A stretch of DNA of 64,000 nucleotides from Gynuella sp. (GTDB taxonomy: Bacteria; Pseudomonadota; Gammaproteobacteria; Pseudomonadales; Natronospirillaceae), in contig JANQHX010000064.1 of NCBI GenBank assembly GCA_028282465.1, positions 1 to 64,000 of the forward strand, read 5' to 3'. Below are positions 1 to 64,000 of the stretch, piece after piece. The notes under the pieces were generated by a model. That model had not been told where the DNA came from, ran no database searches, and saw only the letters and a program-made list of their open reading frames with translations. Position numbers and translations under genes: made by a program. Numbering within the stretch: position 1 is the stretch's first letter; every line of letters begins with the position of its first letter.

Positions 1-675
1 GAAGGGCAGCTGGCGGATTACAGCCAGGTGATTGACATGCCCGGCGCTCCGATGGAACAGGTGGCAATAGCCCTGGTTAACCGAGGCATTACCAAAGGCT
101 CACAGGGGGATGTGGAAGGGCAGCTGGCGGATTACAGTCAGGTGATTGACATGCCCGGCGCCCCGATGGAACAGGTCGCAACGGCCCTGGTGAATCGAGG
201 CATTGCCAAAGGTGAACAAGGGGATGTCGAAGGGCTACTGGCGGATTACAGCCAAGTGATTGACATGCCCGGCGCTCCGATGGAACAGGTGGCAATAGCC
301 CGGGTGAATCGAGGCATTGCCAAAGGTGAACATGGTGATGTCGAAGGGGAGCTGGCGGATTACCGTCAGGTGATTGAAATGTCCGGTGCTCCGTTGGAGG
401 AGGTGGCAATAGCCCTGGTTAACCGAGGCATTACCAAAGGCCAGCAAGGGGATGTGGAAGGGCAATTGGCGGATTACAGCCAAGTGATTGAACTGCCCGG
501 CGCTCCGATGGAACAGGTAGCAATAGCCCTGGTTAACCGAGGTATTACCAAAGGCGAGCAAGGGGATGTCCCTGGGCAAGTCGATGACTATCGACGGATG
601 ATTAAAATGCCTGGTGTGCCAAAAGACTGGGTTTCTGCTGTTCAGGAGGAGTTAGATTCTTTAATCAAGAAATAA
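1..675 (+). CDS. TPR-like tandem-repeat protein, 5' end outside window
   Basis: The frame is open from base 1, so the N-terminus lies upstream; 224 residues are visible. They consist of five near-identical 38-residue units plus a degenerate sixth, each reading roughly VNRGIxKGxQGDVEGQLADY. That pattern (NRG, a Gly, GD, then ADY) resembles the two-helix tetratricopeptide repeat, normally 34 residues, with a 4-residue extension. Such repeats usually serve as protein-binding scaffolds; no partner or enzymatic domain is visible in this part. The C-terminus is short and charged, ending LIKK. A hairpin terminator follows 70 bases later. The DNA copies are nearly identical, so the number of repeats probably varies between strains. 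Assignment as a TPR protein is fairly safe, its role unknown. Confidence 0.75.
   Translation, partial: EGQLADYSQVIDMPGAPMEQVAIALVNRGITKGSQGDVEGQLADYSQVIDMPGAPMEQVATALVNRGIAKGEQGDVEGLLADYSQVIDMPGAPMEQVAIARVNRGIAKGEHGDVEGELADYRQVIEMSGAPLEEVAIALVNRGITKGQQGDVEGQLADYSQVIELPGAPMEQVAIALVNRGITKGEQGDVPGQVDDYRRMIKMPGVPKDWVSAVQEELDSLIKK
31..600 (+). repeat. Five tandem 114-bp coding repeats
   Basis: Units begin at about 31, 145, 259, 373 and 487 with a decayed one at 601, all in frame. Adjacent units differ at only a few positions, many of them silent or conservative, indicating recent duplication or gene conversion. More copies probably continue upstream of base 1. Confidence 0.9.
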
Positions 676-747
676 GCTTTTGCAGTCATCGGTACCGTTA
701 CTCGCTGGTAATTTTACAGTTAAATTAACGCCCAAAATCATTTAAAC

Positions 748-772
748 GCCGATATTGATATCGGCTTTTTTG
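748..772 (+). terminator. Rho-independent terminator after the TPR-like gene
   Basis: Seven-base-pair stem (GCCGATA with TATCGGC, loop TTGA) followed by TTTTTT at 766-771. It sits between the plus-strand repeat gene and the convergent minus-strand gene. Confidence 0.8.
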
Positions 773-787
773 TAAGCAAAACTCACC

Positions 788-1210
788 CTACCAATAGTGC
801 CCAATAGACAATCCAAAGGTTTCAATATCAGTTTTATCATAATGAATTCTCACGTCGTTATGAGTTGAAAGTAGATATCTAGCACTCAATGCGCTGTGGT
901 CATCATAATTATTTCCACTAAAATATTTTCGCGAGATTTCAAATAAAGCAGATACTTTTGCATTGGGTTTATAAATTAATTCGCTAGTGAGTTGTCCAAA
1001 TACTGGGTCAGAAACCCGTTTGCCATCTTGTAGTCCAGCTTCTAAAAATATTGATGGAATAAGTGAGTCTGTGATTTTTTTGCTGAGCCCGTAACCGCCA
1101 CTGGCTTCAACTATGCCACAGCCATTGCAATTATTTTTTGCAGATTTATAGCTTAAAAAAGTAGTACAAGAATTAGTGAAAGGGGTCAAAAAGAAACCAC
1201 TTGATCGCAT
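788..1210 (-). CDS. Hypothetical protein, barrel-like C-terminus, possibly a truncated gene
   Basis: 140 residues with no signal peptide. The second half has alternating polar and hydrophobic strands and ends in an aromatic residue (GLSIGHYW), typical of the last strand of an outer-membrane beta-barrel. A complete barrel protein would need a signal peptide and more strands, and the upstream frame closes at a stop before another start codon. I therefore suspect this is the 3' remnant of a longer gene whose 5' part was lost next to the cysI operon. The start at 1210 is only the first ATG of the open frame; no good ribosome binding site is seen. I do not recognise a family. Confidence 0.4.
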   Translation of the reverse strand: MRSSGFFLTPFTNSCTTFLSYKSAKNNCNGCGIVEASGGYGLSKKITDSLIPSIFLEAGLQDGKRVSDPVFGQLTSELIYKPNAKVSALFEISRKYFSGNNYDDHSALSARYLLSTHNDVRIHYDKTDIETFGLSIGHYW

Positions 1211-1272
1211 TTTGGATATTATGAGATCAAGTGTGTTGTGCCGAAACTCTTAAGAAAAGAGTAAGAAGTGAA

Positions 1273-1779
1273 TTAGCGTCTTCTAAAAAGGGGTTGCATT
1301 TGATCAAAGGCTACCTGATAACTTTCCGTGAAGGTTCGCAACATGTTCACAGATTTTTCAATGTCCTTGTCTTCTCTAACTTCAAAAGAAGAAATACCAC
1401 AGCGTTTCATGTAATGAAGTTGGTCGAGTAAAACATCGCCAATGGCTCTGATTTCACCTTCATAACCGAAGCGCTCTCTGAGCAATCTTGCTATGGAATA
1501 GCCACGGCCGTCGGCAAATTTTGGAAAGTTTATGGCGACAAACTCAACGTCATTGAGAAAATCTTTAATGGTGTCTGCGGTCTCGTCTGAGTCTAGCCAC
1601 ACGGCAACCTTAAGCTCAGAGCTTTTAAGTGCCTCACTATGCTTTGACCAATAGCCTGAAGGAACCATTACCTCTCCAGACAATTCAGAGATGTCACCGT
1701 CAAAGTCTTTTTCTATAAATAAGAAATTGTCTTCAACGATTGATGGGTTTGTTTCTATTTTAAGCAGCTTTCTTGGCAT
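1273..1779 (-). CDS. DUF934 family protein, sulfite-reductase accessory
   Basis: 168 residues matching the DUF934 (COG3749) family by the core FPKFADGRGYS, then LLRERFGYEGEIRAIGDVL and QLHYMKRCG. The family is almost always encoded directly behind a cysI-type sulfite reductase and is thought to assist assimilatory sulfite reduction, although its biochemical role is not established. Here its first 20 bases overlap the 3' end of cysI, so the two are surely co-transcribed and probably translationally coupled. Length is normal for the family and there is no signal peptide, consistent with a cytoplasmic protein. Confidence 0.88.
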   Translation of the reverse strand: MPRKLLKIETNPSIVEDNFLFIEKDFDGDISELSGEVMVPSGYWSKHSEALKSSELKVAVWLDSDETADTIKDFLNDVEFVAINFPKFADGRGYSIARLLRERFGYEGEIRAIGDVLLDQLHYMKRCGISSFEVREDKDIEKSVNMLRTFTESYQVAFDQMQPLFRRR

Positions 1780-3424
1780 AAACTGCCTCCTTGAATGGAT
1801 CCAGACCTAATCGACGAACAGTATCAATAAACAGTTCATCTTCAGTACGATTGCTAACGAAAGTTTCAATGATTTTGGTAATAACAGTTGGCACATCCTC
1901 AGCGTTGAAGGAAGGCCCTAAGATTTTTCCAATAGAAGCGTCATCATAGGATGATCCACCCAACGACACTTGATAAAACTCTTGGCCTTTTTTATCTACG
2001 CCGAGTATTCCAATATTCCCAATGTGATGGTGACCGCAAGCATTCATGCATCCAGAAATATTTAGGTCAATATCTCCTAAATCATAGAGGTAATCTAAAT
2101 CATCAAACTTGGCGTGAATGGCTTCAGCAATTGGAATGGACTTGGCGTTTGCCAGGGCGCAAAAATCCCCACCAGGGCAGCAGATCATGTCGGTAAGTGT
2201 GCCTACGTTTGGTGTTGCGAAACCATTGGCTTTGGCTTCTTCCCAAATTGCAGGTAAATCTGACTGTTTAACATCCGCTAAAATTAGGTTTTGCTGATGA
2301 CTGGATCTGAGTTCCCCGAAACTATATTTGTCGGCAAGTTCAGCCGCTTTTCGCATTTGCTTGCTGGTAATATCGCCAGGAGGAACACCCAGCTTTTTAA
2401 GCGACAGGGTTACAGAAGCATATCCTGATTTTTTATGAGGATTAACGTTTTTATCGAACCAGTTTTTGAAGGCTTTGCTCTCTGCAAACTTCTCAGACAG
2501 CAGTTTGTCTTGATTCTCTAACTCTTGGTATTCAGGGTCAGTAAAGTGGCCCTTAATTCGAGTGAACTCTTCTTCGGTCAATGTTGCTGGGCCGTCTTTT
2601 AGGTGCTGCCATTCTTCTTCTACAAGTTTAGAAAAAGCGTCAACGCCCATGGCTTTCACCAGAATTTTAATTCTGGCCTTGTATTTGTTATCCCGGCGAC
2701 CATTTAGGTTATAAACCCTTAGAATGGCATCCAAGTAGGTCAATAAATGTTTCCACGGTAAGAATTCATTCACCACTTCTCCGAGGATTGGCGTACGTCC
2801 AAGACCACCGCCCACTAATACTTTGAATCCAGTGTCGCCGTTTTCGTTTTTAACCAATTGCAGGCCAATGTCATGTACTTGAATGGCTGCTCGGTCAGTT
2901 TCTGTGTTGGAGTTAACGGCTATTTTGAATTTACGAGGAAGAAATGCGAATTCAGGATGGAATGTTGACCACTGGCGAATAATTTCGCACCAAGGGCGTG
3001 GGTCTTCTAATTCATTCAGCGCCACGCCTGCAAACTGGTCTGTGGTGGTGTTACGAATACAGTTTCCACTGGTCTGAATGGCATGCATTTCTACGTCAGC
3101 CAATTCAGCCAATATGTCGGGTATGGATTCTAATTTTGGCCAGTTGAGTTGTAGGTTCTGACGGGTACTAAAATGTGCATAGCCCTTGTCGTATTTATCG
3201 GTGATATCTGCAAGTCTGCGCATTTGAGTAGATGAGAATAAACCATAAGGAATGGCAATTCGCAGCATTGGGGCATGGCGTTGCACATACAGGCCGTTTT
3301 GAAGACGCAGAGGCAGGAATTCTTCGTTGGTCAGTTCGCCAGATAGGAAGCGGTCCGTTTGCTCCCTGAACTGAGCCACGCGCTCGTTCACTATGGTCTG
3401 GTCGTAATGATCGTATTTATACAT
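1760..3424 (-). CDS. cysI: Sulfite reductase hemoprotein (CysI-type)
   Basis: 554 residues, the length of the Pseudomonas-type CysI. It reduces sulfite to sulfide with six electrons using siroheme and a [4Fe-4S] cluster in cytoplasmic cysteine biosynthesis. The cluster-binding cysteines are visible as CCPGGDFC near residue 413 and GCMNACGHHH near residue 456; the substrate-side motif SGNCIRNTT lies near residue 118. The two halves show the usual pseudo-twofold repeat of ferredoxin-like and catalytic domains. It forms an operon with the overlapping DUF934 gene. The electron donor (CysJ or ferredoxin) is not in the window. Nitrite reductases of the same superfamily are the alternative, but the DUF934 partner favours sulfite. 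Confidence 0.92.
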   Translation of the reverse strand: MYKYDHYDQTIVNERVAQFREQTDRFLSGELTNEEFLPLRLQNGLYVQRHAPMLRIAIPYGLFSSTQMRRLADITDKYDKGYAHFSTRQNLQLNWPKLESIPDILAELADVEMHAIQTSGNCIRNTTTDQFAGVALNELEDPRPWCEIIRQWSTFHPEFAFLPRKFKIAVNSNTETDRAAIQVHDIGLQLVKNENGDTGFKVLVGGGLGRTPILGEVVNEFLPWKHLLTYLDAILRVYNLNGRRDNKYKARIKILVKAMGVDAFSKLVEEEWQHLKDGPATLTEEEFTRIKGHFTDPEYQELENQDKLLSEKFAESKAFKNWFDKNVNPHKKSGYASVTLSLKKLGVPPGDITSKQMRKAAELADKYSFGELRSSHQQNLILADVKQSDLPAIWEEAKANGFATPNVGTLTDMICCPGGDFCALANAKSIPIAEAIHAKFDDLDYLYDLGDIDLNISGCMNACGHHHIGNIGILGVDKKGQEFYQVSLGGSSYDDASIGKILGPSFNAEDVPTVITKIIETFVSNRTEDELFIDTVRRLGLDPFKEAVYAKKAA

Positions 3425-3633
3425 TTTACTCGTTAACTCCGGTGTATTTTGGCACCACTGGGCAAATTAGCGGCGCAGGATACAAGAACCTTCTTATTTC
3501 CCAAAGAACTAAAATTTCATATGGTCATAATTGAGTGTAATAACAATTGTTTTCTTCTTGTTGCACGGGTGTGCATGGTACAGAATGTTTTGCGCTACAT
3601 CTAAATAATAACAACTTACACAGGAGAAAACTC

Positions 3634-3741
3634 ATGGCTGGAAAGAGCATAATGACAGACTCTCAAGCCGATGCATTGGCAGCGGTCGCCGTTATTCTAA
3701 CACTGGTTGCGTGCTGTATTTTCTGGATCGCAACCGCTTAA
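3634..3741 (+). CDS. Small single-span membrane protein (35 residues)
   Basis: Starts at ATG 3634 behind a strong Shine-Dalgarno (CAGGAG, 3621-3626). The reading frame stays open 87 bases further upstream, but this internal start is far better placed. The protein is a short polar head (MAGKSIMTDSQADALA) followed by one hydrophobic helix with two cysteines (LTLVACCIFWIATA). It lies divergent to cysI, 209 bases away, so the two may share a regulatory region. I do not recognise its function; a strong ribosome site and clean hydrophobic segment argue that it is real. Confidence 0.6.
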   Translation: MAGKSIMTDSQADALAAVAVILTLVACCIFWIATA

Positions 3742-4051
3742 TATTCCTTCTCAAGATACCTTGGCTAGCCTTCTCAATTTACCTCGACTAAGTAAGGTAT
3801 CCGGCTTCAGATTTTGGTGTACTGAAGCCAAGTTTGTTAGACCCTTCACCCTTCTACGAAATTAATCACCGAACCTGAATCCAATGCTTGCGTTAATCGT
3901 AAACTAATACCAATCTCCAAAACTATTGAGTGACCGATTCATTAAATGGTCTTTACTAAAACAAATAGCACCAGTCGCTAAACCCCATTAAAGGTGCGAA
4001 CGTCAAAGCTCCTAAATTCGATAACTTTCAATATTTAAGGAATAGTAATCA
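3742..4051. other. Intergenic region with one hairpin
   Basis: No gene seen. An 8-bp hairpin lies at 3803-3829 (GGCTTCAG with CTGAAGCC, 11-nt loop) with only a weak T-rich tail, possibly ending the small-protein transcript. The rest probably carries the promoter of the TonB-dependent receptor gene. Confidence 0.5.
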
Positions 4052-6079
4052 ATGTCTCATCCATGGAAGAGATCCAGTGTCTCGTTTGTTCTGCTTCTGA
4101 GCCCGTTAGTCTTTGCAGACACCCAATCTGAAGACAATCAGGAGCCTGAAGAAAGAGAAGAAGAGGTTGTTCAAGTCGAAGGTAAAGCCTATTTCACAGA
4201 GATGGATGAAGACACTGAACGATTGATGCAAGTGCCAGGAATTGGCAATGACCCATTAGCAGCCTTGGATGCCTTACCTGGGGTTTCTCTTCAAAGTTTT
4301 GGTGAAGGGCCAGCGGTCAGAGGGTCAGCCCCAGAAGATAACCAATATTTAGTTAATGGCATGCCTGTGGGATATCTGTTTCATTTTATGGGTTACAGCA
4401 TATTTGATGAAGAATCCATTAGAAGTTTTGATCTTAAAACCGGTGCCTTTGAGGCAGATAAAGGTCAAAGTGTTGGAGCCATTTTGGATGTTGAACTCAG
4501 GGAGCCTAGAAATCAGGAATTGGGTGGGGCGATCAACCTGAGCTTTTTAAATGCCGGCGGCATTATTGAAGGCGCGATCACGGAGAACCAATCTTTTTAT
4601 GCTTCCTATCGAAAAAGCACTTTAACTTTTTTTGGCCCAATCATTACCGGCAACCAGGAAGAAGACCCTGAAAACGGCCTTATTGTCGATAAGTTTCCTG
4701 ATTCTCAAGATTACTATGGCGTTTATCATTGGGATATTAATGACAATAACGCGTTGGATATTCGAGCAATTGGTGCCCGAGATGAACTAGGGTTTGAAAT
4801 CACCGACAAAGCCGACGCTGTAAACGACGATCCAGCCTTGGAAGGGAATCTTGGACTGCTGCTGCATTTCGATAGTTTGGCAGCTGATTGGACCTCAAGA
4901 CTGGGTAGTAATGGTACATTGAAAACAACCGCCAGTTATCTCACTCTAACCGCTGATCAAACAGTTGGATCCGACAACACCGTTGAGGTTACCACTGAAG
5001 ATGTGAACCTCAAGTCAGAATACAGTCTTTTCGCATCAGACAGTCACTTGCTAGTGTTTGGCGCCGAACAACGTTATTCCAATGGTTACTATGATATTGA
5101 TCTCTTGTATCAACCTTGCAGTCGATTTGACCCAGACTGTTCATTGTCTGGTGGTATCAGAACACAAGCCAAGGGCAACGAGCAGGCAAGGTTCGATGCG
5201 ATTTATGTGAAAGATGAATGGGCAATTAATAACGCGGCCACGCTGATTTCTGGACTGAGAGCCAGTGTGGATGACTTTACTGAAGAGAGCCACCTGGAAC
5301 CCAGACTTAAATTAGAATATCGAAACAGCTACGACACCTTGTTCACTGCAGCCTATGGTAAGCATCATAAATTTCCAGAATGGGGTGATCTAATCGAAGA
5401 TTTGGGCAACCCTGATTTAAAAAATATTAAATCAACCCATTATGTTTTGGGCGTTGAGCAAGAAACATTTACGGGATGGACATTCAGTGCCGAAACTTAT
5501 TACAAGGAAATGGATGACCTAGTGATTTCCGTAGATGATGGTCGTAACTACACCAATGATGCATCCGGTGAAGCCTATGGCTTAGAGCTGTTGATTGAAC
5601 GAGCGAGCTTTAACCGACTATCGGGTTGGTTATCCATAGGCATGGCAAGAAGTAAACGTACTGATGAAATTAATGATGTAACGTCAGACTTTTCCTTAGA
5701 CAAGCCGCTGATGATTAACCTAGTCGCAAATTACCAACTGAGCGAACGATGGTCTACTGGCATAAAAGCCCAATATGAAAGTGGCGATCTAATTACCCCA
5801 ATTACCGGTGGCGAACCCTATGACAATCCCCAGTTTGCCGGTTTTTATGAACCGCAATACGGCGAACCGTTCTCTGAAAGGTTACCGGCAACTTACACCG
5901 TTGACTATCGTATTGAGTACTCAAATAATCGTAATTACACCTTCTATCTTGATGTACTAAATTTAGTAGATGTGGGCGCGGTCACCTATGACTATAATGA
6001 AGATTATTCAGAGCGTAAAAAAGTAGAAGATGAAGGTCTGGGTTTGTTGCCGATTTTAGGGTTTGAGTGGGAATTTTAA
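4052..6079 (+). CDS. TonB-dependent outer-membrane receptor
   Basis: 675 residues with a signal peptide ending near residue 23 (SPLVFA). The plug domain follows (about 60-180): PGIGNDPLAALDALPGV, then VRGSAPEDNQYLVNG. The remainder is a 22-strand-type barrel ending in an aromatic residue (LGFEWEF). Such receptors import scarce ligands across the outer membrane using TonB energy. The cargo cannot be read from sequence; there is no iron-regulation box I can identify. The protein lacks a clear N-terminal TonB box of textbook form, the acidic EEREEEVVQVEG stretch occupying that place. A DUF599 membrane protein gene follows 12 bases later and is probably co-transcribed. Confidence 0.88.
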   Translation: MSHPWKRSSVSFVLLLSPLVFADTQSEDNQEPEEREEEVVQVEGKAYFTEMDEDTERLMQVPGIGNDPLAALDALPGVSLQSFGEGPAVRGSAPEDNQYLVNGMPVGYLFHFMGYSIFDEESIRSFDLKTGAFEADKGQSVGAILDVELREPRNQELGGAINLSFLNAGGIIEGAITENQSFYASYRKSTLTFFGPIITGNQEEDPENGLIVDKFPDSQDYYGVYHWDINDNNALDIRAIGARDELGFEITDKADAVNDDPALEGNLGLLLHFDSLAADWTSRLGSNGTLKTTASYLTLTADQTVGSDNTVEVTTEDVNLKSEYSLFASDSHLLVFGAEQRYSNGYYDIDLLYQPCSRFDPDCSLSGGIRTQAKGNEQARFDAIYVKDEWAINNAATLISGLRASVDDFTEESHLEPRLKLEYRNSYDTLFTAAYGKHHKFPEWGDLIEDLGNPDLKNIKSTHYVLGVEQETFTGWTFSAETYYKEMDDLVISVDDGRNYTNDASGEAYGLELLIERASFNRLSGWLSIGMARSKRTDEINDVTSDFSLDKPLMINLVANYQLSERWSTGIKAQYESGDLITPITGGEPYDNPQFAGFYEPQYGEPFSERLPATYTVDYRIEYSNNRNYTFYLDVLNLVDVGAVTYDYNEDYSERKKVEDEGLGLLPILGFEWEF

Positions 6080-6091
6080 CAAGGGTTTGGA

Positions 6092-6784
6092 ATGCTAGGC
6101 TTTTTTGATTGGCTAGCCTTAATTTGGTTTTTAGGTCTCTGGTTTGGTTATAGTAAGTTTTCGGCCATCGAAGGCACAAAGCGCGATAGCCTAGCCAGTG
6201 TTCTTTTTGATTTCAGAAAAGACTGGATGAAGCGAATGTTGCAACGGGAGCAGCGTATATCCGATATGTCTGCGGTTGCGAATTTGGAAAGAAACGCGGC
6301 ATTTTTTGCTTCCACATCCATTTTAATAATTGCTGGTTTGCTCACGGTGTTAGCCGCATCTGAAAAAGCCATTGCTTTAATGATGTCCATCGACTTTATT
6401 GAACAACCCATCAAAGAGATTTGGCAGATAAAAATTATTTTTATCATATTGGTTTTTGTTTATGCCTTTTTTACCTTTACATGGTGCATGAGGCAATACG
6501 GCTTTTGTTCAGTACTGATTGGCTCAGCGCCATTACCTAAAGAAAATTTGCCAGATGAGTTGAAACTCAAGTTCGCAGAGCATTCAGCTGGTGTATTAAA
6601 TCAGGCGGGAAAACATTTCAATCATGGCCTTAGAGCATTTTATTTTAGTCAGGCTTTACTCGCTTGGTTTGTTGGTCCATTTTGGTTTTTTTTAGTGACC
6701 ACAATTGTGGTCGGTGTTTTATATCGGCGAGAGTTTTTATCAAAAACCTTAACTGAACTGACTCAGGCAAGAAGCTTAGAGTGA
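6092..6784 (+). CDS. DUF599 family inner-membrane protein
   Basis: 230 residues with about four hydrophobic segments (residues 5-25, 70-90, 115-135, 190-215). Features of DUF599 are visible: the N-terminal WLALIWFLGLW, then RREQR-like MLQREQRISD, and NAAFFASTSILIIAGLL. The function of the family is unknown. The gene starts 12 bases after the TonB-dependent receptor, suggesting an operon, and is followed by a strong hairpin terminator shared with the convergent gene. Confidence 0.82.
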   Translation: MLGFFDWLALIWFLGLWFGYSKFSAIEGTKRDSLASVLFDFRKDWMKRMLQREQRISDMSAVANLERNAAFFASTSILIIAGLLTVLAASEKAIALMMSIDFIEQPIKEIWQIKIIFIILVFVYAFFTFTWCMRQYGFCSVLIGSAPLPKENLPDELKLKFAEHSAGVLNQAGKHFNHGLRAFYFSQALLAWFVGPFWFFLVTTIVVGVLYRREFLSKTLTELTQARSLE

Positions 6785-6803
6785 TCACTCAGCTGATGAA
6801 CGA

Positions 6804-6834
6804 GCCTACTCTTTATGAGTAGGCGATATTATTT
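6804..6834. terminator. Hairpin terminator between convergent genes
   Basis: GCCTACTC (6804-6811), loop TTTAT, GAGTAGGC (6817-6824). It overlaps the last codons of the minus-strand gene that ends at 6813; a loose T-rich stretch follows on the plus strand. Confidence 0.65.
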
Positions 6835-7388
6835 CGAATTTCGGTAAAAATCTTTAGAATAAAATCCTGTAGATCTTCTCTCGACTGATTCAGAGAATTA
6901 TTCGCTAAGGATATTCTCACTTTAATAATTTTACCTTCTGATTCAGTAATGGCGAGATAAGATACCGTATCTAGATTTTGTCTAAGAAAAGACATTTTGG
7001 TGAACGCCGTTTTTTTACCTAGGTCATCTTCCACAATAAACTGATCTAATACCTTTACTGATTTATATTGGCCTTGTAATTCCGCATAGAAAATTTCCGA
7101 CAGTGCTAACTTGGAATAACTATTTACCAGTTGCTCGTGACTCAACTCTCTGGTTGAAGGCTTCTTTGGCCACACATAAATGTCAGCATAATGTTCTAGC
7201 TCATAAAGCTTTTCGTACCTAAGCCCGTACCCTAGATCACCTCCAAATTGCACAAAGCCTGAGTATTGATATTCCAATAAGTCTTCTGGCAAGTACTGAA
7301 CAATTTTCGGTTCAATTTGGGCAACTAAGTCTTCCGCCAGAGCGCCAAAAGAAAACAGCATAACCATACACAATATAAGTTTTTTCAT
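6813..7388 (-). CDS. Hypothetical periplasmic protein
   Basis: 191 residues from the ATG at 7388, chosen because it gives a textbook signal peptide (MKKLILCMVMLFSFGALA) and is preceded by GGGAG; the frame is open another 153 bases upstream without a better start. The mature protein is mixed alpha/beta with many Tyr and Glu residues and no motif I recognise. It is probably exported to the periplasm. It converges with the DUF599 gene and shares its terminator. Confidence 0.65.
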   Translation of the reverse strand: MKKLILCMVMLFSFGALAEDLVAQIEPKIVQYLPEDLLEYQYSGFVQFGGDLGYGLRYEKLYELEHYADIYVWPKKPSTRELSHEQLVNSYSKLALSEIFYAELQGQYKSVKVLDQFIVEDDLGKKTAFTKMSFLRQNLDTVSYLAITESEGKIIKVRISLANNSLNQSREDLQDFILKIFTEIRNNIAYS

Positions 7389-7598
7389 CGTTCTACTCCC
7401 TTTTGCTGTTGTAGAATTATGCAAATTGAATAGGGCAATCATTGGTGCTAGATCAATTAACACCCTAATTAGATACGATAGAACAAATAATTTGAGCGTA
7501 AAGCCATTTAAAAAATATGGGTAATGCTTACCAGTATTCACTTTATGGATGTAATCACGGGCTCCTGTATCGATAGCGGGACACAGTCATAGGAAGAC

Positions 7599-8480
7599 AT
7601 GATGAGAAGGCTAAACAGTTTTTTTATTTTGCTAATAGTATTTTTACAACTGAATATATCTGCAAACGCACAAGATTGGCCAACAACCTTAAAGAATGAA
7701 TGTGATTTCAAAAAAAATCATCCGGAATGGATTTGGTGTGATGATTTTGAAATTGACCGATCATCGTTTTATTTTGAAGGCCAGGTTAACCTGACTGAGT
7801 TTGTTGGAGTAGCCGACTCAAAAGCCAGCGCATATGTTTGGGAAAAAGGAGAAAAAGGGGCAGGCGGTATTCGATTGGCATTTGGACGCAATCCAGATAA
7901 ATACTTCTCCCCAGTTGATGAAGGTATTAAAAACTATCGAGAAATATATTGGCGTCATTTCGTAATGGTGCCCCTTGACTGGGGCTCTCAAGGTGCAGAT
8001 AAGTTATCCCGAGCGACTATTCTTGCCAGCCGCTCATGGTCACAGGCAATGATTGCTCATGTTTGGAGTGGGAAAGACCCAGGGCCTGAAGCCAAGCAAC
8101 TTTATATTGACCCGGCGAGAGGAACCGATGTGAACGGCAATCTAGTTACCACTAAGTACAATGATTTTCCTAATCTAAAATGGTTAGGGAAAAAACTAGG
8201 CACTACAACCATTTTTTCTAAAGAGAATTTTGGGCAATGGTTTTGTGTCGAAGCCCATGTAAGGTTAAATTCTCCTGGGCAAAATAACGGGAGTTTCAGT
8301 TTATTTATCAATAACGAGTTGGAAGTATCTAGAAAGGATTTAAATTGGATTGGAGAATTTAATGACTACGGCATTAATCAAATATATTTAGAGAATTGGA
8401 TTAATGCCGGTGCGCCCAAAAAACAAACCCGTTATTTTGATAATTTTATTGTGAGTACTGCACCCATAGGTTGTGGCTAA
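7599..8480 (+). CDS. Secreted protein with lectin/polysaccharide-lyase-like jelly-roll features
   Basis: 293 residues with a signal peptide ending near residue 24 (NISANA). The body is strand-rich and contains FCVEAHVRLNSPG and, at the end, TRYFDNFIVSTAPIG; both resemble the inner strands of concanavalin-A-like jelly-rolls found in polysaccharide lyases and laminin-G-like lectins. Two cysteines near the N-terminus (NECDFKK and IWCDDF) recur in that group. I infer a carbohydrate-binding or -degrading role in the periplasm or medium, but I cannot name a lyase family or assign catalytic residues. The gene stands alone between a promoter-sized gap and a terminator hairpin. Confidence 0.55.
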   Translation: MMRRLNSFFILLIVFLQLNISANAQDWPTTLKNECDFKKNHPEWIWCDDFEIDRSSFYFEGQVNLTEFVGVADSKASAYVWEKGEKGAGGIRLAFGRNPDKYFSPVDEGIKNYREIYWRHFVMVPLDWGSQGADKLSRATILASRSWSQAMIAHVWSGKDPGPEAKQLYIDPARGTDVNGNLVTTKYNDFPNLKWLGKKLGTTTIFSKENFGQWFCVEAHVRLNSPGQNNGSFSLFINNELEVSRKDLNWIGEFNDYGINQIYLENWINAGAPKKQTRYFDNFIVSTAPIGCG

Positions 8481-8513
8481 TCACGACGAGCGTACAGAGA
8501 TTACTCGTCGTGA
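8481..8513. terminator. Hairpin between convergent genes
   Basis: TCACGACGAG (8481-8490) pairs with CTCGTCGTGA (8504-8513) over a 13-nt loop. It starts right after the secreted-protein stop codon and overlaps the end of the convergent transporter gene, so it probably ends both transcripts. Confidence 0.6.
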
Positions 8514-9832
8514 ATGATCCCTTTTTGTAGCGGCACGAATAACAATGCAATTCCGCCAACAACAAAAAACGCCAAAATAACCAACAGTCCTTGCTGACGA
8601 CCTAATGAGTCAGCAACCAGCGCATAACATGTTCCGCCAAGAATTATTGATAATCTAAAAAACATCCCCCAAAAACCAAATAGTTGAGCGGCGTATTTTT
8701 TGGGAGATAATAGTCCAACAACCGTACGGCTCGCACTTTGTGTGGCACCGATGCCCGCACCTGCGATAAGTGCCAAAATAGTAAAGAATTTCTCAGGCTC
8801 CATGCCAGTTAACGCTGAAAGCTCTTGCAAAAAATAAATGCCAAGAATGCCAGCACACCACCATAAGATGGTGTAGAAAATTGTCATTTTTGCGCCGACC
8901 CAAGCTTCCAAAAACCCAAAAGACAAGGCACCTAATAAAGCACTGATTTGTAGTGCTAAGAAGATGGTTTGCTTGTCTTGCTGGGATACATTTAATTCTG
9001 CATCTATGTAAATTCCGAAGAATTTAATAATGATGGCCATGCCCGCCATGTAAATGGTGAAAACGATAAAAAACTGAAAAAGAATGGGTAACTGTTTAAC
9101 GATTTGCCAGGTTTCTGAAAGCCTTTTTAAGGATGCTTTAAACAGTGTCGGCCAATGAATGGATTCAAATCCGGGCTCTGCTTTAGAACGCTCGTTAACA
9201 AAGAAAAAAGTGGGTAAGGCTGCCACAAAGAAAAACACACCGGTGAACACCATGGCCCACTGATGTTGAGATACATAAAGTTCTAAATCAGTGGCCTTAT
9301 TGGCGGTGACTATGCCCATAAGCACCACCAATAAGCTAACCAAACCGCCTAAATAGCCAATACCCCAACCAATACCAGATATTCTCGCCATGTTTTTCTT
9401 GTTGGCAATGTCGGTGAGAAAAGCGGCGCAGAAAACCTCACCTAGCATCCAAGCGGTATTGCTCACTACGATAATAGATATACCTAACCAGATTTGACCG
9501 GGTTGAACAAAATAAAGGCAAGCCGTGAAAATAGAACAGAATAGGGTGAGTGCCCATAAAAATGATTTCTTTCTACCGGTGAAATCGCAGATGATCCCCG
9601 CAATGGGCGCTAAAAACATAGCCAAAATGGTTGAAATATTCATGGCGATAGACCAATAAATATCTTTCCATTCCGATCCTTCTGGTACTAGGTAATTAAC
9701 GAAAAACGCACTGTATACAATGCTGATCACAACGGTTGTATAGGCTGAGTTAGCAAAGTCATACATGGCCCATCCGAAGATTTCCCTTTTTTTCACAGGA
9801 GAAATCGCCGGTGCAGCAGTGATGGAGGTCAT
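8501..9832 (-). CDS. MFS transporter, UMF1/Atg22-like
   Basis: 443 residues with about twelve hydrophobic segments. The N-terminal signature EIFGWAMYDFANSAYTTVV is characteristic of the UMF1 group of major facilitators, which includes yeast vacuolar Atg22; later segments with GIGATQSASRTVVGLLSP support it. Bacterial members are exporters or importers of unknown substrates, often suspected to be amino acids or small metabolites. The gene is divergent from htpG. Nothing in the sequence defines the substrate. Confidence 0.87.
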   Translation of the reverse strand: MTSITAAPAISPVKKREIFGWAMYDFANSAYTTVVISIVYSAFFVNYLVPEGSEWKDIYWSIAMNISTILAMFLAPIAGIICDFTGRKKSFLWALTLFCSIFTACLYFVQPGQIWLGISIIVVSNTAWMLGEVFCAAFLTDIANKKNMARISGIGWGIGYLGGLVSLLVVLMGIVTANKATDLELYVSQHQWAMVFTGVFFFVAALPTFFFVNERSKAEPGFESIHWPTLFKASLKRLSETWQIVKQLPILFQFFIVFTIYMAGMAIIIKFFGIYIDAELNVSQQDKQTIFLALQISALLGALSFGFLEAWVGAKMTIFYTILWWCAGILGIYFLQELSALTGMEPEKFFTILALIAGAGIGATQSASRTVVGLLSPKKYAAQLFGFWGMFFRLSIILGGTCYALVADSLGRQQGLLVILAFFVVGGIALLFVPLQKGIIHDE

Positions 9833-9856
9833 TAGGTGAGTACTCGATTATTTATT

Positions 9857-9877
9857 TTGTTGGTATCTTGCCAACAA
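9857..9877. promoter_or_regulatory. Inverted repeat between the MFS gene and htpG
   Basis: TTGTTGG (9857-9863) and CCAACAA (9871-9877) with a 7-nt spacer, directly upstream of the putative sigma-32 promoter. It could be an operator for the divergent transporter gene or a 5'-UTR hairpin. Confidence 0.35.
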
Positions 9878-9882
9878 AGGTG

Positions 9883-9911
9883 CTTGAAATGAAGCAGAGA
9901 GTCCTTATCTA
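9883..9911 (+). promoter_or_regulatory. Sigma-32-type heat-shock promoter of htpG
   Basis: CTTGAAA at 9883-9889, 13 bases, then CCTTATCTA at 9903-9911. The -35 matches the sigma-32 consensus exactly and the -10 matches CCCCATNTA except at two positions. It sits 54 bases before the htpG start. HtpG is a classical RpoH target, so sequence and biology agree. Confidence 0.7.
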
Positions 9912-9964
9912 GGGCAGCAGTATCAAAAAATGTTCAAATTCAACGGTTTAGGAGAGCACTATCA

Positions 9965-11884
9965 ATGTCCGCCAGCGATACTAAAGAAACCATGAATTTT
10001 CAAACTGAAGTAAAGCAATTACTTCATTTGATGATCCATTCTCTGTATAGCAATAAAGAAATCTTTTTACGTGAATTAATTTCTAATGCTTCGGATGCCG
10101 CCGACAAACTGCGCTTTAAGGCATTAGATAATGACAGTTTGTACGAAGATGATGGCGAATTAAGAGTCAGAATCGACTTTGATAAAGACGCTAAAACCTT
10201 AACCATTTCCGATAATGGCCTGGGTATGAACCGTGAAGATGTGGTGAATAATCTGGGTACTATTGCCAAATCCGGTACTGCCGAATTCTTGGGTCAGCTA
10301 ACGGGCGACCAGAAAAAAGATTCTCACCTGATTGGTCAATTCGGTGTAGGTTTTTATTCAGCTTTTATTGTTGCTAAAAAAGTTGAAGTGTTTACACGTA
10401 AAGCTGGCGAAGACAAAGCCGATGGTTGCCACTGGATTTCAGAAGGCGAGGGTACTTTCGAATTGTCGGATGTGGAGTTGGCTCAGCGAGGAACCAAAAT
10501 TGTTCTGCATCTGAAAGAGGGTGAAGAAGAGTTTGCCGATGGTTGGAGGCTTCGTTCCCTAGTTAAGAAGTACTCGGACCATATTTCTATTCCCGTTGAG
10601 CTTCCTAAACAAGAAGCCCCAGCAGGCGAAGACGAAGAAGAGAAAAAAGAATCCACTGAAGTCGAGTACGAAGCGGTCAACGAAGCGTCAGCATTGTGGA
10701 CGGTGTCAAAGTCTGATTTAAAAGACGAAGACTACAAAGAATTCTACAAACATATCTCCCATGATTTCGCTGATCCAGCAACCTGGAGTCACAACAAAGT
10801 GGAAGGCAAGTTGGACTACACGTCTTTACTGTATGTGCCAAGCAAAGCGCCTTTTGATCTTTGGAATCGCGACGCATCCCGTGGTTTGAAGCTATATGTA
10901 CAGCGCGTATTTATTATGGATGAAGCCGAGCAATTCTTGCCATTGTATCTGCGCTTTATCAAAGGTGTGGTAGACAGTAATGACTTATCTCTAAACGTTT
11001 CTCGTGAAATTTTGCAGCAAGATGCCGCCGTTACTTCGATGAAATCTGCGTTAACCAAGCGCGTGCTGGACATGCTGAGCAAGTTGGCGAAGAAAGATTC
11101 CGAAGCCTATGAAAACTTCTGGGCTGAGTTTGGTCAGGTACTGAAAGAAGGACCGGCTGAAGACTTTGGAAACAAAGAAAAGGTTGCGGAGCTATTCCGT
11201 TTCTCATCCACGAAAGGGGATGGCAGCAAGCAAAGCGTGTCTCTTAAAGAGTACGTGGAGCGCATGCAGGAAGGCCAGGACAAGATTTACTATGTTTGTG
11301 CAGCAAATTACGACGCTGCCAATTCCAGCCCTCACCTGGAAGTGTTCCGCAAAAAAGACATTGAAGTACTGCTCTTAACTGACCGAATCGACGAATGGAT
11401 GGTTGGTCATTTAACTGAGTTTGATGGCAAACAGCTTCAAGACGTTGCGAAAGGCTCTCTTGATTTAGGTAAAACTGAATCTGAAGAAGAGAAAAAAGAG
11501 CAGGAAGAAGCTGAAAAAGAATTCAAATCCCTGACAGAACGAGTTCAGAAAGAACTGGAAAGTGAAGTTCAGGAAGTTCGAGTGACTCATCGTCTGACTG
11601 ACTCTGCTGCCTGCTTAGTGGTAGACGAACAGGATATGGGTGCTCAGATGCGTAAGATTATGGAATCGGTCGGTCAAAACGTTCCAGACTCCAAACCGCA
11701 CTTTGAGATTAACCCAACTCATCCACTGATTAAGAAGATGGATCAAGAAGCAGATGAAGACAAATTTGCTGACCTGGTTTGGATGATTTATGAGCAATCT
11801 CGTCTGGCTGAAGGCAGTGAATTAAAAGACCCTGCCAGCTATGTTCGTCGAATGAACAAGTTCCTGTTAGATAGCCTTAGCTAA
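9965..11884 (+). CDS. htpG: Chaperone protein HtpG (Hsp90)
   Basis: 639 residues, close to the usual 624-640. The GHKL ATPase domain shows its motifs in order: [16 protein letters not shown] near residue 35, [11 protein letters not shown] near residue 80, and [11 protein letters not shown] near residue 120. The middle and C-terminal dimerisation domains are complete. An acidic insertion around residues 218-228 (EDEEEKKES) resembles a charged linker. HtpG is a cytoplasmic ATP-driven chaperone that remodels client proteins with DnaK. A sigma-32-type promoter lies upstream and a strong terminator follows. Confidence 0.98.
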
Positions 11885-11901
11885 AATATCACCATCGAAT
11901 C

Positions 11902-11938
11902 AGCACCTTCGAGAAAACCTCGGGGGTGCTTTTTTTTG
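11902..11938 (+). terminator. Rho-independent terminator of htpG
   Basis: AGCACC and GGTGCT close a stem containing two G-T pairs and a CGAG/CTCG inner helix around an AAAAC loop, followed by eight T residues. Confidence 0.88.
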
Positions 11939-11989
11939 GTAAATGCGCCAATCACTGGTTTTCCGACCTACCTATACCCCTTACAATCC

Positions 11990-12102
11990 TAGGGCTTGTT
12001 AACAGCTCGTGCATGTAACTTGTTACACCACACTCGCTGCGCCTTGTTTGACTCAGAAAATAGCTGACGGCAGGGTGAAACAATCAGTGTTAACAGGCCC
12101 TA
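11990..12102. mobile_element. MITE-like element, 113 bp, with imperfect terminal inverted repeats
   Basis: The left end TAGGGCTTGTTAACA (11990-12004) and the right end TGTTAACAGGCCCTA (12089-12103) are inverted repeats with a single mismatch. Inside is another palindrome, TGTAAC-TT-GTTACA (12014-12027). No coding capacity. It lies just before the ribosome site of the yfaZ-like gene, where it may affect transcription or supply transcript structure. No transposase is present and a target duplication is not obvious, so mobility is inferred from structure alone. Confidence 0.5.
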
Positions 12103-12132
12103 ATAAAATTATAAATCAGGAGTAGTTCTCAT

Positions 12133-12681
12133 ATGCGTCGCGTCATTCTGTTTTTGACGGCGTTTGCCACGTCTTTTGCGTTTGCTGGTGGGTCATTCGA
12201 CTTATCTATTAATGACGACACAGTGCGTCTTGAACACGATGCTACCAGGGTAGGTACCGGAGCCCACATCACAGCAGGATTCTTATACCGAGAAGATCAG
12301 GGTTACCTCGCATCCATAGGTTTCAACGCGGTAGATGGTGAAAGCACAAACAGCGAACTGATTGGCGGTATGGGAGCCAAGCTGTTTTTTTATGAAATTG
12401 ACGAAGAAGTGGCTGTATCTGTAGGCCTAGGTGGTTTTGCCAGATACTACCCAATTGAATTTGGTGGCGTGGGTTTAGAAGGCAGTTACTATTATTCGCC
12501 AGATGTTATCTCGTTTAACGAGACCAGTTCTTTCTACGAATTAAGCGCCAGAATCGGGTTTAGGGTACTTCCTCAATCGACAGTGTTCCTCGGCATTCAC
12601 AATGTAGAGGCTGAATTTGAAGAATATGGCGACCAAGACCTAGTGAGAGCTGGCGTGGTAGGTTTTAGGATCAATTATTAA
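12133..12681 (+). CDS. YfaZ-like outer-membrane barrel protein
   Basis: 182 residues with a signal peptide (cleavage near FAFAGG, residue 17). The body is a run of amphipathic beta strands rich in Gly, Tyr and Phe ending VGFRINY, a typical outer-membrane C-terminus. Size and pattern fit the YfaZ family, whose function is unknown. It is the first gene of a three-gene unit: the next start codon follows one base after its stop. Confidence 0.68.
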   Translation: MRRVILFLTAFATSFAFAGGSFDLSINDDTVRLEHDATRVGTGAHITAGFLYREDQGYLASIGFNAVDGESTNSELIGGMGAKLFFYEIDEEVAVSVGLGGFARYYPIEFGGVGLEGSYYYSPDVISFNETSSFYELSARIGFRVLPQSTVFLGIHNVEAEFEEYGDQDLVRAGVVGFRINY

Positions 12682-12682
12682 G

Positions 12683-13108
12683 ATGAAATTCAACACCAGA
12701 CTGCACAGAGCAAACTTGTTGCTCGCTTTGCTTGAATCTTCCGAAGGCGATGTCAAAGAGGCGCTTGAGGACAGTCTGGTTTTTCAGTTGAAACTGGCGT
12801 TTGATGCGTTAATCGTGGAAATCGCTGATATTTATAGAATTTCTGACAAAACAATAGCCGGATTAGAAGCCTATAACCCGGAGATGGCCGAACTGCGACT
12901 GGTCACACAATTGTTAAATAATCCTGACAATTGGTTGCACCAATTACAAAAACGTTATCAAACAACAACAAAACAGGCTCCTGATAGTGTCAAAAATTTG
13001 ATAGTATCTTCAACATTATCCGTGGAAATTGATGATTTTTATCGTCTTTGTGCGGAAAACATGCAACTATTACGTGATCAGTTGCGCGAGCAAAGTCAGT
13101 TTTTGTAA
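12683..13108 (+). CDS. DUF6586-like protein
   Basis: 141 residues, mostly helical, starting MKFNTRLHRANLLLALL. This opening and the helical profile resemble the DUF6586 proteins of Pseudomonas. From memory, those lie in the lexA-topA neighbourhood; neither lexA nor topA is here. No signal peptide and no catalytic motif. It begins one base after the upstream stop, implying translational coupling. Function unknown. Confidence 0.6.
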   Translation: MKFNTRLHRANLLLALLESSEGDVKEALEDSLVFQLKLAFDALIVEIADIYRISDKTIAGLEAYNPEMAELRLVTQLLNNPDNWLHQLQKRYQTTTKQAPDSVKNLIVSSTLSVEIDDFYRLCAENMQLLRDQLREQSQFL

Positions 13109-13117
13109 GGATCATTA

Positions 13118-13369
13118 ATGTACTGGGAAATTGTTGAGCTTGAAGATGGCAGCGTTGCATTACGCCAGGTGGATGACGGTGGAGACCCAATGGTAACCAT
13201 TAAATTCTCTGACGAAGCCAAGCTCAGACTAAATGACCGCCATGTAGAAGTCGCCAAAGCCATGATAAGCGCTGGCATGCAGTCTGTGGGTGAAATAGAA
13301 GACGAGCATGAGGAGCTAGCTCAAGAAGCTGAGCACGAAGAAAATGAGATATACCCAGTTATTCATTAG
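13118..13369 (+). CDS. Conserved small acidic hypothetical protein
   Basis: 83 residues, opening MYWEIVELEDGSVALRQVDD, a short beta-rich domain, and closing with a very acidic helix (EDEHEELAQEAEHEENE). It starts nine bases after the DUF6586-like gene with AAGGA before the ATG. I recall a similar small protein next to the DUF6586 gene in Pseudomonas, which would make the pair a conserved unit. Cytoplasmic; function unknown. Confidence 0.62.
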   Translation: MYWEIVELEDGSVALRQVDDGGDPMVTIKFSDEAKLRLNDRHVEVAKAMISAGMQSVGEIEDEHEELAQEAEHEENEIYPVIH

Positions 13370-13396
13370 TTTTATATAAGCAATATGAAATTTAAG

Positions 13397-13421
13397 AACC
13401 CGGCAAACGCCGGGTTTTTTT
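13397..13421 (+). terminator. Rho-independent terminator of the yfaZ-like operon
   Basis: AACCCGGC, loop AAAC, GCCGGGTT, then TTTTTT. An 8-bp GC-rich stem: a textbook terminator. Confidence 0.92.
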
Positions 13422-13695
13422 GTGCCCGATTAAAATGACAAAGTATAGGTCTCAGGGTAGAGCCTTTTAATTTGGGTTTCGGTAATTGTGGGGTGGAAGG
13501 CGTGTATCGCCGTTAAATTCATTCGGTTCATAACCTTGTTACCAGCTAGTCGACTCTTTATCCCATCCCATCCATTCCAGTGCGGGCACTCTGAGCAATC
13601 TGCCTGTAACAACTATAGTGTCAATCTTCTTGGGATGGAAAATGAAGGTCGCTGTAAGCTATCCGATGGCGCAGCCACGTTACTATAATAGCTTT

Positions 13696-14097
13696 TCATG
13701 TTGATTGATTTGATAGGCCTGACATTAACCAACAGCCCTTTACTAAACTAAAAGATACTGAAACATAGAAACCACTATTTGGCCCATGGTAAGTTATTGT
13801 TTTCTGAGTATCGCTTGGATCATCAACACTGCGTGATGCGCCATAATCAACAGCTACCCTATATAAGTGATCAACCAAATTAATAACTTTTTCCTTAGAC
13901 TTAGCTTGTAAAACTTCTTTTTGAAGCTCTGGCTCGTATTCTCCATTGATCAAGCTAGCAAACTGGAACGGATAATAAATAGAAGTGCCTGATTTAACTG
14001 AATTAACAATTTCAGTTTCGAAGAAGTATTGATGGCAAGCAGTTGCAAATGAGCTGGAACAGAACCAGCAGAATGTTATTAAAAAAAGATATTTCAT
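13696..14097 (-). CDS. Hypothetical exported protein (cassette gene)
   Basis: 133 residues with a signal peptide ending near SSSFATA (residue 19) and two cysteines in the mature part (ACHQYFF and KGCWLM) that could form a disulfide. AGGAGC precedes the ATG. It is the last gene of the cassette cluster in transcription order. No family recognised; it lacks the small-paralogue signature of its neighbours. The stop codon has no clear attC core, so this end of the cluster may be eroded. Confidence 0.55.
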   Translation of the reverse strand: MKYLFLITFCWFCSSSFATACHQYFFETEIVNSVKSGTSIYYPFQFASLINGEYEPELQKEVLQAKSKEKVINLVDHLYRVAVDYGASRSVDDPSDTQKTITYHGPNSGFYVSVSFSLVKGCWLMSGLSNQST

Positions 14098-14110
14098 TGT
14101 TGCTCCTTGA

Positions 14111-14190
14111 GGATAACGCTTGCATATGAGGCTTATTGGTTTTTTCCTGCGGAGCGGCTAATTGGCTTGCTGCACAGGGCATTGTTAAAA
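14111..14190 (-). other. attC-like site
   Basis: On the minus strand it opens TTTTAACAATGCC, the TAA being the stop codon of the neighbouring gene, and ends CATATGCAAGCGTTATCC. The last half closely resembles the end of the site at 17101-17190 (both contain GCCTCATAT followed by a GTTA core), which suggests shared ancestry. Inner pairing is imperfect. Confidence 0.42.
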
Positions 14191-14550
14191 CGGGTCATGG
14201 TTTTTTGGAAAATCTGCTAATTTATGTTGCTTGCCACAAGACCTGCAGGTTGCCCTAATAGTAAGCTTGTAGTTAACCAAAAAACTACAAGCATTAATAA
14301 ACTTTGGAAGGAAGTAATACAAGAAGACAAAAATAATTAAGCCTCCAGGAATTGTACGCTGACCAAACATACCTCTCTCTGTAATAGACCCATCTGCAAC
14401 CGAGGAAACTAGGGATACGGCCCCAACCCAAGCAATCAAAACGGCAATACCTAAAAAGAAACTCAGCAACGCAGTGAGGCCTATGGTATCGATGACGCTA
14501 GCCTTGTACTTGATGTTAGGTATTAAATATTTATTACAACACTTCTTCAT
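14185..14550 (-). CDS. Small membrane protein with C-terminal CxxC motif (cassette gene)
   Basis: 121 residues. Two hydrophobic segments (about 25-50 and 70-92) are followed by a hydrophilic tail with RATCRSCGKQHKL, half of a possible zinc ribbon; a second cysteine pair (KKCCNKY) is at the N-terminus. That could complete a metal site on the cytoplasmic side, which is inference. The TAA stop is part of an attC-like core. Function unknown. Confidence 0.52.
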   Translation of the reverse strand: MKKCCNKYLIPNIKYKASVIDTIGLTALLSFFLGIAVLIAWVGAVSLVSSVADGSITERGMFGQRTIPGGLIIFVFLYYFLPKFINACSFLVNYKLTIRATCRSCGKQHKLADFPKNHDPF

Positions 14551-14610
14551 ATTGAGTTTTAGAGCTTTTAGAAGATGCCATCATCTACGCGGTTCCACTT
14601 TTTAAAATTG

Positions 14611-15249
14611 TTAGAAGACCGAGCTGGATACTGCATGTGCTATGGCCTTCCCTAATGTTTTATGCTGGTTTTCATCTAAATGTATACCATCTACGACGCT
14701 GGCTTCCGTGACACTGCCTGCATTGAAGAAATGTGTCGAGTGTTCTTTAGCTACTTTTTCTAATTCAGAAGCTAAGCCAATACACCGTTTTTCAGCGCCT
14801 GCGAACTTGTTTGAGATATATCCTTTTGGCTCAATGATGGGTGGCGGGGCGATAATCATGATTTCGGGAATAGACATGCTAGGTTCGATTGGTGCTTGCC
14901 GAATGATGTGAATTAATTTGGCAGTTCCTTGTGATGAAAGCCATGCGTTATTGTCATGTGTGCATTGGAAATCATTTGACCCAAGCATGAGAATCACCAA
15001 CTTTAACGGAGAATGCATCTCGACAACTTGGGCCAAGCCTTGCGAGCCATCTCGCCCTTCTTTAAAAGGATCACCCCACGCTGTTCTGCGGCCATTAAGG
15101 CAATTCTCAATTACTCTGACGTTTTTTCCATCCTCGTTGAGAGTATTTTCAAAAACGCCGGGCCATCGTTTTCCAAATGGTAGACGCGCTCTCGAATTTG
15201 GAATAATTCCCCAAGTAAGACTGTCTGAATATAGTAAAATCTGGTCCAT
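14611..15249 (-). CDS. SGNH/GDSL-family hydrolase (cassette gene)
   Basis: 212 residues, cytoplasmic (no signal peptide). The SGNH blocks are all visible: block I LLYSDSLTWG with nucleophile Ser10, block III LGSND with Asn92, and block V DGIHLDE with Asp187 and His190. The block I Gly is replaced by Ser (SDS instead of GDS), which is unusual though the nucleophile is kept. The layout matches arylesterase/lipase-like SGNH enzymes acting on esters of lipids, sugars or small acyl groups; substrate unknown. The stop codon overlaps a TTCTAAC core. Confidence 0.8.
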   Translation of the reverse strand: MDQILLYSDSLTWGIIPNSRARLPFGKRWPGVFENTLNEDGKNVRVIENCLNGRRTAWGDPFKEGRDGSQGLAQVVEMHSPLKLVILMLGSNDFQCTHDNNAWLSSQGTAKLIHIIRQAPIEPSMSIPEIMIIAPPPIIEPKGYISNKFAGAEKRCIGLASELEKVAKEHSTHFFNAGSVTEASVVDGIHLDENQHKTLGKAIAHAVSSSVF

Positions 15250-15292
15250 AGTGATTAGTTACCTTCTAGTGCCTGCATCGAGCGTGTTGCGT

Positions 15293-15625
15293 CTAGCCTT
15301 TAAGATCAATTGAAATAATCTTTTCTCCGCCATTAGAAGGCCAGCCTTCCACACAACTACCGCTACCACTAACCCAGACTAGTTTTCCAGTTGTTTTGGC
15401 AACTAGTGCAACACTTAGAATTGCTTTTCCAATTTCAGTATTGGGATCTGCATAGAACACCTTTCCATTTCCACAAGATAACTCACCATTTCCATCATTT
15501 AAAAAGATGTATACTCGACCGCCCTCATGATCAACTGGAAAGACGTTAGTCACAGTGCCTTGGTACCAGCCCGCTACTGCGTTACCTGAGAACACTAAAG
15601 TCAAAAGAAGAAAGATTTTTTTCAT
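15293..15625 (-). CDS. Small secreted protein, paralogue family member 1 (cassette gene)
   Basis: 110 residues with a signal peptide (MKKIFLLLTLVFSGNAVA). The mature part is beta-rich and carries the signature shared with four other proteins in this window: ILSVALVAKTTGKLVWVSG, then Cys, then a terminal hydrophobic strand (KIISIDL). Two cysteines (LSCGNGK and SGSCVEG) probably form a disulfide. The size and strand order suggest a compact OB-fold-like domain, but that is inference. AAGGTAG precedes the start. Function unknown; likely periplasmic or secreted. Confidence 0.65.
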   Translation of the reverse strand: MKKIFLLLTLVFSGNAVAGWYQGTVTNVFPVDHEGGRVYIFLNDGNGELSCGNGKVFYADPNTEIGKAILSVALVAKTTGKLVWVSGSGSCVEGWPSNGGEKIISIDLKG

Positions 15626-15644
15626 AAAACTACCTTTTATTTTC

Positions 15645-15737
15645 TGCCAACGTTTAATTTAGGGGCGCCGAGGTTGCGCAGCAACGCTTTACGGCGTCCT
15701 GGCAGCGAAGTTGCGGTACAAGATTTATTTGTTAAGT
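15645..15737 (-). other. attC-like site
   Basis: Minus strand opens ACTTAACAAATAAATC, a perfect RYYYAAC core one base beyond the TAA stop, and ends TTAAACGTTGGCA. The centre is a GC-rich palindromic stretch (GTTGCTGCGCAAC). At 93 bp it has a typical attC length. The far GTT core is only partly canonical. Confidence 0.5.
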
Positions 15738-15738
15738 A

Positions 15739-16095
15739 TTATTTAGAAACTTTTAATCCACCAACTCGTGGATAAGGTTTACCGTCAACTGTATAGCAGG
15801 AAGATTGATACAGCATGACTTCAATTCCTGATACAAAAGCTGTTAAAGCAGCAGAATACATTCTATTTCCATCGTCCCAATCAGAACGAATGGTCCAAGT
15901 AGTTCCACCACAATCTGCTGAGGGGATATTTGTTTCCAACAGAATAGGGTATCCACCCTCTAAACCTCCCTTTCTGTACATTTCAGGTTGTACTGATTTG
16001 ATTAACCCCGTTCCTTTCCATCCGTCTTCCGCAACTGCTTGGCACATAAAACATAGACTAACAAAAAGTAAAGCTAACCTTTTCTTCATTTTCAT
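15739..16095 (-). CDS. Small secreted protein, paralogue family member 2 (cassette gene)
   Basis: 118 residues with a signal peptide ending in QAVAEDG (residue 22). Carries the family signature YSAALTAFVSGIEVMLYQSS-C followed by a final strand (VGGLKVSK), and an upstream Cys (SADCGGTTW) for a probable disulfide. Same architecture as the proteins starting at 15625, 17072, 58786 and 59207. It abuts a well-formed attC-like site on its 3' side. Function unknown. Confidence 0.65.
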   Translation of the reverse strand: MKMKKRLALLFVSLCFMCQAVAEDGWKGTGLIKSVQPEMYRKGGLEGGYPILLETNIPSADCGGTTWTIRSDWDDGNRMYSAALTAFVSGIEVMLYQSSCYTVDGKPYPRVGGLKVSK

Positions 16096-16148
16096 TTATT
16101 TCTCTCGATACGTAAACGCCCAGCTAAAGTGCGACTTTTAATGCATTG

Positions 16149-16646
16149 CTATGCTCTATTAGAACCCAAAATGTACATTAGCCACTTAAGTTGTTCTATT
16201 CGATTTTTTGAAAAGAATATGAATCCTAACGCCAGAGATGTTAAGAATGACAAGAAAGAGAAAAACATTGTGAACTGAACAGATGGTGCTGGTGGCAAAT
16301 TAGAACTAAGCGTTTTAAATAAAGCTAAAGCAATTATTGTAATAAAAAATGAAGCCCACCGTATCAAAAGTGCTCGCCAGACGTAACCCCATGTACCAAT
16401 TGTCTTTACACTCAATGAATTATCAACTAAATGAGTACGTAGGAAATTTACGAAGTATACTAGATAAAAAATCCAAGCAATTGTAACAATAGCTCCAATA
16501 ATGTTATTGGCCAACGTATAGTTCATAAAGTCTGGATTTGATAAAGCTACAGACACTAGCTCAATAATTATGATGATAAAGGCTGCTTTTTTCATTTCTG
16601 AATTCATTGGTACTTCCGAAGCATGACGACCGCCATAAGCGAGCAA
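16149..16646 (-). CDS. Four-helix membrane protein (cassette gene)
   Basis: 165 residues in the longest frame; the true start is more likely Met14 or Met18 (MNSEMKKAAF), at about 16607 or 16595, because the first dozen residues are encoded by the spacer palindrome. Four hydrophobic segments follow (about 20-40, 45-70, 90-112 and 125-150). No motif recognised. The spacer between it and the next gene downstream contains a possible degenerate attC (GTAAACGCCC near 16116). Function unknown. Confidence 0.5.
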   Translation of the reverse strand: MLAYGGRHASEVPMNSEMKKAAFIIIIIELVSVALSNPDFMNYTLANNIIGAIVTIAWIFYLVYFVNFLRTHLVDNSLSVKTIGTWGYVWRALLIRWASFFITIIALALFKTLSSNLPPAPSVQFTMFFSFLSFLTSLALGFIFFSKNRIEQLKWLMYILGSNRA

Positions 16647-16721
16647 ACTTGGTTTTTAGAGCCGAAGGTGCATTAAGTTTGTCCGGCACAGCTTGCTGTG
16701 CGTAGTTTTTGGCTTGTTACA

Positions 16722-17072
16722 CTATTGATTAACAATAGTAATTACTGTCATTTTTGGAGACTTATAATTGTTACCGAAAATATGGCAACCATTTGCCCAG
16801 CCTTTAATGTGCTTTCCAGAAGCATGCGCCGCAAGTGCTATTGAAAACATTTCCTTTTCATAAGGAGATTCGGTGTTAATTACCAGCGTCTCTTCTCGAC
16901 CAGGGTCACATTGCTCAGTATGTTTCTGATCGCCATTTGACTCGATCTTAACAACCATCATATTGAAATCCGAGACGCCTAGTTCCTTAATTTTGACGGG
17001 TCCGAATGGACTATTCGCACTGGCAGAGATGGATGCCATAAAAATTGCTATTGAAAATAAATACCTATACAT
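16722..17072 (-). CDS. Small secreted protein, paralogue family member 3 (cassette gene)
   Basis: 116 residues with a signal peptide (cleavage near SISASA, residue 19). The signature is FSIALAAHASGKHIKGWAN-GC followed by a closing strand (MTVITIVNQ); an upstream Cys (TEQCDPG) provides the disulfide partner. Same family as the other small exported proteins here. GGAG precedes the start. The stop codon is within a GTGTAAC-like core. Function unknown. Confidence 0.63.
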   Translation of the reverse strand: MYRYLFSIAIFMASISASANSPFGPVKIKELGVSDFNMMVVKIESNGDQKHTEQCDPGREETLVINTESPYEKEMFSIALAAHASGKHIKGWANGCHIFGNNYKSPKMTVITIVNQ

Positions 17073-17100
17073 AAATAGAACTCCTTAGTTTTATTTTAGA

Positions 17101-17190
17101 ATGTAACACCTGTATATGAGGCATGCGTTTGCTGCGAAGCAGCTTTAAATGCGTCCTGTGGTGAAGCCACAAACATGATGCTTGTTAGTA
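17101..17190 (-). other. attC-like site
   Basis: Minus strand: TACTAACAAGCATC at the gene end, a central palindrome (GCTGC-TTC-GCAGC), and GCCTCATATACAGGTGTTACATT at the far end, given here in part: the last bases carry a GTTA core. The far half is nearly the same as that of the site at 14111-14190. Confidence 0.48.
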
Positions 17191-17191
17191 G

Positions 17192-17572
17192 TCAGTTCCA
17201 CCAATTGAACAATCCATCACCTAAAGACCTTGGTTTCCAATACTTGACATCACAATCTGATAAATATGATCTACTAGAAAACTCCTGATTAAGTTCTTGC
17301 TTCGACAGTAAGATAATACCAAACTGCACATTTAAGGATTTAGTGATTAACTCGTTATCCGTGAATTCCAACTCGCATAAACTTTCGTCAAAACTCTTGC
17401 TTACGCACCAATCACCATTTTCTGAACAAAGCACAAAAATGGCATTGCTGTTTATCATCAGTTTGCAAACTTGGAAGTTAGGCGTTACTCCAGGGAAATA
17501 AAACGTCTCGACTGAAGCTCCAATATCATTTCCGAGGGCATATATAACTTTTTTAAATTCTTCTGCATTCAT
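17192..17572 (-). CDS. Hypothetical cytoplasmic protein (cassette gene)
   Basis: 126 residues with no signal peptide or membrane segment. Alpha/beta profile with five cysteines and a Trp-rich end (GDGLFNWWN). Its size and acidic composition are like those of immunity or antitoxin-type proteins, but no specific similarity is seen. It lies directly downstream of the caspase-like gene with an attC-like site between, so it is probably an independent cassette and not a partner. Function unknown. Confidence 0.5.
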   Translation of the reverse strand: MNAEEFKKVIYALGNDIGASVETFYFPGVTPNFQVCKLMINSNAIFVLCSENGDWCVSKSFDESLCELEFTDNELITKSLNVQFGIILLSKQELNQEFSSRSYLSDCDVKYWKPRSLGDGLFNWWN

Positions 17573-17582
17573 AAGTGAGGAC

Positions 17583-17627
17583 TACTAACTCCGCTGTAAA
17601 CTGTCCAATATCAGCGCCTTGTTAGAT
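17583..17627 (-). other. attC-like site, best example
   Basis: 45 bp. Minus strand opens ATCTAACAAGGCGCTG and ends CAGCGGAGTTAGTAG. The CTAAC/GTTAG outer and CGCTG/CAGCG inner blocks pair with unequal unpaired spacers (AAGG opposite GA), the R/L box layout with extrahelical bases expected of attC. The TAA inside the first core is the stop codon of the caspase-like gene. Confidence 0.68.
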
Positions 17628-19097
17628 TTCATCATTGCTAAACTGGCTTTTAATTAGACCAATAATTTCACTTTCAATATCAATTATTGCTGATCCAATC
17701 AATACCCTTATCTTGTCATGCTCCTTGAAACCACAATGAAGTATTTTCCATTCATTTTGATTTTGAATGCCTCTCTTATCCCAGCTCCTCTCTGTTTCCG
17801 CTTCATACTTACAAAAGACTGTAAGTTTAGACTTCGAAAATACATGTGTAAAAAATAGTCTATACCAGTTTAAAACTTCTTCTTTGGGCTTGAAAAAAAT
17901 AATAACTGATTGCTGTGGCGATGGAGCAGTTAATCGAAAGCCATCAATAACGTCTCTATACTTCGTAACAGGTCGGTATTCAGTGGTTTTATTAAACCCA
18001 AACCTGTCCTCTGAAACTATTTTTTCTTTTGCTTCATACTCTTCTTGAGTGTATGTCTCTGTTGCAAAATAGTTTTCCTCGGATTCCTTAATCCATTTGG
18101 CGATTCCTGTTAGACCGGTGATTCCTGAATAATCTTGCTGAAGTTTAATTTTCACATCAAACAATGAAGAAACAGTCTCGCTCCACTGGAATGAATTGAA
18201 CTCATTAAAGTATATTTCCAGTGACTCTTGAGCCTGATCTGAATTACAGTAACTCTTACTTTTCTCTCGAATTAGAGAAATCAACTTTTCTTCTTCGCTA
18301 ACGTTAGCCTCTTGTTCTACTTCTCCACTAGCTCTAAGTCTTGATACTTCTGTATCAATTTCAACTTTAAGACTGCCTCTCAAAGAGGAGGCAAGTTCAT
18401 TCGATACATTACAGAATATCTCAGTGTTATCTGCTTGCTGAATAAATAGTGGGGTTTGGTATTTCTTAACATTCACATCATCAGAAATATAATCCATAAT
18501 GTCTCTATACCTGATGTCTTTCCCTTCATAATTAAGCAAAGACATTGCGAAACTCTTTGTAAATACACTGAAGTCTTCTAAAGCAACAGAAGATTGATTG
18601 CTAGAAGATGAGAATAAGAAATAAGTTTTCTTGAATGATTCGGATGAAGACTTTTCAAAAATTGATCGTAGGTCTTTATTTGATTTTATGTATTCCGTTC
18701 CAGCCTGGCACGCATCAACCACTTTAATGGTTTGCTTCGGGCTTAGTGATTTCAACATCGAGTCAAACTCACTATTTCTTAGTGATGTTTGTTCGACTTT
18801 CGAAGAGCTAAAATCTGAGAACAAATATAGGAAGTCATCCGAGGTGCTTGAACCATGCCCTGTGTAATAAAAGAATATCTCATCTATAACATCATCCTGG
18901 TGCTTTCTGATGTATGAAGCAACTGTAGCCTTGAGCGTGGTACTCTTTTCATTACTATCCAATGTAAGGCAGTCATCATAGCTATCTGATCCAGAAATGA
19001 TTTTAGATATCATCTGTATATCTTTTTTGCATGGAGGAAGGTCAGATTCGTTTTCATATTTAGAAACGCCGATGAGTAATGCTATTCTCTTTCCCAT
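17622..19097 (-). CDS. Caspase-family (C14-like) protease with unknown C-terminal region (cassette gene)
   Basis: 491 residues. The first ~230 form a caspase-like peptidase: MGKRIALLIGVSKY strand 1, FFYYTGHGSS with catalytic His81, and KVVDACQAG with catalytic Cys130. Residues about 240-491 have no recognised domain; they are charged, with a helical stretch (EQEANVSEEEKLISL) and strand-rich end. Bacterial caspase-like proteins of this build act as cytoplasmic proteases, sometimes as effectors of anti-phage systems where a sensor activates self-digestion. No sensor or partner gene is linked here, so the C-terminal part may itself be the sensor (inference). The gene ends within an attC-like core, marking it as a mobile cassette; at 1.5 kb it is large for one. 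Confidence 0.8.
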   Translation of the reverse strand: MGKRIALLIGVSKYENESDLPPCKKDIQMISKIISGSDSYDDCLTLDSNEKSTTLKATVASYIRKHQDDVIDEIFFYYTGHGSSTSDDFLYLFSDFSSSKVEQTSLRNSEFDSMLKSLSPKQTIKVVDACQAGTEYIKSNKDLRSIFEKSSSESFKKTYFLFSSSSNQSSVALEDFSVFTKSFAMSLLNYEGKDIRYRDIMDYISDDVNVKKYQTPLFIQQADNTEIFCNVSNELASSLRGSLKVEIDTEVSRLRASGEVEQEANVSEEEKLISLIREKSKSYCNSDQAQESLEIYFNEFNSFQWSETVSSLFDVKIKLQQDYSGITGLTGIAKWIKESEENYFATETYTQEEYEAKEKIVSEDRFGFNKTTEYRPVTKYRDVIDGFRLTAPSPQQSVIIFFKPKEEVLNWYRLFFTHVFSKSKLTVFCKYEAETERSWDKRGIQNQNEWKILHCGFKEHDKIRVLIGSAIIDIESEIIGLIKSQFSNDEI

Positions 19098-19127
19098 TTA
19101 TTCTTTCCGTATTACAGTGTTTAGTAA

Positions 19128-19183
19128 ATCTAACGTCGTTTTAACGGGAGGCCTACTGCGGAGCGGTGGTTACGCCGTCTAGC
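19128..19183 (-). other. attC-like site
   Basis: 56 bp. Minus strand opens GCTAGACGGCGTAACC and ends CGACGTTAGAT, with a perfect GTTRRRY core. CTA-ACG-CGT blocks on both arms pair if single bases are left extrahelical. The opening core has G for A (CTAGAC). It lies between the APH-like gene and the caspase gene; 47 bases separate it from the APH stop. Confidence 0.48.
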
Positions 19184-19230
19184 CCGCATGGCGAGCGCTG
19201 AAAACCTAGTAGTATGCCGGTTTGCTCAGG

Positions 19231-20112
19231 CTAGCGAGCTTTCGCGTGATAGTCATCTATTATTTCTTGAACTACTCTTTCGACTTTATCTCGATCAGCT
19301 TGGTTAGAGTCAATACCTGACCATACAATCAATGCTTTCCATAGAGCCCAGCAGCGCCCTCTATTCCATGTGTGTATATCAACGTTTCTATTTTCTTTGA
19401 AAATTTTACGGCTACTTCCATTAAACAATGTCCAAGCTATTGCCAAATCACAAGCCGGATCACCTACTGCACTACAACCAAAATCAATAATTGCAGTCAA
19501 TCTGCCATCATTGGTTAATATATTGCCCAAGCTCATGTCACCATGGAACCATACCGGATCATTAGACCATTCGTGTATTACTGATTCTTGCCATATTGAA
19601 TGAATTGCCCTGGTATCAGTTTCACTCTCAAGAATACTAAGAGCAGTTAATACATCATTTTCGTAATTCTTAAGCGAGCAGCCCCTAAAGAAATTATGCT
19701 TTCCTGCTAATGGTGAACCTTCGGTATTTATACTATCTAGTGAATTTAGAAATGAAGCTAATTCAAGGGCAATCCCATCTAAATTTTCCGGACACTTATC
19801 TAGGAGGGTATCACCTATGATCCATTCATAGATTGACCAAGGCCTAGGGAAATCTATGCTAGAAGTTCCTTGTGCGACAGGTCGAGGTATTTGCAGTGGT
19901 AGTTTTTTTGCCAGTAAAGGTAGCCATTTCTGCTCTTTTTCAACTTGTGAAATGTAATCATCTGCACTCGGCAGCCGCACAAGCAATTTATTACCTAAAT
20001 GAAAAGTTCTATTATCCCATCCTGACTTCTCAACAGGTGAAACTTCTTCATTCTCCCATTGTGGAAATTGATTTTGAATTAGTTTTTTAACCAGATTTGT
20101 ATCTATTAACAT
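19231..20112 (-). CDS. Aminoglycoside phosphotransferase-family kinase (cassette gene)
   Basis: 293 residues. The kinase fold of the APH/choline kinase superfamily is clear: catalytic loop HGDMSLGN (His190, Asp192, Asn197), then the metal-binding IIDFGCSAVGDPACDLA (Asp210). N-lobe features GWDNRTFHLGNKLLVRLP give the nucleotide lysine region. The family phosphorylates aminoglycosides, macrolides, or sugars and other small metabolites; the residue pattern does not settle which, and most environmental members do not confer resistance. First gene of the cassette cluster in transcription order, flanked by attC-like sites on both sides. Confidence 0.82.
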   Translation of the reverse strand: MLIDTNLVKKLIQNQFPQWENEEVSPVEKSGWDNRTFHLGNKLLVRLPSADDYISQVEKEQKWLPLLAKKLPLQIPRPVAQGTSSIDFPRPWSIYEWIIGDTLLDKCPENLDGIALELASFLNSLDSINTEGSPLAGKHNFFRGCSLKNYENDVLTALSILESETDTRAIHSIWQESVIHEWSNDPVWFHGDMSLGNILTNDGRLTAIIDFGCSAVGDPACDLAIAWTLFNGSSRKIFKENRNVDIHTWNRGRCWALWKALIVWSGIDSNQADRDKVERVVQEIIDDYHAKAR

Positions 20113-20200
20113 CGGAGATACTAGTGAAATTATGGATTTTTAGATTATATCTGAGAGTTTGTTTAAGTAATGTTGTGAAGCATGTGTAAATTTGTTTTTA

Positions 20201-20221
20201 GGCTCGAAGAGCCGTTTTTTT
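20201..20221 (+). terminator. Terminator-like hairpin, orientation unexplained
   Basis: GGCTC-GAA-GAGCC (20201-20213) followed by GTTTTTTT. It would act on plus-strand transcription, but no plus-strand gene precedes it. It may be a leftover from a lost gene at the edge of the cassette cluster. Confidence 0.4.
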
Positions 20222-20266
20222 GTCTAGCAAAACGCAGTTTAGCGAGGCTGGAGTGTTTTGTTAAAT
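20222..20266 (-). other. attC-like site at the cluster boundary
   Basis: 45 bp. Minus strand opens ATTTAACAAAACACTCC (perfect RYYYAAC) and ends GCGTTTTGCTAGAC. AACAAAAC pairs with GTTTTGCT. No gene is attached on its 5' side before the GH26 gene, so it looks like the attC of a cassette whose gene was lost. Confidence 0.48.
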
Positions 20267-20306
20267 TGCGCGAATTCATAAACTCAATGCAAACAATATG
20301 ACTTGC

Positions 20307-20334
20307 CAAAAAAAAGCCCAAGCAAGCTTGGGCT
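20307..20334 (-). terminator. Rho-independent terminator of the GH26-like gene
   Basis: Minus strand: AGCCCAAGC, loop TT, GCTTGGGCT, then T9. A 9-bp stem 19 bases after the stop codon. Confidence 0.92.
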
Positions 20335-20352
20335 AAACATGAAAAGACTAAA

Positions 20353-23300
20353 TTATTTTCCTAGGATAAATCCATTGGCTTCTGTCACCATATTCACGAA
20401 GTGATTGGTAATGGTTTGATTCATTTGTACTCGTGAGTCGGTGTATTTGAAGTAGTTATCACCTGCTTGGTCGGCAGCGTTAGCCCATTGTGGTTGCGCC
20501 TTCCAGTTAGCGTTGATGTAGTGCCAAGCTTTCACAACGTCTTGATAGATTTCGTCGTCTTTGCTGTTAAACCAATTTAAGTCGTTGTGGGTGGTTACCC
20601 GGCCATCAGGGCTACGACCCGTGCCATTGAATGGCAGGGTGAAATCATATTGATGTCCCAAAGCGCCATGAGGTGTTGCTTCAGCAATAAATAGAGGCAA
20701 GCCTTCTGCTCGTGCAATGGCCGCTTCTTCGCCAATATCTGAATAGAATTGAGATACTCCAACCCAATCAACATATTGTTTGCCAGGCCAGTAACCTTGT
20801 TCGTTATTACCTATAGTGCCAGTGCTTCGACCTGTACCATGGTATGCATCAGACTGCCAAACATGAGCAACGTTTTTAACGTTCTCATTATCTAAGTAAT
20901 TACGAACATATTTAAAGGTTTCGCGGAAGTTCACATCAGACCAGCCGCCAGCGTCACCATTGAATTCGTAGCAAGTTCTCAATAAGAAGCCAGTGTCTGA
21001 ATGCAGCTTGAAGAAATCAGCAAGCTCAGTCAGTAGGTCGTCATAAGCGCCGTTGTTAAATAGCTGTGGCATGTTGCCATTGCTTGGACACCAAAGCCCG
21101 ATTGAAATCACTTCAGGATTATAAGTTTCAATGACCCATTGAACATTTTGTTCACCTGACCCCCAATGGTTTTGACGATGGCCATTATCATGACAGCCAT
21201 TTGCACTGTTGGAGTTGTAGTTGTCGATGTTTTTTAAACCATCCAAGCCCTTAAAGCAGTAAGATCCGTCGGAACTGCTTTGACCTCTGGCTAAGGTTAC
21301 GTACTTGGTGAATCCATAGGGCTTAGGCAGTCCAGGTACAGCCATGTAATCTTCAATAGACTCCTGGTCTTGCCCTAGTAAAAAGAATTGTTGGCCATTG
21401 GCAGGAATCCTTGGTTTAGCGCCAGCTGTGGTAGTGGTGTCAGTTCCGGTATCGGATGCAGTGCCTGTATCAGTTGCTGTACCAGTGTCGGTTGTGCTGC
21501 CAGTGGAACCTTGAGAAATAAATTCCACATAATCAATGTTCATAGCGGCATCGCCGTTTTGAAACACTAGTGCAAAACTTCCGCCTTCAGGAATATTAAT
21601 GTTCTCTTCAACCACAGCATAGTTGCCTACCCAGGCACCGGTCGCATTAAAAGAGATGCGTCCTTGAGTTGTACCATTTACTTGATAAGAAATAGCACCA
21701 CTGAATTCGGATGTATAACTAATGGCAACACTCGCAGTTGCTGGAAGATTATCAAAACGAATGCCGTTACCATTGCCGTAGGTATTTCCTACGGCCCGAT
21801 CGTTAGACGCAGCGGCATCGCCATGGGAGCTGGCTGTGCCTAACATAGCTGCTTCTTCAGCTTCTCTTCTCACTGTGGTTGCTACCGCAGTATCTGTGTT
21901 TGTATCTGTGTCAGTACTGCTGGTATCAGTAGCGGTGTCAGTTTGTGTGTCCGTAGCACTGTCGGTTTGAGTGTTTGTGTCGGTGTCAGTTTCAGTGCTT
22001 GTTTGAGAAGCCGTATCCGTCACTGTGTCTGTAGTAGTGGATGAACCTACTTGGATGTAATCGATACTTAATGGGTTGTCACCAGTTAAGAATATGATTT
22101 CCAGTTGATCGCCCTGATTAAAAGTATGGGTTAATACCGCGGTTCCATAGCTGCCTTGGGTAGCGCCAGTGGACGCTAATGAAATTCGACCGCCATAGCT
22201 TCCATTCACAAAATAAGAAACATGTCCGGCGGTATTATTTGCATAGCTAAGTATCACTGAGTCAGTTGCCGGTAGGTTTGTGAAACGTACACCATCGCCA
22301 TTGGTGCTGATGTTACCCACAGCAAAACCACTGGATGCTGAGCCATCAGGGAATGTTGCTGCATTACCTAAGTTTACGCCGTCCTCAGCTTCTAAACGCA
22401 CAGCGTCTGTAGTCGAATCTGTTGAGGTGTCACTGGCTGTGTCTGTATTGGTTACCGTGTCGGTCGCACTGTCGGTGATAGTATCGGTAGCAGTGTCTGT
22501 GTCTGATGAGGTTGACGTTGACGTGTCAGTATCTGTTGCAGTGTTACCGGTAATTTCATCATAATGTTGGAATCTAGCTTCAGTAACAGTATTCACCCAA
22601 CGAGTCATGACTTCGTTAAATTTATTTAAACGAGAGTCACCCCATTCATCACTTGGCCAACCTTGATCAACCCAATTCGTGCTGATGAAAGATAAAACTC
22701 TTACGTCGTAGTTATTCACCAACTCAAACAGTCTATCTAAATAATCATTGAAACCAGCCACTGTGTTTACAGCAGGAACTCTTGGGGAAGATTCAACAAT
22801 GGCAATGGGTTTATCAATACTATTAACCCAATCCAGCGAGGCTTTAACACCTGGGTTTAATCTTTCGTTGCTACTTGAACAGAACTGAATGCCATTTAAA
22901 GGCAGACATACAGAAGAGTTAAAAATACTGAAGCCGACAAAATCAACAAATTCATCACCCGGATATAAGGTTTGAACATTATCTAAATTGTGGGCGAGTG
23001 GGTGATAGACAAAGTTTAGGTTATCAATGTCGTGTACCACTCGCAGACGATGAGCAATGTGATTAAAGGCGTTTGCAAATGCATCGCCACTACCAAAAAT
23101 AGAGGTTTCTACTTCATAGCCAATTCGAATTAAGAATTTTCTATCTAGCTGACTTGTTATCAAATCGGCAAAGCGATCAATGTTTGAATCCATTTCACCA
23201 TTTGCGATACCCACTAGAGCAGCAGGTACATTGCTGTAACCACCTTCCGAAGGATTGTCTTTAATGTTGATGGCAATTAATGAATAGGATTCAGGGTAAG

Positions 23301-25404
23301 CAGAATTAACGGAATTAATATGTTGCTGGGCATTTGAATCTGTGTCATCACCCATACCACCGCGAACGGTGCCTGAATAAATGCTGCCATAATGAGAAGA
23401 ACCCGCCGGTGCAATACCAGAGCCTTGAATATACTGTTCGTATTCTCCGTAAACGTTTTGACCAATTAATAAGGTTGTTTTGCCTGTGCCTAAGTCATAA
23501 GACGTGTAGGTGTTAGGTTCAACCTGTGTGCCGGTATCCGTGCTTGAGTCAGTGTTGGTTGTTGAACCGGTGTCAGTATTTGAATCTGTTGCTGTAGTGG
23601 TATCAGAGTCAGTTGTTGAGTCTGTAGTAGTGGTTGTAGATGTATCCGTTGCCGTATCTGCAGAGAAGAATTCAGCATAGTCGATATTCATTGCAGTATC
23701 GCCATTTTCAAAAATCAACGCGAAACTTGCACCTTCTGGAATGTCGATATCTTGTTCTACTGTGGAATAGGTTCCGACCCATGCACCTGTGGCGTTAAAT
23801 GAAATTTTGCCTTGAGTCAGTCCGTCAATTTGATAAGAAATTGTTCCGCTGAATTCAGAGGCGTAACGAATAGCAACACGACTGCTTGCAGCAACATTGT
23901 TAAAACGAATGCCATTGCCTTCGCCATAGGTATTACCCACAGCCGATTGATTGGATGCGGCGGCGTCAGGATGTGCAGACGCTGTACCCAACATAACTGC
24001 ATTTTCTGCTTCAACTAATAAGGAAGTTAACGGAGCTGTACCGGTATCAGTATCGGTGTTTGAATCAGTATTCGAATCGGTCGCCGTATCAGTATTAGTT
24101 GTTGTGTCTGTGTTGGTATCCGTTGCTGAACCTCCGTTACCAGGTAGAACAGGGTCAAGTTGTACAGGACCTAATACAGCCTGGGTATTGGATTGATAAT
24201 GCTCTGTGATGGTTGTCCAACCGCCTTGACCTCGGTATTGATTAATAAGGGCTTGGGCATCGGCATGAGTTAAATAATGATACTCAGCTGACTGATTGGG
24301 TTGCACACCCATAATTGCACCGGCAACGGTGATTGGGCCCTGTTGGAAATTGGCTGGGTTATGAAGAGAGCGAGCAACCAATACCGCTTCTGCTTCATAG
24401 TTATTGGTTTTCACCATATCAATAACGGCTTGTAGTTCGCCATCAATATAGAACGCCATACCATAACCTGGGTCACCAGAAACCAAAGGGTCATAGCCTT
24501 CAGCTGTTCTTAAATTTGCAAACAAAACCCCCTGGGTAATGCCTGGCTTGTAATCAAGGTTTGGGTCTAGGTTGTAAGCAAAACCCGGAGTACCGAAATC
24601 ACGGGATTGATCCCCCCCTTGATAAGCACCCGGCGACCAAGACGAGTTGTGCCAACCGGGAATATGTAACGGATTTAAACCCGCTACCGACGAGTAGGTT
24701 TCAGGTACCACTGCATCTGGCCACCAACCTTCAGGCGCCACTGGTACAAATGCTGTGGCGTTTGGTTGTAGAACCGTTAACACCTGACCGGGTTGCTCAG
24801 TGCCTGGAAAACTTCCGGCGGTAATAATGAAACTACAATTTGTTTTGTTAATTGCTTTTAATCGGTCAATACCTTTTACGAACAAAGGCTCTTCGGTTGC
24901 AACCACTTGCCCATTTTGGAAATACAATCCGGCGTCCTGAATTAAATCTCGGTCGTTACCATAAAGTGCCACTTGATCACTTGGAATGAGTTGTTGATCA
25001 CCAACAAATGGCCAATTGTTTCCGTAAGAATAAACCGGAACATGACCAGTAAAATCAGCAGGAACACCAGAATAAACATTCATGGCTAACCCTGTTTTGT
25101 GATATGGGTTTGATAACAACCCGGGAATTTGACTTGGTTTTACGAAGCCTCGGTCTTGGCGCCAGGGTGCAAGAACATCAACACCTTCTGGATAAGCACA
25201 ACCTTCGTAAGTGGCGATTGGGCCTGTGCGGTTCAGACCATTACCATTGTCATTCACTGCTAAGTTAGGTGTGGTAGACGGGGGAGTACTTGGTACAGCT
25301 GCTTGCGACGTTGTCGATATTAGAGACAAAGCCATCAAAGAAGAAGCAAGTGCTGTTTTATGCATCTTATTTATTAACTTCATGATATTTCCCATGTGTG
25401 CCAA
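20353..25404 (-). CDS. Giant secreted glycosidase: two GH26-like domains and three CBM-like modules
   Basis: 1683 residues, exported (signal peptide ends near TSQAAVP, residue 35). Order: an unrecognised domain (about 36-420); Thr/Asp linker; CBM6/35-like module 1 (460-582, EAENAVMLG to MNIDYAEF); linker; GH26-like barrel 1 (about 630-950, IRIGYEVE acid/base Glu764, IVESSP nucleophile Glu871); linker; CBM-like module 2 (1000-1118); linker; CBM-like module 3 (1175-1298); linker; GH26-like barrel 2 (about 1328-1675, LRTCYEFNGD Glu1480, FIAEATP Glu1575). GH26 enzymes cleave beta-mannans or beta-1,3/1,4-glucans or xylans. Modules 1 and 3 are nearly identical, so one is a recent copy. A catalytic pair of glutamates is visible in each barrel; barrel 1 departs from the usual YEFxG. 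Likely extracellular polysaccharide degradation. Confidence 0.85.
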   Translation of the reverse strand: MAHMGNIMKLINKMHKTALASSLMALSLISTTSQAAVPSTPPSTTPNLAVNDNGNGLNRTGPIATYEGCAYPEGVDVLAPWRQDRGFVKPSQIPGLLSNPYHKTGLAMNVYSGVPADFTGHVPVYSYGNNWPFVGDQQLIPSDQVALYGNDRDLIQDAGLYFQNGQVVATEEPLFVKGIDRLKAINKTNCSFIITAGSFPGTEQPGQVLTVLQPNATAFVPVAPEGWWPDAVVPETYSSVAGLNPLHIPGWHNSSWSPGAYQGGDQSRDFGTPGFAYNLDPNLDYKPGITQGVLFANLRTAEGYDPLVSGDPGYGMAFYIDGELQAVIDMVKTNNYEAEAVLVARSLHNPANFQQGPITVAGAIMGVQPNQSAEYHYLTHADAQALINQYRGQGGWTTITEHYQSNTQAVLGPVQLDPVLPGNGGSATDTNTDTTTNTDTATDSNTDSNTDTDTGTAPLTSLLVEAENAVMLGTASAHPDAAASNQSAVGNTYGEGNGIRFNNVAASSRVAIRYASEFSGTISYQIDGLTQGKISFNATGAWVGTYSTVEQDIDIPEGASFALIFENGDTAMNIDYAEFFSADTATDTSTTTTTDSTTDSDTTTATDSNTDTGSTTNTDSSTDTGTQVEPNTYTSYDLGTGKTTLLIGQNVYGEYEQYIQGSGIAPAGSSHYGSIYSGTVRGGMGDDTDSNAQQHINSVNSAYPESYSLIAINIKDNPSEGGYSNVPAALVGIANGEMDSNIDRFADLITSQLDRKFLIRIGYEVETSIFGSGDAFANAFNHIAHRLRVVHDIDNLNFVYHPLAHNLDNVQTLYPGDEFVDFVGFSIFNSSVCLPLNGIQFCSSSNERLNPGVKASLDWVNSIDKPIAIVESSPRVPAVNTVAGFNDYLDRLFELVNNYDVRVLSFISTNWVDQGWPSDEWGDSRLNKFNEVMTRWVNTVTEARFQHYDEITGNTATDTDTSTSTSSDTDTATDTITDSATDTVTNTDTASDTSTDSTTDAVRLEAEDGVNLGNAATFPDGSASSGFAVGNISTNGDGVRFTNLPATDSVILSYANNTAGHVSYFVNGSYGGRISLASTGATQGSYGTAVLTHTFNQGDQLEIIFLTGDNPLSIDYIQVGSSTTTDTVTDTASQTSTETDTDTNTQTDSATDTQTDTATDTSSTDTDTNTDTAVATTVRREAEEAAMLGTASSHGDAAASNDRAVGNTYGNGNGIRFDNLPATASVAISYTSEFSGAISYQVNGTTQGRISFNATGAWVGNYAVVEENINIPEGGSFALVFQNGDAAMNIDYVEFISQGSTGSTTDTGTATDTGTASDTGTDTTTTAGAKPRIPANGQQFFLLGQDQESIEDYMAVPGLPKPYGFTKYVTLARGQSSSDGSYCFKGLDGLKNIDNYNSNSANGCHDNGHRQNHWGSGEQNVQWVIETYNPEVISIGLWCPSNGNMPQLFNNGAYDDLLTELADFFKLHSDTGFLLRTCYEFNGDAGGWSDVNFRETFKYVRNYLDNENVKNVAHVWQSDAYHGTGRSTGTIGNNEQGYWPGKQYVDWVGVSQFYSDIGEEAAIARAEGLPLFIAEATPHGALGHQYDFTLPFNGTGRSPDGRVTTHNDLNWFNSKDDEIYQDVVKAWHYINANWKAQPQWANAADQAGDNYFKYTDSRVQMNQTITNHFVNMVTEANGFILGK
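21425..24140 (-). repeat. Five Thr/Asp/Ser-rich linkers within the GH26-like gene
   Basis: Low-complexity stretches near 24010-24140, 23525-23655, 22415-22550, 21885-22045 and 21425-21505 encode TDTDTxTDS-type sequence. They separate the folded modules and resemble the linker of the adjacent di-heme protein. Acidic Thr/Asp linkers may bind calcium; that is inference. Confidence 0.8.
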
Positions 25405-25533
25405 ATTGGCTGTGCTAATGTCAGGCTTCTTTTAAGAATTAGTTACCTAACTTCAAAACAGTGCTGCTAACGCAACACATCATCGATTTCAACAAAAATG
25501 GTTTGAATATTCTGTATACAAAATTCCATTAAC

Positions 25534-25559
25534 AAAAAAATTGGGGGTGGTGCCCCCAA
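25534..25559 (-). terminator. Rho-independent terminator of the di-heme oxidoreductase gene
   Basis: Minus strand: TTGGGGG, loop CACCA, CCCCCAA, then T7. It starts 15 bases after the stop codon. Confidence 0.92.
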
Positions 25560-25573
25560 TAAATTTCTCGTTA

Positions 25574-28500
25574 TTAGATGTCTTTCAAAAATTGAATTAA
25601 CTGTTGTTGACGTTCAACGTCTGCATTTTCGTAACGAGAACGAACCTGTGCTGCCTCTCCACCATGCTTGCGAATCGCACAGTCGAAAGCGTCAGGCCCA
25701 GTACAAGAACCGTCATGCCAAATCATGTAATCGTTATCGTCTCTGTTGGTTAACAGATCAGCCATAGCTGTATTATTTGCCATGTTTACACCGGTAGAGG
25801 CGCGAATAAATTCATGATCTTTTGCAACAGAACGAACGGCTCCAGACAATCCGATACCCATTAAAGGCGTGGTGCGTATTTCATCAACATCGTCTTGACC
25901 TAGATCGTGTAGCAGTAAATCCGTGAAAGGATGGAAGGTTTGATTTCTCAATTCAGTGAGAGGGTGGTTTCCTGTGACTACATCAGTTTTGTGACAATCA
26001 GCACAACCAAATTCATTAAACTCATCCCAACCTTGATGTTCTTTCAAGTTAGGCGTTCTCGCGGCAGGTACAGCCAACAATTGCATGTAACGAGTTACTT
26101 TTTGAATGACATTTTGATAATTGAATTCACTGTCTTCAGGTAAATGAGCTAGTGCTTCAGGGGAAAAATTCATTTCACCATAAAAAGCAGCAGCCACTTG
26201 AGCTTCAACACTGTGCATTGAAGCTGAGTAACCGAAGCGACCAATGTAACCACCATTAACAATAGACAGTTCTCCGGAAATGCCATCACCATTCTCGTCT
26301 TCAGGGTCAGCCCATGAAGCAATAACTGATTCTGGTATTGCTTCTAGTAATCCCATACCAACTATTCTTGGGGTTTGCATATCTGCTGCGGTAACCGTAT
26401 GAGTACCGTTTCCATCATCAAGGTGACAATCGGAACAACGATCATCAAAGTTGTATAAACCCAACGCCATTTCAGGAACGCCTGGGTTTTGTCCGTTGGA
26501 AGAATTAGACGCGTCCCAATGGGAGCCATCGAAAACACTGGTTCTAAATAAACGTCGACCATTTAAAAAGTCTTCAATATTTTCCAATTGCATGTTCGGG
26601 GTCATTTGCATGTACGACCGAGGTCTTTCGTTGTAACCCAGGGGTTGATAGGTTGTGTAACCACCAATTAATGAGCTTTCATCATTAACATAAACGCCCA
26701 CATTTGGATCTCGGTTGTAGCCAACCAAACCACCAACGCCGACACGGTATCTCATAATTTGACCGTAATAATTAGCCTCATCGGTTTCGCCTGCATCAAC
26801 AATGGATTGCCAACGTATAGTTACTTCGCATTCCAAAATATCACCTACTTGGAATTCTCTATTGATATCGGCAACGCTCTCATAGTTGTAACCCGTGGTT
26901 AAATCCAAGTCCTGCATGTATCGCGTGAATACATATTCAGTTTTATTAGGGCCGACATAAACAGGGGCAGGGGAATGGAAATAATTGGTTTCGTTGCCAA
27001 AGTCTTTTCCGCATTTTACGTAAGGAACATTGGAGCCAGGGTTCGCAGAGTTATTCGCATGAGCACCAATGGTGTCTAATGTGATGACTAATCTGGAATC
27101 ACCATGGGCAACAAAGTCTTCGATCTTGATGGTGTATATTCGGTCTTGCCAATACTCGAAGTGATAGTTGTAGTGATTCGGGTTTGATGGATTGCCATTT
27201 GGATCCATACCATCAATACCTGAAGGTTCATGGCGACGATGCCCACGACCTGCAAATTGGGTCACGATCTTAGAGCCATCATCAAAAAATACATCGTACT
27301 CATTCGAGTCTTCTGGGAACAATACCTGAGAGTAATGCAGATCTGATGACGTATCTGTATCGCTGTCGGTTTCCGAATCGGTATCAGTTGCGCTAGAAGA
27401 ATCTGTAGATGTATCAGTGGTGGTATCGCTACCCGAATCTGTTTGAGTTTCTGTATCCGTTGCAGTGTCAGTATCGGTCACAGAATCTGTATCTGTTTCA
27501 CTACTGGTATCGGTTAATGAATCGGTATCGGTTTCACTGCTGGTATCGGTTAATGAATCGGTATCTGTTGCACTGCCGGCATCGGTTAATGAATCGGTAT
27601 CCGTTTCGGTGCTGATATCATTTAATGAATCGGTATCGGTTTCACTGCTGGTATCGGTTAATGAATCAGTATCTGTTTCACTGCTGGTATCCGTTAATGA
27701 ATCTGTATCTGTTGCACTGCTGGTATCGGTTAATGAATCTGTATCTGTTTCACTACTGGTATCGGTTAATGAATCTGTATCCATTTCGGTGTCGGTATCA
27801 GTTAAAGAATCGGTATCGGTTGCACTGCTGGTATCGGTTAATGAATCTGTATCTGTTTCACTACTGGTATCGGTTAATGAATCTGTATCTGTTTCACTAC
27901 CGGTATCAGTTAATGAATCAGTGTCCGTTTCACTGCCGGTATCAGTTAAAGAATCCGTATCTGTTTCACTGCTGGTATCAGTTAATGAATCTGTATCCGT
28001 TTCACTACCAGTATCAGTTAAAGAATCAGTATCTGTTTCAGTGCTGGTATCGGCTAATGAATCCGTATCCGTTTCGGTGCTGATATCATCAGTTAGAGAA
28101 TCTGTATCGGTTCCACTACTGGTATCGGTTGATGAATCTGTATCCGTTTCTGTTTCACTGCCAGTATCAGTAAAAGAATCAGTATCAGTGCCGGTATAAG
28201 TCAGAGAATCCGTATCTGTTTCACTACTGGTGTCAGTCGCTGAGTCGATATCCGTTCCTGTTGTTGAGTCAGTTGATGTATCAGTAATAGTTTTTGGCTG
28301 AAAGACCCACTCCACTTCTTCAACGATCAAAGGTGTGTGATCAATCTTTGAACCTATAGTGTAGGTTTGTCCTTCAATTAAATTTGAAACATTTCTAACC
28401 CATCGGCCATCAATTAAAGTCCCACTTCTACAATCTTCGTCAACACAAAGATAAACAAATTCTCCTGTGAAGTTTTCATCGACTCTGAAGATTTCACCTT

Positions 28501-28927
28501 CGGATTCATTTAAAAAATCTAGGCCTAGTTTAATTGCTTGAGTACTGGGTTCAGAAGTTGTGTCTAAAGGATCAGGGTTTTCAAATAATAACTCGCCATT
28601 GGCGATGAACTGACCTGTTGGAGAGGCTAAGTCTTCAATTTTAAACTCAACGACATATTGATTTCCTGCACTGAGTCCACCCACTACTGCTTTATATTTT
28701 TCATCTTCTAATTCTGCTGTATAACACTCCTCCGCAACGCATAAATAAACCCAATCGCCCGTCCAATTTTGATCCTGACTATGGTAAATCACGCCCGTCG
28801 CATCATTAACATACTCTATTTCAAAATCGGCATTAGAAAATTGCGCATAACTGCTGATGGCCAGTGCCAGTGGCCAGTATTTAAATTTAGATCTCATGTG
28901 ATAGCTTTTTTTTAGTATCGTTTTCAT
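25574..28927 (-). CDS. Secreted di-heme oxidoreductase (DUF1111/DHOR type) with giant TDTDS linker
   Basis: About 1117 residues from Met at 28927; the frame opens at 28981, and 28897 also gives a good signal peptide (LALAISSYAQFSNA). No start has a convincing ribosome site. N-terminal region (about 20-230): two similar beta domains with paired cysteines (VYLCVAEECY, VYLCVDEDCR). Then roughly 300 residues of 12-residue TDTDSLTDTSSE-type repeats. The last ~560 residues are an unrecognised beta region followed by a di-heme cytochrome c part with CSDCH near residue 830 and CADCH near residue 975, matching the DHOR (DUF1111) family of putative di-heme peroxidase-like oxidoreductases. Such modular cytochromes in polysaccharide degraders are suspected electron donors to oxidative enzymes; no LPMO is in the window. 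Its neighbour is the GH26-like gene, with which it shares linker style. Confidence 0.8.
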   Translation of the reverse strand: MKTILKKSYHMRSKFKYWPLALAISSYAQFSNADFEIEYVNDATGVIYHSQDQNWTGDWVYLCVAEECYTAELEDEKYKAVVGGLSAGNQYVVEFKIEDLASPTGQFIANGELLFENPDPLDTTSEPSTQAIKLGLDFLNESEGEIFRVDENFTGEFVYLCVDEDCRSGTLIDGRWVRNVSNLIEGQTYTIGSKIDHTPLIVEEVEWVFQPKTITDTSTDSTTGTDIDSATDTSSETDTDSLTYTGTDTDSFTDTGSETETDTDSSTDTSSGTDTDSLTDDISTETDTDSLADTSTETDTDSLTDTGSETDTDSLTDTSSETDTDSLTDTGSETDTDSLTDTGSETDTDSLTDTSSETDTDSLTDTSSATDTDSLTDTDTEMDTDSLTDTSSETDTDSLTDTSSATDTDSLTDTSSETDTDSLTDTSSETDTDSLNDISTETDTDSLTDAGSATDTDSLTDTSSETDTDSLTDTSSETDTDSVTDTDTATDTETQTDSGSDTTTDTSTDSSSATDTDSETDSDTDTSSDLHYSQVLFPEDSNEYDVFFDDGSKIVTQFAGRGHRRHEPSGIDGMDPNGNPSNPNHYNYHFEYWQDRIYTIKIEDFVAHGDSRLVITLDTIGAHANNSANPGSNVPYVKCGKDFGNETNYFHSPAPVYVGPNKTEYVFTRYMQDLDLTTGYNYESVADINREFQVGDILECEVTIRWQSIVDAGETDEANYYGQIMRYRVGVGGLVGYNRDPNVGVYVNDESSLIGGYTTYQPLGYNERPRSYMQMTPNMQLENIEDFLNGRRLFRTSVFDGSHWDASNSSNGQNPGVPEMALGLYNFDDRCSDCHLDDGNGTHTVTAADMQTPRIVGMGLLEAIPESVIASWADPEDENGDGISGELSIVNGGYIGRFGYSASMHSVEAQVAAAFYGEMNFSPEALAHLPEDSEFNYQNVIQKVTRYMQLLAVPAARTPNLKEHQGWDEFNEFGCADCHKTDVVTGNHPLTELRNQTFHPFTDLLLHDLGQDDVDEIRTTPLMGIGLSGAVRSVAKDHEFIRASTGVNMANNTAMADLLTNRDDNDYMIWHDGSCTGPDAFDCAIRKHGGEAAQVRSRYENADVERQQQLIQFLKDI
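27345..28290 (-). repeat. 36-bp coding repeat array (TDTDSLTDTSSE)
   Basis: About 25 imperfect copies of a 36-bp unit without spacers, encoding alternating Thr, Asp and Ser. The most regular part is 27465-28199. Near-identical units imply slippage or unequal exchange and likely length polymorphism. The absence of unique spacers rules out a CRISPR array. Confidence 0.93.
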
Positions 28928-29527
28928 AGGAAACCCGTAACTGTTTTTAGTGCTAAGACTGACTCGCTCAATCAATCCCATTGACTACTCATATTCCCAT
29001 CCTCCAAGATCATAAATCTCACATAAAAACCTTTCGCTTAATCAGTCATAAACCAGCCGAAACAAACAACATTCAGTCTTTGAAATAACTATTCACGAAA
29101 CTTATTTAAATGCCAAAACGATTAAAAATAATCTTGAATGCTGGGTGGTGCTAAAACTAAGTTAACACGCCGTTAACTTAAAGAGCTAAGTTCAGTAAAC
29201 CTTAACGGTTCCACAAAAAAAACAATTAGATTGAAAAAATGCGAAATAATTTGTTTATTAGAGAAATTGCATGCCAGAAATGTGAGGAATATTTCTTACA
29301 GAGGTTACGAAATAATTGAGTGAATTTATTAAGTTGAGTCTAATTAATTTGGTATTTTAGGTTTGCTGAATATTAAAGACTGAATTGGTTTTGTATTTGA
29401 ATTTTTCGACGGGCTTGCATGATTTAAGTGGAGTCATTAAAACTAAGACTGAGGTACTGGGTCTTTTACTATTTTCTAATTTAAAGTCCTCAAGCACCAA
29501 TTGAGATTAAGATGTTTGCGTGGATGG
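28928..29527. other. AT-rich intergenic region
   Basis: No gene, RNA or clear operator seen. It lies between two minus-strand genes and must hold the promoter of the di-heme oxidoreductase gene. Confidence 0.6.
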
Positions 29528-30139
29528 TTATTGGTAGTCTTTCCAAAACTTCATGACTCGTGCCACATAGGTTTGAGTTTCCCGGTAGGGGGGAATACCT
29601 CCATACTGTTTCACTCTATGTTCACCAGCATTATATGCAGCAAGGGCTAGTTCAGTTTTATTATTGAACAGACTTAATAAAAATCTTAAATGTTTAGTAC
29701 CTGCCTCAATGTTCTTTTCCGGGTCAAAAAGCTCAGTAGTGTGTATTTGATATTTAATAGCTGTGCCCGGCATTAGTTGCATTAACCCACGGGCCCCTTT
29801 GTGAGAGATAGCTCGAGTATCAAAGTTTGATTCAGCTCTAATAACCGCCTTTATCAAATGTTGATCAACACCATAGTCTTGTGAAGCGTTGCGAATAAAT
29901 CTTTCCAAATCAGAAATTTTGTAGCTACTGCTTCTTAGAACTTCGCCGGTTTCTCTTGCCGAGCCGGAAAAGTGAATTAATTTATAACCCTCTAAATGAA
30001 TTCTTCGGTCTGTGACCATTTTATCGCCCGTGGGCGTTTCATAAATAAACATGCTTTGAAATGCGAATGCTTCAAAACAAAGTGAGTTCGTAATGAGTAG
30101 AGCGAATAGTAGTAACGGGTTAAGCTTCATAGATGGCAT
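29528..30139 (-). CDS. Lytic transglycosylase, SLT domain
   Basis: 203 residues with an N-terminal signal peptide (LLITNSLCFEAFAFQ). The soluble-lytic-transglycosylase catalytic domain occupies about 75-200: AVIRAESNFD with catalytic Glu103, GARGLMQLMPGTA, LALAAYNAGEHRV, and IPPYRETQTYVARV. It cleaves murein glycan strands to 1,6-anhydromuramic products in the periplasm. The short build with a preceding DUF4124-like strand region (FIYETPTGDKMVTD) is a common small transglycosylase type. Its start overlaps the 3' end of the roxA-like gene, so they may be co-transcribed. Met4 (30130) is an equally possible start. Confidence 0.9.
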   Translation of the reverse strand: MPSMKLNPLLLFALLITNSLCFEAFAFQSMFIYETPTGDKMVTDRRIHLEGYKLIHFSGSARETGEVLRSSSYKISDLERFIRNASQDYGVDQHLIKAVIRAESNFDTRAISHKGARGLMQLMPGTAIKYQIHTTELFDPEKNIEAGTKHLRFLLSLFNNKTELALAAYNAGEHRVKQYGGIPPYRETQTYVARVMKFWKDYQ

Positions 30140-31262
30140 TCATGTCGAATAGTTGTTCTAAAAGATCTTGGCTTTCTAAGGTTTGTGCATGGCGGATTAA
30201 ATCAGAGCCTAGGTACCGAGTGTCGTTACAGATAGTGTGAGCTAAGGGTAATACGGATGTTGGTAATTCAAACTCTTCTCCATTAATAAAGATCAGATTT
30301 TTAAAATATGCAAAACGAAAGCTCTCATTTCGAATGTATTCTTTGTGTTCCTCAAAACGTTCAATATTTAAAATTCGTTCGGGCTCTTCATCTAAGAGTT
30401 CTGGATACTTTGGCTCAGTCATATAACTGGCTAACCAACGCACCATAGATTCAGGGTTTTTTAAATGTTTCTCAATGATGGTTTGAATTCTTTTTGCAGC
30501 ATCCAGTGTGACTTCGCCTGGGTTTGGCTGCAGTTGTAAATCTGGGTCTGAGTAACGTTGGTTTCCAGGAAGCTGGTCAGCTAACCAGGAAAAGTATTCA
30601 GAGACAATTTCAGATTCAGAAGGTGCCCTAAAACCTACTGAATAGGTCATGCATTGATCGTCTTGGGCGACGCCAAAATGGGCGAAACCAGGAGGTATAT
30701 AAATAACATCACCAGGTTCTGCCAACCATTCTTCATCGGTATTAAATTCAGAGAGTATTTTTACATCGGGATGATCCAATAATTCATCTTGGTCAGTGCA
30801 CTGTTGGCCGATTTTCCAGCGGCGAGAGCCATTTAATTGAATTAAAAATACGTCGTAATAATCGAAATGTGGGCCAACACTTCCGCCAGTGCTGGCATAG
30901 CTCACCATGATGTCGTCCACGCGCCAGCTAGAAATAAATCTGAAGTACTCCATCAGTTGTCTGGTTTCGGGCGACCACTGATCCACTGCTTGAACCAATA
31001 ACGTCCATGGGCTTCCTGACAGTGCTTGATATTCCACTGGGTCAAAAGGACCCTGTTCCACCTGCCAGTCGTTCAATTGTTCTGTGCCTGAAATAATCCT
31101 GCTTTCGATCAACTCCTGTGTAGCTAGCACTTTAAGTTCATCAATTGAGAGCGGATTTTCAAACTCAGTTAATGCACCCTTTAAGCAACATGGTTTTTTC
31201 TGCCAATATTCCTTTAAAAATAATTCAGCAGTGAGCTCAGATTGATCAAAAAGATCCGGCAT
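30120..31262 (-). CDS. roxA: JmjC/cupin ribosomal protein hydroxylase (RoxA/YcfD-like)
   Basis: 380 residues matching the bacterial YcfD family, 2-oxoglutarate/Fe(II) oxygenases that hydroxylate an arginine of ribosomal protein L16. The facial iron triad is visible: GPHFDYYDVF supplies His132 and Asp134, and YIPPGFAHFG supplies His195. The N-terminal opening (YWQKKPCCLKGAL) and the winged-helix-like C-terminus match the family in length (373 in E. coli). Cytoplasmic. It precedes and overlaps the lytic transglycosylase gene by 20 bases, with purB upstream. Confidence 0.88.
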   Translation of the reverse strand: MPDLFDQSELTAELFLKEYWQKKPCCLKGALTEFENPLSIDELKVLATQELIESRIISGTEQLNDWQVEQGPFDPVEYQALSGSPWTLLVQAVDQWSPETRQLMEYFRFISSWRVDDIMVSYASTGGSVGPHFDYYDVFLIQLNGSRRWKIGQQCTDQDELLDHPDVKILSEFNTDEEWLAEPGDVIYIPPGFAHFGVAQDDQCMTYSVGFRAPSESEIVSEYFSWLADQLPGNQRYSDPDLQLQPNPGEVTLDAAKRIQTIIEKHLKNPESMVRWLASYMTEPKYPELLDEEPERILNIERFEEHKEYIRNESFRFAYFKNLIFINGEEFELPTSVLPLAHTICNDTRYLGSDLIRHAQTLESQDLLEQLFDMNAIYEA

Positions 31263-31297
31263 AGGTAAATCCGTTTATTTAATAGGTGGGTAAAAAC

Positions 31298-31322
31298 AAA
31301 AAAAGGCAACCGAAGTTGCCTT
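31298..31322 (-). terminator. Rho-independent terminator of purB
   Basis: Minus strand: AAGGCAAC, loop TTCG, GTTGCCTT, then T-rich. The tetraloop UUCG is especially stable. Confidence 0.92.
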
Positions 31323-31346
31323 AATAGTGTAATCGTAATGCTAGCG

Positions 31347-32735
<1,389 letters not shown>

Positions 32736-32894
32736 CTAAAGGGGGATAATTTGGGCGCGGATTATACACGTATGACAAAAGACTGCACTTCAGGTATTTA
32801 TACCGTTATCTTGAATGGGGCGTTTAGCACATCACTAGATCCAGTTTTAGCAAACAACCGTAAGTAACAGCGGTTCATATAGTGGGTTTGTATT

Positions 32895-33581
32895 TTGAGT
32901 TTAATTCGATATTTAACAGCCATAGTTTTATTGGCATTTTCAATGAATGCAGCGGCGCAGTGGAAAGCAGGGTTCTTCAGTTCATATCAGTCAAACGAAG
33001 ACGACCCATTTATGATAGTTCCCATCGCTAGTTATGAAACAGATTGGCTAAATATCAATCCTTTGAGAGCAAAGCTACAAGATCCGCTACCGCCTTTTTT
33101 AGACGTCAGCTTATCTTTTGATTGGTCTGAATATTTTTTCGACTTGTTAGGTAGCGATAACGCCAGAGAGGATCCTCAATTTAACTACATTTTTGATTCC
33201 AGTGTGATGCTGCCATTAATAGGACAACATTTAACTCTGCGCCCTGCATTTAGCACAGAGCTTTCTGACATCGAAAACCGATATTGGGGCAGCCTAACTT
33301 TGAGTTCATTTATTTCAGTCACAGATAACTTCAGGCTTATTCCAGAGGTAGGATATTTTTACCATTCAAAAGGAGAGTGGGAATACGAATATCTTGAAGA
33401 CGGCTTAGGTGAAAGTACTGAGCCAGGAGCCAGGCTATTGATCCTGGCCGACCTTACCGAAAACATATCGTTGTTTTCTTTAGTAAGTTATCAAATGCTT
33501 CCAGATGACGTAGCAAGATTAGAAGAGGTTGATTCTGATTCTGAAACCACTGCGTTGTTGTCTGTTAACTATGAATTCTAA
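32895..33581 (+). CDS. MipA/OmpV-family outer-membrane protein
   Basis: 228 residues from a TTG start at 32895 with a signal peptide ending near MNAAAQW (residue 21). The rest is amphipathic strands ending LLSVNYEF, the C-terminal Phe of a barrel protein. The overall pattern (Y-x-T-D-W-L near residue 50, SxxNxYWG near residue 140) resembles MipA/OmpV, which includes the MltA-interacting scaffold protein. Ligand unknown. It abuts the convergent hflD gene with no gap. Confidence 0.7.
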   Translation: MSLIRYLTAIVLLAFSMNAAAQWKAGFFSSYQSNEDDPFMIVPIASYETDWLNINPLRAKLQDPLPPFLDVSLSFDWSEYFFDLLGSDNAREDPQFNYIFDSSVMLPLIGQHLTLRPAFSTELSDIENRYWGSLTLSSFISVTDNFRLIPEVGYFYHSKGEWEYEYLEDGLGESTEPGARLLILADLTENISLFSLVSYQMLPDDVARLEEVDSDSETTALLSVNYEF

Positions 33582-34214
33582 TTAATGAAGCCCTTGTGTT
33601 TGAAGTTCTCTAGCGGCTTTCACAATGGCGCCGCGCTTAAATAAAAAGTGCCAGCGATGTCCACCAATTTGTTGCCAAAGCATGGCGCTACGAATACCAA
33701 ATAACAAAAGCGCTCTTACTTTACTGGCTATTTTGTCGTCTTGAAGAAAAGTGGGATTGCCTGTCACCTGAACTCTAAAATTTAGCTTACTAATATTTTC
33801 TAAATACGCATTTGCCAAAGAGCCAATGACACTTTCATGATTTTGATCTTTAAAATAGTCCGCTTGGTTTTTGGCTTTGTCTATGCCTGCGCCTAAGCTT
33901 TCAAGTAGCTTATTATTTTTTCTAATCTTATGACCAATATGCAAAATGCTCATACCGTAACGAACCACCTCAGCAGAAACCCCTTTGCCTTCTTTGTTGA
34001 GCATGGTTCTCAAGCTGTGTAGCCCTGTTCTCATGTTTTGAACTGAGCCATAAACATCCAGGGTACTGGATGGGTTGGTGTTAAAAATGGCGTTGGTAGC
34101 GGTTTCAATTTCATGATGATCAACGGTTCCGTCACGGGCTAGCTTGTCTACAAGAACCGCTGCTTGTAAAACTCCGCTCAGTGCTAAGGTTTGGTCTTTT
34201 AAATTATATGCCAT
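33582..34214 (-). CDS. hflD: High-frequency lysogenization protein HflD homologue
   Basis: 210 residues from Met 34214 (MAYNLKDQTLALSG), the normal family start; upstream frame extends into mnmA and is ignored. Family features: GVLQAAVLVDKLARDG, then LYGSVQNM-like LDVYGSVQNMRTGL, and KVRALLLFGIRSAMLWQQIGG near the C-terminus. HflD is a peripheral inner-membrane protein that binds phage lambda CII in E. coli; its ordinary role is unknown. As in most gammaproteobacteria it directly follows mnmA (gap 10 bases), so the two form an operon. Confidence 0.93.
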   Translation of the reverse strand: MAYNLKDQTLALSGVLQAAVLVDKLARDGTVDHHEIETATNAIFNTNPSSTLDVYGSVQNMRTGLHSLRTMLNKEGKGVSAEVVRYGMSILHIGHKIRKNNKLLESLGAGIDKAKNQADYFKDQNHESVIGSLANAYLENISKLNFRVQVTGNPTFLQDDKIASKVRALLLFGIRSAMLWQQIGGHRWHFLFKRGAIVKAARELQTQGLH

Positions 34215-34224
34215 AGAGTAATTC

Positions 34225-35313
34225 TTAATTAAATGCTGTTTCAATAATGCCGCCACCCAAGCACACATCACCGTCATAAAAAACGGCCGACTGACCTGCG
34301 GTAATTGCCCGCTGTGGCTTGTCGAATTTCACTAGAAAGCCGTCATCTGAATGTTTAAAAATACAAGCTTGATCAGGTTGCCGATATCGGGTTTTACACA
34401 TCAGTTTAGATCCATCTTTGGGTGCTTCGCCGGAAACCCAAAAAGATTCTCCAACCGTCAGGTTGTTTTTAAATAGCAATGGATTATTGGTGCCCTGTAC
34501 AACGACTAGCTCATTGGTTTCTAAATCTTTCATGGATACAAACCATGGGGACTCATCATAGTTTTTTAAACCACCAATGCCTAAACCTTGACGTTGGCCG
34601 ATGGTGTAGTACATCAAACCCGTGTGCTCACCGATAACATCGCCAGTATCTGTAACGATGTTTCCAGGCTGGGCAGGAAGATATTGTTTTAAAAAATCAC
34701 TGAATCGTCTTTCACCAATAAAACAAATACCAGTGGAATCTTTTTTCTTGGCAGTTATTAAATCGTGCTCTTCAGCCAATTTTCGGACTAAAGGTTTTTC
34801 GATGTCACCAACGGGGAATAGTGTCAAATCAATTTCACTGGCACCTACCGCGTGTAGAAAATAGGATTGGTCTTTATTTGGGTCTAAGCCTTTTAATAGC
34901 TGGGTTGAATCGCCTTGGCCAGCGCGGCGAACATAGTGTCCGGTAGCAATTTTGTCTGCACCTAATACTTTAGCGTAGTCTAAAAACGCTTTAAATTTGA
35001 TTTCACGGTTACATAGGATATCTGGATTGGGGGTGCGACCAGCCTTGTACTCTTCTAAAAAGTGCTCAAATACGTTATCCCAGTATTCCGCCGCAAAATT
35101 GGCTTGGTGCAGATGAATGCCCAGCTTGTCGCAAACGGCTTGGGCGTCAGCCAAATCCTCTTTGGCGGTACAGTACTCAGTGCCATCGTCTTCTTCCCAG
35201 TTCTTCATAAACAGTCCTTCAACCTCATAACCTTGCTGTTTAAGGAGTAGGGCGCTGACTGAAGAATCGACACCGCCAGACATGCCAACTATGACTTTAG
35301 GAAGATTAGCCAT
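34225..35313 (-). CDS. mnmA: tRNA-specific 2-thiouridylase MnmA
   Basis: 362 residues. The PP-loop ATP-binding motif is [15 protein letters not shown] at residue 9; the catalytic cysteines lie in [12 protein letters not shown] (near residue 100) and in [13 protein letters not shown] (near residue 200). MnmA activates and thiolates U34 of tRNA-Lys, -Glu and -Gln using sulfur relayed from IscS/TusE. Length agrees with the family. It is followed by hflD, as in E. coli. Confidence 0.97.
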
Positions 35314-35496
35314 GGAATACCGTTTGAAACCTCTAAAATGGGGGCGGGATGGTAGTTTTTTTAACCTGATACCGCAATTACTTTCCCTGAATCGAACACA
35401 CTTGTGAATGCCAGGGGTTCTGTTACGGCGGGTTACCCTTTATCCTTGCGCCCTTTCTACAATTTAGGCCCGAAAAACAAGGGATTCGAGGATTTC

Positions 35497-36675
35497 ATGA
35501 TCATCAAACCAAAAGTACGTGGATTTATCTGCACCACCGCACACCCAGTAGGCTGTGCCAAACACGTTGAAGAACAGATCGAATACGTTAAAGCCAACAA
35601 GCCTGCGGGTGAAGGCCCGAAAAACGTGTTGGTGATTGGTTGTTCCAATGGTTATGGCCTTGCTACCCGCATATCTGCTGCTTTTGGTTACGGCGCAAAC
35701 ACCCTAGGAGTTCAGTTCGAAAAAGAACCCACAGAAAAACGCACAGCTTCTGCTGGCTACTACAACACCAAAGCATTTGAAGATTTCGCTGCTAAAGAAG
35801 GTGTTTACGCTAAATCCCTAAACATTGATGCATTCTCTAACGAAGCCAAAGAGCAGGTGATCGAACTGATCAAATCTGACATGGGCGGCAAAGTTGACTT
35901 AATTATCTACAGCCTGGGTTCTCCTCGCCGTACTGACCCAGCCACTGGCACGACTTATTCTTCTGCGCTGAAAGCCATAGGTGAGCCTGTTACTCGTAAG
36001 AGCTTGAATACAGACACCAAGCAGGTAGCTGACTTCACTTTGGATATCGCCACCGAAGAAGAAATTGCCAACACCATTAAGGTAATGGGTGGTGAAGACT
36101 GGGAACTCTGGATCAACGCCCTGGCGGATGCTGACGTACTGGCAGAAGGTGTTAAAACCACAGCGTATTCTTACATAGGTAAAGAACTGACTTGGCCAAT
36201 CTATGGTGGTGCGACTATCGGTCAAGCCAAGGCTGATGTAGACCGCGCTCAGACAGTAGTTAACGAGAAATTAGCAGGCCTGAATGGTTCTGCTTTTGTT
36301 TCTGTATTAAAAGCCGTTGTAACTCAGTCTTCTTCTGCTATTCCAGTTATGCCTTTGTATCTTTCTACCTTGATTAAAGTAATGAAAGAAGAGGGCACTA
36401 ACGAAGGTTGTATCGAACAGACCCACGGCCTGCTAACTAAAGAAATGTATGCTGATTCAGAACTGACTCTAGACGAAGCCGGTCGCATTCGTATGGACCT
36501 GCTGGAATTGAAAGACGAAGTACAGAAGAAAGTTGAAGACCTGTGGGAACAAGTTACTTCTGAAAACCTGGAAGAGCTGACTGACTTTGCTGCTTACCAA
36601 GCTGAGTTTTTTAAACTGTTTGGATTTGGGTTTGACGGAGTTGATTACGAGGCTGATGTTAGTCCGATTGTTTAA
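35497..36675 (+). CDS. fabV: Trans-2-enoyl-CoA/ACP reductase FabV
   Basis: 392 residues from ATG 35497, which has GAGG seven bases upstream and begins MIIKPKVRGFICTTAHPVGC as FabV proteins do; the frame extends further upstream without support. NAD(H) binding is at VLVIGCSNGYGLATR, and the catalytic Tyr-x8-Lys motif is in YGGATIGQAK. It performs the last reduction of fatty-acid elongation and is the triclosan-insensitive alternative to FabI found in Vibrio, Pseudomonas and relatives. Monocistronic with a clean terminator. Confidence 0.95.
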   Translation: MIIKPKVRGFICTTAHPVGCAKHVEEQIEYVKANKPAGEGPKNVLVIGCSNGYGLATRISAAFGYGANTLGVQFEKEPTEKRTASAGYYNTKAFEDFAAKEGVYAKSLNIDAFSNEAKEQVIELIKSDMGGKVDLIIYSLGSPRRTDPATGTTYSSALKAIGEPVTRKSLNTDTKQVADFTLDIATEEEIANTIKVMGGEDWELWINALADADVLAEGVKTTAYSYIGKELTWPIYGGATIGQAKADVDRAQTVVNEKLAGLNGSAFVSVLKAVVTQSSSAIPVMPLYLSTLIKVMKEEGTNEGCIEQTHGLLTKEMYADSELTLDEAGRIRMDLLELKDEVQKKVEDLWEQVTSENLEELTDFAAYQAEFFKLFGFGFDGVDYEADVSPIV

Positions 36676-36698
36676 TGTGATGCTCTAAATCAAATAAA

Positions 36699-36725
36699 AA
36701 AGGGAAGTAATCTTCCCTTTTTTAT
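36699..36725 (+). terminator. Rho-independent terminator of fabV
   Basis: AAAGGGAAG, loop TAAT, CTTCCCTTT and further T residues. Confidence 0.9.
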
Positions 36726-36922
36726 ATTTGCTTAATTTCGAGCGAAACACTAAAACTGTCTTTGCTAAAATATTCGCTTCGGCACTAGAAAGTCTTAGTT
36801 TTGTATATCACCAAATAACAACCACTACTACGGTTTTATAGGGTAGTTAAAATTAGTGACTAGGACTTATTAGGTTGAAATAATGACTAGACATTTGACT
36901 ATATTAGGATTGTTTTGCGTGC

Positions 36923-37552
36923 GTGAATGAGGAGTACGCGTTTCAGAAAAAACTTTGCGACAATTATCAGAAGGCAGCTGAATCAGGAGATTTAATATAT
37001 GGAAATAAACTGGCCCTTTGTTTTCTCACTGGGCAAGGTAGAGGACAAAATATTGATAAAGCTCAGTCTATCCTTATTGACCTAATCAAGGACGGTCATC
37101 AAGAAAGTAAATTAGATTTAGCATCTTTGTATCTTGTCAATAAACCAAGTGAAATAAACAAGGCAATTTCACTGTTAGAAGATATCCTAGGTATGCAATC
37201 TCTTAATGGTAAGCCGGAATTCGTATTAGCAAGTACCTTTCGAAATGTAGATAAACTAAGGTACCAAACTCTCTTATATCATGCTGCCAACAGCAACCAT
37301 AAAACAGCAACTCTAGTAATTACATATGGAGTCTGTATGGGTGCATTCGACATTAGTTTGAACCCAGAGATCTGCGGAGAGTGGTTTGAACTATTCAAGA
37401 GTGATTTTGGCTTAAATCATTTTTATGAGCTGACAGAGTTTAATAATTTAATAATTGATGATAACTACTTAAGAGCCTTAATAATTAGCGATGATGATAT
37501 CAGGTTTATAAAAAATAATTTAGATTTACTAAGGGGTTTTTTTAAGGGTTAA
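36923..37552 (+). CDS. Sel1-like repeat protein
   Basis: 209 residues from a GTG at 36923. The first 100 residues carry helical Sel1/TPR-type units: YQKAAESGDLIYGNKLALCF, then GQGRGQNIDKAQSILIDLIK with the typical GxGxxxxxxKAxxxL spacing. The rest is helical without a recognised motif. No signal peptide. Sel1 proteins usually act as adaptors. No operon partner; the start is uncertain because no clear ribosome site is visible. Confidence 0.6.
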   Translation: MNEEYAFQKKLCDNYQKAAESGDLIYGNKLALCFLTGQGRGQNIDKAQSILIDLIKDGHQESKLDLASLYLVNKPSEINKAISLLEDILGMQSLNGKPEFVLASTFRNVDKLRYQTLLYHAANSNHKTATLVITYGVCMGAFDISLNPEICGEWFELFKSDFGLNHFYELTEFNNLIIDDNYLRALIISDDDIRFIKNNLDLLRGFFKG

Positions 37553-37623
37553 AGTATTCGATGGGTCTGGATCGTTTAAAATAGTTATATTAGTTAGAAT
37601 AAAAAGACGCTAGAGTATTTATT

Positions 37624-38772
37624 TTACGTGCGTCTATCTCTGAAAGTCTTTACTTTGCTGATTACTACAAAAGTACCTAGTGTTAAAAGGATTGAAATAG
37701 CTATTAGTAAGATGGCTTCAGTTATAAATCCTAATCTTAGTAAAGACAAATTAAACCCAACCATCACAATCAAAGTCTGATGAACCATATAGTAGGTATA
37801 CACTCCTTTATTTAAATAGCTAAACACCTTGCTATAACTACTTAAGAACCGAATTCCAAATCCCACCATCACCAGAATCCAGATCCAGTTATTAAATTTC
37901 CAAACTAGATGTTTTGTCCAGTCCATACCTAAACTTCCACCATGGAATGAATATAGAACCATCCCAAAGCTAACCAATCCGAAAGCTAAGCTCATTGGCG
38001 CTAGTCTGCCTATGGTCTTCCAAACTAATTCAGTCTGCACAAACACACAGCCTAAAATAGTGATTAGCAAGAAACGGCTGTGGTTTGGCCAGTCATTAAT
38101 AAAAGAATGAGTCCAAGCCTGGTTGTCTCTAAGTAAGTAACTGAATAGAGCCAGCAGCATTGCGGGTACCGTTATAATTAAAGCAGACAGTTGCCATCCG
38201 TTTGTTTTGTTGAGCAATTTGATCAAAAAGCTGATTACACCCAAACGAACCAGTGCAAAAAGGGCGAAGGAATAAGCAAAGATGTACATTAAGAACCAGA
38301 GATGATTCCAGGTCATTTTGGTACCAGGTATAGCGTCATAAACCGGCGTGTACAAACTATCAGCTGGGTTCAGATAGGCCAACCAAAACCTAAGGTACCC
38401 AACCTCTCGTAAACCTCCAAACTGAATCATCTGATAATAGGCCTGTGGCGGAACAATAACAGCAATTCCAAATATCAGTGGAATAATCAAGCGCTTGTTT
38501 CGTTCTTTGTAAAACTGCCAATAGGTCATTCTGGGAATAACAAAGGCCAAGGCCGCTCCGCTGATAAAAAACAATAGCGACATCCGCCATTGGGAGGACC
38601 AAAGCATAAGGTTTTGTAAAAACTCACTACTGTGTTCGCTTTTAACATGCCAGTCCCAGTCTGCAACGTAAAACATTCCCACGTGGTAGAGAATAAGCAG
38701 AAATATGGCGAGTACTCGCAGGGCATCTAATTCGTGTCGCCTTTGTTGCATCCAACCAGTTTGGGCTGTCAT
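37624..38772 (-). CDS. Acyltransferase family 3 membrane protein
   Basis: 382 residues with about ten hydrophobic segments. It opens with the Acyl_transf_3 hallmark RRHELDALRVLAIFLLILYH (Arg and conserved His in helix 1) and continues with WRMSLLFFISGAALAF. Such proteins (OafA, YrhL, MdoC types) move acyl groups, usually acetyl or succinyl, onto exported polysaccharides or lipids across the inner membrane. Divergent to a membrane-bound LytTR regulator 146 bases away, which may control it. Confidence 0.87.
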   Translation of the reverse strand: MTAQTGWMQQRRHELDALRVLAIFLLILYHVGMFYVADWDWHVKSEHSSEFLQNLMLWSSQWRMSLLFFISGAALAFVIPRMTYWQFYKERNKRLIIPLIFGIAVIVPPQAYYQMIQFGGLREVGYLRFWLAYLNPADSLYTPVYDAIPGTKMTWNHLWFLMYIFAYSFALFALVRLGVISFLIKLLNKTNGWQLSALIITVPAMLLALFSYLLRDNQAWTHSFINDWPNHSRFLLITILGCVFVQTELVWKTIGRLAPMSLAFGLVSFGMVLYSFHGGSLGMDWTKHLVWKFNNWIWILVMVGFGIRFLSSYSKVFSYLNKGVYTYYMVHQTLIVMVGFNLSLLRLGFITEAILLIAISILLTLGTFVVISKVKTFRDRRT

Positions 38773-38918
38773 TTTTTGGCATCCTATTGATTAATAACTG
38801 GTCAAAAGTTTACTCCTTCATAATTTGCTCGCGAGCTTTAAGTGATTGAATCATATGTAGAAGTGATAAAAATTTAAGGCTAGGGATAAGCGGCAAAAAG
38901 CAGTGACGAAAGATTTGA

Positions 38919-39803
38919 TTGCTTTATTTACTGGCCCTAATATCAGCAGTTATGAATAGCTTATTTCTTCGATATCAATACTTCTGGCTGGCTTTGATTT
39001 TAGTAATTTGGGCTATTGGACTAATACTGGTTCAATCTGCATCGGTGTATGAGGATCGGCAGGTCTTAGGCCAATCAGTGAGCTACTGGAAGGCATTCTG
39101 TTGGGAGTCAACTTCGATCATCTCAGTGTTCGTTTTGGCAATTCCACTGACTGGGTTGTCCGTTAAATATCCATTAGATCAAGGAAAGCTTTTGAATTGG
39201 GTGCTGCTAATTCTTTGCTTTGTGCCTTTCACGTTTCTGCATGTGGTTATGATGAGCAAGGCCAGAGAAATTTGGTATGGGTTAGCGGGCTGGGAATGGA
39301 AAACGCTTGAGTGCTGTGGTCACTGGCTTTACGAGGCTCGAAAAGACTTGATGTCTTACGTGACAGTGAATATCAGCATCTACCTATGGCAGTTTATTGT
39401 TAGAAGAGTAAAAGGGGAGGCAAAGTTAGTTCATCAGGGGAAAGAGCAAAAGCAAAAAACTAGAAACCCTACTGAAGATCGAATCCTTATCAAAAAGCTT
39501 GGAAATGAATATTTGGTAAACCTATCTGAAGTGTTATGGATAGAAGCTTCTGGAAACTATGTGAATTTGCATACCCTAGATTCAGTTTACCCAATGCGTG
39601 CCACTATGGCTGCTACAGAAAAAAGATTTTCTGAACTAAATTTTTGCCGAGTTCACAGGTCTACCATTGTTAACATGTCAAAAGTAGAATCTTCGAAAGC
39701 CGTTGAATCCGGTGATTATCTTATTAAAATGACAAATGGCTTGGAATTAAAAATGTCTCGTCGGTATAAGGATGCATTTGTTGAGCATCAGTTATCTTGT
39801 TGA
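38919..39803 (+). CDS. Membrane-bound LytTR-family transcriptional regulator
   Basis: 294 residues from a TTG at 38919, or 283 from ATG 38952. The first ~115 residues contain three to four hydrophobic helices; residues about 185-290 are a LytTR DNA-binding domain (VLWIEASGNYVNLHTL, CRVHRSTIVNMSKVES, LKMSRRYKDAFV). No response-regulator receiver is attached, so the membrane part is presumably the sensor. Such proteins are commonly encoded beside acyltransferases or MFS genes, and the divergent acyltransferase gene is the likely target (inference). Confidence 0.83.
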   Translation: MLYLLALISAVMNSLFLRYQYFWLALILVIWAIGLILVQSASVYEDRQVLGQSVSYWKAFCWESTSIISVFVLAIPLTGLSVKYPLDQGKLLNWVLLILCFVPFTFLHVVMMSKAREIWYGLAGWEWKTLECCGHWLYEARKDLMSYVTVNISIYLWQFIVRRVKGEAKLVHQGKEQKQKTRNPTEDRILIKKLGNEYLVNLSEVLWIEASGNYVNLHTLDSVYPMRATMAATEKRFSELNFCRVHRSTIVNMSKVESSKAVESGDYLIKMTNGLELKMSRRYKDAFVEHQLSC

Positions 39804-39915
39804 TGGCTATTTATAAAGTTAAAGATCTGTTTCCAAAAATTATCATAAATACTATTTAGGGTTATTATCTGTTCTATAAGAAATAACCGAGTTTTAGGTT
39901 GGAGTGCCACCACCA

Positions 39916-40461
39916 GTGAAATATTTTCTACTACTGCTATTAATATTTACATCGAAATCAGCTTTCGCAACTGAATATTATTATTGGGGCGAGGGTGGTT
40001 TTGGTGGTGCGGACGAGCTGGGTGGTGTTGAACTTGGTCTAAACTTTGGCCGTGATCGAGAGATCTATTCATTATACTTTGGTGGTTATGGTTTTTTAAG
40101 GCCGACAACACATGAAGAATATGAAGACGACCTTATTAGATTGAGTGAAGTAGGTCTGTTGTATGGATATCAATTACCAAAGCAATTCACGAATGTTTAT
40201 GGCCAAGTAGGTTTGAGTACGGTTAGCTTTTCCAATGAAACATGCAGATTTATTGAAGTCAGTGCTACCGATAGTGAAAGAGTATATTCTTTAAACTGCG
40301 AAGAAGACATCGAAAGAGTAATAGGTATTCCCATTAGATTAAATGCCAGAGTAGGAAAGGTTACTGGAGTGGGCCTAAGTTTTAGAGCAAACCTTAACAC
40401 TGTTAGACCTTATGTAGCGGTTAGTCTAATCTCATCATTAGGCAAGTTTACCCAATGGTAG
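39916..40461 (+). CDS. Hypothetical outer-membrane-like protein
   Basis: 181 residues from GTG 39916, which follows GGAG and gives a clean signal peptide (LLLLLIFTSKSAFA); GTG 39904 would add four residues. Short Gly/Tyr-rich strands (GEGGFGGADELGGVELGLNF) suggest a small beta-barrel, and the two cysteines (NETCRF, SLNCEED) may be an extracellular disulfide. It ends LGKFTQW, an aromatic terminus. No family recognised. Confidence 0.58.
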   Translation: MKYFLLLLLIFTSKSAFATEYYYWGEGGFGGADELGGVELGLNFGRDREIYSLYFGGYGFLRPTTHEEYEDDLIRLSEVGLLYGYQLPKQFTNVYGQVGLSTVSFSNETCRFIEVSATDSERVYSLNCEEDIERVIGIPIRLNARVGKVTGVGLSFRANLNTVRPYVAVSLISSLGKFTQW

Positions 40462-40731
40462 TTATTAACGGATTATCAGCTGAGCACTTTTAAATCATAG
40501 AAGTTATCGACTTTGCAATAGGTTCAATTTTTAGATTCCAGAGCGGTTTTGAGTATTCAAATGATGTTTCAAATTATTAAATGAATGAGAAATGACAGGT
40601 TATTTGATATAACACAAGCAAAATAAAATATTTCCTGCCTAAATTTAGTATTAGGGGAAGATCTTTCGTTTCGCTAGCATTGGCATTCAATTTTTCAGAT
40701 TGTGTTTGATAGAATTTAAGAGGTAGAGGAA

Positions 40732-41265
40732 GTGCACATTATTATAGGTGTATTAACCGCATTTGCGGGTTTGGTATGGGCTTTAAACCGTTTACAAAAC
40801 TCTGGTGTAGATATTAACTCCTTCAATCCCTTCTACTGGGTTAGGAGAAGAAATTGGGAGAAAAAACTAGGTACCAAGGGCATGCATCAGTTAGATCAGC
40901 CCATGGAAGCAGCATCCTTGCTGATTGTTGCTGTTGCTACATGTGATGATGACTTAACAAGGGATGGCAAAGCCGAGATTACAGAGCTCTTTTGTAGAGA
41001 GTTCAACATAATCGAAAGCCGTGCAACAGAATTGATTTCTTCATCTTTATTTTTATTACGAGAGTCTGGAAATCTATCATCAGAAGTGAGCAATATACTT
41101 GCACCAACAAAGTCTCAATTTAACAGTGATCAAAAGTTATCCATCTATAGAATGCTTGACATCGCTTCCAGACTAGAAGGCCCAGCTTCACAAGATCAAA
41201 TGAATTTTATTCAAGCCGTGAACAAAGAGTTTTCAGAAAAGGTAGGGCAGAAAGGAAGTTGGTAA
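40732..41265 (+). CDS. TerB-like domain protein
   Basis: 177 residues from GTG 40732. An N-terminal hydrophobic helix (residues 2-18) is followed by RRRNWEKKLG and a helical domain (about 55-170) with the TerB pattern: ASLLIVAVATCDDDLTRDGK, an acidic loop with two or three Asp, then ITELFCREFNI. TerB/DjlA-like domains are acidic helical modules linked to tellurite resistance and stress. Membrane-anchored by one helix. The same frame continues past two TAA stops into a conserved-looking 54-codon stretch before the next gene. Confidence 0.65.
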   Translation: MHIIIGVLTAFAGLVWALNRLQNSGVDINSFNPFYWVRRRNWEKKLGTKGMHQLDQPMEAASLLIVAVATCDDDLTRDGKAEITELFCREFNIIESRATELISSSLFLLRESGNLSSEVSNILAPTKSQFNSDQKLSIYRMLDIASRLEGPASQDQMNFIQAVNKEFSEKVGQKGSW

Positions 41266-41280
41266 TTTTTAACTGGTTAA

Positions 41281-41442
41281 CTATCAAAGTTTTTAGGTTT
41301 TTTAGCCAAAGAATTAAAAGCCTACTATAAAACTCTGAAGCCTAATGAACAAGACGCCATCAAAGATACAATTGCAGAAGTACTAACAGAATTAGACGAT
41401 ACCGGGCCAAGCGGAATACTGGTTAATGGAGTAAAACAATAA
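41281..41442 (+). pseudogene. Orphan 3' coding remnant upstream of the propeller gene
   Basis: An open stretch in the TerB-like gene's frame encodes LSKFLGFLAKELKAYYKTLK and continues to GILVNGVKQ, with clean coding character but no ATG, GTG or TTG start. Its TAA stop (41440-41442) overlaps the ATG of the next gene (TAATG), the configuration of translational coupling. I interpret it as the 3' end of a gene whose 5' part was deleted; in-frame readthrough from the TerB-like gene would have to pass two TAA codons. Confidence 0.45.
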
Positions 41443-42554
41443 TGAAGGGTTTACCTATTTCCCATCACACAGTTGATGACGATTTTGTTTTCGGATTTGG
41501 AACCTACCACTTCTATAAGGTAGGCACAGTTCTCATGATACGAAATACAACTAATAATGAGTCAAAGGCGATCTATGAGGCTGATGAGGATTTCCACGCA
41601 GGGTACTGGTCAGCAGTGGTGGTGTTGGGTCGCTTGTATTTCGTTATTTCTTTAATTCGTAAACCTCTTGAATTATATAGCTACGATATTAATAACGATG
41701 ATCTAACAAGGCTTGGCTTATTTCCAGTTAATAGCTTTGCAAGACTGGTTTCGGTTTCAACTACAGAGATTATCTACGGTGGTGAGTCTGTAATTTACAA
41801 AGTAGATGTAAACACATCAGAAGTGACCAAGGTGGAGTCCGAATGGTACGACTTACCTGTGCACACCAGCACGGGCATGGTGAGTTGCACGTCAGATTTT
41901 ATTTCCTGTGTCGATTTAAATGGAAAGGTTCTTTGGAAACAAACCACGAAACAAATTGAAGAACTGTCTGGGCTAAGAGACTGCAGGCAGGCGGGTCTAA
42001 AATTTTGTATATGGAAAGATAAACTGGTCTACCAAATCCAAAGCAATGATGTATTGGCATTAAACCTAGTGGATGGATCTCTTGCCTGGGTGTGTGAGCA
42101 AAAAATAGTTGCAGATTGGTCTGCGAATAAAGAGGGGTTTTTATACGGCTATTTTGTGGGTTACTTTGTTAAGATTGACATGAACAACGGCGCCTTTGAA
42201 AAGAAAAAGATAGTGGCTGATGGCATGGACACTCTACAAGGAAAGGGTAGATTTTGGTTTATTGATGCTTGGTTAACTGACACTCATTTATGGGCCTGGG
42301 TGCCGCACAGGGGCAGTTGCAATGCCATAAACCTTGAAACTGCTGAGCTTGAATGGAGTACCGACTCAACTGCGCCACCTTGGGGTAGTTTTAAAGTATT
42401 TGGTAATCAAATATTCTTTTCAACTGTTGAAAGCATAAGTTTAGAAGCCGATAAAACTGAAACATATCATGTCATCACCGGTCAAGGTGGCGAAAACTAT
42501 AGTGCTACAGATCAAGATATTATTTGGTGTTACCAACCATTAGTTTTTGAATGA
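41442..42554 (+). CDS. PQQ-like beta-propeller protein, cytoplasmic
   Basis: 370 residues, no signal peptide. Repeating blade units end in patterns such as DLNGKVLWKQTT, NLVDGSLAWVCEQ and NLETAELEWST, the usual PQQ-like or WD-type blade closures (x-L-x-x-G-x-x-x-W). About seven blades fit the length. Typically scaffolding or ligand-binding; no catalytic residues identified. Its start is coupled to an upstream remnant, and its last 15 bases overlap the convergent gene. Confidence 0.65.
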   Translation: MKGLPISHHTVDDDFVFGFGTYHFYKVGTVLMIRNTTNNESKAIYEADEDFHAGYWSAVVVLGRLYFVISLIRKPLELYSYDINNDDLTRLGLFPVNSFARLVSVSTTEIIYGGESVIYKVDVNTSEVTKVESEWYDLPVHTSTGMVSCTSDFISCVDLNGKVLWKQTTKQIEELSGLRDCRQAGLKFCIWKDKLVYQIQSNDVLALNLVDGSLAWVCEQKIVADWSANKEGFLYGYFVGYFVKIDMNNGAFEKKKIVADGMDTLQGKGRFWFIDAWLTDTHLWAWVPHRGSCNAINLETAELEWSTDSTAPPWGSFKVFGNQIFFSTVESISLEADKTETYHVITGQGGENYSATDQDIIWCYQPLVFE

Positions 42555-43334
42555 ACTGATGACTACTAATTGCAGGCCAGGGTCATTGATGAGTAAAAGA
42601 CTCAGTGACTTGATGAGATTAATATAGTCGGTGTCGCCTTTACCGCTAAATGAAGAGCCTAAAATATGCTTGGCACTGGCGAACGTTTCTAATGCATCAA
42701 ACTGAGGGTCATTTAGCAACGAAAAATGTTGGCTTGAATTAGCCGAAATATATTCGATACAGGACTTAACCAAAACTGAACACTGTGAGTTGTAACAAGC
42801 ATTCAGTTCAGTTGTAAAAGCATCAATGAGTTCATCCTGTGGTTTTTTATTTTCGTTGAGGGCTATTTTTAACACAGCAAAAGGTGCTTGAAATAAAGAT
42901 GCGAGTTGGTTTTCAGTGTCGGTTCTTTGTTGCTCGGTAGGCTGAATTCTGAGCGCTGAACCTTCTAGCATTTTTACGTTATCAATTTCTTGGAAGGGTT
43001 CAGTTTGATAAAATTGCAACATTTTCGCAGTGTTACCGGTGATTGCGCAGCCAACCTCTACCACCATGGTTGGCATTGTTTGTCCTTGGATTTCGACATT
43101 GGCATCTTGAATGATGGCGTAAGCGACAACGGTAGAATCCTGTTCATCAATATACTGTTGAGCAAGTTGTGAAACCTGTTCTTCGTCGCCAAGCAGTTTC
43201 GTTTTACTAGAGCTGCCATGTTTGTTAACCAGTAAAATAAAGGGAGAAAAAGTATCAGCGCCTTGTTCTAGAATTTCAGAGGCTTGGTCCAAAGAGCTAA
43301 AAGCTAAATTAGTCGCGGTTTCAGAAAGTTGCAT
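42540..43334 (-). CDS. Hypothetical protein
   Basis: 264 residues, no signal peptide and no membrane segment. N-terminal half strand-rich (FSPFILLVNKHG, VVAYAIIQD), C-terminal half helical (LINLIKSLSLLLINDP-like end). Glu/Asp/Gln-rich and soluble. Overlaps the end of the convergent propeller gene by 15 bases. I recognise no family; the codon pattern looks like its neighbours. Confidence 0.6.
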   Translation of the reverse strand: MQLSETATNLAFSSLDQASEILEQGADTFSPFILLVNKHGSSSKTKLLGDEEQVSQLAQQYIDEQDSTVVAYAIIQDANVEIQGQTMPTMVVEVGCAITGNTAKMLQFYQTEPFQEIDNVKMLEGSALRIQPTEQQRTDTENQLASLFQAPFAVLKIALNENKKPQDELIDAFTTELNACYNSQCSVLVKSCIEYISANSSQHFSLLNDPQFDALETFASAKHILGSSFSGKGDTDYINLIKSLSLLLINDPGLQLVVISSFKN

Positions 43335-43590
43335 AGTATGTTTCCTGAGGCTTAGTTAACGTTAACAAAGGTTCTGTTGTAATTAATGGTGTAATCTTGA
43401 TTGAGTCCGAATAGTACTATCTTGGCTTCACCTATGAAATGCTTGGTGTCAACGAAGCTAAATTATCGAGTTGGTAATTTAAGAAATACTAGATTTCAAA
43501 GGAAAGTCACAAACCAGCTCTTAGTCCTATCTGAGTTTGCGACTTTCCTATTAGCTGTGGCCATTCTATTAAATGACCGGGTAATAAATT

Positions 43591-45678
43591 TTATTTTTCA
43601 CTAGTCCATTCAGTAGCGGTTAAATCGTACCCCACAGCTTTTTTAACTCTTAGGTAACGTTCAAAGCTGAATCTATATTTTGAACTATTTTGAGTCGTAA
43701 AATTAAAGGTATAGGTGCCTTTAGATATGGTGCCATCATAATTCAAAGAGTAGATGCCATCTTTCGCTACCTTGTCACCATTTTTACCATTGTCATAAAG
43801 ATTTAAAGTCACCGTCTTTTCTGGAAGCTTTGTCTCTGCATAGGCAGGCGGTAGTATTTCTACTTGAATACTTTCTACTAAGGGTATGGTTTTGCCTTTC
43901 AGTTTCATGTGCGCAGCTAAGTGTAGATATTTTTGTTGATCTACTACCACAGCATCAAACTGTAGAGCAGATTGTCCGAGTACACTGTATTGGTAAGGCG
44001 TGCCTGATTCATTGCAACTGGATCTAGATGTTACTTGAATGGTCCAGGGTTTATGAGTTGTTCGTTTGCTAAGTGTTGATCCTGACACTGTGGCCAGCCA
44101 ATAGCTGTGAGAGCGATTCAGCGTTACGTTTTTATATTTTGCATTAATTTCTTCACCGTATGAATCTAGTAATTTGATGTCCAGATCTGATTTTTCACAG
44201 TTTTCCCAGCTCACGAAGAAGCTAACTTTTTCATCATATGGGCTCAGGCTGACGTGATGATCAGCTTGGCTCCATGGTTTAATAAATGCCAATGGATCAA
44301 CAATACTTTCTAAACCTAAGGTGTCCACAGCAATGTTTTTATAAGCCTCTTGTAAGGCAACACCAGGGTTCCAAGTATTGGCATTAAAGCCAACGCCAGT
44401 TATATCGTAAAAAGCCCCCGAGGTTTGATTAGATATCGTGTCTAATAGTGGATGGTCAATATCGCTTGGGCGGCCAAAACCGATGCTGTATACAGAAATA
44501 TTATTGAAATTTAGATCGCTAATTATTTGCGTAACTTCAGAGTCAGTGGGGGATACATAGCCCGGGCAGTTATGATAGCCATCACTTAAAAGCACAATGG
44601 CTTTATTACCTTGTCCTTGCAGTGTATTTCGCGAGTGCTCTAACCCCGCAAGTAATGGGGTAGAACCTGAGGCGTTCAGATTAGCCAGATCGTTGTTAAT
44701 AGCATCATGAATTAATAAAGGATGGACATCTATCATGGGTGTCACTGTGGTGGCCGTGCAAGCCAACCCTCTTTGATTTCCAGGGAATGCGTTAAATCCA
44801 AATCTTGCGATGCCTGAATAGTGATTGGACATCATGAGTAAAAAAGGTTCGACTGCATTTTTGGCGAGAGTCAATCTTCGCTCTTGCACTGGTGCTGAAT
44901 AGTTTCCGTCGAACCCCCAGTTCATGCTTCCAGATGTATCCATCAAAATAGACACTTCGGGTGGTTCAGTCGGCGCATTAAAATCAATGTAGCTACTATA
45001 AATTTTAATATTGTCTATCGTGTTTTCACCAAAGTCACTACGTATCACTACCTCTCGAATACCTGCAATATCTGAGTGTTGATGCTGTCGAAAGGTATTA
45101 GGGGTATTTACGTTTTCACTACTGATAACATCCTGAGCATTTAAATTGCGAAACGTTCTGGATTGCAAATAGGGTGGTATACCGGCCGTTGAATCACCAT
45201 GGCTATGGTCGTTATAAGTCGTAAATTCAATGGCTGGAATAGAAACATAGGGCCAATTATTAATGTCAGCTATGTTTGGGTCGCCCGGTAAATTCTGGAT
45301 AAAGCGCATAACTACTAGTGCTCTTGAGTTAGTGTAGGGATAACTTCCACCACAGTTACTATCCAAAGAGGTGGTAAAAAAATAGTGGTTTGAGTTGTCG
45401 TAATATGGGTGTGATTCACCGTCAAAGGTTAAAAAAACAACTGTGGTTTCATCTGTACCATCGTTATCAATATCAACGTCTACCCAGTAGAAAGATTGTT
45501 CTTCATCTGCAAACCCATCGCCATCATAGTCGTTAATATAAGTACCTGGAGGGCAGTTAAGTGAATTAAGGCTGTGATTGAATTCTTCGGTAATATCTCC
45601 GGTATCTGACACTGCAGAGTAACTTAGTATTAGACTAAAAATAGCGACAACAGATTGTCTTATAGTTGTTAAGCTCAT
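43591..45678 (-). CDS. Secreted VWA-domain protein with calcium-binding N-terminus
   Basis: 695 residues with a signal peptide (ending near YSAVSDT, residue 24). An N-terminal region bears EF-hand-like or thrombospondin-3-like loops (NDYDGDGFADEEQ, DVDIDNDGTDET) that likely bind calcium. A von Willebrand factor A domain spans about 235-420 with an intact MIDAS: ILMDTSGSMN near residue 243, GSTPLLAG, and VLLSDGYHN. C-terminal beta sandwich (about 560-690) includes VTLNLYDNGKNGDKVAKDG, like the immunoglobulin-type module of surface VWA proteins. Such proteins bind ligands via divalent metal, often in adhesion. Secretion beyond the outer membrane is not shown. Confidence 0.8.
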   Translation of the reverse strand: MSLTTIRQSVVAIFSLILSYSAVSDTGDITEEFNHSLNSLNCPPGTYINDYDGDGFADEEQSFYWVDVDIDNDGTDETTVVFLTFDGESHPYYDNSNHYFFTTSLDSNCGGSYPYTNSRALVVMRFIQNLPGDPNIADINNWPYVSIPAIEFTTYNDHSHGDSTAGIPPYLQSRTFRNLNAQDVISSENVNTPNTFRQHQHSDIAGIREVVIRSDFGENTIDNIKIYSSYIDFNAPTEPPEVSILMDTSGSMNWGFDGNYSAPVQERRLTLAKNAVEPFLLMMSNHYSGIARFGFNAFPGNQRGLACTATTVTPMIDVHPLLIHDAINNDLANLNASGSTPLLAGLEHSRNTLQGQGNKAIVLLSDGYHNCPGYVSPTDSEVTQIISDLNFNNISVYSIGFGRPSDIDHPLLDTISNQTSGAFYDITGVGFNANTWNPGVALQEAYKNIAVDTLGLESIVDPLAFIKPWSQADHHVSLSPYDEKVSFFVSWENCEKSDLDIKLLDSYGEEINAKYKNVTLNRSHSYWLATVSGSTLSKRTTHKPWTIQVTSRSSCNESGTPYQYSVLGQSALQFDAVVVDQQKYLHLAAHMKLKGKTIPLVESIQVEILPPAYAETKLPEKTVTLNLYDNGKNGDKVAKDGIYSLNYDGTISKGTYTFNFTTQNSSKYRFSFERYLRVKKAVGYDLTATEWTSEK

Positions 45679-46001
45679 TTTAAATTCCTTTTATTTGAAG
45701 TGTTTGAAGAAGGGACAAAGACAACTGCGCAACCAAGGTTTGCGAATTATTAGGAAGCAAAGATCGAAAACGTCCTTGTTTTCAGTCTGGGCTAATTCCC
45801 TTCAGCAGAAGTTATGATAAAAGACAATAGATTACAGACAAGCCATTAAAATAATACTCTTGGTAGTAATAATTAATACTGAAAAAAATACTCATCCAAA
45901 TATCGAAAATAATCAAACCAAAATAAATGTTTTGGTCATTAATTAGTCCGTGAACTTTTGATGTTTTTCTTATCTATTTGAAACATGGTGACTGCCATAG
46001 T
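45679..46001. other. AT-rich intergenic region
   Basis: Upstream of the VWA-protein gene. I see only a small inverted repeat (GAAAAC and GTTTTC near 45767-45784) and no gene. It must contain the VWA gene's promoter. Confidence 0.5.
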
Positions 46002-46826
46002 TTACAGCGTACCCAAGTCATCTAAGGCATACCCCATTGGATAACTTTTTCGCTTGCGCCCTAATTGAGACTTAGGTTTTCTATTTTTTGGCAACATTCG
46101 AAGAATTGTTTTACGACATATCAGACCTGCTTTAACACTCTTTCGCAATAAAGCATTGGGTTTTGGAAACTGGAATGCTTCAAGCAATGAGTCATCTAAC
46201 AGTGCATATACTACTGGCCTGCATGCAGGTATTAACCATTTTGGTAGATAAAATCCCAACAGCAAATCAAGTGTTACTGAGGCAATGCGGGTGTTGGCCT
46301 CATGGTATTTAAAGTTTTCCTTTTCAAATGAAATATTAAAAGCTTCGAATTCAGCTAATGTTTCAGGAATATGTTCAATGTTCATTTTTGCGCCAAGTTT
46401 TTGATAATACAAAAGCCAAGCTTGTTGCTCATTGTCATTCATGGCACGAGATCCATACTTTTCAAGCCATCGAATAGGTTCAAAAACAAATGTAGAAAGA
46501 ACGTAGAGGTACAATTCATTTTTAATGCGAAAGCGATTATGCATTGCATTTATTTTGTTTATTGCGGCTTCTCCTTTTTGACTGTCTATTCCATGCTCCA
46601 CGGGGTAGGCCAATAGTATCTCAGTATCGTCGTAACGTTTTTGTGTTGCGTTTTCAAACTGACCTGTATGCGCAAGAATTTTTGAAATTGCGGGCACGGC
46701 ATAGGTTCGATATAGCGCGAATTCCAATGCTTTTTCAATATCCCAAGGAAAAATGACCAGGCTAAGCTGTCTGACAGTGGCTTCAAAGTCAGTATTGGGG
46801 TCAATGGTATGTGTGCTCGATGTCAT
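46002..46826 (-). CDS. MpaB/Lcp-like oxygenase (DUF2236 family)
   Basis: 274 residues, mostly helical. It has the DUF2236/MpaB layout: a helical N-terminus (FPWDIEKALEFALYRTYAVP), KRYDDTEILL, then EPIRWLEKYGSRAMNDNEQQ, and a late hydrophobic helix region. The family includes rubber-cleaving Lcp and mycophenolic-acid oxygenase MpaB, which carry a b-type heme; the exact axial histidine is not assignable here. Substrate unknown. Basic C-terminus (RKRKSYPMG). Stands alone. Confidence 0.72.
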   Translation of the reverse strand: MTSSTHTIDPNTDFEATVRQLSLVIFPWDIEKALEFALYRTYAVPAISKILAHTGQFENATQKRYDDTEILLAYPVEHGIDSQKGEAAINKINAMHNRFRIKNELYLYVLSTFVFEPIRWLEKYGSRAMNDNEQQAWLLYYQKLGAKMNIEHIPETLAEFEAFNISFEKENFKYHEANTRIASVTLDLLLGFYLPKWLIPACRPVVYALLDDSLLEAFQFPKPNALLRKSVKAGLICRKTILRMLPKNRKPKSQLGRKRKSYPMGYALDDLGTL

Positions 46827-46981
46827 AGTTCGTTGGCTCTTCTATTTTCATTTATGAGAGTAACGAATATTTGTGTAACTTTGGATGCAAATGTTTTAAA
46901 TATCACAAAATCTTGAGGCAAAAAAAATTTTATTAGTGATATTCAGTGTCACAGAAGCTTTGGTCGAGTTGTAATCTACGG

Positions 46982-47431
46982 TTATTTCTCATCAGGTAGA
47001 GAAACCACTGAAAACCAAAACTCTTTTACAGTTTGTATGACTTTTACAAATTGCTCCAGGTCAATGGGTTTTACTATGTAGCTATTTGCGTGTAAGTCGT
47101 AAGTCCTAATTATGTCTTTTTCCGCCTCAGAGCTTGTTAGCATGACTACAGGAATTCGTTTTAAGTTCGGTGTAGATTTTATTTGTTCCAAAACAACGCG
47201 ACCATCTACCTTTGGAAGATTGAGATCCAACAGGATCAAATCTGGGCGCACCGCATCTTCGAAACCCTCTCCCTTGTTCAAAAAATCTAAGGCCTCTTCT
47301 CCGTCTTTAGCTACATGAAGATTATTCCATATTTTTGCATCACTGAAGGCTTCTTTAGTTAAAACAATATCGCCTAGGTTATCTTCGACTAACAGAATTT
47401 CGATGGGTCTTGCTGGTTTCTTAGGAGTCAT
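46982..47431 (-). CDS. Rcp1-like single-domain response regulator
   Basis: 149 residues, one CheY-like receiver: ILLVEDNLGD (acidic pocket Glu16, Asp17), LILLDLNLP with phosphoacceptor Asp69, PVVMLTSSE, and YIVKPID with the conserved Lys. The build, with a KDGEEALDFL insertion and long C-terminal helix, is that of cyanobacterial phytochrome partner Rcp1 and its proteobacterial relatives. It overlaps the 3' end of the upstream histidine kinase gene by 11 bases, so the kinase is its cognate partner. Confidence 0.9.
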   Translation of the reverse strand: MTPKKPARPIEILLVEDNLGDIVLTKEAFSDAKIWNNLHVAKDGEEALDFLNKGEGFEDAVRPDLILLDLNLPKVDGRVVLEQIKSTPNLKRIPVVMLTSSEAEKDIIRTYDLHANSYIVKPIDLEQFVKVIQTVKEFWFSVVSLPDEK

Positions 47432-50165
47432 AATGACGAGTCTCTTTTAACAAGTTAGGTAGCCGTGGAAGGGTAAAATAAAAGGTACTGCCTTCTCCTA
47501 GAGAGGAGGTCGCCCAAATTTTTCCACCTAAATTTTCAATGGTTTTTCGACAAATTGATAGCCCAATTCCAGTGCCTGGATATTCTTCTTTGCGGTGCAA
47601 GCGCCGGAATGCATCAAATATCTTCTCGCAGTAATCCTGTTTCATACCAATACCATTGTCGGTGATCGAAAACCTCCAGTGAGAATGTTCGGGTTCAATG
47701 TGAATATCTATTTTTGGTGCTAAATCTTTCGACTTGTACTTGATAGCATTGCCTATCAGATTTTGAAATACTGAGCGAATCTGTGGTGGGTCTGCATAAA
47801 TTGTAGGTAGATTAGGCCATGTTATTGTAGCCCCGGTTTCTTTAATGCTAGCATATAGATTGTCTTCTACCGTTTGCTTTATCGTATTAAGGTCAATGGT
47901 TTTAAAAGTATCCGCTTCGTTTCCAATTCGAGCATATTCAAGCAAACCCTTAACTAATATCTGCATTCTAGAAGCGCCATCACAGGCAAAATGTATGTAT
48001 TCTTTTGCCTTATCATCCAATTGATCACTGTATTTTCGTTCTAAAAGACTTGTAAAGTTTGCAACCATTCGAAGAGGTTCTTGTAAGTCATGAGAAGCTA
48101 AATAAGCGAATCGTTCCAACTCCATGTTTGAACGCATAAGTTCAGACTCGGCAGATTTCCTAATAGTCACGTCGTCGATTGAACCGGCCATTCTGGTAGC
48201 ATTTCCCAAGTCATTCCATACGGCTTGGCCCCTAGCATGTAACCATACATAACCATTATCATCATGACGAAATCTATATTCTATGTCATATGGTGTCTTG
48301 TTTTCTAAGTGGTTATTAATAGCACTTTCAACCTGGTTTTGGTCGTCAGGATGTAAACGACTTATAAAATCCTCATGGCTAGGTGTAAAACTGCCATCAG
48401 AAATTCCAGCAATGGATTTAAATCTTTCGGACCAAAAAAGTTCTCCTGTTTGTATATTCCAGTCCCATAGTCCAACAGAAGATCCTTTGACTGCCAGTTC
48501 ATACCTTTCAGTACTTTCTTCCAGCAAAGATTCAGCTTCTTTGCGTCGGGTAATGTCTCGGCCAATTCCAAGGATGTACTTATTGCCTTCGTCATCCAAA
48601 AATCGAATCTTTTTTGTATCCAGTATCCGAGTTTTTCCATCTGGGAATTGAATGGACTCTTCTACCTGTGAGCTGCCTTGAAGTAAGGCTAATTTATCCT
48701 GTTCTAAAAATAGTTCCGCTTCGTTTTCGTCATATGCTTCAAGAGTCGTGGTTCCTAACACAGTGTGTCTTACTTCTTCTGGGTACAGATTTAAAAAAGC
48801 TTGATTCGCTTGAACTATTCGAAACTCTTCATCTTTTACAAAAATGATGTCCGGTGTTGATTTTTGCATAAGCAGTAAAAAGTTCTGTGACTCTTCCACT
48901 TTCCTTAGATTTTTTTCACGTGTTAGCTCAGCCGATACCCATTGTGATATTAGCCTGAAAATTGAGTTTTCTCTTTCAGTGAAAGGCCTGCCCCTTGTTT
49001 CTTTATTGAAAAAAGCCAGTGTTCCAAAAGGTTCATGATTGATAAATAATGTTGTTCCAATGTAAGAACCTATAGGCTGTTTACCATAATAGTGGTGGTT
49101 CTGTATTTTACTTTCGCCTGCTTCAGTCCAACTTAGAACGCTTTTCATCGGGAAAACATGAGAGCAATAGGTTTCTTTTAATTTAAATTCTCGGCAATCC
49201 CTAAACTCATTTTGTGGGTAACTATGACCAACAGTGTATTGATCATTTTTAATGTGGCTAACGATACCGACTGAAAGCTCAAAAAAAGATGTTCCTAGCG
49301 CTAAAACATCTGAAAACTTTTCTTCAATCGATAACTCAATATCAGTAGCAAGGGAGCAAAGCCGATTTAATATTTCTTCTTCTTGTTTTTTTTCATTGAT
49401 ATCTTCAATGAGACCGGCAACTTGGTTAGGTCTTCCAGTTTTTTCATAAGATATGATATTGCCGGTTTCTCGGAACCATCTCCAGGCGCCACTTACATGT
49501 TTAACTCTATAGGTGACTTCCTTTGGTCTATCTCCACCCCGTAGATACTCTTGCCAATATGACTCTATTCTGCCTTTGTCGTCTGGGTGTGATAATTCTC
49601 TCCACCCTTTTAATGTGAGATTTAAATTATCAAATGTTTTTCCTAAGAGATTAAATATTTGATTATCCAAAAAAAACATATCTCTGTCGGCATAGTATTC
49701 CCAAACTGCGGTATTTGATGCTTTTATCACTCGGTCATAACGTTCGCGCATTGTCTCAGTGATGGAGGGGCTATAAGCATCTTCTTTCTGTGGTTCGGGT
49801 AAGGGGTGAATCGAAATGACATACACTCTTTTTTGGTTCAAGTTAATATCATTTAACCTCAACTCCGCTTCTAATGTTGTCCCATTTTTTTTTCTAACTA
49901 TTATATTTTTACTAGCCGAAATTAAACTACTTTCGATATTGTTGATGTAGCTATTCAAATAACCTTGTAAAAATTGGTTGTACTTTTTCGGAATTAAATA
50001 GTTAATGTGTTCATCGACAAGATCGTCTTCTTTGTAACCAAATAACTTCCTAACAGCTGAGTTAGTACCCTGAATATTTCCTTTAGAATCTATTGCTATT
50101 AAACAATCAGTTGTGACATTTATTTCTTCTAAGTTGGATTCAGCGTTCGCATTGTATTTATTCAT
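47421..50165 (-). CDS. Multi-PAS/GAF histidine kinase
   Basis: 914 residues, soluble. Order: PAS (about 10-125), PAS with PAC (about 150-265, WRWFRETGNI), GAF (about 275-425), PAS (about 430-550), PAS with PAC (about 555-675, YVWLHARGQ), HisKA with FAYLASHDLQEPLRM and phosphoacceptor His692, and HATPase (about 800-905) with N box NLIGNAIKY, DNGIGM and GTGIGLSICR. The kinase senses cytoplasmic or small-molecule/light/redox cues through PAS and GAF domains; no chromophore cysteine of a bacteriophytochrome is evident. Its partner is the overlapping receiver protein. Divergent to a second signalling pair. Confidence 0.92.
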   Translation of the reverse strand: MNKYNANAESNLEEINVTTDCLIAIDSKGNIQGTNSAVRKLFGYKEDDLVDEHINYLIPKKYNQFLQGYLNSYINNIESSLISASKNIIVRKKNGTTLEAELRLNDINLNQKRVYVISIHPLPEPQKEDAYSPSITETMRERYDRVIKASNTAVWEYYADRDMFFLDNQIFNLLGKTFDNLNLTLKGWRELSHPDDKGRIESYWQEYLRGGDRPKEVTYRVKHVSGAWRWFRETGNIISYEKTGRPNQVAGLIEDINEKKQEEEILNRLCSLATDIELSIEEKFSDVLALGTSFFELSVGIVSHIKNDQYTVGHSYPQNEFRDCREFKLKETYCSHVFPMKSVLSWTEAGESKIQNHHYYGKQPIGSYIGTTLFINHEPFGTLAFFNKETRGRPFTERENSIFRLISQWVSAELTREKNLRKVEESQNFLLLMQKSTPDIIFVKDEEFRIVQANQAFLNLYPEEVRHTVLGTTTLEAYDENEAELFLEQDKLALLQGSSQVEESIQFPDGKTRILDTKKIRFLDDEGNKYILGIGRDITRRKEAESLLEESTERYELAVKGSSVGLWDWNIQTGELFWSERFKSIAGISDGSFTPSHEDFISRLHPDDQNQVESAINNHLENKTPYDIEYRFRHDDNGYVWLHARGQAVWNDLGNATRMAGSIDDVTIRKSAESELMRSNMELERFAYLASHDLQEPLRMVANFTSLLERKYSDQLDDKAKEYIHFACDGASRMQILVKGLLEYARIGNEADTFKTIDLNTIKQTVEDNLYASIKETGATITWPNLPTIYADPPQIRSVFQNLIGNAIKYKSKDLAPKIDIHIEPEHSHWRFSITDNGIGMKQDYCEKIFDAFRRLHRKEEYPGTGIGLSICRKTIENLGGKIWATSSLGEGSTFYFTLPRLPNLLKETRHYDS

Positions 50166-50306
50166 GATACTTCTTTTTAGGTACTTACATTTTTGTTGAT
50201 TCGCTAGAAACGTATGAATATTAGTCTACATTAGAGCGATAGGTTAGATATTTAAAGATACCAACATGCTCTTGGTGTACCGTTTTAATAAAGAAGTTGT
50301 TTAACA

Positions 50307-51032
50307 ATGACTGTATCCAAAATAGATCCTAAATTTGTCAGTGAGCTAGTGTCTGGTATTTGTCATGATTTTGGTGCGCCGACTCGCCACGTACTTCAGT
50401 TTTCTCAGCTATTGAGTAAAGAGCTAGGTTCAAGTGACATTGATGAAAAACAAAAGCGCTGGTTAGGGTTTTTAATTGATAGTGGGTCTCAGATCGGCGC
50501 TATGCTGAGTAGTCTAGCGAAACTAAATACACTGACGTCTGTGATGAATGAAAGTTCGATTGATCAAATTGATTTGAAGGAGCTGTTCAATAATGCCTTT
50601 TCTTACTGTGAAAGTATTCATACGCATGACTCTGGAATAGAACTAACCGTTAGTGGTGATTGGCCTGTGATTGAGGGTGTTTCTGAGCATTGGATAGTTC
50701 TATTTCGGTCAATAATTTCTAACGCCATGATTTTTAATCCTAAAGACTCGAGCCACATTATTAAGATTCATACAAATTTGGTCACTGTAGATGGTCATAT
50801 CAGTTTTATGATTGAGGATAATGGAATAGGTGTAACTGCTGATCAGAGAGAGGTTATATGCAGGCCATTTAAACGGTTTCATCCTCCGGATGCTTATCCA
50901 GGGATCGGAATGGGACTTACTTATTGCGCTTATATTGCTGAATTAAATGATGCCAGATTATCATTTGAAGAGTCATCACTAGGCGGATTGCGAGTCAACT
51001 ATTGTTATCAATATATCGCCTCGGCCGGTTAA
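50307..51032 (+). CDS. Short histidine kinase (HisKA-like and HATPase only)
   Basis: 241 residues with no sensor domain. HisKA-like helix with LVSGICHDFGAPTRHVLQF and probable phosphoacceptor His20; ATPase with ISNAMIFNPK (N box), IEDNGIGVT and PGIGMGLTYCAYIAE. As it has no input domain, it probably depends on a partner sensor or on phosphotransfer. It precedes a receiver-GGDEF-EAL gene by 15 bases, which is its natural target. Confidence 0.87.
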   Translation: MTVSKIDPKFVSELVSGICHDFGAPTRHVLQFSQLLSKELGSSDIDEKQKRWLGFLIDSGSQIGAMLSSLAKLNTLTSVMNESSIDQIDLKELFNNAFSYCESIHTHDSGIELTVSGDWPVIEGVSEHWIVLFRSIISNAMIFNPKDSSHIIKIHTNLVTVDGHISFMIEDNGIGVTADQREVICRPFKRFHPPDAYPGIGMGLTYCAYIAELNDARLSFEESSLGGLRVNYCYQYIASAG

Positions 51033-51047
51033 AGAGCAAAGTATATT

Positions 51048-52808
51048 ATGAATAAGAGTCTCTTTAATTACGCACTAAATGATAAAAAAAAGGAAAGCAA
51101 TGTATTTCTAATGGCCGAAGATAATCCAATTGATGCAGAGCTATTCAAAGAAATGCTAAACGCTGCGTTTGATGGAAACTATTCAATTGTATGTGTTAAT
51201 TGTTTTGAAGAAATAATTGAAGCTTTGGAAAATGACAAATATCACGCGTTGATTCTAGATATGGAACTACCAGACCGGTCTGGCCCTGACAATGTGTATC
51301 AGTTAGGAAAGCAATATCCCACATTACCCATTGTTGTTCTTACTGGTAATGAAGATTTAAATTTAGCCATAAACTCTTTACAAAATGGGGCTCAAGACTA
51401 TTTATCAAAGAACAGCGTGACTCCAGAAGCATTGGCTAGATCTGTTCATTATGCTAAGGAACGAAAACATATAGAGCAAAGACTCAAGAGAGCGTTAGAA
51501 GATGCTGCGTTTAAAAACATACAGTTGGAGGCGCAAGCAAAGCATGACCCATTGACCGGAATTGCCAATCGCTCTTATTTTAATGATGTCTCAAATCAAA
51601 TTATTCACCGTGCTAAGAGAGGAAAACTAAAAACTGCACTATTGTATTTCGATTTAAATGACTTTAAAAAGGTTAATGATACCTATGGCCATCTTGTGGG
51701 AGATGAACTCTTAAAAAAAGTTTCTACTCGACTAAAGAATGTTGTTCGAGAGTCGGACTTTCTCGCTCGTATCGGTGGCGATGAGTTTGTCATCATTACT
51801 GATACTATTAAAGATAAAAGGGAAGTCTACCCGCTGGTTAAGAGGCTGCAGGATGAGTTTGATAACAAGATTCAAGTTGGTACTCATGTTATTACAGTGT
51901 CGGCATCAATTGGGATAGCATTTTATCCAGAAGCAGATAATTTGGATTTACTGATTAAACAAGCTGATTGTGCAATGTACGAGGCAAAAGGTAACCGCTC
52001 AGCCGCCGCTTGCTTTTTTTCAGACAAAATGGCTTCACAGTATGCAAGAACACAAAAAATTGAGCTGAGTTTGAGTTCGGCGGTTGAGAGAAGTGAATTC
52101 ACCGCTAACTTTCAGCCCCTTGAATGTGTTGATAAGCCCAGTGAAATACATATTGAGGCGTTAGCAAGATGGCATTCCTCAAGTCTTGGCACTGTGCCTC
52201 CTGACGAATTCATTTCAATTGCCGAAAACACACCTGTAATCAATGGCATAACACAGATCACCACACAAGAATGCGTTGAATTGTATGGTCTTCTGCAAAA
52301 AAATAGAGAAAGCATAGGTAAGATCTCTATCAATGTCTGTGCACAACAATTAGCGAATCAGGCATTCTGTGCGCAGTTTTTGGAATGGTTGGAAGAGTAT
52401 TCGTTACCAAAAGACAAAATATGCCTGGAATTGACTGAACGACAATTTGTTCAAAATATTAAAGCTTGTAAGAAGCAAATCAATTACCTAAAAAGCCAGG
52501 GTGTTTCATTTGCTCTTGATGATTTCGGTAGCGGGTTTTCATCAATTACACATTTATTAGATTTGCCGTTCGATATTTTAAAGCTGGACAGAATACTTAT
52601 TAGTTATCTCGATAATAATAATAGAAACCAAGCTCTAGTTGCTGGCATTGTTGAGATGGCACATCGCTTGGAAATGTTAGTGGTGGCAGAAGGCGTTGAG
52701 CGACAAGAAGAAAGAAGTAAGTGCATTGACCTTGGGTGCGATTACCTTCAGGGTTTTTTAATTTCTAAATCATTACCTCTCCATGAGACTGCCTTATTTT
52801 ACCAATAG
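51048..52808 (+). CDS. Receiver-GGDEF-EAL cyclic-di-GMP regulator
   Basis: 586 residues. Receiver (about 18-140): MAEDNPIDAE, LILDMELPDRSG with Asp71, VVLTGN. GGDEF domain (about 170-325) has intact ARIGGDEFVIITD. EAL domain (about 340-580) retains IEALARWHS, ELTERQF, FALDDFGSGFSS, LKLDRI and VVAEGVER, so both diguanylate cyclase and phosphodiesterase activities could be active. Phosphorylation of the receiver probably sets the balance of cyclic-di-GMP, likely tuning attachment or motility. Co-transcribed with the upstream short kinase. Confidence 0.93.
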   Translation: MNKSLFNYALNDKKKESNVFLMAEDNPIDAELFKEMLNAAFDGNYSIVCVNCFEEIIEALENDKYHALILDMELPDRSGPDNVYQLGKQYPTLPIVVLTGNEDLNLAINSLQNGAQDYLSKNSVTPEALARSVHYAKERKHIEQRLKRALEDAAFKNIQLEAQAKHDPLTGIANRSYFNDVSNQIIHRAKRGKLKTALLYFDLNDFKKVNDTYGHLVGDELLKKVSTRLKNVVRESDFLARIGGDEFVIITDTIKDKREVYPLVKRLQDEFDNKIQVGTHVITVSASIGIAFYPEADNLDLLIKQADCAMYEAKGNRSAAACFFSDKMASQYARTQKIELSLSSAVERSEFTANFQPLECVDKPSEIHIEALARWHSSSLGTVPPDEFISIAENTPVINGITQITTQECVELYGLLQKNRESIGKISINVCAQQLANQAFCAQFLEWLEEYSLPKDKICLELTERQFVQNIKACKKQINYLKSQGVSFALDDFGSGFSSITHLLDLPFDILKLDRILISYLDNNNRNQALVAGIVEMAHRLEMLVVAEGVERQEERSKCIDLGCDYLQGFLISKSLPLHETALFYQ

Positions 52809-52965
52809 CTAATATCTATACTTAAAGAATGGGCACTATTTTTAAAACTTAAAATATAATGTCAGTCCTGCAATTAACCTAACCTTCCTATAGGCGAAAG
52901 GTGTAATATGAATGACATATTAAGGAGCCTAGAATTTCCAATCACTCATAAACCGGAGTCTAAGA

Positions 52966-53376
52966 ATGGATGCCAAAGCCATAACACCCATACTCAATGT
53001 TTCAGATATTCAATCCTCTTTTGAGTGGTTCAAAAAACTAGGCTGGAAGAAAAACTGGGATTGGGGCCAACCAATTAGCTTTGGTGCTATGGGTTCAGGG
53101 GAGTGCGAAATATTTTTATGCCTTGATGCTCAAGGGGGCAGAGGCAAGGGAAACAACACCAAAACCTTTAATGAAAAGGATGGGGAAACATCGGACAAAG
53201 GTGTGTGGCTATCTATTTGGGTTGATGATGTAGACAGTATTTATAAGCAGTGTTTAGAAAATAGCATTGAAGTTATGCATGAACCTGAGGACATGCCCTG
53301 GGGTGTGAGAGAGTTTCATATTCGTCATCCCGATGGTCACGTATTTAGAATTAGCCAGGGCTTGGCTGACGAATAA
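52966..53376 (+). CDS. VOC-family (glyoxalase/bleomycin-resistance-like) protein
   Basis: 136 residues. The two beta-alpha-beta-beta-beta modules of the vicinal-oxygen-chelate fold are recognisable: ITPILNVSDIQSSFEWFKKL at the start, and VWLSIWVDDVDSIYKQC followed by FHIRHPDGHVFRISQ at the end. GGAG precedes the ATG. VOC proteins range from metal-dependent isomerases and dioxygenases to antibiotic-binding proteins; this one is of the latter size and lacks a clear full metal triad, so the activity is open. Confidence 0.85.
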   Translation: MDAKAITPILNVSDIQSSFEWFKKLGWKKNWDWGQPISFGAMGSGECEIFLCLDAQGGRGKGNNTKTFNEKDGETSDKGVWLSIWVDDVDSIYKQCLENSIEVMHEPEDMPWGVREFHIRHPDGHVFRISQGLADE

Positions 53377-53919
53377 TTTTTTAGCACGGATTCAAAATAG
53401 CGATCTATAAAGAATAGGTAGAATTATTAAAAAAGCGCTATTTGTTTTTGTTTGCGTAGTTTAAAAGAATAAAAAAAGCAGAATTAAATTCGACTCATGA
53501 TATAGGCTGCTATGCTGCTATATTAGTTAGTAATGCAGTTAACCGGTTGTAACCTATATTATCAGCGGATTATATATGCTTCCTATTTGTACATTTCAGA
53601 AATAGATATTCATCATTTAGTTAATGGCTCTTTGTACTATTAACGCAACTTATATTTTATGAGCTGACAAGCAATAGATGCTAATTAAAAAACCTTATTC
53701 AATTTACATTCTTTTCAAATAAGACACCTGTGCCAGATATGGATATTTGATGTTTAAAAGGGATGAATGAGCAATAATCAATTCAATTTAAATAGGTTTA
53801 ATTAATAATCTTAATAGGTTTGTTGTGTATAAATGAAAGTTGGGCCATCTTTCACATTATTACCAAATACTCTTCTATAGGATGAATAACTGCTCCAAAA
53901 GTTATAAAAAGGTTTACAA
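53377..53919. other. AT-rich intergenic region
   Basis: No gene seen. An inverted repeat AAATAGCG (53395-53402) and CGCTATTT (53436-53443), followed by a T-rich stretch, may terminate the VOC gene. The remainder holds the promoter of the cytochrome lipoprotein gene. Confidence 0.5.
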
Positions 53920-56900
53920 ATGATAAAAAATGGGATTCTTGTTCTAATCCTTAGCGGGTTTTTAGTTGCATGCGCTCCAGAACAACCTTCAGATATTAAA
54001 TCTGATTCTAATAATACATCTCAGCCGGGTACAACCCAGCCAGATGGTGATCAAGATACATCTCAGGTAGATGAAATAGTCGGTACAGATATACAAATTG
54101 CGGAAGGCGCAAGGGAATATCAAAATAGCTGTGCTGATTGCCATGGTGATTCAGGGCAGGGGACTGTCTTCGGAGGGCCTTTAAATACTTTGGATGAGTG
54201 CCCTTCATGTGAAACTGTGGCAGGGTTGATTGACAACATTGCCCAGACCATGCCATTGGTGGACCCCGGCAGCTGTGTTGGCGAATGTGCTGAGACTATT
54301 GGTTTCTTTATTCGTTCATCATGGTATGGAGCTCAAGGCGATAATTCTGAGCCGGTTGATGAAGGCGGTAATTCTGAGCCGGTTGATGAAGGCGGTAATT
54401 CTGAGCCGGGTGATGAAGGCGGTAATTCTGAGCCAGGTGATGAAGACGGTAATTCTGAGCCAGGTGATGAAGGTGGTAATTCTGAGCCGGGCGATCAAGG
54501 TGAAAACTCAGAGCCAGGTGATCAAGGTGGTAATTCAGAGCCGGGTGATCAAGGCGGTAACTCCGATGCAGAGTTAGTTGGTGCAGAAGCGCAAATTGCA
54601 GAAGGTGCAAAGGAATATCAAAACAACTGTGCTGGTTGTCATGGTGAGTCAGGACAAGGCACTGGCTTAGGAGAAGCATTAAACAATTTAGATGACTGTC
54701 CTTCATGTGAAACAGTGGCAGGCCTGATTGAAAAAATTAGCCAAACCATGCCATCGCTGGATCCTACTAGCTGTGTCGATGAATGTGCGGAAAATATTGG
54801 TTTATTTATTCGTTCATCTTGGTACCGAACTCAAGTCGATTCTGCCAAATATATTTTGAAATCTAGAGAAGAAACACTTCAAGAATTTGCTGTGAATATT
54901 GTCAATCGTGTTCCTACTGCCGAAGAATATGAAAGAGCAAAAACTGAAGAAGGGTTTGATGAAGTTGCACTTTCTTTAATGGAAGAAGACAGCTTTGGTC
55001 ATTGGGTTATACTGGCATTTAATGATTTGTTGCTCACGAATTCAGCGAAGCCTAAACAATTAACTAGGCAGTTTAATTCGGGCTATGGAGGTCAAAGATT
55101 ACCGCAGCAGGTTCGTGAACTAGTTTCAACTTACTCTACTCGAAATAAAGGCGTAGATTTACTTAAAGAAAATTTCAGGCCAGATGATCGGTGCTGGAAC
55201 ACCAGTGACCTAGCCAGAGGTGTTGACTACAGTAATAATATTTTTGATTACACCATTGATAAAGAGCCGCTTCAGCTAATTCGTTATATTGCGATGAATG
55301 ATTTATCGACAGACTTGATATTAACTGCTCCCTTCACTGTTGCGAACGCTTATGGTTTAAATCTATATCCAATGGAGCCTTACAATGTTGTTGACGGCGA
55401 TTTTGATGATTTTAACTTTGAGAAGAAATTTGTTGAGTCTCAGGAAGACTTGCAACATGTTCCCTGTCGCGCTTACTTAATTCAGTCTCATAATATTGAG
55501 TACCCTGCGGCCTATTATGACCCTGAAAGTTTTCAACCTGCAGTCATTCCATACACAGCTTATTTAAAGAATGATGCCGCTGGTGAGAATGACCGGTCAA
55601 AAGTTGGCTACTATTTCGATAAAGAAGTTGGTTATCCACACGCTGGAATTTTAACAACACCTGCATTTTTGGAGCGCTATCAAACCAACAATACCAATAA
55701 AAATCGTGAGCGCGCATCCTTAGTATTGAAGTATTTCTTAGATATTGATGTGGGCGCGAGCCAAGTTGATAACTTCGAATCAGAAGAATATGAAAACCCA
55801 GTACTGGAAGATCCAAACTGTACTGCCTGTCATAATATTCTTGATCCTGTGGCGTCAACCTTCCAAAACTTTCAGGATCGTCACCGTATCTATTATAACA
55901 AGCGTCTGTTTAGGCAAATTAACAAAGTAGGCAGTGGTTCGAACTATCATCCCTGGAATTCCATTGCCGGAAGCTTGAGGCAAGCTGGATTTGCATCATC
56001 ATTCGAATTGGCAAATCAACCAACAGGTTGGGAAATGCCAGAAGAGTTCACCAACAATGCATTACAGTGGTTAGGCCAACAAATTGTTGCTCAAGAGAGA
56101 ATGTATGGCGCTGCATTGATTCGAACATTATACAGTGCGTTGATTGCTCCCTATGACAACCCAGAGTATTTCCGTGAGATGTATGACACATTCGTTGCCG
56201 AGGGTGTTGATACCAAAAACATAAAGCAACTGGTACTGGCTATTATCAAGCATCAAGACTACCGAATTGATGGTGTTATCTCTGCAGATATAGATCAACA
56301 TTCGATTCGTTCCATTCGTTTCTTGGGACCTGAAATGTTGAATCGTAAAAACATCGGGATTCTAGGTTTCCGCTGGAGAATGTTAGATAGCCAAGACGCC
56401 ATTGTTTTATATGGCGGAATTGACTCGCTGCAAACAACTGATCGCTTAGAAGATATTTCAGGTGTGTCTGAAGCAATGTCAGAAAGCATGGCCTCAGAGC
56501 TCGCGTGCTACGCAACAGGGGAAGACTTTACGCGTCCGCTTAATGAACGTCTGCTATTCCCGTATGTTCAGCAATCCTTCGTGCCTGACACTCATGAAAA
56601 CGAAATCAAACAAAATATTGTACATTTACATGCATGGTTTCTAAATGAAGAACTCCTGTTAAACGATGAAGAGGTTCAACACACATACGATTTGTTTGTG
56701 GCTGCTCATACGGCCCTTAAAGACTCTGACGATAAAACATTGAAGAAGGGTGTTGCCGGAGTAAGAGGCGGCGGGCCAGGCTGTGATGGTTACGTTATTA
56801 ATTCTGTAGACCCAGTACGTGGTGGTTACAGAACGCGAAGTGGTCGACTACAGAGCGATCAACATTACACCGTGAAAGCATGGATGGCCGTTGTTAATTA

Positions 56901-56934
56901 TTTGATGTTAGACCCGCGCTACATACACGATTAA
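53920..56934 (+). CDS. Three-heme cytochrome c lipoprotein with acidic repeat
   Basis: 1004 residues. Lipobox SGFLVAC predicts lipidation of Cys18. Two near-duplicate cytochrome c domains (about 57-145 and 222-312) carry CADCH at 71-75 and CAGCH near 236-240, separated by an eight-copy NSEPGDEGG linker (about 142-213). A long C-terminal part (about 315-1004) includes a third heme motif CTACHNILDPVA near residue 634, the layout of DUF1592/1588/1585-type planctomycete cytochromes. The hemes suggest periplasmic or cell-surface electron transfer or oxidation of a substrate. The DUF1501 gene follows 50 bases downstream, a typical pairing for such proteins. Substrate not evident. Confidence 0.8.
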   Translation: MIKNGILVLILSGFLVACAPEQPSDIKSDSNNTSQPGTTQPDGDQDTSQVDEIVGTDIQIAEGAREYQNSCADCHGDSGQGTVFGGPLNTLDECPSCETVAGLIDNIAQTMPLVDPGSCVGECAETIGFFIRSSWYGAQGDNSEPVDEGGNSEPVDEGGNSEPGDEGGNSEPGDEDGNSEPGDEGGNSEPGDQGENSEPGDQGGNSEPGDQGGNSDAELVGAEAQIAEGAKEYQNNCAGCHGESGQGTGLGEALNNLDDCPSCETVAGLIEKISQTMPSLDPTSCVDECAENIGLFIRSSWYRTQVDSAKYILKSREETLQEFAVNIVNRVPTAEEYERAKTEEGFDEVALSLMEEDSFGHWVILAFNDLLLTNSAKPKQLTRQFNSGYGGQRLPQQVRELVSTYSTRNKGVDLLKENFRPDDRCWNTSDLARGVDYSNNIFDYTIDKEPLQLIRYIAMNDLSTDLILTAPFTVANAYGLNLYPMEPYNVVDGDFDDFNFEKKFVESQEDLQHVPCRAYLIQSHNIEYPAAYYDPESFQPAVIPYTAYLKNDAAGENDRSKVGYYFDKEVGYPHAGILTTPAFLERYQTNNTNKNRERASLVLKYFLDIDVGASQVDNFESEEYENPVLEDPNCTACHNILDPVASTFQNFQDRHRIYYNKRLFRQINKVGSGSNYHPWNSIAGSLRQAGFASSFELANQPTGWEMPEEFTNNALQWLGQQIVAQERMYGAALIRTLYSALIAPYDNPEYFREMYDTFVAEGVDTKNIKQLVLAIIKHQDYRIDGVISADIDQHSIRSIRFLGPEMLNRKNIGILGFRWRMLDSQDAIVLYGGIDSLQTTDRLEDISGVSEAMSESMASELACYATGEDFTRPLNERLLFPYVQQSFVPDTHENEIKQNIVHLHAWFLNEELLLNDEEVQHTYDLFVAAHTALKDSDDKTLKKGVAGVRGGGPGCDGYVINSVDPVRGGYRTRSGRLQSDQHYTVKAWMAVVNYLMLDPRYIHD
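54343..54558 (+). repeat. Eight 27-bp coding repeats (NSEPGDEGG)
   Basis: Eight in-frame copies of a 27-bp unit encode an acidic, probably unfolded linker between the two duplicated cytochrome domains. Near-identical units suggest length variability. Confidence 0.9.
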
Positions 56935-56984
56935 TTCATCGTGGCGCTTACAACACCTAACATTAAAATAAAGAGGAATACATA

Positions 56985-58367
56985 ATGAACCGTAGAGAAT
57001 TTACAAAGTTGCTTGCCTTTGGTGGCTTAGCAACCACTTCGTTACCACTGATGAGTTTAAAAGCAAATGCCGCGGGTGCGCCCAGTCAATTTTTAGTGAC
57101 TGTGGGCTTAGCCGGCGGTTGGGACATGACTAGTTTTACTGACCCGAAAGGGCGTGTCCCAAACAAAGGCAGCGTAGTTAACAATGTCGAATTAGACCCG
57201 ACATTGAAAGTCGATCTTCACCAAGCGATAGATCAGAATGATCCGTTAAAAGACCTAAAATCGATTCGCTGGAGTGCCATCCCAAGTCGGTTAAACAATT
57301 CAGAAAATATTGAAGCCCAGTATAGAAAGTTTTTTGAAACCTATAGTAACCGCATTAGCCTTATCCAAGGTGTGAATACGATGACAAGCAGTCACGTATT
57401 GGGGACTATAGCGACCTTCTCGGGCTTTTTCGGAAGCCACCCTGCCTTAGGCGCTCTGTTTGGCGCTGTGCATGGGCCAGATTTACCACTTTCGTTTTTA
57501 AGCTTTGGTGGACAATATGCTGCTCCAGATTTAACTGCAGGCGTGCCTGTGAATAAAGCGCGGTTAAATAGTAATGCAACGTTGATGAACCGATTAGGCA
57601 ATCCGAATTTTCATCAAAATGGCGAAGTATATGACTTGCTGAAATCTGCTCATAAAGACAGAGTATCAAGACTTATTGAAAAAGAGAGAAACTCTGAAAA
57701 TGGCTTAGAACTGCGCTTGGCAAAATTCGAAAAAATGCTTGCTCAACGATCAGAGGAAAATATATTTGGGCCTTACGTTGAAAATCTTAGACAGATAAAC
57801 AACGACGATACATTTAATCCGTTTTGGACAGTAAACCAGCGCAATGGTCTCATGAATCAAGCGTTGACAATTGCGGCTGCGTTTGCGACTGGCGTGACCT
57901 GCGCAGGTCACATCAGCTCTGGAGGATTTGATAGCCATACTAGGCACGACGACTACCATTACCGAAATCTAGGCGCTGTATTAGAAAGCTTGCATTTTCT
58001 AGTAGAGGCTCTTGATTACTTTGGCGTTTCAGACAGAACAACCATTGTTGTGGGCAGTGACGTGGGTCGCTTACCTTTCTACAATAACAGTGGTGGTAAA
58101 GACCATTCCGGTATTGGCGGGTACATGGTCATTCACCCCAGAGATTCCATATACGGAGGTCGAGTCTTTGGGCAAACGACAGAACGATTTGGGGGGCAAC
58201 ATGTCAACGCAATCACTGGTGCACCTGACCCATCGGGTGTGAGAGTTAATATCCGCCATGTGCTTGCTTCCCTTCAGCAAAACTTGGGAATCTATGGCAC
58301 CTCAATCGCCGCAGAGCATGATTTGGGTGTTAATCCAATTCCTCAAATGTTTACTCCTCTAAGCTAG
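56985..58367 (+). CDS. DUF1501 family Tat-exported protein
   Basis: 460 residues. The N-terminus MNRREFTKLLAFGGLATTSL is a twin-arginine signal ending near LKANAAG. The DUF1501 body (related to the alkaline-phosphatase-like fold) shows GLAGGWDMTSF, later GGFDSHTRHDDYHYRNLGAV, TTIVVGSDVGRLPFYN and GKDHSGIGGYM, the metal-like His/Asp blocks of the family. GGAGG-like AGAGG precedes the start. The family's role is unknown, but it is nearly always encoded beside large cytochrome-type DUF1592/1800 proteins, as here. Confidence 0.87.
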   Translation: MNRREFTKLLAFGGLATTSLPLMSLKANAAGAPSQFLVTVGLAGGWDMTSFTDPKGRVPNKGSVVNNVELDPTLKVDLHQAIDQNDPLKDLKSIRWSAIPSRLNNSENIEAQYRKFFETYSNRISLIQGVNTMTSSHVLGTIATFSGFFGSHPALGALFGAVHGPDLPLSFLSFGGQYAAPDLTAGVPVNKARLNSNATLMNRLGNPNFHQNGEVYDLLKSAHKDRVSRLIEKERNSENGLELRLAKFEKMLAQRSEENIFGPYVENLRQINNDDTFNPFWTVNQRNGLMNQALTIAAAFATGVTCAGHISSGGFDSHTRHDDYHYRNLGAVLESLHFLVEALDYFGVSDRTTIVVGSDVGRLPFYNNSGGKDHSGIGGYMVIHPRDSIYGGRVFGQTTERFGGQHVNAITGAPDPSGVRVNIRHVLASLQQNLGIYGTSIAAEHDLGVNPIPQMFTPLS

Positions 58368-58785
58368 TAGCAGAGTCAAATAAGTCTGTTCTTAGTTCAT
58401 CTAAGTTATAGAGATTCGCATGGATGCGAATCTCTTAATAAAAATTCAATAATCTAACTAACTAAAACTTTTTACTTGTGTAAGTTCGGTGATACAAGGC
58501 ATTGCATTTTATTTTTGAAGAATGTAAGCATGTTGAGCAATTAGTTGGCATATTAAGTTCAATTAAATCAGATAGTTTTTCTATTCTTGAAAATGAATTT
58601 GCGATTTGAGTTGTCCTTTTTCTATTATTTTTCTAGGATGTCCACCTGAATATCTGACCAAATTGATTAAGCTATTTAAACGTTGTAAAGCTTAATTGCA
58701 AAGTTATTTTATAATACTAAATTCTAGATCTTTTTCAGTTGGACGTCGTTATTTTGAAATTAATAAAAGTAGAAGGAAACTGTCT
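58368..58785. other. Intergenic region with terminator-like hairpin
   Basis: An 11-bp hairpin AGAGATTCGCA (58410-58420), loop TGGA, TGCGAATCTCT (58425-58435) probably ends the DUF1501 operon. I see no other feature before the small secreted-protein locus. Confidence 0.7.
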
Positions 58786-59115
58786 ATGCTCAAGTATGTC
58801 GCAGCTTTACTGATGATATTGACCACAAATGCGTTCGCCACCTCAGCCACAGGTGAAGTTGGAAAAATAATAGTTGGACGTCTTGGTCATCAAATATATA
58901 TAGAACTTCTTAATGCTCCTCAGACATGTGGTCAGGATCATCCCCAAGATTATAACTATGCACTATCTGTAAATGAGTATCCAATGGGTAAAGAGATTTT
59001 AAGTGTGCTTATTGCTGCTCAGGTTGCCAATAAAATGGTAACTATTTAGGGTAACGACGATTGTGAACAAGACCCAAATATGGAGAGCGTTGCCTATATA
59101 CATCTTTTGCTTTGA
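58786..59115 (+). pseudogene. Small secreted protein, family member 4, interrupted by in-frame TAG
   Basis: From ATG 58786 (AGAAGGA upstream) the frame encodes a signal peptide (ending NAFATSA) and the family signature ILSVLIAAQVANKMVTI, then hits TAG at 59047-59049. The same frame continues GNDDCEQDPN and ESVAYIHLLL to a TGA at 59113-59115, which supplies the expected Cys and closing strand. In the paralogue beginning at 15625 the residue aligned with the stop is Ser, one base change from TAG for a TCG codon. Either a recent nonsense mutation, a sequencing error, or amber readthrough. Confidence 0.7.
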
Positions 59116-59206
59116 TATTCAGAATTTTCAACCTATTTAGGTATTTTTCTGAAGCCAGAATTTATTTGGAAATTAAAAAATAGTAATAACATTAGAGGGA
59201 TATAAA

Positions 59207-59518
59207 TTGAATAAAGTCTATTTACTTTTAGCATGTGTGAGTGTGTCTATATCTACAATGGCTACCGATTGTGTTTTTGACAAGGTCTCTGCAATACAGG
59301 CGCAGCAAGCTAATGTTCTTGTATACTTAACAAAAAATGGCGTTGGTTCTTTTTGGAAAAACATTGGAACCTATGATGAAAAACATTTGGTCAGCTATCA
59401 ATCATTAGCTCAGCAGTCTCATGCAACAGGCTCACAAGTAGTTCTCAGATTTCCTGACGGTTACGATTGCTATAAGACTGACTACTCCACTGTACCTTTT
59501 GTTTTTCGATTACAATAG
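59207..59518 (+). CDS. Small secreted protein, family member 5
   Basis: 103 residues from a TTG at 59207 with GAGGGA upstream. Signal peptide MNKVYLLLACVSVSISTMA; mature part has the family pattern VSYQSLAQQSHATGSQVVLRF, Cys (GYDCYK), closing strand FVFRLQ. An early Cys (TDCVFDK) provides the disulfide partner. It is 91 bases downstream of the interrupted member and followed by a strong terminator, so the two form one small locus. Function unknown. Confidence 0.6.
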   Translation: MNKVYLLLACVSVSISTMATDCVFDKVSAIQAQQANVLVYLTKNGVGSFWKNIGTYDEKHLVSYQSLAQQSHATGSQVVLRFPDGYDCYKTDYSTVPFVFRLQ

Positions 59519-59581
59519 TTTTAATTAGCCTCTCTAAATGGTGCTTATTTAGTAGGCACTTCAGTATTTATAAAACATAAT

Positions 59582-59618
59582 ACCGAATCTTGTCGTATCC
59601 AAGATTCGGTTTTTTTTC
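59582..59618 (+). terminator. Rho-independent terminator
   Basis: ACCGAATCTTG, loop TCGTATC, CAAGATTCGGT, then eight T residues. An 11-bp perfect stem ends the small secreted-protein locus. Confidence 0.93.
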
Positions 59619-59845
59619 GAATATGATACCTGCCTCCCTTAAACCGACCGATATAATTTTAGCTTGGATACCTAATTCAATGAGCCTTCACTAAAGGCAC
59701 GAGAGCGCAATCACTTTTGATTTTGCTAGCTCAGATTTTAATGTTGAGGTATGTTGCAGGGTTATGGTTAAGCTGACTTGACCATATTACTGGCAAACTA
59801 GCAGTAATCCATTTTCACATATCACTAGTCTCATGAGGTTTTCAT
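59619..59845. other. Intergenic region upstream of ridA-like gene
   Basis: Together with the terminator this leaves 327 bases without a gene. No recognisable motif beyond a presumed promoter for the RidA-family gene. Confidence 0.5.
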
Positions 59846-60232
59846 ATGTCTCGAAGATTTATTGAATCAGGGCCTGGGTTGCCCAATTGGTCAAATCCAA
59901 TTAGCCATGCAGTCGTGGTTGGAAATATGTGTTTTGTGAGCGGGCAGCTTTCAGTAAATGAGGAAGGACATTATGTTGAAGGTACAGCCATTCAGGAAGC
60001 AACTTTAGCTTTTGATAATGTGTTCGCAGCGTTGAAGAGTGCAGGTTTTAGCAAAAAAGATATTGCTTATGTCGACATTGCCTTTTCAGATTTGTCAGAT
60101 CTTAGTGTGGTGAATGATTTGTACATGGATATATTTCCTGAGGGAAAACGTCCTGCCCGTACCGTTTATGAAGCTGCTAGACTCCCTTTTGATGGCAAGA
60201 TAAAGATTGTTGCCACTGCAGTTAAGGATTGA
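59846..60232 (+). CDS. RidA (YjgF/UK114) family protein
   Basis: 128 residues, the family's size. Features: PISHAVVVGNMCFVSGQLSV, AFDNVFAALKSAGFSKKDI, and RPARTVYEAARLPFDGKIKI with the conserved catalytic Arg. RidA proteins hydrolyse reactive enamine/imine intermediates from PLP enzymes. The usual Glu near the end (VEIE) is Lys (IKIV), which suggests one of the Rid subfamilies without archetypal deaminase activity (inference). Confidence 0.9.
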   Translation: MSRRFIESGPGLPNWSNPISHAVVVGNMCFVSGQLSVNEEGHYVEGTAIQEATLAFDNVFAALKSAGFSKKDIAYVDIAFSDLSDLSVVNDLYMDIFPEGKRPARTVYEAARLPFDGKIKIVATAVKD

Positions 60233-60384
60233 ATGCCCATTATTTGTGTTATAGAGCGTTAGTTGAAAACGATGAGTGCACCTATGATTTTTGATATGTT
60301 TCTAACTTTGGTTTCTAAAACACTAGAAGTTTAAAGTAATTCAAAAAATAAATTATGGATTTGAAGTACAGCAGGTCAGGCCTA

Positions 60385-60424
60385 ATCTAACAGTGACGCT
60401 TTTAAAAACAAGTCACTGTTAGAT
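60385..60424. other. Perfect 13-bp hairpin between convergent genes (attC-like cores)
   Basis: ATCTAACAGTGAC (60385-60397) and GTCACTGTTAGAT (60412-60424) with a 14-nt loop. No T tract. The ends are perfect RYYYAAC and GTTRRRY motifs. It may be a bidirectional terminator for the ridA-like and YeeN-like genes; a solitary attC is an outside possibility, though attC sites normally have unpaired bases, which are absent. Confidence 0.5.
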
Positions 60425-60466
60425 CAGAATTACTAATTTACATAATGGTTTTAGTAATTGTGCGTG

Positions 60467-61189
60467 CTAGGGTAGCTCTGCATTGTGATAAACATTTTGA
60501 ACGTCTTCTAATTCATCTAGCATAGATAAGAACTTCTCAAATGTTTCCAAGTCTTCGCTACTAATGGGAGAGGTTGATTGCGGTACGAATTGAATTTCAT
60601 CCACATCGAACTCTGCATTTTCTCCCAACATATCTGAAAGTGCTCCGCGAGCCTTACCGTATTCAGTATGGGGAGTGAACACAGTAATTTTTCCACCTTC
60701 TGACTCAATGTCTGTGACATCCACATCAGCTTCCATTAAGGCTTCCAATACCGCTTCTTCATCTTCACCATCAAACACAAAAATTGCGCTGTGGTCGAAG
60801 CTGTGCATCACGGTACCCTGTGAGCCAATTTTACTTTTGGTTTTGGTAAAACATACCCGTACGTCGCCAAAGGTTCTATTTGGGTTATCTGTTAGGCACT
60901 CTACGATTACTGAACACCCACCAGGGCCAAAACCTTCATATCGAGCTACGGCAAAGTCTTCACCACCGCCACCAGCGGCTTTGTCCAAGGCTTTGCTAAT
61001 GACATGAGCAGGCACCTGTGCTTTTTTTGCTCTATCGAGCAAACTTCTTAAGGCTAGGTTGCTGTCTGGCTCTACGCCGCCTGCTTTTCCGCACACATAG
61101 ATTTCACGACTGAATTTGCTGTAAACCTTGGCATTTTGATCCGAGGTTTTCGCCATTGACTCTTTTCGGTTTTGGTAGGCTCTGCCCAT
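60467..61189 (-). CDS. YebC/PmpR family protein, YeeN type
   Basis: 240 residues. Family core: [40 protein letters not shown], then [20 protein letters not shown], and [18 protein letters not shown]. The opening [10 protein letters not shown] and lack of the ruvC neighbourhood identify the YeeN branch, not YebC itself. The superfamily (including mitochondrial TACO1) acts in translation, recently with polyproline stalls, and some members bind DNA as regulators. Single gene. Confidence 0.9.
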
Positions 61190-61350
61190 GGAATATCTCT
61201 ATTTTTAACGTTTATGCGCTGAGATTTTACAAAAAAATCCTGACTAACTTAACCGGTTTTAGGTTGAAAATGACCTAGATTATAGAGATCGGCTCGGTTT
61301 TTGGCTCGAACAGGCTGGGTCGGGTATTTAATTTCCCAAGTTGGCCAAGC

Positions 61351-62268
61351 TTATACCACGGCAAATCCATTCCTGGCTTCCAGCAGCTTGTACCAATCGA
61401 ACCGGCTGTACTCAGTGTTTAAGGATTCAACCGCATGTTTGATTCTCGAGGTGTTGGTTGTGCCAACAATGGGTTGAATGTTTGCTGGGTGCTTTAATAG
61501 CCAACAGAGCGGGATAATCCAGTCTTCTACCTGATATTGTTTCGCCTGTTCTGACACTTCGTTTTTAATTCGTTGAATGGTTTGCGAATCAAAGGTATTG
61601 CCCCAGGCTTCATAGGCTATGGTAGCAAGTGGGCACCAGGCTTGAGGGGTAATGGTTAACTCTTGGCATTGATCTAGGGTTCCATCAGTTAACGAAGAAA
61701 TATTGTGCAGATTAATTTCTACCTGATTAATGATTAAAGGAAAATCGAGCCGAGATTGCAGTAGCTGAAGTTGGCTAACACTGAAGTTACTGACTCCAAA
61801 ATGGCTAACTTTGCCGGACTTTTTTAGAGCGCTCAATGCTTCTGCAACTTCGTCTGCATCAAACAAATAATCGGGCCTATGTAACAATAAAATATCAATG
61901 TAGTCGGTGTTTAGCCTCGATAAGGAACCTTCAACAGACTTAATGATGTGCAATCTTGAAAAATCAAAACGATGGGGAGCTTCCGGGTTAGGATCTCCTT
62001 TAAATGCAATGCCGCATTTAGTCGTGATAATGAGTTTCTGCCGAAGGTGAGGGGAGTCTTTGAGTACGTCACCAAAAATTGTCTCGCACTGACCCATGCC
62101 GTAAATATCAGCGTGATCAAATTGATCAAAACCTGAATCAATGGCTTGATGAATCGCGAGTTTTCCGTTTTTAATCGCTTCATTACTACCATCGCCATTG
62201 ATTCTCATGCATCCATAAACCAACCTAGAGGATGACAGCTTACTTTTTCCTATCTGTATTTTTTTCAT
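61351..62268 (-). CDS. Aldo-keto reductase, YdhF-like
   Basis: 305 residues. The AKR catalytic tetrad is visible: Asp and Tyr in FDHADIYG, Lys in IITTKCG, His in ILLLHRPDYL; the NADPH site GTTNTSRI lies near the C-terminus. Reduces carbonyl substrates; YdhF-type enzymes are of unknown physiological substrate. It starts five bases after the stop-side of the DUF4124-like gene, so it is the last gene of a minus-strand run (DUF1289, DUF4124-like, AKR). Confidence 0.9.
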   Translation of the reverse strand: MKKIQIGKSKLSSSRLVYGCMRINGDGSNEAIKNGKLAIHQAIDSGFDQFDHADIYGMGQCETIFGDVLKDSPHLRQKLIITTKCGIAFKGDPNPEAPHRFDFSRLHIIKSVEGSLSRLNTDYIDILLLHRPDYLFDADEVAEALSALKKSGKVSHFGVSNFSVSQLQLLQSRLDFPLIINQVEINLHNISSLTDGTLDQCQELTITPQAWCPLATIAYEAWGNTFDSQTIQRIKNEVSEQAKQYQVEDWIIPLCWLLKHPANIQPIVGTTNTSRIKHAVESLNTEYSRFDWYKLLEARNGFAVV

Positions 62269-62273
62269 ATGAA

Positions 62274-62777
62274 TTACAACTGATCTTCTAATGTTTGAGT
62301 TCGTTCATTCATTAAATTTTGTACGTTATTAGCTTCTTCGAGCATCTGATTGATTCCGCCACTGGTCTCAGTTTCTGATGAGGTTTTAGATTTCTTTTCC
62401 GTTAGCTTATGAGCGCTCTTTTTTGTGTGAGTTGACGTAGGGATGGCAGGAATTAAATTTGTGTCTGGATCAACTATTATGGTTGTCACCTGATCCTCAG
62501 GAATATTGGACGGCGGTTGACTGGAATAATGCCAACCGTTTTCATCTTGCCATTTGTAGGCCACCGTTTTTTCTGAATCGTCTTTATTGAGTGGATTTTT
62601 AATATCAGGAGTCAGGGTTTTTACTTGGTTTGTTAGGCTTGAGAAATCTGGAATCATGGATTTTAAGTCATTAACATTCAACCATGGTTGGCCATCTGGA
62701 TTTTTTAAAACGAATAATCCTGAAAAGGCAATAACTAGCAATGCGAGGGATAATTTTAGAAAGAGTTTTAGAGCCAT
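62274..62777 (-). CDS. DUF4124-like membrane-anchored protein
   Basis: 167 residues. N-terminal uncleaved helix or signal (LFLKLSLALLVIAFSGLFVL), then VAYKWQDENGWHYSSQPP, the DUF4124 core (YxWxDxxGxxHYS), and a Ser/Thr/Lys-rich tail. DUF4124 domains are short periplasmic modules of unknown function. The start codon overlaps the stop of the DUF1289 gene (TAATG), so they are translationally coupled. Confidence 0.75.
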   Translation of the reverse strand: MALKLFLKLSLALLVIAFSGLFVLKNPDGQPWLNVNDLKSMIPDFSSLTNQVKTLTPDIKNPLNKDDSEKTVAYKWQDENGWHYSSQPPSNIPEDQVTTIIVDPDTNLIPAIPTSTHTKKSAHKLTEKKSKTSSETETSGGINQMLEEANNVQNLMNERTQTLEDQL

Positions 62778-62971
62778 TAGCCTTTCCCTGAATTCATACG
62801 ATTTCTATTAATTCGTTGGCTGATTCTATTTTTTGAATCCAACAATACCTGTTGCTTCTTGTCGTTGGTCATTGAACTCCAACTGGTAATTTCGTGCAAG
62901 GTGCGTCCGCAACCAATGCAGATGTCATCATTGTCTAAACAACAGTTTTTAATACAGGGTGATTCAATCAT
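62777..62971 (-). CDS. DUF1289 family small cysteine-rich protein
   Basis: 64 residues. Pattern CIKNCCLDNDDICIGCGRT gives Cys6, Cys10, Cys18, Cys21, the DUF1289 metal-binding (zinc or Fe-S) motif, followed by EITSWSSM and a basic tail. Function unknown. GAGTGAC precedes the start. Directly upstream of and coupled to the DUF4124-like gene. Confidence 0.9.
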   Translation of the reverse strand: MIESPCIKNCCLDNDDICIGCGRTLHEITSWSSMTNDKKQQVLLDSKNRISQRINRNRMNSGKG

Positions 62972-62991
62972 GTGTCACTCGATAAGCTTAG

Positions 62992-63828
62992 CTATTTCAC
63001 TCGATATTTATAGACTCTGATACTAGGTAGAAACGGGTGATCTTCAAGCTTGTTGTCACTTCTTCTAGATCGAGTTCGTTCTGTTGGGGCTTCTTTAGGT
63101 GGTTCAGAGTACTCAGGAAAGAATGAATGTTCAGGAAATAAAATGGGTAATGCGACATTACTGGCTTTTCGTTGTCCATTTTCAAATTGAATGTTAGCGC
63201 GAATAATAGGGGCTAAATCCTGAACTAAGGCTAAGGGTTCTTTGTCGTTTATTGAGGATAGATTTAACCACTGTGGTTGAATGTGAGGTTTGTCAGGGCC
63301 TAAGTTTTCGAGCTTTTTAAGTGCATCCTGTTTGGAGATTTTTTTAATGCTTCGCCCACTGGAGTACCAATTAAATCCAACTTTGGTGGGGGTTTCATCT
63401 AAAATCGGAACCAAACGATGAGCTTGTTTAAGATGAAGTCTGGCCAAGCCACTGCCCTGAAGCTGGGAATTTAAAGGTTTATTTCGATATCCAATGTAGG
63501 CTTTTAATTCAGGTAAAGCAGATGCATTTTGTTGCTTAAAGAGTTTTACCCGAGACTGGAATTCAGTTTTCGATTGGTTAAGTTTTTCTGCCAGTGCTAA
63601 GAGTTCAGTTGAAGCAGCGACCAAGCCATAATAAGAATTGGTTTCTCGACCGTCTTTACCCTCGAAATACCAAATGTCTTGATAAATCTCAGCCAATGAC
63701 TTTGTTGAGTTAGCTGAGTTATATAGCCAGTGCTTGGGTTTCTGCTCAATGAGCAATTCACAAAAAAGATTGAGAGACCTTTGAAGATCCTCAAAGGCGT
63801 TTAATACAGGTGCAAACTGATCTTCCAT
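62992..63828 (-). CDS. Tus-like DNA replication terminus site-binding protein
   Basis: 278 residues, a little shorter than E. coli Tus (309). Resemblance is seen in several blocks as I recall Tus: HRLVPILDETPTKVGFNWYS against the RTLTVLHDPATLRFGW region; SIKKISKQDALKKLENL against HIIKNLHRDEVLAQLEKSL; APIIRANIQFENGQRKAS against the PIARVWYKGDQKQVQ region; and a basic C-terminal strand IRVYKYRVK against PRLHLYVAD. Tus binds Ter DNA sites and blocks replication forks from one side. It suggests the terminus is nearby. No confident Ter site was found. Identity rests on remembered sequence, not a search. Confidence 0.72.
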   Translation of the reverse strand: MEDQFAPVLNAFEDLQRSLNLFCELLIEQKPKHWLYNSANSTKSLAEIYQDIWYFEGKDGRETNSYYGLVAASTELLALAEKLNQSKTEFQSRVKLFKQQNASALPELKAYIGYRNKPLNSQLQGSGLARLHLKQAHRLVPILDETPTKVGFNWYSSGRSIKKISKQDALKKLENLGPDKPHIQPQWLNLSSINDKEPLALVQDLAPIIRANIQFENGQRKASNVALPILFPEHSFFPEYSEPPKEAPTERTRSRRSDNKLEDHPFLPSIRVYKYRVK

Positions 63829-63894
63829 TTAATCTGTAATAAGTCACTGATTTAAAAGCAGTCTGATCTTATCGACTTCGGATGTAAAGCGGGC

Positions 63895-64000
63895 TTAACG
63901 AACGAATTGAACGGCTTCGTCAATGAGTGATGGGCTAGCATCTGGTTTATGCATGTTTTCACTTAAGTGCCTCCGAAATTGACGGGCACCGCGCCTTTCT
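63895..64000 (-). CDS. 3' end of an unidentified gene, cut by the window edge
   Basis: An open minus-strand frame runs off the right edge and ends at TAA (63897-63895). The 34 visible residues include RGARQFRRHLSENMHKPDAS and SLIDEAVQFVR. Composition is coding-like; the family cannot be named from this piece. It lies 67 bases upstream of the Tus-like gene, so the two may be in one transcript. Confidence 0.5.
   Translation of the reverse strand, partial: ERRGARQFRRHLSENMHKPDASPSLIDEAVQFVR

Follow-up and report, generated by a model that had tools for sequence, protein, structure and literature searches.

A gene cassette cluster without a neighbouring integrase in a Gynuella genome that retains an intact integron integrase

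Cassette layout and attC sites of the cluster

Ten genes on one strand, with palindromic spacers and no integrase in the 64-kb window (the whole stretch of DNA analysed here), raise two questions: are they integron cassettes and, if so, which integrase gathered them? The ten genes, which we selected from the predicted ORFs, are non-overlapping and all lie on the minus strand (13696-20112); an earlier note on this DNA had described ten same-strand genes here. The cluster covers about 6.6 kb (13.7-20.3 kb of the window) between positions 13118-13369 and a glycoside hydrolase gene (20353-25404). Its contig, C17 (80.8 kb), belongs to a draft assembly of 110 contigs and carries ordinary genes on either side of the cluster.

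Recombination sites were searched for with a covariance model (R1) built from 19 attC sites carried by other contigs of the genome and including no window sequence. In its alignment, 91.5% of cells are paired (29.8-50.1% in slid versions), 74 cells show double changes and none of 500 shuffles reaches that level of pairing, these controls leaving the kinship among training sequences in place. In other genomes, R1 gave 82 matches (E <= 0.01), spread over 17 of the 20 stretches scanned beside integrase genes and all on the strand expected from the direction of intI. In the 64-kb window (up to E 5), it gave exactly six matches (18.8-55.9 bits), five of them at E <= 2.4e-5. All six are on the plus strand, opposite the genes, and in spacers of the 13.7-20.3 kb region, although two run into the end of a gene, by 1 and 6 bases. 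These sites show R and L boxes that pair, AAC and GTT triplets (both intact in three of the six), a covarying stem and an orientation opposite to the gene, the stem structure being taken from the sites of other contigs (Table 1).

Table 1. Genes and attC-type sites of the cluster, in order of transcription
Feature	Positions	Strand	Evidence
attC without its own gene	20164-20266	+ (bottom strand given)	R1 38.3 bits; crossover-side triplet AAT, not AAC; 20192-20263 92% identical to C71 (L060:11793-11864)
APH-family phosphotransferase	19231-20112	-	PF01636, E 1.5e-33
attC	19127-19215	+	R1 31.1 bits; degraded on the GTT side, AAC kept
Caspase-domain protein (EACC1-like), 491 aa	17622-19097	-	PF00656, E 3.5e-16; NF047832 64 bits (cut-off 140)
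Possible short or truncated attC	17583-17627	+	R1 10.6 bits, E 0.7; R2 6.7 bits, E 3.9; not significant
Cassette gene, 126 aa	17192-17572	-	Family search: none found
attC, best site	17100-17190	+	R1 55.9 bits, E 7e-12; both triplets intact; 81% identical to C8 over 88 bp
Small secreted family, OB fold as in AB5 B subunits predicted	16722-17072	-	Profile and structure prediction
attC	16620-16722	+	R1 37.3 bits; crossover-side triplet GAC, not AAC; 78% identical to C71
Membrane protein, weak MARVEL match	16149-16604	-	PF01284 26.3 bits (cut-off 32.8)
Small secreted family	15739-16095	-	Leave-one-out profile 27.5 bits
attC	15644-15737	+	R1 49.4 bits, E 4e-10; both triplets intact
Small secreted family	15293-15625	-	Leave-one-out profile 46.9 bits
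GDSL-like hydrolase	14611-15249	-	PF13472 39.7 bits (cut-off 32.9)
Possible decayed attC, TAAC changed to TAGA	14557-14616	+	R2 17.8 bits (top match; E 0.004 for 8 kb, 0.1 for 204 kb); R1 8.9 bits, E 2
Cassette gene, 121 aa, common to C71	14185-14550	-	Family search: none found
attC, weak L boxes	14110-14190	+	R1 18.8 bits, E 0.04; both triplets intact; 80% identical to C71 over 46 bp
Last cassette gene, 133 aa	13696-14097	-	Family search: none found
Likely attC remnant, core lost	13641-13703	+	81% identical over 63 bp to C71 (L060:14869-14931)

Three of the cores proposed in the earlier note (14190, 15737 and 17190) are exact ends of R1 matches, and R1 added three ends absent from that note (16722, 19215 and 20266). 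The core at 14616 is matched weakly by a second model (R2) and hardly by R1, and the site that had been ranked best (17583-17627) is significant with neither model. Of the stop codons that had been placed within the cores, those at 14190, 14616 and 17627 do fall in the 7-base core, whereas those at 15737 and 17190 miss it by 1-2 bases. R2 was built from 12 short attC-like sites of other genomes, including one from Colwellia (locus L082); its second match (16224-16246, 16.4 bits) is intragenic, and the six window sites of R1 are all absent from its list at E <= 1. A generic R/L-box descriptor gave no excess over shuffles in the cluster, though it found sites in most stretches from relatives. 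Only a model trained on the attC family of this very genome brings the window sites to light. A search of Rfam gave no family at gathering score and only weak matches in the cluster. A loose pattern (GTTRRRY...AACAA) was rejected, showing no excess over the reversed control. The genome-wide R1 list covers 150 of 828 first-look candidates and misses two of the six window sites; one training site (L063:2127-2222) is found neither in this list nor in a further R1 scan.

No attC was found in spacers 15250-15292 and 16096-16148. Since these two lack a site and three further places are weak, some genes lie in attC-less or decayed units. Seven spacers of the window resemble other cassette loci in DNA. 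The segment of C71 related to 13641-13703 overlaps an R1 match (C71:34799-34928), and the C71 copy of 14557-14616 is altered at the same triplet in the alignment.

Integrase gene and related cassette loci

A search of the whole assembly revealed a single match to TIGR02249, an intact integron integrase gene on contig C24 (G000:C24:543-1637, 389 bits for a cut-off of 265). Therefore, the integrase has not been lost from the genome: its absence, as previously noted, is true of the window but not of the genome. Hence, of the two origins that had been suggested, capture by an integron elsewhere fits better than integrase loss. Repeats of the attC family of the cluster also adjoin the C24 integrase, and related cassette loci occur on several other contigs. 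C24, C46, C103, C8, C70, C94 and C71 each adjoin other genes on one side, and several cassette contigs end in or near near-identical attC sites. Furthermore, one cassette is shared with C71 (90% DNA identity over 14286-14596), where a transposase gene adjoins the copy of 14185-14550.

According to the IntegronFinder 2.0 paper (PMC9024848), a CALIN has at least two attC sites, almost six on average, and no integrase nearby. The cluster likewise has at least two attC sites (called by our purpose-built model, not by that of IntegronFinder) and no integrase match on C17, whereas a complete integron would have intI adjoining the array. Considering the attC matches of the window, the C24 integrase, the related loci and the cassette shared with C71, we are confident that this cluster is a CALIN in a genome whose sole integron integrase found is on C24, its cassettes having likely been acquired through an integrase belonging to this lineage and now likely forming an old, partly decayed side deposit. 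The proposal of a cassette cluster is thus supported by both the model matches and the sequences common to other cassette loci. CALINs are an already known type of element, of which this is a further example. In Xanthomonas, CALINs are reported beside a retained, distant intI, and according to the authors a functional IntI can mobilise them in trans (PMC12444791); here the genus and the cassettes are different. The Gynuella genome adds a case in which an intact integrase is retained alongside cassette loci at several separate places, including one whose recombination sites are worn.

Alternative explanations

The cluster might be what is left of a second integron that has lost its own intI by deletion at the locus, rather than a deposit of the C24 integrase. 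The gene-less attC at the upstream end (20164-20266) looks as it might after such a deletion, and in some relatives at least two integrases score above the cut-off. We nevertheless find this scenario unlikely, since C24 carries the sole integron integrase match of the assembly and both the attC family and one cassette are common to other loci. The draft state of the assembly raises another concern, that a piece of the complete main integron has been misplaced away from intI. Drafts tend to overestimate CALINs, according to the IntegronFinder 2.0 paper (PMC9024848), and several cassette contigs do end within or near near-identical attC sites. However, the cluster is interior to its contig, its sites are diverged, unlike those of contig ends, and seven contigs with borders are too many for one array, which makes misplacement very unlikely.

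An ordinary operon or gene cluster with palindromes arising by chance would explain why the generic descriptor does no better than shuffles and why some spacers have no attC. It would not account for six model matches restricted to the cluster and to one strand, for repeats and a cassette common to other loci, or for caspase relatives scattered over distant genera; we give it almost no credence. Conserved synteny in relatives, which would have spoken against cassettes, was not found either: when the ten proteins were compared by tblastn with 57 caspase-gene loci and with 40 stretches beside intI (many being from the same genomes), only the caspase was matched, so the gene order is not conserved there. 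For an empty-site comparison the relatives are too distant: the flanking protein reaches at most 33% identity with them, and a scan of named genomes gave no empty site.

Proposed origin and age of the cluster

The bottom strand of attC (here the plus strand), once folded, would be bound by the integrase and exchanged with attI or with another attC, which would move array segments within the genome. One such segment would have been left between 13118-13369 and the glycoside hydrolase gene, either inserted by the integrase at a secondary site of the genome or brought there by rearrangement between arrays. Insertion by the integrase at attG sites (Loot et al. 2024, as cited in PMC11023631 and PMC12444791) would put cassettes at genomic sites away from attI and is a candidate parallel; here, the upstream end of the cluster is an attC without a gene. 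An integrase belonging to this lineage likely captured the cassettes, and the cluster is probably mostly silent. The sites at 17100-17190, 15644-15737 and 14110-14190 are predicted to be still mobilisable in trans, and those starting at 16620, 19127 and 20164 to be poor substrates because their triplets are changed.

With both core triplets preserved in only three of the six sites, the cluster is likely old and partly worn. A sharper contrast, with worn dispersed clusters (4 of 12 sites intact) and an intact main array (20 of 20, 19 of which had been located by their triplets), was weakened on review: the contigs compared are not one array, since several border different genes. Both triplets are intact in 3 of 8 sites of the contig-interior clusters (C17 and C89) and in 22 of 26 contig-end sites (two of them, on C23, read by eye; p 0.017), a contrast that is biased since near-identical sites likely break contigs and worn ones assemble. 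Core-triplet wear might act as a relative clock for cassette blocks falling out of use.

Cargo genes

The best NCBIfam match of the phosphotransferase reaches 51 bits for a cut-off of 400, and the gene product is therefore not a named resistance enzyme. The genes had been described as unrelated, but three of the ten (15293-15625, 15739-16095 and 16722-17072) are homologous according to leave-one-out profiles, from which rows >=40% identical were dropped because the three proteins were themselves rows of the family profile; these profiles still match all 12 rows from this genome (17.3-52.8 bits). This family of small secreted proteins has 39 matches in the genome, many of them without a detected attC. 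Its members are predicted to adopt the OB fold that characterises the B subunits of AB5 toxins. Secreted, AB5-like or signal-peptide cassette proteins are not evident from the titles and abstract openings of the publications listed as matches, and OB-fold, AB5, pentamer and signal peptide are all absent from the main text of PMC3548836. The cassettes reveal an abundant, little-described family of secreted proteins. A protein encoded on C103 (L062:656-982) matches DUF5992, for which our literature search found no paper. It is conceivable, though improbable, that the integron works as a scattering machine for the small secreted family through capture, duplication and cassette spread, intact arrays, worn clusters and the attC-less same-strand clusters of C6, C25 and C44 being successive ages.

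Homologues of the caspase gene include five plasmid-borne records (<=34.2% identity). Caspase genes in integron cassettes are not evident from the titles and abstract openings of the publications listed as matches. Among 16 of the 57 fetched caspase loci scanned with the descriptor, a site directly follows the gene in Colwellia (L082) alone; it was rejected as an attC, shuffles of the locus giving 3-5 sites at the same threshold and R1 giving no match. On 20 of the 57 loci, R1 gave two matches, one of them significant (L104, about 1.5 kb upstream of the caspase gene). Caspase-type genes may travel as cassettes in more than one genus.

Cassette cluster and integrase

The cluster is a CALIN (a cluster of attC sites lacking a neighbouring integrase) in a genome retaining an intact integrase; it is a real element of an already described type and shows partial wear. 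Clusters of this sort, located away from a retained integron-integrase gene (intI), are described in Xanthomonas (PMC12444791); in the present genome intI is likewise kept, on another contig. The window is G000:C17:1-64000, the initial 64 kb of a contig of 80,805 bases in a 4.48-Mb draft assembly of 110 contigs. The same-strand gene run that the earlier note had proposed is indeed found, as ten non-overlapping minus-strand ORFs at 13696-20112. The integrase said to be missing is absent from the window but not from the genome: a profile search of all contigs gave a single TIGR02249 match, at G000:C24:693-1610 (389 bits; cut-off 265); the open frame that contains it is 364 aa long and encodes an intact integrase. 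Matches in 14 control genomes were all below the cut-off. Bases 1-83 of C24 are an attC site truncated by the contig end. Near intI, two overlapping small genes (retrieved stretch L002:3573-4242) resemble by eye a Phd/YoeB-type antitoxin-toxin pair.

Profile-annotated cargo genes and flanking features of the cluster
Feature	Position	Strand	Remark
Hsp90 gene	9965-11884	+	Flank on one side
Small gene, then hairpin	13118-13369	+	Flank on one side
Caspase-domain protein	17622-19097	-	Cargo; profile match
APH-family phosphotransferase	19231-20112	-	Cargo; without named resistance match
1683-aa ORF, glycoside hydrolase family 26 match	20353-25404	-	Flank on other side

Recognition and wear of the attC sites

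In relatives, a generic R/L-box descriptor detected sites in most of the integrase-side stretches (shuffles gave 0-2 each); over the cluster it detected nothing exceeding shuffles. After this failure, the sites were recognised because of their sequence kinship with repeats on other contigs of the assembly (C8, C46, C71, C103, C24 and C70), which resemble window 17100-17187 (best 81%, E 2.7e-13). Seven cluster spacers are alike in DNA to those contigs (E 3e-23 to 0.001) and an eighth lies within a shared cassette. The attC fold combines R boxes, central hairpins and L boxes in which one base stays unpaired. Nineteen repeats, all from contigs other than C17, were aligned and given this fold as a covariance model (R1), in which 91.5% of 496 cells are paired (slid versions, 29.8-50.1%) and 19 of 28 pairs show double-sided changes; 0 of 500 shuffles reached the observed values.

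The covariance check called for by the earlier note, made with this own-genome model, supports its cassette-cluster reading: up to E 5, R1 finds six sites in the window, all on the plus strand, opposite to the genes, and all in spacers. Genome-wide, at least 31 matches up to E 1, from 150 of 828 candidates scored, are distributed over C71, C8, C103, C70, C46, C24, C17, C94, C89, C68 and C23. In other genomes, 20 stretches beside integrases were scanned with R1; 17 of them yielded matches at E <= 0.01, 82 in total, all on the strand predicted by integrase direction. Data from outside this genome thus also bear out R1 as an attC model. A second model (R2) was trained on 12 short attC-like sites from outside this genome; 16 of its 19 matches (E up to 1, ten own-genome sources) are R1 sites. 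In the window it matches 14557-14616 alone (E 0.1), with an additional match within a gene when filters are off.

Both AAC and GTT are intact in three of the six window sites (14110, 15644 and 17100). The triplet on the crossover side (taken here as the bottom-strand AAC) is altered at 16620 and 20164, and the opposite triplet at 19127. Triplets are intact in 20 of 20 complete matches on C71, C46, C103, C8 and C70, a contrast with the window that is biased since these are not one array, near-identical sites likely break contigs and 19 of the 20 were located by their triplets.

Kinship with other cassette loci

Part of C71 (L060:10451-10761) is 90% identical to window 14286-14596. The candidate attC between two genes has a triplet altered at the same place in both copies (TAGA in the window versus TAGC in C71), and the two contigs thus seem to share a segment whose site was broken beforehand. 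This shared alteration suggests that array segments, besides single cassettes, were copied or moved. A transposase gene (DUF772, L060:10767-11699) adjoins the C71 copy of the 14185-14550 cassette.

Furthermore, seven contigs (C24, C46, C103, C8, C94, C71 and C70) carry cassettes at one end adjoining other genes, including those for a LysR regulator, a pyruvate formate lyase-like protein, methionine synthase, ResB and AcrB. Since an array has only two borders, we infer from this draft assembly that these contigs represent three or more distinct cassette loci, in addition to the contig-interior ones on C17 and C89. The C89 cluster (L066:6266-11408) is cassette-like, with two worn attC matches; its protein at 7316-7708 appears by eye closely similar to that of L063:2632-3000 on C8. 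The 13-base pattern TTGCGCGAATTNA, counted four times in the genome, follows the attC end at window 20266-20278 and C71:34928-34940.

Cargo genes

Not all ten genes are unrelated, as had been claimed: three (15293-15625, 15739-16095 and 16722-17072) are members of one family of small secreted proteins, supported by leave-one-out profiles (46.9, 27.5 and 41.7 bits, respectively). Pfam assigned no family to these window members, save a sub-threshold Tli3 match; one relative, on C103, is a DUF5992 protein (E 1.6e-32). The family is predicted to adopt the AB5 B-subunit (OB) fold: the structure model of the 16722-17072 product (pLDDT 92.9) resembles AB5 B subunits, and at the sequence level the family profile weakly matches chains of this type as well (E 0.0013). 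A search of 57 genomes found the family in 11, the present one among them; here it gave 39 matches, which include 12 of the profile's own rows. Members also occur on retrieved stretches L060, L062, L063, L065 and L157-L164. Same-strand family clusters on C6, C25 and C44 gave no attC match; hence, family members also occur outside cassettes that can be recognised as such. The short contig C23 (L160) has two worn attC sites, 73-79% to array sites, amid same-strand small genes. A broken member with one internal stop lies far from the cluster (58786-59097, plus strand).

The caspase-domain protein has at least 176 homologues at E <= 0.001, query counted, with relatives about 45-57% identical in genera as distant as Psychrobacter, Vibrio, Acinetobacter, Marinifilum and Pseudanabaena. 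H81 and C130, presumably the catalytic pair, are invariant in 24 aligned homologues (itself counted). R1 gave no match on a 58-base attC-like site of a Colwellia MAG (L082:6506-6563); this site begins five bases past the stop codon of a caspase homologue, which offers only a lead that the gene may be a cassette in a second genus too.
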